Source: a virus. From it: a stretch of 28,323 nt of DNA. Position 1 is the stretch's first letter, and the number at the start of each line of letters is the position of its first letter. The stretch spans positions 1 through 28,323 of IMG/VR virus record IMGVR_UViG_3300009164_000275; one strand, given 5' to 3'. Shown piece by piece: positions 1 to 28,323 of the stretch. The notes under the pieces are model-generated. The model was given only the letters and a program-made list of their open reading frames with translations. It did no database searches and was not told where the DNA came from. The position numbers and the translations under genes are program-made.

Positions 1-443
1 ATGAAGCTATTAGTTCCAGCTATTCTCAGCAGACCAGTGCTGGTTGTCTGTGGGCCAACCGTGATCCATACCGTTCCGCTATAGACTTTAAGCTGTTCTG
101 ATCCAGTATCGAACCATAGATCGCCCTGCCTAGAATCGCTTGGAGCAGAAGTAGATTCTGTTATCATGCATGGGCTAACCCACACATTAGTATCTGCACC
201 CTCTCTGTACAGCTTGATCTTCTTGTTTGTGCTATCATACCATAGCTGACCTAGCAGAGGAGCAGCAGGTTCGTCCACGTTGGAGAAGTTTTCCAACAGC
301 TTAACGAAGTTCTGATTCAGATTAAGACCGTATGTGGGATAATTCTTACCTACCAATGCCAAGTCTGCAGTTGTGGTATCTAGCGTACCATCTTCAAGTG
401 TGACTAGTGCATCTCCGTTGGTCTTAGTTAGATAGTAGGGCAT
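1..443 (-). CDS. Tail fibre-like structural protein, 3' part cut by window edge
   Basis: An ATG at 443 opens a frame of 147 codons that runs without a stop to base 1, so the C-terminal part is missing. A good ribosome site (TGAGGA, overlapping the upstream gene's stop) lies about 7 bases before the ATG. The N-terminus is followed by a conserved-looking segment around residues 38-56 (GLNLNQNFVKLLENFSN). Two similar modules follow, GQLWYD at residues 65-70 and GDLWFD at 107-112, each continuing into a K-hydrophobic-Y strand and a V-W pair. Such LW(Y/F)D modules are common in fibre and appendage proteins of environmental tailed phages; that assignment is recalled, not searched. It follows the 230-aa tail protein by 9 bases and is probably co-transcribed. 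A structural or fibre role is an inference from repeats and position; adsorption or baseplate decoration are both possible. Confidence 0.7.
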   Translation of the reverse strand, partial: MPYYLTKTNGDALVTLEDGTLDTTTADLALVGKNYPTYGLNLNQNFVKLLENFSNVDEPAAPLLGQLWYDSTNKKIKLYREGADTNVWVSPCMITESTSAPSDSRQGDLWFDTGSEQLKVYSGTVWITVGPQTTSTGLLRIAGTNSF

Positions 444-452
444 TTGTTATCC

Positions 453-1145
453 TCAGAGGGTGGTGCTCAAGTTAGTTAGTGATTGCACACGGATCGTGTA
501 GTCTATCTGGATGAGCCTGTTCAAGCTCTTCTGGATAGGGTGGAAGATCACATGCGTTAATAGTTTTCCTGCATTAGGTTCTTCTGTGCTGCCCCAACCC
601 CTGATTCCCAACTCATCAAACACATAAGTGCCTTCCATGTTAGTGCTATTATCAAATGCAGCCTGATCACCAGGCTCACCATAATCTAACAAGCAACTGA
701 CCAGGATATCTGTATACACAGCACCCGGAATATGCCTAACTTCTAGATAGTTCTTCTGAGTGTCTGTATTGTATACACTGTTGTCGTCTACTACCTTATA
801 ATAGGTCTGATTGTATAAGCTGCTAGTAGAACCAGTGGTGTTGGTAGGAAGATAAGTGATGACGCCGGTGGGATCGACGCTAGTGCCGCCGTTGCCCAGT
901 GCCATCTCGTGGATGAACCCATAGCCCTTGTTGGAGAGGCTAAGTGCCATCGCTTCTGAGAAGTTCTCATAATGGATGGCATTTCTTTTATCGACTAGGA
1001 CTTCTCCACTCTGAGGGTCCCATATCTTGATGTGACCTTGTAGATGTAATCCCATGCTCTCATTCGGCTTTTTCATGCGTTCTTTCTCTTTAGTATGCTC
1101 TTTATTTATTTCAGCATTTTTCTTGACTTCGCGTTTGTGTTCCAT
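453..1145 (-). CDS. Conserved tail/baseplate structural protein downstream of giant gene
   Basis: 230 residues if read from the ATG at 1145, which lies 2 bases after the giant gene's stop. The first 23 residues are almost all charged (Lys, Glu, Asn, His) and look unlike the rest. A late-promoter-like AATAAATA lies inside that stretch, 26 bases before a second ATG at 1076 that follows a purine-rich AAAGAGAAAGAA. A 207-residue product starting MKKPNES is therefore a serious alternative start; a third ATG lies at 1055. The core has motifs I associate with a conserved family in marine T4-like phages: GHIKIWD with VDKRNAIHYENFS near residues 37-64, GNGGTSVDPTGVITY near 84-98, YYKVVDD near 114-120, FDNSTNMEG near 163-171, and a C-terminal FHPIQKSLNRLIQIDYTIRVQ-type strand. 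No enzymatic motif was seen. By position it could take the place of gp8 or a fibre-attachment protein; the exact T4 counterpart is not established. Confidence 0.75.
   Translation of the reverse strand: MEHKREVKKNAEINKEHTKEKERMKKPNESMGLHLQGHIKIWDPQSGEVLVDKRNAIHYENFSEAMALSLSNKGYGFIHEMALGNGGTSVDPTGVITYLPTNTTGSTSSLYNQTYYKVVDDNSVYNTDTQKNYLEVRHIPGAVYTDILVSCLLDYGEPGDQAAFDNSTNMEGTYVFDELGIRGWGSTEEPNAGKLLTHVIFHPIQKSLNRLIQIDYTIRVQSLTNLSTTL
1103..1110 (-). promoter_or_regulatory. Candidate phage late promoter (AATAAATA)
   Basis: On the minus strand this reads AATAAATA, one mismatch from the T4 late octamer TATAAATA. It lies 26 bases before the in-frame ATG at 1076. With the T4 geometry (octamer at about -13 to -6) transcription would begin near 1097, giving a leader of about 20 bases that carries a purine-rich ribosome site. 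It sits inside the first codons of the 230-aa frame, so it may equally be chance. Confidence 0.5.
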
Positions 1146-1147
1146 GA

Positions 1148-4100
1148 TTATCTACTTATGGACCTCAAGTAGTTAGCCTGTACTGTAGTGGCATCCTGCA
1201 GCACGGTTCCGTTAGTTTTCACTACTAAAGTGCTGCCATCTGGTCCTACTTGACCGCCCGATACTAGATCATACCACAGATTATCACCGTTAGGGATAGC
1301 CATTCCAGCACTTCCATCTTCTGCAATAGAACCTTTCTTGTGTGCTTTACCACCAGTTCCAGCAGTGGATCTCCAGATCTGACCCAGTGTATTGTTAACA
1401 ACATCCCTGGTCCAGTATACGATTCTCTCGCTGTTGATGAATACTACGCCTGGTTGGTTGCTATCTAGCCCTGGCTCATTAAGAACCGACGCATCTTCAA
1501 CATAGATGACATCATCTCCTATATTCAGATCGCTAGTCAATCTACTGCTGTTACGTCTGCTGATTCCCAGATAGCTCTTCTCACCGCGCATGTCTTGGAA
1601 TACCCTGAATCTCATGCTAGGACGACGAACATCTTCGCTGTAATGCCTGATCACAACAAGATCTGTAGACTGCACGCTGAGCAAAGATCCTAACTCAACT
1701 ACGGTACTAGATGCTAATCTATAGTCAAACACAGGATCTAATATGATTCCGTTACGGTATACCTCCAAGAACTGAGGCTTAGTTACTGGCCTGCTTAGTG
1801 TATATGAAGGATTAGATATAACACTAGTTCCACTAGTATCAAACCCAGCAGCATCAAACGCAAATGTATCAAATCCACCTGTCAATACTGTAGAAACTAG
1901 TGTTCCTTTGAATACCTGCGTTCTCATATCATACATGTCGTGATTGCTAAACTGAGTTATAGTGACTATATCGCCTATCTGAAGTTCAGTAGCAGCGCCG
2001 TTTGATATGCTTAGAACAGATTTAATCAACACTGTGCTAGGATCAACGATACGATAATCAGCAACGCTAGAATCGCCAAGTATGATCGCTGCACCTTGTG
2101 CAGGACTAGTGTTAAACACTACTAGAGGATCGCTGCTGCCATCGCGATAGACCGTGTAATCTATGTTGATCTTCTGTAGTTCGTTATCCACCACGACTAT
2201 AATATCGCTATCTGAAATAGTTGCTGCAGTAGTAGATCCAACAAGTGGTAGATAATATCCGTTAGTAGACCCGTCACCTGTATAATAAGTGTTGTTTGCT
2301 GGCGAAAGCTCTGAGTTGTTGATCCTTACGGAAAGATTGCTTGCCCAAGGGTGAGCATATTCCATCAGTTCAGGAAGCTCGAACAGATAACCATCCGGAT
2401 AATCTACGTTAGTTCCGATATCTAACGGATCAGGGTTAATACCGCCGACATAATGGACAGACTGCTTGATGCTGCTGTATGCTTTCCTGGTATCCTCGAC
2501 ATTGAACGAGTGTATCTGTATGAATGAATTATCTGCTGGAGCAGTATCAAACAGTATGACCTGATCATAATCATATTCTTCCAGTACCGTTACTATCGTA
2601 GTACCTTCGATCACAGTAGTAGCAAATTCGCTACCGCTAGCAGTATCCTGTGCTGCACGGTATACGTTACCTTGATAGGATATGAGATCACCTATGTTGT
2701 AAGAGGTAAACGCAGTCCACGCCTTAACAAGAGCTGGGTCCCAGGTCTTCTGATAATCTGTGACTTCTACACCGTCTATCTTCACATAAACCTGCTGGCT
2801 GATGCTATTTCTCATGTTGCTGACTGAGTATACTGTAGTAGAACCATCACCACGATACTGTATATCTTCCATGATGTTCTCACCGGTGCTACCTAAGCTG
2901 GTGATATAGATGATGTCCGAAGGATTCAAGAATGTAGTCGGGAACACGATCTCGTAATTGACCCAATCTACGGTGAAATTGATGCCTTCATTCTTGAATC
3001 CTTCAAATTTAGTCCATACTATTAGCTTCTCGATGTCACCAATTAGGTCTGTAGCAAACGGGAATCTAGTGCTATTACCAGCACTAGTAGCCAACAATGC
3101 TACATCGGGCCCAAACTTAGTACCAGTTGCCGGAGTGCCCGGTGCGCTAGTCACTTGTATGTTCAGACTGTCGAATATCTGACCAGGCAATAGTTCTTCT
3201 GGAGCATGGCTGCTGTAGCTGTCTACGAACCCGCTGCCATCGGTTATGATGTCTTCGCTGCGTAGGCCTAGATTTGCATCAGTAAAGTAGCTGTAATAGG
3301 TAGTGTCAATAGCTGTATCGTTAACAACCGGAACACCTTCTTCGTTGACAACGAAGTTATCGAAGCTTGCAGCATCGAACACGTTAGTATCGTACCCTGG
3401 TTCTTCTGTGAACCTCAGACCGGTTACTTTAACGCCTGGGTATTCTAGCCCAGTCATCAGCTGTCTTAGATCCCTGCCAGGCAATCCTGAAGAAGTAACA
3501 TAATGGCTCCAAGTACGATCTGCAGCATTATCTAAGACTAGACCTGTGTAAGACGTTAGCTCACTGCTGTAGATAGTCACTCGATCTGATGTTGTGAAAT
3601 CATCCACTACTTCGTATGCTACGCGATTAGCCCAATCGGTCACTACGATATCATACTTAGAATATCTAGTATATGGTTGCCATCTATAGATCTTATATGA
3701 AACCGTATTAGTGAAATCGATAGTCGTGCCGCTAGTGAATGCAGAAGTTACCCTATAAGGCAGATTATCATATACGAACAGATCGTTCACAGAGTAAGAA
3801 TGAGATTGTTGCCAATCCTGTATGACATTCTCATAGGTATATCTGTCAAACTTGATCAAGGTCTTCAGTGACCTGACCTTAGTGTTCCTCAGTCTTGCCT
3901 TTAGCTTAGCTCCGGTTCCAGCACCTTCTACTATGATTTCTGGCGGGCTAGTAAATCCCTCGCCGCGTGCATCTACTATGACGATGTTGATGACACCGCC
4001 TGCTTTTACCTTTACCCTAGCTTTTGCACCTGTTCCGGAATCACTGATGATCTTGATCTTCGTCTCGTTAGTATATCCAGTGCCGCCGTCTACTACGTCA

Positions 4101-7100
4101 ATGTAATACAACTCGAACGTATGATTGTCGTTCCAAGCCTTGTAAGGATATTGCGAGAATTTATCGGTATCGTAATAGTTTTCTAGCTGCGGTGATCTAT
4201 ACTTGTTGTTATCCGGCGCCAGATAAGGCTGCAGATCGAAGTCAGTCGAGAACATATCAGCAGAATCGCTACCTGGATAGATGCTTAGGTATTTTCTTAT
4301 CTTGGTATGATAAGGCTTAATTTCTTGGATATAATCTTCTACCGTACCTTCAGGCTGTCTCACATAGACCGGGATCTGTTCTAGTTTCCTGATCTTATGT
4401 TCGATGCTGATGAAGCTGGTCTTGAATATCCAATTCGCTTCCTTGAATTGAGAATTGATTATGCTGATAGCCTGCTCGAATAATGCCTTGCCTAGCTTAC
4501 GGAATTCATCGACGAATACCCCGCTGCTGGTCAGCAGCAGATCTACTAATGCATCGAACAGCATCCTGACTTCTATGCTGTTATCTCTGCTAAATCCTAA
4601 GGTCTCGAAGCTAGTAGATTCTAAACCTAATCCAGCACTGTTTATGTCGTAGAAGCTAGGAAGCAGATTTATCGTCGCATTCTCTTGTGCAATCAGTTCT
4701 AAGGTAGTTCCTTTGACACGCAGGATCTGGAAACCGCCGCTAGTGCTGTTCTTGATCTTGATAGTATCATTGTTTCTAAGTTCTAGATCTGCTAATTCAA
4801 AAGCGAAATCAACTTGATACGTAGGAATCTTATCAGATGAGAAGCTCTCAGAATACCAATCCGAATATTCCCAATATTTCTTTAGATCATATTTCTGAGA
4901 TTTTGCTACGTTCCATTCGTATACAGTAGCATTGTTTCTCACGATCTGCGATAAGATCCTAAGTGTCCAACCGCCATCTGCGATGCCGTCAGTGCGAACA
5001 AGTATAGTCTTGCCGAGATACTGGATAGAATCTAAATAACCTAGTTCTACATCGTTATCAACTGCTTCATCATATTCAGTAACGTCGGGATAAGGATCCT
5101 CAACTTGGAAATTGCCGATGTCTCTGATGATCCTGACTGGATAAGTCTTGAAGAAATCGTTTGCAAAGATCCAGAAGTAATACCTAGCTTCCTTAGCATC
5201 AGTTAATACACTCTGCCTGGGGCGTATAGAGACACCATATTTCTGCTTCTCTTTGAGATTGATGTCAGGTACAGTCCTTCCTTGATCATCCGACTCAGCA
5301 ACACTGTCTACGATCTTGTCATAGATGTTCTGGCTGAATCCTAATCTAGATCCATCATCGAATATGCTCCATTCTGTATGTACCGGTGCACGTTCGATAG
5401 ACTTATTATATTCTATCTTCAGTACATTATCAGTAGATACTAGATCAGAACAGTTGTATAGCGCAACAGCGTTTGGTGCTAGCACTGAGATATAAGGCAT
5501 TCCTAACGAACGAGGATCGCCCAGTGCCTGTGCTAAGCTAGTCAGCTTATGATATTGATCATTAGAAATATTTTGGTTGAGCTTGGTCCAATAATAGTAT
5601 TTGGTTCCTACTTGGCTAGTGACTACATCATTAGATCCCACTTCGGTGTACACTTCGTTCACAGTGTACAGAGGTTGCAAACCTATCTTACCGTAAGTAG
5701 CATTGTATTGGCTTGGAGTAAGATTGCTCTCAGTCCATTCGTATATGTCGATGCTGCTGCTTGGATATAACAGATCCTTAGTATTTGCTTTGTTGATCAG
5801 CGTTCCTTGCTGCCATTCAACATACTTGACGCTGTTGATATCCCACCAGATCTGCCCGACATGCTCTTTGCCCCACGCAGATCTCCTGTCGAAGGTAAAG
5901 TTATTTCCGTTAGGAACCTTGTTATATACTGCAGGATCATAGTTAGTGATATACTTCACATCCTTGATAGCATCAGGATAATGTTTTCCGTACACGCTAT
6001 CTACTACCGGAAGTTCTGAGACTAACAGGTTAGTATTCTGATTGTAGATGAATGCTCTTGCGATCTTCCTGCTGTCAGAATCTACTGCCTGTTCTCTTAA
6101 TACTTCCCAACAATCATCTGCATTAGCATTCCTATAGATATAGAAGACACCTTTGCTGTTTCCTGCATAGTTTGCTTTCGGACTTGCGATCATTACCCAG
6201 TTGTCGCTGATAGCAAGATTGCGTCCGAAACTATCATTAGTAGACATGTTATTGCTTACATACTTGCAAGCATAAGCAAACTGACCAATATCATCTATAG
6301 ATTCTGCGGCAGAAGTCTGATATTCATACAGATATGCTGCACCACTGCGAGGAATCCTATCGTAGAATTGGGTAGATATGCCGTCGTATGTGGTAGTTTC
6401 TCTGACTTTTGCTACACCCGAGACCGTAGTGATCACACTATCGAATGTCATGTACAGTGTGCTGGTAGCTTTCGTAGTACCTACCATGAGCTTCATCGCG
6501 TCTGGAGAGATAGCGATATGTTCGCCAAATGCCAAACCATCTTCCTGGAACACGCTCTCGATCACCTGAACCTGCGGGAACAGGCTTAATCCTAGATCTA
6601 TCAATCCGGTACCGCTAAGATTAGATACGCTTAATCTGTTAAAAGTAAGCTGACTATCAGTCTGTATCAACAGCCTGTTGCCATCATTGCTTGCACTAAC
6701 ACCTGGAATGTTTGCGTCGTTGATATCTCCGATGACTGACGCTAGGTTGTTGCCGCTAAAGGTTATCTTGAAGTTATTGATGCTTATCTTATGACCCGCA
6801 GTGACTGCAGGGTCTACTACTGTGCCTCGTATGTTTCCATAGAGTCTAGCCACGTTAACGTGTCTGTAAACGCCGCCACGATCACCGCTGTCATTCATAT
6901 ACCCAGGAGTTCCAACATATATGCTACAGTTGTTAGGGCATAGTTCGATATCTGTACCATAACGCAACGATTCGATGACGTCCGAATCGGGAGGAACTAT
7001 CCTTGCTGTGTTGATGAAAGTGTTAGTCTCGATCGAGATTACCGCATCTGCTGCAGGCGCCGACACGAATGACACGACATTTCCTACAACAGAATAACTG

Positions 7101-10100
7101 CTAGTGCTAGCTTCTATACCATCAACGCTTACTGTTATGTTAGTAGGAGTGAAAGTAGTAGTGAAAGCATACTGCGATCCTGTAGCTAAGAAATTCTCAA
7201 CTGTCCTATCAAATGAGTAGACAGCTCCAGCATTGTAGCTCTTTCCGTTAATAGTGATAGTCTGAGTAGATGCGCTTGCTAGTATCTGAGCACCGTCTGT
7301 AGAAGTAGATATCACCTGGCCAAAACTGTTATTGCTGCTCGGATTGCTCATGTCTCCTACGTAGACATAGTAACTGCTGTATTCTACTGTGACTGTAGCA
7401 CCAGAAGCCGGAGGAGTAGTCATCACTACTGCTGTGCTGCCGCCGTTAACAGTATAGTCCAAATAAGGTACCATCATGATGCCATTGACTGATACCTTCA
7501 TGTCCAGTGGTGTAGCACCCGCATATACTACAGGGAAATCGAAAGAAGTATTAGTAGCATCACCGGCATAATTATAGGTAGTTGTATCGGTTTCTTTTAA
7601 CTTGTAAGCTCTGATGATGCCTGTGCCTGGTGCACTGGCATACAACCATTTGCCATCACGGCTTGCCGCAACGCTCTGTCCTAGCTGGCTAGAGCTTGCT
7701 AAAGAAGTATGGTACAATATCTGACTATATGTTGCTGTACCGTTATCTAGTGCAAGGACATATATCGCACCTTTATTGTTTGTAGTGGGCGCACCTACGA
7801 AGAGCATGTTATCATCGTTGATGCTCATGCTATCCCCAAACGACCCTACATGAGAATCGCCAGGCGTAACAGATTCGCTCTCGCTCCAGATGTTGAAATC
7901 ATCAACACTATAGATGTGTACTGTTCCGTTGCCTTCGCCAGTAGAGCAAGCTGCAGTACGTTGATCATTGCCAATGACGATCGATTTTCCTAGATCATCG
8001 TTTGCAGTCACGTTAGCAGGACTCAGAGACTCCGCTAGTGTCCAAGGCTGGCGATTGTTTAATACTTGCCATTTTCCTTCCGAATCGTCGATATAAACCT
8101 TGTCGTCTGTTCTCCATCCACGATATGGTTGATCCTTAGCGAAATCAACCCTGCTAGGATATCTAACGCTGCCCATCTTGTATATCAGTGCGCGGATAGC
8201 ACCGGCAACAACTACCATGTCTTTGTTGCGTATCTTCACACGGAATCTTAGATTGCTTACAGCGGTGATCCTATAGATCCCGCTCATATCTACTGTAGTA
8301 AGATCACCTGCTGGACTCTGTACGCTGACCTTAGCATTCTTGATGATGATCTTATCTTTCTGGACAAATCCATGCGGTCTAGCAGTAGTAAACTCTAGCT
8401 CTTCGGCATTAGGTTTAGCTACGGACGTAGCATACAGGCCAAAATCGTTATTTGCTCTATAGATGTTCCAATCGTTATCGATGTCCGATCCTACCCAGAT
8501 GCGAGATCCTTCTCCCATTAGAGTGACCAGCGGGCTTAGATTCTCTATCTTATTCACATCAAATGCAGTTGCAGCCACTTCATTGAGCAGCACAGGTCCT
8601 GTATTTGGGATTACCTTCTTATCGTCTGAAATTCTAGCAAACACATCCTTATCAAAGCTAGAAGGAACATAATCCAGGTCTTGTACCTTAAAGGTATTCC
8701 AACGAGTATCTCTAGCATCATTCTTATTCAATAGTTCTAAGATGATCTGACCGTTGTTCTGCTTAGCAGTTGCTAGCGAAAATTCAAGCACACTATTGTT
8801 CTCAGTGTTTCCATACTCTCCTGCTCTGATAGCCCATTCCTCAGATATGGTTATATCATTCTCAGTGTATGGAAGTTTAGCACGGAGGAACTTATTGATT
8901 ACAGATTTAGTTCCTTTCTCTTTGATCATGCCGAGATAAAACTTATGCTGGCTCACTACATCCAACCCTATATCAGTGAAGTACTGACGTTCCTGGAATC
9001 CGGTAGAATGCCTAGCTTGTATGTCTGCAGATACGTTCACATCCTGAGTATCCACGTCGTAGAACGCTTCGAACTGGCTAGCATTGAACATCGGACTAGG
9101 AATCAGCTTCTTATCTAAGCTGTGATTCTTCACTTCGTACCAATCGTTCTGATTGAAATTAGTCGTTCCGCTTAGATACTTGCTAGCTGTAAAGTATTTG
9201 TTCTTGTGCTTTACTATATCGCCTTTATAATAATCGGTCTGTGAGACCCACGAATCTACGGGCTTGTGATTGACTAAGAATCCCGGTGCATAGATGCTAC
9301 CGTTCCAATCAGAAGTCTTACGACCGATGATCTTCAGACGCTGTTGTCTGTTGCCCAATACAGATTCATATATCACGTCATTGAACACTGTGATGTTGTC
9401 CATGATCAGACTGTGCTCGTATTGCACGGTCTCTACATCTAGTAGATGTATTCCTTTAGTCTGGTCACGCAGCGTCAATTCAAATGATGTGCCATCACGA
9501 TATACTCTATAATCCTTAGAAGTAAGAATCCTTCCGTCGCTATCTAACAATCTAACTTCGTTATAGCTGTTAGTCAGATCATCTACGACTGATACTCTGT
9601 TATCAAATTTCATCGCAGGACCAGCCGGAGTAAGGCCTATCACTGTATTGTTTTCCCAACCCTGCTGAGCAAAGAACAGGAACTCTTTTACTGCTAGCGA
9701 GAAATCTTGTGTGGTAGTGTTATCTACCATCACCTTATCAAACAAGAATCCAACAGCAGTCAGGTATCTGCCATAGCTTATCAAGAAGTCTGCAACCTGT
9801 TGTTTGCTTGTGAACACCGTCCCATAAGGAACAGCAAGCAATCTATTATCGCCTTTTCTATAGATAGTAGCAGTGCTGTTACCGACAGTAACAGAATAAC
9901 TGTCACTACTGACGATGCTAGGTATTATAGTGAAGTAAGGACGATATGTATCGTAACCTCTGACAGTATATCCGCCTACAGTCTTAGAGACAATGACTGC
10001 AGAATAACTCATCCTTCCGGTAGGAGCACTCTTAGATATGACGATATCATAGTTGTCTTCTGGCACTAGAACGCTCTGATTAGTGCTCTGTGGGCTGCTC

Positions 10101-13100
10101 TGTTCTGCCAACACCTTGATGTATTGCTTATCAGTAAAGCCGGCCATCTTATATGCTAGCTGCAACTTGACATCTTCTATCAATTCTACTAGATTGGTAG
10201 TAACATCTAATCCGATAGAAGTGAGCCTATCGCGTACCCATACGTTGGTGCCAGGGATAACATCTGTGCTTCCGGTAACGTCGCTGGTTAATTTCCTGTT
10301 GTTATTCTTGATGTTCAACACTTGATTATCAGGACCGAGCAGATAATCTCTGATGTTGAATGTGAACGCACAGAATTCTGCAGGTCTAGCAAGTGCATAG
10401 GCTTTCATCACAGCAAACGGATACTCACTGCTCTTCCTCCAAGCAGTCTCCACTGGACCCCAATCACCGAATCTCCATTTCTTTCCTGCTGTTAGCACGT
10501 TGTATTCTTTAACCACACACTGTGCAGGCGGAACAAGATTACCAAACTGATCGACAGGAATTATCTGTGACAGGCCAGGCCTTAGATATAGTTCATCTGC
10601 AACAGGAGTGACATAAGTGCCATCACCTAACGTGTCTTCATAGTATACACCATTCTCAAGATCATCCCACATGACCGTGTTACCGCTGGTGTAGGGCGCG
10701 AAACCATATTTCTGATCCCAATAACCTGGCTTCTCAGTATAACCTGCCATCTCCCAAGGAGCTATATGCGGACGATCAGTTCCATAGAAGTAATTGTAGA
10801 TAGCTCTCCAGTTGCCTGGCAGCAGTTCACCAAACAACTGATCAGTGCCTTCAGCATAGTTAAAACTAAACTCGCTATCATCAGTCTTAGTATTATTAGA
10901 GAATAGATCGACATTATTAACACCGACCCATTCCATGAAGTTAGGACTAAGCAACTGTGTCCATTCGTCGAACGAATAACCTGTGTTCCTAAACACCGAA
11001 GGTTGTACGGAATTATGATCAGGTAGAGAACCTAACCAATCTATCTTGATGTTGTTGTAGATCCTTTTCTCTAATTCTAAGATGACATCATCGCGATAAT
11101 CGCCGAACGCAGCGATCAGGCTTCCGTCGTGACCTTGAATTACATCACGAGGTTCAATATAGCTATCATCTGTAAACAGAACGGGATTGAATTTAGGATA
11201 GATTCCCAGCTTGCTTGGTGTAGCAGGTATCATGCAACCCAAGGTGCTCTCATATTCGTAGATATCGATGACATCGTCAGTCTCTAGATCGAAACTGTCT
11301 AATATGTTGATAACCCTTCCTGATATGCTATAATCGACATTAAGCAACATCTGTGTCACTACATCGCCGCGAGTGTGATATATCAATATAGCACGATAGC
11401 TAGCATTATCAGCTGTGAAATCCGCATTAAATCCGTATGAGTTGATAGCATTGTAAGATCTATCATATACGTCAAACACGCTGTAAGATGTCTTATCTAG
11501 ATTATTTCCGTAAGGAACCATATCGGTATAATAGAATGGCAGGTTAGATCCTGCACCATTGGTTACTTCTAATAGTATAGAATCTACCATAGCCCTAGGA
11601 TTAGTTGTGTCTTTGAATACACGGCTGGTCAGTACATCTAGGAATTTCTCTTTGAACCTAGCGTATTCCCTTCTGTTATAGTCTATGCTGTGTATTATGT
11701 CAGTAGATGGGTTATTAATCATCAACTGTGCGAAATGCACAGGTGCTGAATGTTGCAGTATGCTCCCCGCCGCCTTCGCATAATCTATATCTCTGAGATT
11801 GTTTGATCCAATCGAATCTCCTCGGAACAACAGACTATTCTCGGTTATCTCTAATAGATGATTCCTGATCTGACCTAGAGTAACAGTCTGGAAAGTCTCA
11901 TTGAAGCTGTTCTTTTCTAGATTCTTAGGAATAGTATAAAGCTGACGTAGATCAGATATGCCGTATATCTTGACGACTATCTTATCATTTACTGCTAAAT
12001 CTTTATCAAAACGAATTATGGTACGTTTATTAACAGTGTCAGTCAGCACCTTGAAATCGGTCCTGATCTTCCCGTTAACGTATACAAATACATTCTTCTC
12101 TAGCCTGCTGTATCTAAACAGTAGATCTAACTTAAAATCGTTCTTCATGTTTAGAGTTGCAGTCAGTGATTTATAGATATACTGCTTGCTAGGATCTTCG
12201 ATCTTAGTCCAAGGATTCTTCTCTTCGATGACGCCAGCTGTTGTTATTAGTTTCCTAGGGTTACCTACGTTAACAGACAAGATCTGATCGACGTTATTGC
12301 TGCTGTATGTGAAGGAATCGGTGTCAAAGTCGTTAGTAAGAAGGATATCTCCGATATTACCGATAGTCCTATAGCTTAGAGCGAATCCCAGTTCTGCATC
12401 GACTGTTGTTGAATTAGTATTTCTCTTGTATGAGAATAGCTTAGATCCAGTAAAATTGCTGCTATAATAAACAGAACCATCAGACAAACTCTTACCATCT
12501 TTGAATACATCAAATAGAGGTTCTTGGTTAACGTATTTCTTCTGCTGCAGGACTTTCCATTTTGCCTCTGAAGCATTCCAACGGTACCAGATTCCCTGTT
12601 TGTTCACACCACTCATCACAACGATGCTTTCGCCGTCTTGTGCAACGTGTAGCGGAGTAAGATGTACTTGGAAATCTCCTAAGCCGGTAGTGTCGATCTT
12701 CTCAGATCGATAGATAGTGGATCTGATGACAGGATCGGTTTCTTCAGCAAATATGACTGTTACATTAGTATTGAGCTGTACACCGTCTATATACGCATCT
12801 GGTTCGCCTTCGACCAAACTAAAAGCATCATTAATAACTATCTTGTCTGCTGGATCACCCACATCCATGATATCCATAGCATCGACAAATCCGTAGTAAG
12901 ATTCTGCGCCGTTGTACAGATATAGATCAGGAAGGAATTCTATGATAGGCCGCTTTGCCCTCTTATCATCCTCAAATGGATAGCTCTGATCCGGAGTGTT
13001 TATGCTAGCGACATAATTCAATAGATCCTTATGGAACCAACGATTGCCACGGCTCCAAGGATTGCCGTCGCCACTAGCTCTAGATATAGTGAAATATTCC

Positions 13101-14740
13101 TTGTTGACTGGGCTTCCCAGTGTACCGTCATAATTGATAGCATCAAACTCTTCACCTGAAGCATCGTAGCCGCTACCTAACAATAGATTAGTAGGTTCAG
13201 GCGTTACTTGCAAATTCCAATCTATTAGTTTAATAGATGTTCCCACACCTTCTACGACGTATTCCTTCCTCTTATAACTTGCCGGTTCTACCACATTCAT
13301 GAATCGAACTTTGAGACCGTTAGTGAATCTAATCCCGTTGGGACTGATATAAGATTTCTTTCCCAGTATGTCGGATATCTTTAGGATGCCCACATCTTCC
13401 GGTTCGATCAGATGTATAACTCCAAAACCATAATATGGAGATTGATAATAGAGCGTGTCTAGATTAGCTGTGATCACAGGCATCAACCTGATAGTCATCG
13501 CAGAATCTTTATAGACGTACCTGCTACCGTACTTGACACCTTCCTTGACGAAGATCTTGTTGTTGATGGGCCAATCTTCGACATGTGCAAGGCGCATGAT
13601 CCCTGCACTATCAACAGTGAGCTGCCATATTCCTTTCCTCAATTCTTGAGGAATAGCATCTCCTCTGTCAAAATTGTGTGCATCAAACCCGTTCTCGTAA
13701 TCAAACAGAGGTCCCGGATTGCCAGCTATCCCATCCACAGGATCAAAGTTGCTGGCATACACCCAGTTGTCATCGCTAGTATCAGTGAATATGACACGCT
13801 TGGTCAGATACCCGGATCTAATTCCATCGAACGTGTTATTCTCTAGGAATAATGCAAGTGGAAAGTTCTGCACTTGATTGAAAGGGACGTTTAGAACAAA
13901 GTCTACGTCTGTCAACCTAGGCATGTTGATGAATTCGTCCTGTGCATTACGCAGAGGAACATTGAATGTCACAGGCCCTGCGTCTTCACCATTGTTGACG
14001 ACACCTAAGATCTCTCTCTTGCTAATGTTGTGTTGATATTCTACATAATCTGTAATGTTATCTAGATCACCAGTCTCAGTCTGTACATAGAAAGGATAGT
14101 TAGGTTGATTAATGTCAAATGTATATGATCCGCCCCTTACTAGAGTAATAGTAGGATTAGTATCTGCTCCGTACCCATCGATCAGATGTCCTGCATCACC
14201 GATCACTTCTTCTGTGAGACCGTCTAAAGTGACGTTTCCGTTAGTCTTTACATAGAATGTCTTCTCGAGTTCAGCATCTCCTGCATACACATCGAGTATT
14301 TCTGGACCGTTTGGTACCCAGTAGTATTGATTGTAATTGATCAGCTTCTCGAGATCGACAAACCCTTGATAATTGTAGTAAGTCTGACGAAGCATGCGAT
14401 CATGATTGTCGGTGATACCTCCCGCGCTGCTTATCTTATTAAGAAGGTCCAGATAGCTGTATGAATTATCGATCTTATATTCTCTATCAACACCGTCTAT
14501 CCTTCTTCTAACTATCAGAGAAGGTTCGAGTTGATAGTATTGGCTAAAGCTATCGCCTTCTCTGACGTAGGGGTCTCCTGATTTATAGGTAGGATTTCCT
14601 TCGGCTCGGCCCACATAAGAACTCAGCCTGGTCATCACAGGTTCTTGGATCAATTGATCCATAGTAGCATTCAGGAATCTCTTGTTAGTCTCAGTCTGAA
14701 ATACCTGAGGTAATAGATCTAGCGTCCGACGTGCGACCAT
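1148..14740 (-). CDS. Giant 4530-aa baseplate/tail structural protein in the gp7 position
   Basis: One uninterrupted frame of 13.6 kb, starting 1 base after the gp6 stop; no strong ribosome site is close, so translational coupling is likely. It occupies the place of T4 gp7 (1032 aa) and is more than four times longer. The N-terminus (residues 1-130: TNKRFLNATMDQLIQEP, YVGR, PTYKSGDPYVREGDS, QYYQLEPS) resembles large wedge or tail proteins I recall from marine T4-like phages. Conserved-looking blocks follow at about 1300-1360 (YGTDRPHIAPWEMAGYTEKP) and about 3460-3500 (EDYIQEIKPYHTKIRKY). Between about 2245 and 2880 there are FG-GAP-like repeats. CBM5/12-like modules lie near 1824-1874, 3640, 3685 and 4003. 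Glycine-rich strand pairs (GGTGYT, GEGFTSPP, GTGAK) lie at 3550-3600, and repeats of the GDGST...V(Y/D)R(N/D)G type from about 3960 onward. No signal peptide, membrane segment or protease motif was seen. A wedge role is inferred from position; the modules suggest sugar binding or adhesion. Confidence 0.85.
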   Translation of the reverse strand: MVARRTLDLLPQVFQTETNKRFLNATMDQLIQEPVMTRLSSYVGRAEGNPTYKSGDPYVREGDSFSQYYQLEPSLIVRRRIDGVDREYKIDNSYSYLDLLNKISSAGGITDNHDRMLRQTYYNYQGFVDLEKLINYNQYYWVPNGPEILDVYAGDAELEKTFYVKTNGNVTLDGLTEEVIGDAGHLIDGYGADTNPTITLVRGGSYTFDINQPNYPFYVQTETGDLDNITDYVEYQHNISKREILGVVNNGEDAGPVTFNVPLRNAQDEFINMPRLTDVDFVLNVPFNQVQNFPLALFLENNTFDGIRSGYLTKRVIFTDTSDDNWVYASNFDPVDGIAGNPGPLFDYENGFDAHNFDRGDAIPQELRKGIWQLTVDSAGIMRLAHVEDWPINNKIFVKEGVKYGSRYVYKDSAMTIRLMPVITANLDTLYYQSPYYGFGVIHLIEPEDVGILKISDILGKKSYISPNGIRFTNGLKVRFMNVVEPASYKRKEYVVEGVGTSIKLIDWNLQVTPEPTNLLLGSGYDASGEEFDAINYDGTLGSPVNKEYFTISRASGDGNPWSRGNRWFHKDLLNYVASINTPDQSYPFEDDKRAKRPIIEFLPDLYLYNGAESYYGFVDAMDIMDVGDPADKIVINDAFSLVEGEPDAYIDGVQLNTNVTVIFAEETDPVIRSTIYRSEKIDTTGLGDFQVHLTPLHVAQDGESIVVMSGVNKQGIWYRWNASEAKWKVLQQKKYVNQEPLFDVFKDGKSLSDGSVYYSSNFTGSKLFSYKRNTNSTTVDAELGFALSYRTIGNIGDILLTNDFDTDSFTYSSNNVDQILSVNVGNPRKLITTAGVIEEKNPWTKIEDPSKQYIYKSLTATLNMKNDFKLDLLFRYSRLEKNVFVYVNGKIRTDFKVLTDTVNKRTIIRFDKDLAVNDKIVVKIYGISDLRQLYTIPKNLEKNSFNETFQTVTLGQIRNHLLEITENSLLFRGDSIGSNNLRDIDYAKAAGSILQHSAPVHFAQLMINNPSTDIIHSIDYNRREYARFKEKFLDVLTSRVFKDTTNPRAMVDSILLEVTNGAGSNLPFYYTDMVPYGNNLDKTSYSVFDVYDRSYNAINSYGFNADFTADNASYRAILIYHTRGDVVTQMLLNVDYSISGRVINILDSFDLETDDVIDIYEYESTLGCMIPATPSKLGIYPKFNPVLFTDDSYIEPRDVIQGHDGSLIAAFGDYRDDVILELEKRIYNNIKIDWLGSLPDHNSVQPSVFRNTGYSFDEWTQLLSPNFMEWVGVNNVDLFSNNTKTDDSEFSFNYAEGTDQLFGELLPGNWRAIYNYFYGTDRPHIAPWEMAGYTEKPGYWDQKYGFAPYTSGNTVMWDDLENGVYYEDTLGDGTYVTPVADELYLRPGLSQIIPVDQFGNLVPPAQCVVKEYNVLTAGKKWRFGDWGPVETAWRKSSEYPFAVMKAYALARPAEFCAFTFNIRDYLLGPDNQVLNIKNNNRKLTSDVTGSTDVIPGTNVWVRDRLTSIGLDVTTNLVELIEDVKLQLAYKMAGFTDKQYIKVLAEQSSPQSTNQSVLVPEDNYDIVISKSAPTGRMSYSAVIVSKTVGGYTVRGYDTYRPYFTIIPSIVSSDSYSVTVGNSTATIYRKGDNRLLAVPYGTVFTSKQQVADFLISYGRYLTAVGFLFDKVMVDNTTTQDFSLAVKEFLFFAQQGWENNTVIGLTPAGPAMKFDNRVSVVDDLTNSYNEVRLLDSDGRILTSKDYRVYRDGTSFELTLRDQTKGIHLLDVETVQYEHSLIMDNITVFNDVIYESVLGNRQQRLKIIGRKTSDWNGSIYAPGFLVNHKPVDSWVSQTDYYKGDIVKHKNKYFTASKYLSGTTNFNQNDWYEVKNHSLDKKLIPSPMFNASQFEAFYDVDTQDVNVSADIQARHSTGFQERQYFTDIGLDVVSQHKFYLGMIKEKGTKSVINKFLRAKLPYTENDITISEEWAIRAGEYGNTENNSVLEFSLATAKQNNGQIILELLNKNDARDTRWNTFKVQDLDYVPSSFDKDVFARISDDKKVIPNTGPVLLNEVAATAFDVNKIENLSPLVTLMGEGSRIWVGSDIDNDWNIYRANNDFGLYATSVAKPNAEELEFTTARPHGFVQKDKIIIKNAKVSVQSPAGDLTTVDMSGIYRITAVSNLRFRVKIRNKDMVVVAGAIRALIYKMGSVRYPSRVDFAKDQPYRGWRTDDKVYIDDSEGKWQVLNNRQPWTLAESLSPANVTANDDLGKSIVIGNDQRTAACSTGEGNGTVHIYSVDDFNIWSESESVTPGDSHVGSFGDSMSINDDNMLFVGAPTTNNKGAIYVLALDNGTATYSQILYHTSLASSSQLGQSVAASRDGKWLYASAPGTGIIRAYKLKETDTTTYNYAGDATNTSFDFPVVYAGATPLDMKVSVNGIMMVPYLDYTVNGGSTAVVMTTPPASGATVTVEYSSYYVYVGDMSNPSSNNSFGQVISTSTDGAQILASASTQTITINGKSYNAGAVYSFDRTVENFLATGSQYAFTTTFTPTNITVSVDGIEASTSSYSVVGNVVSFVSAPAADAVISIETNTFINTARIVPPDSDVIESLRYGTDIELCPNNCSIYVGTPGYMNDSGDRGGVYRHVNVARLYGNIRGTVVDPAVTAGHKISINNFKITFSGNNLASVIGDINDANIPGVSASNDGNRLLIQTDSQLTFNRLSVSNLSGTGLIDLGLSLFPQVQVIESVFQEDGLAFGEHIAISPDAMKLMVGTTKATSTLYMTFDSVITTVSGVAKVRETTTYDGISTQFYDRIPRSGAAYLYEYQTSAAESIDDIGQFAYACKYVSNNMSTNDSFGRNLAISDNWVMIASPKANYAGNSKGVFYIYRNANADDCWEVLREQAVDSDSRKIARAFIYNQNTNLLVSELPVVDSVYGKHYPDAIKDVKYITNYDPAVYNKVPNGNNFTFDRRSAWGKEHVGQIWWDINSVKYVEWQQGTLINKANTKDLLYPSSSIDIYEWTESNLTPSQYNATYGKIGLQPLYTVNEVYTEVGSNDVVTSQVGTKYYYWTKLNQNISNDQYHKLTSLAQALGDPRSLGMPYISVLAPNAVALYNCSDLVSTDNVLKIEYNKSIERAPVHTEWSIFDDGSRLGFSQNIYDKIVDSVAESDDQGRTVPDINLKEKQKYGVSIRPRQSVLTDAKEARYYFWIFANDFFKTYPVRIIRDIGNFQVEDPYPDVTEYDEAVDNDVELGYLDSIQYLGKTILVRTDGIADGGWTLRILSQIVRNNATVYEWNVAKSQKYDLKKYWEYSDWYSESFSSDKIPTYQVDFAFELADLELRNNDTIKIKNSTSGGFQILRVKGTTLELIAQENATINLLPSFYDINSAGLGLESTSFETLGFSRDNSIEVRMLFDALVDLLLTSSGVFVDEFRKLGKALFEQAISIINSQFKEANWIFKTSFISIEHKIRKLEQIPVYVRQPEGTVEDYIQEIKPYHTKIRKYLSIYPGSDSADMFSTDFDLQPYLAPDNNKYRSPQLENYYDTDKFSQYPYKAWNDNHTFELYYIDVVDGGTGYTNETKIKIISDSGTGAKARVKVKAGGVINIVIVDARGEGFTSPPEIIVEGAGTGAKLKARLRNTKVRSLKTLIKFDRYTYENVIQDWQQSHSYSVNDLFVYDNLPYRVTSAFTSGTTIDFTNTVSYKIYRWQPYTRYSKYDIVVTDWANRVAYEVVDDFTTSDRVTIYSSELTSYTGLVLDNAADRTWSHYVTSSGLPGRDLRQLMTGLEYPGVKVTGLRFTEEPGYDTNVFDAASFDNFVVNEEGVPVVNDTAIDTTYYSYFTDANLGLRSEDIITDGSGFVDSYSSHAPEELLPGQIFDSLNIQVTSAPGTPATGTKFGPDVALLATSAGNSTRFPFATDLIGDIEKLIVWTKFEGFKNEGINFTVDWVNYEIVFPTTFLNPSDIIYITSLGSTGENIMEDIQYRGDGSTTVYSVSNMRNSISQQVYVKIDGVEVTDYQKTWDPALVKAWTAFTSYNIGDLISYQGNVYRAAQDTASGSEFATTVIEGTTIVTVLEEYDYDQVILFDTAPADNSFIQIHSFNVEDTRKAYSSIKQSVHYVGGINPDPLDIGTNVDYPDGYLFELPELMEYAHPWASNLSVRINNSELSPANNTYYTGDGSTNGYYLPLVGSTTAATISDSDIIVVVDNELQKINIDYTVYRDGSSDPLVVFNTSPAQGAAIILGDSSVADYRIVDPSTVLIKSVLSISNGAATELQIGDIVTITQFSNHDMYDMRTQVFKGTLVSTVLTGGFDTFAFDAAGFDTSGTSVISNPSYTLSRPVTKPQFLEVYRNGIILDPVFDYRLASSTVVELGSLLSVQSTDLVVIRHYSEDVRRPSMRFRVFQDMRGEKSYLGISRRNSSRLTSDLNIGDDVIYVEDASVLNEPGLDSNQPGVVFINSERIVYWTRDVVNNTLGQIWRSTAGTGGKAHKKGSIAEDGSAGMAIPNGDNLWYDLVSGGQVGPDGSTLVVKTNGTVLQDATTVQANYLRSISR
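6101..8008 (-). repeat. FG-GAP-like (beta-propeller) repeat region within giant protein
   Basis: About residues 2245-2880 of the giant protein. At least five units share the pattern (F/L/Y)G-x3-(S/A)-x-(S/N/D)-x6-(V/A)-(G/S)-(A/T)-(P/S) followed by a strand with a V-Y or I-Y pair: SFGDSMSINDDNMLFVGAP, LGQSVAASRDGKWLYASAP, SFGQVISTSTDGAQILASAS, FGEHIAISPDAMKLMVGT and FGRNLAISDNWVMIASP. A less clear unit (YGTDIELCPNNCSIYVGTP) and an N-terminal one (LGKSIVIGNDQRTAACST) would make seven. This is the spacing of integrin-type FG-GAP blades. Loops carry inserted domains, for example a SVNGIMMVPYLDYTV strand pair near residue 2413. The fold is inferred from the motif; no alignment was run. Confidence 0.6.
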
Positions 14741-14741
14741 T

Positions 14742-17700
14742 TCAGTAAGTTACTCCCTTGAACACCTGAGTAGTGTTTATTCCACTTGCATTTATCCCTG
14801 ACAACACGCCAGATACGACTTCGATATCATCAACTGTTGCTGCTGATATGAATATCTCATTGGGCTGGCAGCGTATCTCATACAGGCTACCAAACACTGC
14901 ATTTGAATCCTTCGGAATCAAGATCACGCTTCCTAGCTCTCCTGATAGCTGCTTGTGCAAATATGCGCTAAGCTCTGAGAAATAGAAAGTATCACCAAAG
15001 TTCCAGTTTGCAAGAGCAAAATAATCATTGATAGTGTTTACTACCATGCTCTTTAACTCGTTGTCACTGATTGTAGTAGAACGGCCTTTGATCACTTGGA
15101 TGGTAGCCTGTAGGCTTACCTTAGATTTAGCTCCAAAGATAGGCTTATATATACCGCTGCTCATCAGCAGTGCATCCGTAAGCATCTTATAATCAAACAG
15201 ATCCTTGTAATAATCGTTCTGCAGTTCAAAGCTGGTAGGGGGATTTGGTTCGGATACTGTCGATGTAGTATCTGAGATATAAGTCCTGTATGCTTCGTCG
15301 TAGCTCCTAGTCAATATGTACATGTCGATCAAATTGCTGCTGCTAGGATCTATCCTCTTAGATTCGCTTGCGTTGTGTACATATTGGAAATACAATCCCT
15401 GCCTGCCCGCGTATCCGCTATATTCCGTAGTTTCTACAACAGACTTAACACTGTTAATCGATTTAATCTCGTAGAACTTGTCATCCGTGCTAGCATAGAA
15501 TACTTTTCCAACAGGATAATTGTTCCTATATAATTCTATTGCTGATTTCGTAGCATAGATCGTGTTGATTGTACCGGCTTCCTGAAGCTGATAACGGACT
15601 AAGTTGTCAAAATCAAAGTACTTCTTGAAGAATATGTTCTTGATAGTAGCACTGCTGACTTGAGAGAAGGTGCTAGGATCATCAATGATTCCATCGTCGT
15701 TGGAATCGGAATATGTAACCAATATCTTGCTGGTATCTACATATCCGTCTGATTCAGTCACGTTATCATATATCTCAAATACTACATCCTTGCTCATCTT
15801 ATCTGTAGAATCGGGTTTAGTATTGATGTTCAATATCTTCACGTTATCTTTAACAAAAGTGTTTGTCTTGCTGTCATAGGTCCTAGTAGTATTGGTATTC
15901 AGGAATCTTACCTTATCCTTGCTAGCGTAGACGTAATCCATTCCTCTGTAGGTCACTGTATATCTAGTACCATCGGTCTTGAACTTGATCAACCAACTAG
16001 CGTCTTCAGCAGAGCTTGTCGTAGATCCAGTGTTGGTAAGATCGAACTCTGCAGATTCATTTAAGTTACTGATCGATATAACTTTCCAAGGATCTATGGT
16101 CTGCAGGGGAGACACAGTATAATCAAAACGCAGACCAAAATCTATGTTATTGTAGATAAGATTAGTCATAGTCACTATCAAACTAATGCTGAACTGTGTA
16201 GCAAAAGGAACATAACAATGTGTTATTATAGCACCCGATGGAATGTTCTCGCTTAGCGTGATAGCACCTATCTGCCTTCCAGCAAAGTAAACATCATTAG
16301 TGCCGTTACCTGTCATGTTTCTTATGCTGGCCCAGATATAAGTCTTCTCTGTAGCCAGCGCAGGAGTTCCAGCAGTTAACACGTTGTTGGTATCAAAATA
16401 TTGTCCTGCAGGCGCCTCAAATCGTATCAGTCCGCCTCTTAGCAGATACCTACGCAGGCTGCTAGTGTATTCACCTAGCTGCTGCTTATCTCCTGCAGAA
16501 TTTAGGAAGAATCCAGTGCAGGTAGTAGTATCGTCGGTGATCTTCTGCCATTCGGTATACGTTGTAGAACCGATATTGATGATTGGATATTTCTCGTAAT
16601 AGAACTGCTTCATGCTGTTTGCAGTAAGCAGAGGTAATACTAGATTTCGTATAGCACTCGTAGCTTCGTTTCTAGTATTGAATGTGAATGTTAGATTCTT
16701 AGTGAATTCTTCCTTAAAGATCGCACCATCGTCAGACAACAGATTAGTTGCGCTGTATCTGCCAGTGGGATCGATCAGATCCAAGTTACGACTGATGCCG
16801 CTGCTGAAACGATTTACGCTCTTGACTTTTACGATATCTGAATATCGAGCATAAGGGAAGATGTTATAATCTTCTCCGTTGACCATGCGGTTCTGTGTGT
16901 AATAGTTCTGAGGAGCTTTCTGCTTGATCTCGTCAAGTAGGTCTCTGCGGCTGCTGTTGCTTACAGTATGCTGAAGGCTTGCAGTTAAACTGAGAGTCTC
17001 AGCTCTGCCTTCCCTGCTGATATAAGGAATAGTGATACCGACGTTGCTTAGATCAGCTGGGCTTAGTCGATATGTGATACCGTTGCTAACACGGAAGTAT
17101 GCGCGATATGTACCTTGTGGCATGTCACTGAACGTACCGTCTCCGAAGTTCAGAGTGATCTGATCATTTAGATTTGTTTCAACACTGTAGAGCGTGCGTA
17201 TGCCACGTGCTACGCTGTTGTAGGTAGTGTTGCTGCCGATCGAGCTCTGTACCTTGGTCCATTCGTTTCCTATCGTGCCATTGTTGAGCTCGAACACCCA
17301 GACGTCTTCGTTGTTAATATTGTCGACCGGTATAGATACTTTCCTATTAGGTAGCTTGTCAGAGATCGTGAAGTCTAAGCTCTGCAACTGTCCTTGCTTA
17401 AAATACATGAAGAAACCAGTATTAGATCCTGAGAATCCTTTACCGTCTTGCTGATACAGCATGCCCAGTCTTCCGCGAGATCCAGGATTGTTCTCGCCAA
17501 CACTATTACCTTCGAGGATGCTTGCAGACACAACCTCAAACGGTGTCGATGCTTCTACTACAACAGTGTTAAATGCTACTACAGGAACAGTAGCGTTGGG
17601 TATCGCAATGTTATATTGTTCTGTGAGGATATCGCTGATGGTCTTGCTAGCATAAGGCTTACCGAATCTCTGGCTGCTGTCAAATGCAGCATTCATGATC

Positions 17701-18173
17701 TGCACGAACTGCTGCAGCCAATCCAGATTGCCCGGATCGTTCCAGTTCACAGTTACTCTGTCTAATGCTTTTCCTGAATTAGCAACTAATCTTTCCGTAG
17801 TGCTAACGCTAGTGACCTTGAGCAATCCGCTAGCAGATCTATTCCTGTTAGGGCTATAGCTAAGCTGCTTGATCAGCTTCAGCACGCTCTCGCGACGCTC
17901 TGCAGTCTCTAGGAAGTTCTCGCGAGCATTTAGATCGGTGCGGAAAGCAAGGCTCTGTGCAGTGAAAGCGATGATGTCTAATAGCGCGATGTATTCGCTG
18001 CTCTCTGTGAAATCGTTAAAATCTTCGGCATAGTAGGTCTTGATGTAATCGACCATGACCTTGCGGATAGTCTCGAAGTCGTAAGACTGGAAATCTGCTT
18101 GCGAGAATGTAGTGTATAGCTGCTTCCAATCCTCAGCCGCAAATAAGTTAGTCTGTCTAGTTCCTAATGCCAT
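14742..18173 (-). CDS. 6: Baseplate wedge subunit gp6-like
   Basis: 1143 residues, well above T4 gp6 (660). T4 gp6 dimers form the ring that ties the wedges of the baseplate together. The N-terminal 120 residues match the gp6 layout: an acidic aromatic helix (QSYDFETIRKVMVDYIKTYY), then LLDIIAFTAQSLAFRTDLNARENFLETAERRESV and a YSPN(R) segment; T4 gp6 has FMRTANLRSSVV at the same place. The C-terminal 150 residues (about 998-1143) carry a baseplate J-like end: SSGIYKPIFGAKSKVSLQATI, NDYFALANWNFGDTFYFSEL and GSVILIPKD. Around residue 821-830 a DSNDDGIIDD stretch looks like a calcium-binding loop. The middle, beta-rich with many T/S/N residues, accounts for the extra length. The start ATG has a clear AAGGTGA ribosome site about 8 bases away and a late-promoter-like AATAAATA 18 bases before it. 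It lies 46 bases after gp25. Confidence 0.88.
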   Translation of the reverse strand: MALGTRQTNLFAAEDWKQLYTTFSQADFQSYDFETIRKVMVDYIKTYYAEDFNDFTESSEYIALLDIIAFTAQSLAFRTDLNARENFLETAERRESVLKLIKQLSYSPNRNRSASGLLKVTSVSTTERLVANSGKALDRVTVNWNDPGNLDWLQQFVQIMNAAFDSSQRFGKPYASKTISDILTEQYNIAIPNATVPVVAFNTVVVEASTPFEVVSASILEGNSVGENNPGSRGRLGMLYQQDGKGFSGSNTGFFMYFKQGQLQSLDFTISDKLPNRKVSIPVDNINNEDVWVFELNNGTIGNEWTKVQSSIGSNTTYNSVARGIRTLYSVETNLNDQITLNFGDGTFSDMPQGTYRAYFRVSNGITYRLSPADLSNVGITIPYISREGRAETLSLTASLQHTVSNSSRRDLLDEIKQKAPQNYYTQNRMVNGEDYNIFPYARYSDIVKVKSVNRFSSGISRNLDLIDPTGRYSATNLLSDDGAIFKEEFTKNLTFTFNTRNEATSAIRNLVLPLLTANSMKQFYYEKYPIINIGSTTYTEWQKITDDTTTCTGFFLNSAGDKQQLGEYTSSLRRYLLRGGLIRFEAPAGQYFDTNNVLTAGTPALATEKTYIWASIRNMTGNGTNDVYFAGRQIGAITLSENIPSGAIITHCYVPFATQFSISLIVTMTNLIYNNIDFGLRFDYTVSPLQTIDPWKVISISNLNESAEFDLTNTGSTTSSAEDASWLIKFKTDGTRYTVTYRGMDYVYASKDKVRFLNTNTTRTYDSKTNTFVKDNVKILNINTKPDSTDKMSKDVVFEIYDNVTESDGYVDTSKILVTYSDSNDDGIIDDPSTFSQVSSATIKNIFFKKYFDFDNLVRYQLQEAGTINTIYATKSAIELYRNNYPVGKVFYASTDDKFYEIKSINSVKSVVETTEYSGYAGRQGLYFQYVHNASESKRIDPSSSNLIDMYILTRSYDEAYRTYISDTTSTVSEPNPPTSFELQNDYYKDLFDYKMLTDALLMSSGIYKPIFGAKSKVSLQATIQVIKGRSTTISDNELKSMVVNTINDYFALANWNFGDTFYFSELSAYLHKQLSGELGSVILIPKDSNAVFGSLYEIRCQPNEIFISAATVDDIEVVSGVLSGINASGINTTQVFKGVTY

Positions 18174-18191
18174 GTTATCTTCACCTTGCTG

Positions 18192-18199
18192 TATTTATT
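18192..18199 (-). promoter_or_regulatory. Candidate phage late promoter before gp6 (AATAAATA)
   Basis: The minus strand reads CCTAATAAATACAG in the 46-base gap between gp25 and gp6. The octamer ends 18 bases before the gp6 ATG at 18173. In the T4 late geometry the start of transcription would fall near 18186, leaving a leader of about 13 bases that still contains most of the AAGGTGA ribosome site. Its place in one of the two longest intergenic gaps of the window supports it. Confidence 0.65.
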
Positions 18200-18219
18200 A
18201 GGTAAAAAAAGTAGTGCTT

Positions 18220-18603
18220 TTATGCGAACAGGGAAGCGTTCTGTGCTTCTCTATCAAATTGCAATGATAGATTCACTGTTTCATTGTTAGTGCTGAAAGT
18301 TATCTGCAAGTCTACCCTTAGTCCGTTCTGATACTCAGTGACATCAACCCTATCTACTACTCGTATCCTAGGATCATACCTAGCAATCCTATCAACATCG
18401 ACTCTTATTGCTTCCTTGAGTGCAGGGGTCAGAGGCTCAAATAGACTCTGCCAGATGATGCTGCCAAACTTTGGATTATGCAATTTCTCACCTTTTCTCA
18501 TGTGAAGGTGATTCAGGAAATCCCTGACTACTAGTGAATTGTCCTTCAGCTTATAAGGTCCGAAGTCCCTACCGATTGTGTTAAATCCGCGATATATGCT
18601 CAT
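18220..18603 (-). CDS. 25: Baseplate wedge subunit gp25
   Basis: 127 residues, against 132 for T4 gp25, a wedge protein of the lysozyme-like gp25 fold that also occurs in contractile injection systems as part of the inner baseplate. The sequence shows the family hallmarks: an N-terminal YRGF segment, KDNSLVVRDFLNHLHMRKGEK, then NPKFGSIIWQSLFEP (about residues 43-57), whose GS-x(3-4)-W-x(3)-(F/Y)-EP core is the EPR-type motif region, followed by a predicted helix with ALKEAIRVDVDRI and two beta strands (VDRVDVTEYQNGLRVDLQITF). The start is supported by length and by the family-like MSIYRGF beginning, yet no ribosome site lies before it. A GATAAATA octamer ends 5 bases before the ATG, so the transcript from that promoter could be leaderless. 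Read-through from the gp5-like gene, 30 bases upstream, is the other source of translation. Confidence 0.93.
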   Translation of the reverse strand: MSIYRGFNTIGRDFGPYKLKDNSLVVRDFLNHLHMRKGEKLHNPKFGSIIWQSLFEPLTPALKEAIRVDVDRIARYDPRIRVVDRVDVTEYQNGLRVDLQITFSTNNETVNLSLQFDREAQNASLFA

Positions 18604-18608
18604 GGCAA

Positions 18609-18616
18609 TATTTATC
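18609..18616 (-). promoter_or_regulatory. Candidate late promoter abutting gp25 start (GATAAATA)
   Basis: The minus strand reads GATAAATATTGCCATG, where ATG is the gp25 start. If the octamer occupies -13 to -6 as in T4, +1 would be the A of the start codon, giving a leaderless message. No Shine-Dalgarno sequence is visible here. The alternative is a chance A+T match in the 30-base gap after the gp5-like gene. Confidence 0.45.
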
Positions 18617-18633
18617 GGCCATGAAAATCAGGA

Positions 18634-21549
18634 TCAGCAGCTAGGTCCACCTGCTGCTGCTGGCTGATTGTTAGCAGGAGCACCAGGAGTACCAGCACCG
18701 CCTGCACCGGGAGTATTAGCATTATTAGCTGTTACAGGATTGTCTGGCGTGCCATTAGTACTACTTCCCGAAGTCTTCACACCGTTATTATCGCTAGACC
18801 ATGATTCCTTGCTAGAACTGTATTCTGTTCCGCCAGCACTGCCTGTAGAATCGGAGTCATATCTCTGAGCATAACCGTTCTGATCGACAGTATCAGGTGT
18901 CGCATTTACACGTTTTCCATAATCATCTTCGATATATTTCTGAGACGCTTCTGTCTGACCTATCTGGGTATCGTAACTGGAAGAATCTTGTATCCTCTGA
19001 TCTTGTGCTGCTTTGTCATATTCGATGTCACGATCGGTATTAGTATTCGGGCTCTCATAGTAAGTGTAAGGTTGCCCTGTCTGTTCATCAAATCCTTCTT
19101 TAGCAACTGAATTCTGACTTGAATCGCGGTCAACTACAGACCCACGATCAGCAGGAGTGTTACCATCTCCCATGATCTGATCACTAGCTGAGGATGCGGA
19201 ACGATAATCGTCTCTCTGAGCTATGTATGTGTTTTCTCTATTCTGTGCGTCTGTCAGTGCTTGAGTTGCGGATGCATTCCTGGCATCTGCATCACTGACA
19301 GATTTCTCAAGAGCGGCAATCTTTTCTTTGTCCTGCATCTCTTCTGGCAGCTTCTTCTCTTCCTCAAGCATTGCCTGACTCTTTTCTTTGATAGCATTGT
19401 TGTTGTCGATCTGTTCTTGAGCCTTAGCTTGATCGACTTTTGCTTCTTCGACCTTCTGATCTGCGGTCTTCGCTCTATCTTCCTCAGCTTTCCTTGCTTC
19501 TTCCCTTGCCTTAGCTTCGTCTGCTGGCTTATGGAATCCTTTATCGTCCGTGTTGTCATATGGTTTATCTAGTTTTGCATCCGATTGGGGCGGATTCTGT
19601 TTCTGTGTCTGCGGAGGCGTTGCACCTCTAACATAAACACCGTTAGGATTCTTATCGTTGGCGATAACACGATAAGCATTAGCGTTGTTGCTCATGCTCT
19701 TTGCATCGTTAGCATAGATGTTTCTGTACTGAGATCCCATCGCAGGAGGAACGTTCTGTTCCTGCACCGTGATGTATTTTCCTCTAGCATCTTCTCCCTG
19801 GCCTAGATAGATAGCAGCATGGTTACCCGATGGCATGTTAGGATAGTATCCGTTAGGCATGGTCGCGATTGCTGCACCCGGTGCAGGAGGATTATCAAAC
19901 AGATTGTTGTTACTTGCTGGTCTCCAAGTGTTCGTAGTACCGCAATCTGAATTGTGATAAACCAACATGACGCACTGTCCGTTGCCTACGACTGTCCTAT
20001 TAGCGACTAGATCTGGATATCCTTTGAATCCATTGTCTCCGCCGCTTGGGTTTAGAGTTACATTAGATCCGCCGCTAGTATTACCACCTGAAGGAATATT
20101 GCTAGAGCTGTTTGATGAGCTACCATAATTGCTTCCACCGCCGCCAGCAGCACCGCCGCCACCTGGTGAACTGCCTGACGATCCATTATATCCTGAATTC
20201 TTACCATAGCCGCCTGAGATTCCGCCGCTGCTAGCTGCACCGCCGCCTTTGCTGCTGCCTGAGTTGCCGCCTTTCTTATGACCGCTCCATGGTTCCTTGG
20301 TAGGCATGCCCTGTGGTGCTTGTGCTGGACTTGCATCTTTAGCCTTTGTAGGCTTGCTGCAGTTTAGATTAATGCAGGCTGCTCCTAAGTCTAAGTGTAC
20401 ACCGCCACTGACCTGTATGCATTTGTCTCCTGTGAGATATGTGTTAGATCCTTTAAGATGCAGGTTCTTCTTGCCCGACAGCTTAGCATCAGCATCACTG
20501 CTGAGATCTAGTCCTCCCTTACCCGATACAGCAACCTTTGCTTCGCTGTTTATATCAACACCCGTCTTACCATGGATCTTGACGCCAGCATCGCTCTCTA
20601 TCTGCATAGGACCTTTGCTCTTGAGATTAAACTGTGCATCAGCATACATGTTTATGTTGCCGCCTTGATCTAGCTCTACCCAAGCTGTACCAGCTGCGTT
20701 AGTGATGTAGATGAACCCGCCGGTGTCGTGCATGGTCAGCTGATGACCAGTAGCACTACGCAATCTTATCAGCTGACTAGACTGCGTTTCAGCATCACCA
20801 TCATCCATGACGAAGGTATGACCGCCTTTCCTTCCAGTATCGCTGACCTTAGGATCAGTTGCTGCAGCAGGATTTATCAGCTGCCCTGGCGTGCTGAATC
20901 CAAACACTGCACTAGGGCTTTCTCGGAATGCGCTGGATGTGATAGGCCCACGTTCCTTATCTTGCCCGAGTCCTTGCTTCTGGAATTGCTTCTTGATCTC
21001 GTCGTGCGGAGTGGCTTGTCTCTCATAGAATTCTGCGATATTGCTGGGATTCGAATCAGATTTATCGTCATTATATTCGATAGCAGGATCGCCATTGCTC
21101 TGACTGTTCGTTCCGATAGCAGGAACCATGTGCATGTTAGGCCAGTCCGGTATGCAAGCAAACCAATAACCTTTGAAGGGATCGCCGTTGATGAAGGTAC
21201 AGATGACACTAATACCCCTGTCGGGAGGTGTCATCCAGAATCCGTAGCTATGTGGATTTGTAGCAAAGTTCTGACCGTCAGAACGCCTGTCGGGACCGTC
21301 GGGATTCTTAGCCGGTGGAGTCACCCCAAAGAACGGACTAGCATAAGCTACCGTGCGCCAAGCACCGGGATCCTCCGGATCGCCACCTAGCTCTGCGATC
21401 CAAACCTGCACTCGACCGCTACGCATAGGATCTACATTGTTCTTAACTATACCAATGAAAGGTCCGGCATTGACCCTAACACCTTTAGCACTCTCATGAC
21501 TGGTATGGGCTGGTGCTTTGTTATTCTCCGATGAGTCATATATTGGCAT
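18634..21549 (-). CDS. 5: gp5-like baseplate hub/spike with C-terminal amidase-like domain
   Basis: 971 residues; T4 gp5 has 575. T4 gp5 forms the cell-puncturing spike as OB fold, lysozyme, then beta-helix needle. Here residues about 29-140 form the OB-like domain (GPFIGIVKNNVDPMRSGRV, then GFWMTPPDRGISVICTFING and GYWFACIPD). Residues about 240-397 form the needle, with short V-x-(I/L)-x-(G/S) strands (GKTGVDINSEAKVAVSGKGG). No lysozyme sits between them. A Gly/Ser-rich linker (about 400-500) leads to a domain at 507-640 with Cys526 in VGNGQCVMLVYH and His577 in GNHAAIYLG, a Cys-His pair resembling the BPSL0067/NlpC-like amidase group. An Ala/Glu/Lys-rich probable coiled coil (about 667-787) and a disordered tail ending GGPSC follow. 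An AGGATAA ribosome site overlaps the stop of the upstream hub gene, 6 bases away. The gp5 call is secure; peptidoglycan cleavage is inferred from the Cys-His motif. Confidence 0.88.
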   Translation of the reverse strand: MPIYDSSENNKAPAHTSHESAKGVRVNAGPFIGIVKNNVDPMRSGRVQVWIAELGGDPEDPGAWRTVAYASPFFGVTPPAKNPDGPDRRSDGQNFATNPHSYGFWMTPPDRGISVICTFINGDPFKGYWFACIPDWPNMHMVPAIGTNSQSNGDPAIEYNDDKSDSNPSNIAEFYERQATPHDEIKKQFQKQGLGQDKERGPITSSAFRESPSAVFGFSTPGQLINPAAATDPKVSDTGRKGGHTFVMDDGDAETQSSQLIRLRSATGHQLTMHDTGGFIYITNAAGTAWVELDQGGNINMYADAQFNLKSKGPMQIESDAGVKIHGKTGVDINSEAKVAVSGKGGLDLSSDADAKLSGKKNLHLKGSNTYLTGDKCIQVSGGVHLDLGAACINLNCSKPTKAKDASPAQAPQGMPTKEPWSGHKKGGNSGSSKGGGAASSGGISGGYGKNSGYNGSSGSSPGGGGAAGGGGSNYGSSSNSSSNIPSGGNTSGGSNVTLNPSGGDNGFKGYPDLVANRTVVGNGQCVMLVYHNSDCGTTNTWRPASNNNLFDNPPAPGAAIATMPNGYYPNMPSGNHAAIYLGQGEDARGKYITVQEQNVPPAMGSQYRNIYANDAKSMSNNANAYRVIANDKNPNGVYVRGATPPQTQKQNPPQSDAKLDKPYDNTDDKGFHKPADEAKAREEARKAEEDRAKTADQKVEEAKVDQAKAQEQIDNNNAIKEKSQAMLEEEKKLPEEMQDKEKIAALEKSVSDADARNASATQALTDAQNRENTYIAQRDDYRSASSASDQIMGDGNTPADRGSVVDRDSSQNSVAKEGFDEQTGQPYTYYESPNTNTDRDIEYDKAAQDQRIQDSSSYDTQIGQTEASQKYIEDDYGKRVNATPDTVDQNGYAQRYDSDSTGSAGGTEYSSSKESWSSDNNGVKTSGSSTNGTPDNPVTANNANTPGAGGAGTPGAPANNQPAAAGGPSC

Positions 21550-21555
21550 GATCTA

Positions 21556-24000
21556 TTATCCTGGATCTACATCATTGTTAGGCTTGTCTTCTATTACTGT
21601 TGTGGTCGGAGGTAGAGAGTATCTACCAAATTCCGACAGATCTTGTTGGCTTATTGCGGGTGGAGGTAGAGAGTATCTACCAAAATTCTTCATATCTTCT
21701 TCGGTTATTACTTTACCATTATCAGTCTGTTTGTTAGTGAATACATCCGTAATCTCTTCGTTGGACCGATTATTAGTTTCTGGATTACTGACATTAGCGG
21801 TAATCGTGGGCGATTCGGCTTTTTTAACAGGTGTTGCAGCAGTATCGCTACTAGACGGCGCCGGGTTGCTCTGATACTTAACACGGAAGTTGTCCAGCTT
21901 CTGAATAAACTTACCCCCTCGGAACTCACTAGAGACTGCTATGATCTTATATAAGCCGTTAAACATCTCGGTGGTAACACTCTGCAATTGAAACAATCCG
22001 GTATCGTCATCGTAATCGTTCATCGGAGTCCTAAATTCAAAATAGAAGTAAGCCTCATAATGATCAAAATTCAAGCTACCGTGATCGTATATCAGCTGAT
22101 TCTTGTTGTTGCTAACACCGTAGAATATGCTGTCTTGCTGTATCAGATCGGGATCTCCGACGATAGTGAGATCTAACTGTATGTTCTCAGCGACCTGATC
22201 GAACTGCTGCTTAAACAGTTCTTCGACTGCCAGCGTCTTCTTGTTCAGCGTCCTAGGTCCGGTATTATTAGCATCTGCCAATCCCCAGACTACCTTGGTC
22301 CTCTTGGGAACGATTCCTACTTGTTCCGGAGTTGGAGTAGTAGAACCACCAGCTTCGGGATCTGCCTTCTTATCAGCTTCGAGCAATGCTGCTTCGGCAC
22401 CGTTCCTCAGCGTAAACAGCGCAGTCTTGATGTCAAACCTAACATCGATCACATCCTTGTTCTGTCCAGTGAATATCCATTTGTAACGCTTGCTAGCACC
22501 CGGGGGTGCTTTCTGACCGAATCCATCAGCATCACTACCGTGGATGATATAAGGCATGACCACATAGGTAACTTCCCTTGCCCACATGTTGGTCAAAGGA
22601 TCGTATTCTCCAAACTTTACTTCTGGAGTGATCTTGTATGTGCTAAGAGGCTTTCCCTTATCGCCGCCAGGCTTATACTGTTCGCTCATATAAGTGCTGA
22701 TTTGTAGCACGCTGCCTATTAGATCGGTAATCCTAGCACCCGATTGAACTCGGAATGCCTGTTTGCTAGGATCCAGCTTGATCGTCTTACCGACTAGCTC
22801 GTTAGGGTTCTTAGGATCGCTCATCCTAAAACCTTGCCTGGACCATTCAGCAGGATCGACGACCTTTGCATCTCCTAATCCATCTTCGAATCTAAAATTA
22901 TACTTGGTAGGATAAGTGATCTGCTTCTTGTTCTGTAGATAAGTCTCACCATCATTCAATGCAATCTTGACACCTTTGACAACGGTATTGGATCCCCCTT
23001 GCGACGTAGTCGATGGGCTACCGTCACCAGTAGTTCCTGCAGGACCATTGAATATCTCATCTACTGTGCCGCCGACGATCTCCATATGGAATGGAATGGT
23101 ATTGTCTAGAGGAGTCATCGCAAAATGATGGCAAGGTACTGCCTTGATAGAATATACAGAACCTTTCTCAGTGATGCTGTATTCCATGTTAGTGAAGTTC
23201 ATCGGAATGAATTTCGTAGCCTTAGGTACTGTAGCTACGTTTCCAGAATCATCGTAACCCAGGAACTGTATCTTCATGAGATAGAAGTTCATAGCCCAGT
23301 CCGGTCGCCCGTGCATTTCCATAGCCTGTGCTATGAGTCTAGGTAGGAAGGTGACAGTATAAGGTTCTATCACGTCGAAGCTCATCTCGATAACGTCAGT
23401 GCTTCTATTTCTTGCGCTGATACCGACGATGCTCTTGAACTTGATATTATCGATGTAGAAGTCCACGCCGAACAGACTGCCTTTATCTGCCGACTTGCTG
23501 CCTCCGCTCTTCAGTATGAGTTGGCTCTGTGAGATGATGCCATCTTCACCCCCCGGTGCTAGCTTACCATCCGTGACCTGATTCATCACATCCTTAGGTA
23601 CAGCATAGAGGCTGATGTTGTAGGTGTAGTTAACATAAGCGTGCAGAGGATTGGGCTTCTCTTTAGGAACGTCAGCAGATTTTCCTCCACCGGTATTGCC
23701 TGCTGAACCCGATCCGGCTATTGTAGTCTTATCCGGCTCCTGACTAATCACAGCAGGAGACACTTTATCTTGTTTAGATGTTTGGTTTCCTGTATATACA
23801 CCCATTCCACCATAGCCAGGTCTCATAAAAGCAGAATCTTCAAGATATGATGTTGATTTAGATGGATTAACTGTCGAATCCACCGGAGGTAGAGAATTCT
23901 TACCTATCGTGATAGGCTTAGCACCATTCTGTGATACCGGAATCGTGCCTGCTAGTTCTGTTACACCAGTGTTGTCTATAGGCTCGGGTGGGATTGCCAT
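21556..24000 (-). CDS. Baseplate hub-type structural protein in the gp27 position
   Basis: 814 residues, about twice T4 gp27 (391), and directly upstream of the gp5-like gene, whose product gp27 would bind in the central hub. Residues 1-110 are low complexity (Gly, Ser, Pro, Thr). A core starts near 118 (PLHAYVNYTYNISLYAV) and continues with FYIDNIKFKSIVGISARNRS, IEPYTVTFLPRLI and NFYLMKIQFLGY (about 180-250). It ends near 672-710 with FNGLYKIIAVSSEFRGGKF, a GLYK-type closing element typical of phage hub proteins. The last 100 residues are again disordered. The core resembles a protein I recall as conserved in cyanophages and other marine T4-like phages between gp53 and gp5. Short motifs recur: SLPP near residue 36, FGRYSLPP near 773 and 791, and PGYGGMGV at 61-68, the last shared with the gp48-like protein. 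The ATG is 3 bases after the gp53 stop. The gp27 assignment rests on position; sequence similarity to T4 gp27 was not visible. Confidence 0.72.
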   Translation of the reverse strand: MAIPPEPIDNTGVTELAGTIPVSQNGAKPITIGKNSLPPVDSTVNPSKSTSYLEDSAFMRPGYGGMGVYTGNQTSKQDKVSPAVISQEPDKTTIAGSGSAGNTGGGKSADVPKEKPNPLHAYVNYTYNISLYAVPKDVMNQVTDGKLAPGGEDGIISQSQLILKSGGSKSADKGSLFGVDFYIDNIKFKSIVGISARNRSTDVIEMSFDVIEPYTVTFLPRLIAQAMEMHGRPDWAMNFYLMKIQFLGYDDSGNVATVPKATKFIPMNFTNMEYSITEKGSVYSIKAVPCHHFAMTPLDNTIPFHMEIVGGTVDEIFNGPAGTTGDGSPSTTSQGGSNTVVKGVKIALNDGETYLQNKKQITYPTKYNFRFEDGLGDAKVVDPAEWSRQGFRMSDPKNPNELVGKTIKLDPSKQAFRVQSGARITDLIGSVLQISTYMSEQYKPGGDKGKPLSTYKITPEVKFGEYDPLTNMWAREVTYVVMPYIIHGSDADGFGQKAPPGASKRYKWIFTGQNKDVIDVRFDIKTALFTLRNGAEAALLEADKKADPEAGGSTTPTPEQVGIVPKRTKVVWGLADANNTGPRTLNKKTLAVEELFKQQFDQVAENIQLDLTIVGDPDLIQQDSIFYGVSNNKNQLIYDHGSLNFDHYEAYFYFEFRTPMNDYDDDTGLFQLQSVTTEMFNGLYKIIAVSSEFRGGKFIQKLDNFRVKYQSNPAPSSSDTAATPVKKAESPTITANVSNPETNNRSNEEITDVFTNKQTDNGKVITEEDMKNFGRYSLPPPAISQQDLSEFGRYSLPPTTTVIEDKPNNDVDPG
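21608..21630 (+). repeat. 23-bp direct repeat, copy 1 (end of hub gene)
   Basis: A 23-base string beginning GGAGGTAGAGAGTATC is identical to the copy at 21662-21684, 54 bases (18 codons) away. Read on the minus strand in frame, both encode FGRYSLPP near the C-terminus of the gp27-position protein. A diverged relative beginning GGAGGTAGAGAATTC lies at 23885-23904 near the N-terminus, encoding GKNSLPP. Confidence 0.9.
21662..21684 (+). repeat. 23-bp direct repeat, copy 2 (end of hub gene)
   Basis: Exact second copy of the string at 21608-21630. It encodes FGRYSLPPP around residue 773 of the hub protein. Identity at the base level, including third codon positions, points to recent duplication or selection on the DNA as well as on the peptide. 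Confidence 0.9.
23797..23821 (+). repeat. 25-bp repeat shared with gp48 gene, hub-gene copy
   Basis: A 25-base string beginning TACACCCATTCCACC is identical to 25104-25128 in the gp48-like gene. On the minus strand it encodes PGYGGMGV at residues 61-68 of the hub protein. Residues on both sides (SAFMR before) also resemble the other copy (TAFLA). Confidence 0.92.
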
Positions 24001-24003
24001 GTA

Positions 24004-24309
24004 TTAGTATCCTAACACTCTCTGCACAGTGCTCTTCTGAGGTAGATATATCCTGGTACCGGTGACGAAATCCCATATAGGGTCAACTATAGAATTCTTG
24101 TTCCTGATAGCAAATACCCACCAGAGATTTGGATCATTGTATAGATCAAATGCTAACTTATCAGGACGATATTCATATGTCTTGCTGACAGTAAACAGGA
24201 TGTCATCGGGCATCTTAGGTAGTTCTCTAGGTACCATGATGTCCAAGAACTTTCCTGCAAACAGAGGAGTGTTCTTATATGGACTGGTCATTCCGTAGCT
24301 TACTGCCAT
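24004..24309 (-). CDS. 53: Baseplate wedge subunit gp53
   Basis: 101 residues; T4 gp53 has 196, but short forms are usual in marine T4-like phages. In T4, gp53 clamps neighbouring wedges and is needed for the hexagonal baseplate to close around the hub. Family features are clear: SPYKNTPLFAGKFLDIMVPRELP (read in two parts, about residues 9-31), DDILFTVSKTYEYRPDKLA, then LYNDPNLWWVFAIRN (about 57-71) and DPIWDFVTGTRIYLP (about 76-90), a LysM-like layout of Y-RPD-LA-LY-WW followed by GT-I-(L)P. The start codon overlaps the gp48 stop by one base (TAATG), a sign of coupled translation, and the hub gene follows after 3 bases. No odd feature other than its shortness relative to T4. Confidence 0.92.
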   Translation of the reverse strand: MAVSYGMTSPYKNTPLFAGKFLDIMVPRELPKMPDDILFTVSKTYEYRPDKLAFDLYNDPNLWWVFAIRNKNSIVDPIWDFVTGTRIYLPQKSTVQRVLGY

Positions 24310-25451
24310 TAGATGAATCCTCCTGGACCGCCAGAACTGCTGTTGCCCTTGACAAGCAACTGACCTTGTGCAAACGGTATTAGTCCGAAGTTGTTGCTGA
24401 TCTGATTCCTGCTGTACAGTACCTTGAATCCTATGTTCATCTGCAGGTTAGTCGGCACCATGGTGTTATCGCCAGATGTACTAGACTTAGTGCTAGTATT
24501 ATAGCTAGCGCCGATGTTAGTGCTGATATAATCTACATCGTCGGGCATCGAGAAATCAAAGCTGGTGCAGACGACCGGTAAGTGATTCAATACTGCAGGG
24601 CCGTGACCGTCCAATCTCAATACAGGAGGAGGTGTTCCTGCTCTGTCATCTTGACCATAGAACATCTTAGTTGCGCTTCTGAAGAAATGTATCGCTGCGA
24701 CGATGTACTTGGCCTCCTTAGCTGTATTAGCTGTGAATTTAGCACCTATCGTTATCTGATCTACTGAACTGTTCTTATAGTATAGATGTTCGTAGTTTGT
24801 GTGTATCAACCCTTCGCTCTCATAGTTGGCCCGGTGGGCGAAGCTGATCGTTGGTGTATAAGGGAATAACACACCTCCTGTAGCAGCTAAAGGTTGCAGA
24901 AGCGTTCCACCTAGCATAGTGCCGCTAGGGTCTGAGACTATCACCCTGTTCTCTTGTCCGCTTGAACTACTGCTGGTAGAATTATATACAGAAGAACTAG
25001 ACGACCCATAGCTAGCACCTGCGGGCAGATTGTTGTTGTACAATCTCATGGTCGTAGGATCTGCTAATCCAGTAGGCCTATACTGGTCAATTAGTGCTGG
25101 GTTTACACCCATTCCACCATAGCCAGGTGCTAAGAAAGCTGTAGTATTGTTCACTAGTGGAACCGCGGTGCCGCCTAATGCTCTAGCTACGGTGCTGTTT
25201 ACTGCAGTACCGATAGCAGTAGCTAAGAAATTGCCTGTCGTTGGATAGGTTACCGCAGAACCCAGTCCTGCCACACCGACCGGACTGTTGTAAGGATTGT
25301 AAGCTGTGGGAGTGTAAGCAACACCTTTATAATTGCCGTAATTTGACTGAGCACCGTAGTAATCGCCGTAGAAAGGATTCAGCTGACCTTGTTGGGTTGC
25401 TCTAGGATCCCTGACATAATAGTTAGATGTTTTCTGATTGAAGCTTACCAT
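24309..25451 (-). CDS. 48: gp48-like baseplate tail-tube protein
   Basis: 380 residues from the ATG at 25451 (T4 gp48: 364). gp48 connects the baseplate hub to the first ring of the tail tube. The first 180 residues are rich in Tyr, Asn, Gly and Ser and look flexible (a run of Ser near residues 160-172). The conserved domain begins near residue 190 (GGVLFPYTPTISFAHRANYES), continues through HTNYEHLYYKNSSVDQITI and the FTANTAKEAKYIVAAIHFFR helix, and ends with MFYGQD, GTPPPVLRLDGHG and DFSMPDDVDYI (near 309); these are the hallmarks I recall for cyanophage gp48. A longer frame beginning with TTG at 25475 would run through the promoter-like AATAAATA, so ATG at 25451 is preferred. It carries PGYGGMGV at residues 109-116, encoded by a 25-base string also found in the hub gene. 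gp54 is a less likely alternative. Confidence 0.82.
   Translation of the reverse strand: MVSFNQKTSNYYVRDPRATQQGQLNPFYGDYYGAQSNYGNYKGVAYTPTAYNPYNSPVGVAGLGSAVTYPTTGNFLATAIGTAVNSTVARALGGTAVPLVNNTTAFLAPGYGGMGVNPALIDQYRPTGLADPTTMRLYNNNLPAGASYGSSSSSVYNSTSSSSSGQENRVIVSDPSGTMLGGTLLQPLAATGGVLFPYTPTISFAHRANYESEGLIHTNYEHLYYKNSSVDQITIGAKFTANTAKEAKYIVAAIHFFRSATKMFYGQDDRAGTPPPVLRLDGHGPAVLNHLPVVCTSFDFSMPDDVDYISTNIGASYNTSTKSSTSGDNTMVPTNLQMNIGFKVLYSRNQISNNFGLIPFAQGQLLVKGNSSSGGPGGFI
25104..25128 (+). repeat. 25-bp repeat shared with hub gene, gp48 copy
   Basis: Exact match to 23797-23821, here encoding PGYGGMGV at residues 109-116 of the gp48-like protein, just before its conserved domain. The two copies are 1.3 kb apart in different genes, in the same frame and orientation. 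Confidence 0.92.
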
Positions 25452-25459
25452 ATCTTTTA

Positions 25460-25467
25460 TATTTATT
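25460..25467 (-). promoter_or_regulatory. 48: Candidate phage late promoter for the tail operon (AATAAATA)
   Basis: The minus strand reads AATAATAAATATAAAAGATATG, in which the last ATG is the gp48 start at 25451; the two halves are AATAATAAAT and ATAAAAGATATG. The AATAAATA octamer ends 8 bases before the start codon. With +1 about six bases past the octamer, the leader would be only about 3 bases, and no Shine-Dalgarno sequence is visible. It sits in the 45-base gap between divergent genes, exactly where a promoter for the leftward tail block is required. Confidence 0.65.
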
Positions 25468-25484
25468 ATTACCAAAAGTGACTA

Positions 25485-25490
25485 TATAAT
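25485..25490 (+). promoter_or_regulatory. 55: Candidate -10 element (TATAAT) for the gp55 operon
   Basis: A perfect TATAAT lies 6 bases before the gp55 ATG at 25497. No convincing -35 was seen at 16-18 bases upstream (the region is TTTATT), and there is no TGn extension. Used as a sigma70 promoter it would give a leaderless or nearly leaderless message, although AAGAG before the ATG could act as a weak ribosome site on a longer transcript. A host-type or phage-early signal would make sense for the late sigma gene, which must be made before late promoters work. Confidence 0.4.
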
Positions 25491-25496
25491 AAGAGC

Positions 25497-26354
25497 ATGA
25501 CAATAACCAAACGCACCCCTTACCTCACAAACAAAGAACTACTTAGAGAGATACACAAGAGCAAGAACAGCTATTGCAGCTATCTAACGCCAGAAGATCA
25601 CTCATATGACATCATATTGCCCAGCTTGACCAAGATCAATCAGAAGACGACCGCAGAAGCTAAACGTGCTCGTGCTGATAGGATGGCAAAACAAGCGTGG
25701 GAGACAAGCCAACTCGCAGGCATCAAGACGAAATTAGACGATCATGCCGTCGACTGGAAGAAGATTACCAAGCAAGATGTGATATTCCGAGTGATCTGTT
25801 GGGATCACATACCACTAGCACCTGGACGCAAGAAGACGCCCAAGAGCACCCCCGATCATCATACTAAAGTGAACTTCCCTCCCTTCCAGCATTTCCGATT
25901 TGACGAGAATGACGAACTGATCTGCGTAGGCAAGAGCCATTGGGAAGGCGGTCTGCAGAACGGTCACTTCAACAAGGATCACGGAAAGATGACCAACAAC
26001 CTGGCCCGCATGTTCATGAAACTGTGCGAACGATATGGTAGCAAAGGCAACTGGCGAGGTTATACCTACAACGACGAGATGCGTAGCCAAGCACTGCTAC
26101 AGCTAAGCCAAGTAGGTCTACAGTTTGACGAGAGCAAATCCAACAATCCTTTCGCGTACTACACTGCAACTATCACCAATAGCTTTACTAGGGTATTGAA
26201 CGTCGAGAAACGCAATCAACATCTCAGAGACGATATTCTAGAGATGAACAATCTCAATCCTTCCTATACTCGACAGACTGAGAACGCTATCAAGGCAGCA
26301 GAATCTGTGCCGACCATCGTTCCCGATAACGAGCCAGGGTTTGTCAAGTCTTAA
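25497..26354 (+). CDS. 55: Late-transcription sigma factor gp55-like
   Basis: 285 residues; T4 gp55 has 185. T4 gp55 is the sigma factor that binds host RNA polymerase and recognises TATAAATA late promoters. The N-terminus (YLTNKELLREIHKSK, about residues 9-23) matches the NKELLQAI start region of T4 gp55. Residues about 186-245 match its sigma region 2 core: NWRGYTYNDEMRSQALLQL, then FDESKSNNPFAYYTATITNSF and VLNVEKRNQ; T4 has SGYTQSWKQEM and [22 protein letters not shown]. Between them lies an inserted segment of roughly 100 residues, basic at first (PLAPGRKKTPKS) and then carrying HHTKVNFPPFQHFRF and GKSHWEGG, which I recall from marine T4-like phages. The T4 C-terminal sliding-clamp motif (LDFLYE) is not evident; the end reads DNEPGFVKS. 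It is divergent from the tail operon and its stop is 1 base before the first radical SAM start. Confidence 0.88.
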   Translation: MTITKRTPYLTNKELLREIHKSKNSYCSYLTPEDHSYDIILPSLTKINQKTTAEAKRARADRMAKQAWETSQLAGIKTKLDDHAVDWKKITKQDVIFRVICWDHIPLAPGRKKTPKSTPDHHTKVNFPPFQHFRFDENDELICVGKSHWEGGLQNGHFNKDHGKMTNNLARMFMKLCERYGSKGNWRGYTYNDEMRSQALLQLSQVGLQFDESKSNNPFAYYTATITNSFTRVLNVEKRNQHLRDDILEMNNLNPSYTRQTENAIKAAESVPTIVPDNEPGFVKS

Positions 26355-26355
26355 C

Positions 26356-27357
26356 ATGCGACCAGAGCATCTAGAATTCGATCTGACTTCTAGATGCAAC
26401 GCTGCTTGTCCGCATTGTCCTAGATCTAATCCCATCTTTGCTCCTCATCTAGATACGGATGAGGAGATAACCTTGTCTGATATACAATCCTGGTTTCCCA
26501 AGGAAGTGTTGACAGATCTCAAGAAGGTCACGTTCGAAGGAACATTCAGCGACCCACTAATGTCAAATCATCTAATAGGAATCGTGCAGCATTTCTTAGA
26601 TTCATCATCAGCTAACATCAGGATCTACACTAATGCTAGTCTGAGATCAGAATCTTGGTGGCAGAGACTGGGATCTCTGTCCGACAGGATCACCGTGATC
26701 TTTGCGATAGACGGCTTGTCTGATACGCACAGCATATATCGAGTCAATACTAGCTTTAACAAGATCATATCCAATGCTAAGAGTTATATCGCTGCAGGAG
26801 GAAATGCTGCATGGAAATTCCTAGCATTCCTGCATAACGATCATCAGGTTGATCAAGCAAGAGAGATGTCTGAAGAATTGGGTTTCAAAGAATTCATATT
26901 AGAACCAGGTGCAAGATTCCAGTCTGGTGATGATTATGTAATCAACAAGAAAGGACAAACCATACAACAGACTGCGTTGCCATTGTTTTCCAAACCCATC
27001 GCAACGTCTGATCAAGCGAGTTGCAAGAGCAAGAACACAAGCTGGATCGTGATACATTGGAACGGAGATGTGCTGCCTTGTTGTTATGTTCCCTGGCAGA
27101 GCGGACTGTTCGATAACATCAAAACTGTGCAACCTCTGAGAAAATCTGCTACCGGAGATGTGGATTCTAGCTACGCACTAAGCAAGGTTGGACACGCTGA
27201 TAGGTTGTTCTGGCGCAAGATCACTAAAGGAAATTCTAACCTAAGACGGAATTCATTAGAAAATATATTAGGATTGATAGAAGATTTCTATGCGGCACTG
27301 AACGTGAGATACACACCTGCTTGTTGCAAATCTAAATGTCCTAAGAGCACGCAATGA
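26356..27357 (+). CDS. Radical SAM protein with twitch/SPASM-like C-terminus (copy A)
   Basis: 333 residues from the ATG at 26356, 1 base after the gp55 stop; a TTG 15 bases earlier would overlap gp55 and has no support. Cys14, Cys18 and Cys21 (CNAACPHC) form the CX3CX2C motif that binds the [4Fe-4S] cluster and S-adenosylmethionine. The usual GGEP strand is replaced by FEGTFSDPLM. A central core (FAIDGLSDTHSIYRVNT, YIAAGGNAAWKFLAFLHN, near residues 116-158) fits the partial TIM barrel. Cys223 to Cys242 reads CX13GX4C, the twitch/SPASM signature for an auxiliary [4Fe-4S] cluster, and Cys324/Cys328 near the end form CX3C. Such architecture is typical of enzymes that modify peptides and some other large substrates. 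The substrate here is unknown. It overlaps its paralogue by the 4-base ATGA. Enzyme class is firm; peptide modification is inference. Confidence 0.88.
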   Translation: MRPEHLEFDLTSRCNAACPHCPRSNPIFAPHLDTDEEITLSDIQSWFPKEVLTDLKKVTFEGTFSDPLMSNHLIGIVQHFLDSSSANIRIYTNASLRSESWWQRLGSLSDRITVIFAIDGLSDTHSIYRVNTSFNKIISNAKSYIAAGGNAAWKFLAFLHNDHQVDQAREMSEELGFKEFILEPGARFQSGDDYVINKKGQTIQQTALPLFSKPIATSDQASCKSKNTSWIVIHWNGDVLPCCYVPWQSGLFDNIKTVQPLRKSATGDVDSSYALSKVGHADRLFWRKITKGNSNLRRNSLENILGLIEDFYAALNVRYTPACCKSKCPKSTQ

Positions 27358-28316
27358 AGATCGAAGACATACGGCATATTGAATTTGAACTTAGCAGCAG
27401 GTGCAATGCAGCATGCCCGCAATGTCCTAGGCAGTCTGCTGAATTCCAAGCTGCATTAGATACCAAAGAAGAAATCACACTGAAGAACGTGAAGGATTGG
27501 TTGCCACAGACTGTGCTAGACAAGTTAGAAAAGATATCCTTCAAAGGCACTTTTAGTGAACCTGCCATAGCTAAGGATTGTCTAGATATAGTCCAACATC
27601 TAGCAGATAATAGCAATGCAAAGATAATGTTCCATACAAATGGTAGTCTCAGAGATAAGGATTTCTGGCAGAAACTAGCAGTTGCTATTGATCATAGAGG
27701 TAGATGTGTTTTTGCCATAGATGGATTAGAAGATACTCATGCAATCTATAGAATCAATACAAACTATCATAAGATAATAAACAATGCAGCAACTTATATT
27801 GCTGCAGGCGGAGCGGCAACTTGGCAGTTCATAGCTTTTCAACACAATCAACATCAGATAGATCAAGCAAAAGACCTTTCCAAGTCCATGGGATTCATGA
27901 ATTTCCGACTCATGGGCAGTAACAGATTCGATACAGAATTTGATCTAGTGGATACAAACAAAGGAAACAGGATAACCAAGAGTGACTTGATATCATCTCC
28001 TACCTTAGAAGATTATAATGATCGAATAAAATCAACTCGCTGCGTAGATTGTATCAGTGAGAAGACCGGTTGGATCATGATAGATTGGTCAGGTGACGTT
28101 TTTCCCTGTTGCTACAGTCAAGTATGGAAGAGTAACATGCACACACACAGCTTAGATAGCCAATATTGGTACAAACGTATACTTCGAGATCCATTAGGAA
28201 ATAATCTACATCATCGATCTCTACAGCAGATATCAGAGAAGCTGTCTGAGTTATATACTCAGCTAAATGGATCGATGATCCCAAAGATATGTGCTAAACA
28301 CTGTTCTATAATTTGA
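27354..28316 (+). CDS. Radical SAM protein with twitch/SPASM-like C-terminus (copy B)
   Basis: 320 residues; complete, ending 7 bases before the window edge. Its ATG overlaps the stop of copy A (ATGA), so the two are translationally coupled. Cys17, Cys21 and Cys24 (CNAACPQC) give the CX3CX2C cluster motif, FKGTFSEPAI stands where GGEP is expected, and FAIDGLEDTHAIYRINT with YIAAGGAATWQFIAFQHN repeats the core of copy A almost residue for residue. Cys233 to Cys252 is again CX13GX4C, preceded by an extra Cys230 (CVDC), and the tail ends CAKHCSII with Cys313 and Cys317 as CX3C. The gene looks richer in A+T than copy A and gp55, hinting at separate drift or a different origin of this copy. The pair arose by duplication; whether they act on one substrate or two, or as a heterodimer, cannot be read from the sequence. 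Confidence 0.88.
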   Translation: MKIEDIRHIEFELSSRCNAACPQCPRQSAEFQAALDTKEEITLKNVKDWLPQTVLDKLEKISFKGTFSEPAIAKDCLDIVQHLADNSNAKIMFHTNGSLRDKDFWQKLAVAIDHRGRCVFAIDGLEDTHAIYRINTNYHKIINNAATYIAAGGAATWQFIAFQHNQHQIDQAKDLSKSMGFMNFRLMGSNRFDTEFDLVDTNKGNRITKSDLISSPTLEDYNDRIKSTRCVDCISEKTGWIMIDWSGDVFPCCYSQVWKSNMHTHSLDSQYWYKRILRDPLGNNLHHRSLQQISEKLSELYTQLNGSMIPKICAKHCSII

Positions 28317-28323
28317 TTTTTAA

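Follow-up and report, generated by a model that had tools for sequence, protein, structure and literature searches.

The gene analyzed here encodes a gp5/VgrG-type protein that carries, behind its needle, a papain-like amidase domain of the Tae2/BPSL0067 family (residues ~504-639). It lies in a 28,323-base IMG/VR virus fragment, an incomplete genome of an uncultured phage, the whole of which is referred to here as the window. Our explanation, which we consider roughly 80% probable, is that Tae2 amidases tethered behind the needle are delivered by the spike and open the wall for the tube. It draws on what is documented below: the domain architecture, the family and fold of the enzyme, its conserved catalytic residues and purifying selection, and the modular exchange. 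With its Tae2 domain, the spike represents a new variation on a known design, and not a new kind of machine. What is new are its parts, namely a Tae2 module in a phage spike and a lineage of uncultured phages in which Tae2 is paired with a domain resembling the Enc34 endolysin.

The spike ORF is intact, running from ATG to TGA. The 3' half of the gene was also found, with 100% identity, on a second, independent metagenome contig (IMGVR_UViG_3300027969_004144; L002/L021), and the ORF is therefore not an assembly artefact. It is part of a baseplate block on the minus strand, in which it is accompanied by genes for two wedge proteins (gp53-like and gp6-like), a large hub-like protein and a gp25-like protein. 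These gp53-, gp25- and gp6-like neighbours, together with the match to phrog_13211 and the VgrG and eCIS needle matches, identify the gene as a spike, and we read it as encoding the spike at the centre of a contractile tail, with an OB fold and a needle. The PF04717 match to the OB fold, at 20.6 bits, is just under the cut-off of 23.8 and weak alone; phage homologues pass it. The coordinates of all features are collected in Table 1.

Table 1. Features of the spike gene and its upstream neighbour, in window coordinates.
Feature	Position	Strand	Evidence
Hub-like protein, separate gene upstream of the spike	21556-24000		
gp5/VgrG-type spike, 971 aa, with post-needle Tae2 amidase	18634..21549	-	phrog_13211, E=2e-33, residues 31-388
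OB fold, residues ~31-145	21115..21459	-	PF04717, 20.6 bits; alignment with relatives that pass
Beta-helix needle, residues ~255-400	20350..20787	-	VgrG 8gra, E=0.002; eCIS spike All3320 7b5h, E=0.03; relatives aligned
Motif MPTKEPWSGH directly after needle, residues 415-424	20278..20307	-	T417, E419, P420 and H424 invariant in 5 distant spikes
Gly/Ser linker, residues 426-500, 64% G+S	20050..20274	-	Interval occupied by muramidase-fold domain in nearest relatives
Tae2/BPSL0067 amidase domain, residues 504-639	19633..20040	-	Profile, PDB and predicted-fold matches
Cys526, predicted nucleophile	19972..19974	-	Invariant in all aligned spike and cellular homologues
His577, predicted catalytic base	19819..19821	-	Invariant in all aligned spike and cellular homologues
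Glu597, predicted third residue, followed by invariant Gln598	19759..19761	-	D or E in all relatives
Charged segment, residues 676-790, 43% charged, probably helical/coiled-coil	19180..19524	-	Composition; weak match to scaffold-protein family phrog_24130
Low-complexity tail, residues 791-971, ending in lone Cys971	18637..19179	-	Composition and sequence

Other genes of the window were also recorded. Two tandem radical SAM/SPASM-like genes on the plus strand (26341-27357 and 27354-28316), 41% identical to each other, lie beside the baseplate block and a gene for a late sigma factor. An unusually large virion structural protein of 4,530 aa (phrog_10938, E=4e-299) is encoded on the minus strand (1148-14740); it contains a CBM5/12-like stretch and matches FG-GAP repeats. 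Regarding the size of the phage, one spike of the same lineage (L184) lies on a contig of 338,435 bases, which suggests that the spike lineage, and probably the window phage, belongs to the jumbo phages.

The window spike shares the OB fold and the triple beta-helix with T4 gp5. In T4, however, the lysozyme lies between these two elements, whereas the window spike has no enzyme there and carries one after the needle, as the first-pass annotation had described. The stretch from OB fold to needle (residues ~146-254, ~109 residues) matched no enzyme in Pfam, PHROGs, NCBIfam or PDB, and the same enzyme-free arrangement is kept in relatives. A concealed enzyme was considered for this interval and rejected, as so short a stretch leaves no room for one and yielded no match. 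The extension beyond the needle amounts to ~560 residues, in agreement with the more than 500 that had been proposed; the Gly/Ser linker and the final Cys likewise proved to be present as described. Directly after the needle, the pattern P[TS]xEP occurs in 28 of 80 other spikes, versus 0.4 in shuffles. In its fuller form, PT[H/K]EP[F/W/Y]xxH, the motif is common to spikes with very different C-terminal modules or with none, and it is possibly a needle-tip or cap-binding element.

The assignment of the amidase domain rests on sequence profiles, structures and a predicted fold. The NCBIfam model for BPSL0067 (NF033857; cut-off 27 bits) scored 66.1 bits with the domain alone (E=3e-18) and 61.1 with the whole protein. 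PDB entry 6WIN was recovered with the domain sequence alone (E=1e-11) and with a profile built from 14 viral homologues (E=6e-25). In addition, an AlphaFold2 model of the domain (pLDDT 77.5, pTM 0.76) matched 6WIN in Foldseek (E=1e-5) and in VIA (Z 12.8, rmsd 2.4 A over 105 residues, 38% identity); this was the only strong structural match, the next best having a Z of 5.6. In Pfam, the domain reaches only 20.0 bits with CHAP, under the threshold of 26, whereas NCBIfam and PDB resolve its identity. Tae2 proteins are papain-like enzymes that stand near NlpC/P60 and CHAP (PMC10318531); NlpC/P60 or CHAP proper was nevertheless rejected, as 6WIN beats every CHAP fold by 7 Z units. The proposal of an amidase-like domain of the BPSL0067 kind after the beta-helix is thus borne out. 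Residues 500-645 were examined for a peptidase fold and for the residue pair of the active site, and both the fold and the proposed Cys526/His577 pair were found there.

Cys526 and His577 are invariant across plasmid, chromosomal and viral homologues, and C526, H577, D/E597 and Q598 are kept in 16 diverse spikes, the divergent ones of which are otherwise very different. Glu597, the probable third catalytic residue as judged from the alignment, stands for the Asp of nearly all close homologues; Glu is also found here in one divergent spike clade. In most comparable pairs, dN/dS in the amidase domain is roughly 0.04-0.25, and both the catalytic residues and the domain as a whole are under purifying selection. 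The substitution at Glu597 could be taken as a sign of a catalytically dead domain that binds peptidoglycan or another partner. We regard this as very improbable, since the Cys, His and D/E-Q do not vary even among spikes that have diverged strongly, whereas loss of these residues would be expected in a dead domain. Activity of the domain in the spike would follow from its family, and the bond cut would, by the same analogy, be mDAP-D-Ala, the specificity drawn for Tae2 from PMC3695027.

A tblastn search of the 144-aa domain against 50,697 phage records gave no match at E<=0.01, so that no isolated phage carries a close Tae2 copy at tblastn sensitivity. Two scans of viral contigs, in turn, placed Tae2 spikes in a lineage of uncultured phages, and eight near relatives are 45-51% identical to the window spike over residues 1-410. 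Most spikes of this lineage combine Tae2 with an extra domain of ~155 residues that bears an invariant QNNPGNL motif. For this extra domain, the predicted fold resembles that of the catalytic domain of the Enc34 endolysin (7q47; VIA Z 11.1 over 121 residues, the next match 4.9; Foldseek E=6e-4), a domain with a lysozyme-related fold (PMC8943055). The window spike has Tae2 without any counterpart of this domain, while seven spikes (L149, L152-155, L169 and L185) have the extra domain without Tae2. As each occurs without the other, the two are exchangeable parts, which is consistent with both wall enzymes serving entry; and as several spikes of the lineage lack Tae2, the latter is not indispensable. 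It was also considered that the muramidase-fold domain might have moved to some other ORF of the window, but a profile search found none there. The description of the amidase as "replacing" the gp5 lysozyme applies only loosely: the nearest relatives pair Tae2 with a muramidase-fold domain that also lies after the needle.

Cellular and viral forms of the amidase are alike in sequence, fold, catalytic Cys-His pair and acid-Gln motif. They differ in their setting: all 20 cellular homologues are separate proteins (117-335 aa), whereas in the window the domain follows a phage needle within one fused protein. The best scores of the cellular scan against the window domain were mainly from Methylosinus and Rhodoblastus; plasmids of Methylocella and Methylosinus carry further copies. 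In a tree of Tae2 domains, the window sequence groups with L022 and L023 (100/100); this tree is short and poorly rooted, and cannot settle the donor, the host or the number of Tae2 acquisitions. On another virus contig (L038:5706-8141), a Tae2 domain stands at the N-terminus of an 812-aa protein, a second and different use by a phage.

The window spike was also compared with better known spikes. Using the whole protein, tblastn retrieved 60 phage records, all of them jumbo phages except for short records, with alignments limited to the OB fold and needle. Spikes of the RaK2/121Q/CBB type (phrog_13211; CBB_240) have the same OB fold, needle, post-needle enzymes and gene order around gp53 and gp25. 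They differ in lacking Tae2 and the terminal Cys, and in having other tails; 121Q, RaK2 and Vibrio phage 2.275.O carry a GH24 lysozyme and a weak M23-like domain after the needle. Other occupants were found elsewhere: XacN1 and RAS14 have an SLT_3 lysozyme-like domain; the spike of Atu_ph07 (L004:3905-6502) ends in a trypsin-like protease (Trypsin_2, E=6e-17) after a lysozyme-like stretch; and that of Sinorhizobium phage Phosso (L006:3914-7048) ends in a weaker HtrA-like match, again after a lysozyme-like stretch. The Phosso spike also has a poly-Gly/Ser linker of more than 200 residues. In 48 further IMG/VR relatives, the post-needle matches were phage lysozyme (4), SLT (4), S74 chaperone (4), GH19, VanY/M15 and transglycosylase. 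The domain scan found no post-needle module in the spikes of PA5oct and SCTP-2. The slot after the needle thus behaves as an exchangeable payload site for lysozyme, transglycosylase, peptidase, amidase and trypsin-like protease. An OB fold with a C-terminal lysozyme was described for CBB in 2017, when the difference from T4 gp5 was pointed out, and CBB_240, with this arrangement, is a confirmed virion protein (PMC5259590). Jumbo phages are also known to have NlpC/P60 proteins, which are sometimes tail-associated (PMC7824862). Therefore, the contrast with T4 that the first-pass annotation drew from the position of the enzyme is right, but overstated for this group, in which an enzyme after the needle is common and not new.

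Functionally, the evolved VgrG is the nearest parallel: in it, a C-terminal wall hydrolase is delivered into the periplasm (PMC9927483). In V. cholerae VgrG3, for example, the peptidoglycan hydrolase that follows the needle is a C-terminal muramidase. However, an evolved VgrG is a hub-spike fusion that works in a T6SS with an immunity protein, whereas the phage hub-like protein is encoded by a separate gene, and the window spike begins just before its OB fold (residue ~31), with no gp27-like hub fused in front. Moreover, neither T6SS genes nor a recognised immunity gene were seen in the 28-kb window, and the spike gene sits amid phage baseplate genes. With the hub-like protein in a gene of its own and no T6SS gene present, the window spike is not a VgrG; and the T6SS delivery and immunity gene that go with Tae2 as an effector system are not found for it.

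Based on these comparisons, we propose how the spike might work; its trimeric state, the activity of the enzyme, the bond cut, the location at the tip, and the delivery and its timing are inferred. Three chains would form an OB-fold collar and a beta-helical needle, beyond which each chain would run on through a flexible Gly/Ser tether into the papain-like Tae2 amidase and end in a long tail of low complexity. Upon tail contraction, the needle would pass through the outer membrane, and up to three tethered amidases would precede the tube into the periplasm, where they would cut peptide cross-links of the peptidoglycan, at the mDAP-D-Ala bond if the family analogy holds, and thereby open the mesh for the tube. 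In this, the spike would work like the evolved VgrG and like the spikes of related jumbo phages that have a lysozyme after the needle, the slot being filled here by another enzyme. A mostly disordered extension of this length on a piercing tip is mechanically odd, and this counts against the proposal. The long Gly/Ser linker and the low-complexity tail would permit release of the C-terminal part by cleavage, so that the amidase would be a free periplasmic enzyme or act in lysis or superinfection instead of being tethered, and T4 gp5 itself undergoes processing. Some relatives also carry the self-cleaving S74 chaperone domain (PMC7824862). Nevertheless, domain scans found no protease or self-cleavage domain in the window spike, and linker length and sequence vary freely among relatives, with no conserved cleavage motif seen, so that we consider release unlikely.

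The end of the tail is conserved in a different manner from the amidase. Cys is the last residue in all 29 non-redundant tails of the lineage (L022, L024, L026, L030-L034 and L143-L187; redundancy cut at 90% identity across the final 250 residues, 28% identical on average), including that of the window (Cys971, 18637-18639), and the last 250 residues are otherwise free of Cys. Both TGT and TGC codons are in use at this position. The terminal Cys is absent from spikes outside the lineage and present also in spikes without Tae2, and it is therefore part of the tail and not of the amidase. That the same end and a low-complexity tail are kept where Tae2 is missing would also suit an extension that is mainly structural or in contact with the host, as long flexible whiskers with a reactive Cys end, in which the amidase is an optional accessory. 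This seems somewhat less likely still than release, given that the catalytic residues and the whole amidase domain are under purifying selection and that post-needle peptidoglycan hydrolases arise repeatedly and independently in related phages. As for the Cys itself, the data favour none of a disulfide, a metal site and a modification site over the others. Tentatively, and with more doubt than belief, the lone C-terminal Cys could represent a functional chemistry of the tip (an inter-chain or spike-to-partner disulfide, a metal or modification site). It would then mark out an unrecognised class of phage spikes, whose post-needle enzymes are tethered or released by a whisker with a thiol end.

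Altogether, specialist attention is best directed to the Tae2 payload and to the conserved thiol end. Natural variants with the amidase only, the muramidase-fold domain only, both or neither make it directly testable where a wall enzyme sits relative to the needle during penetration. Overall, one enzyme family appears to have been recruited to the tips of two related piercing machines, as an effector of the bacterial T6SS and in the spike of uncultured jumbo-type phages.
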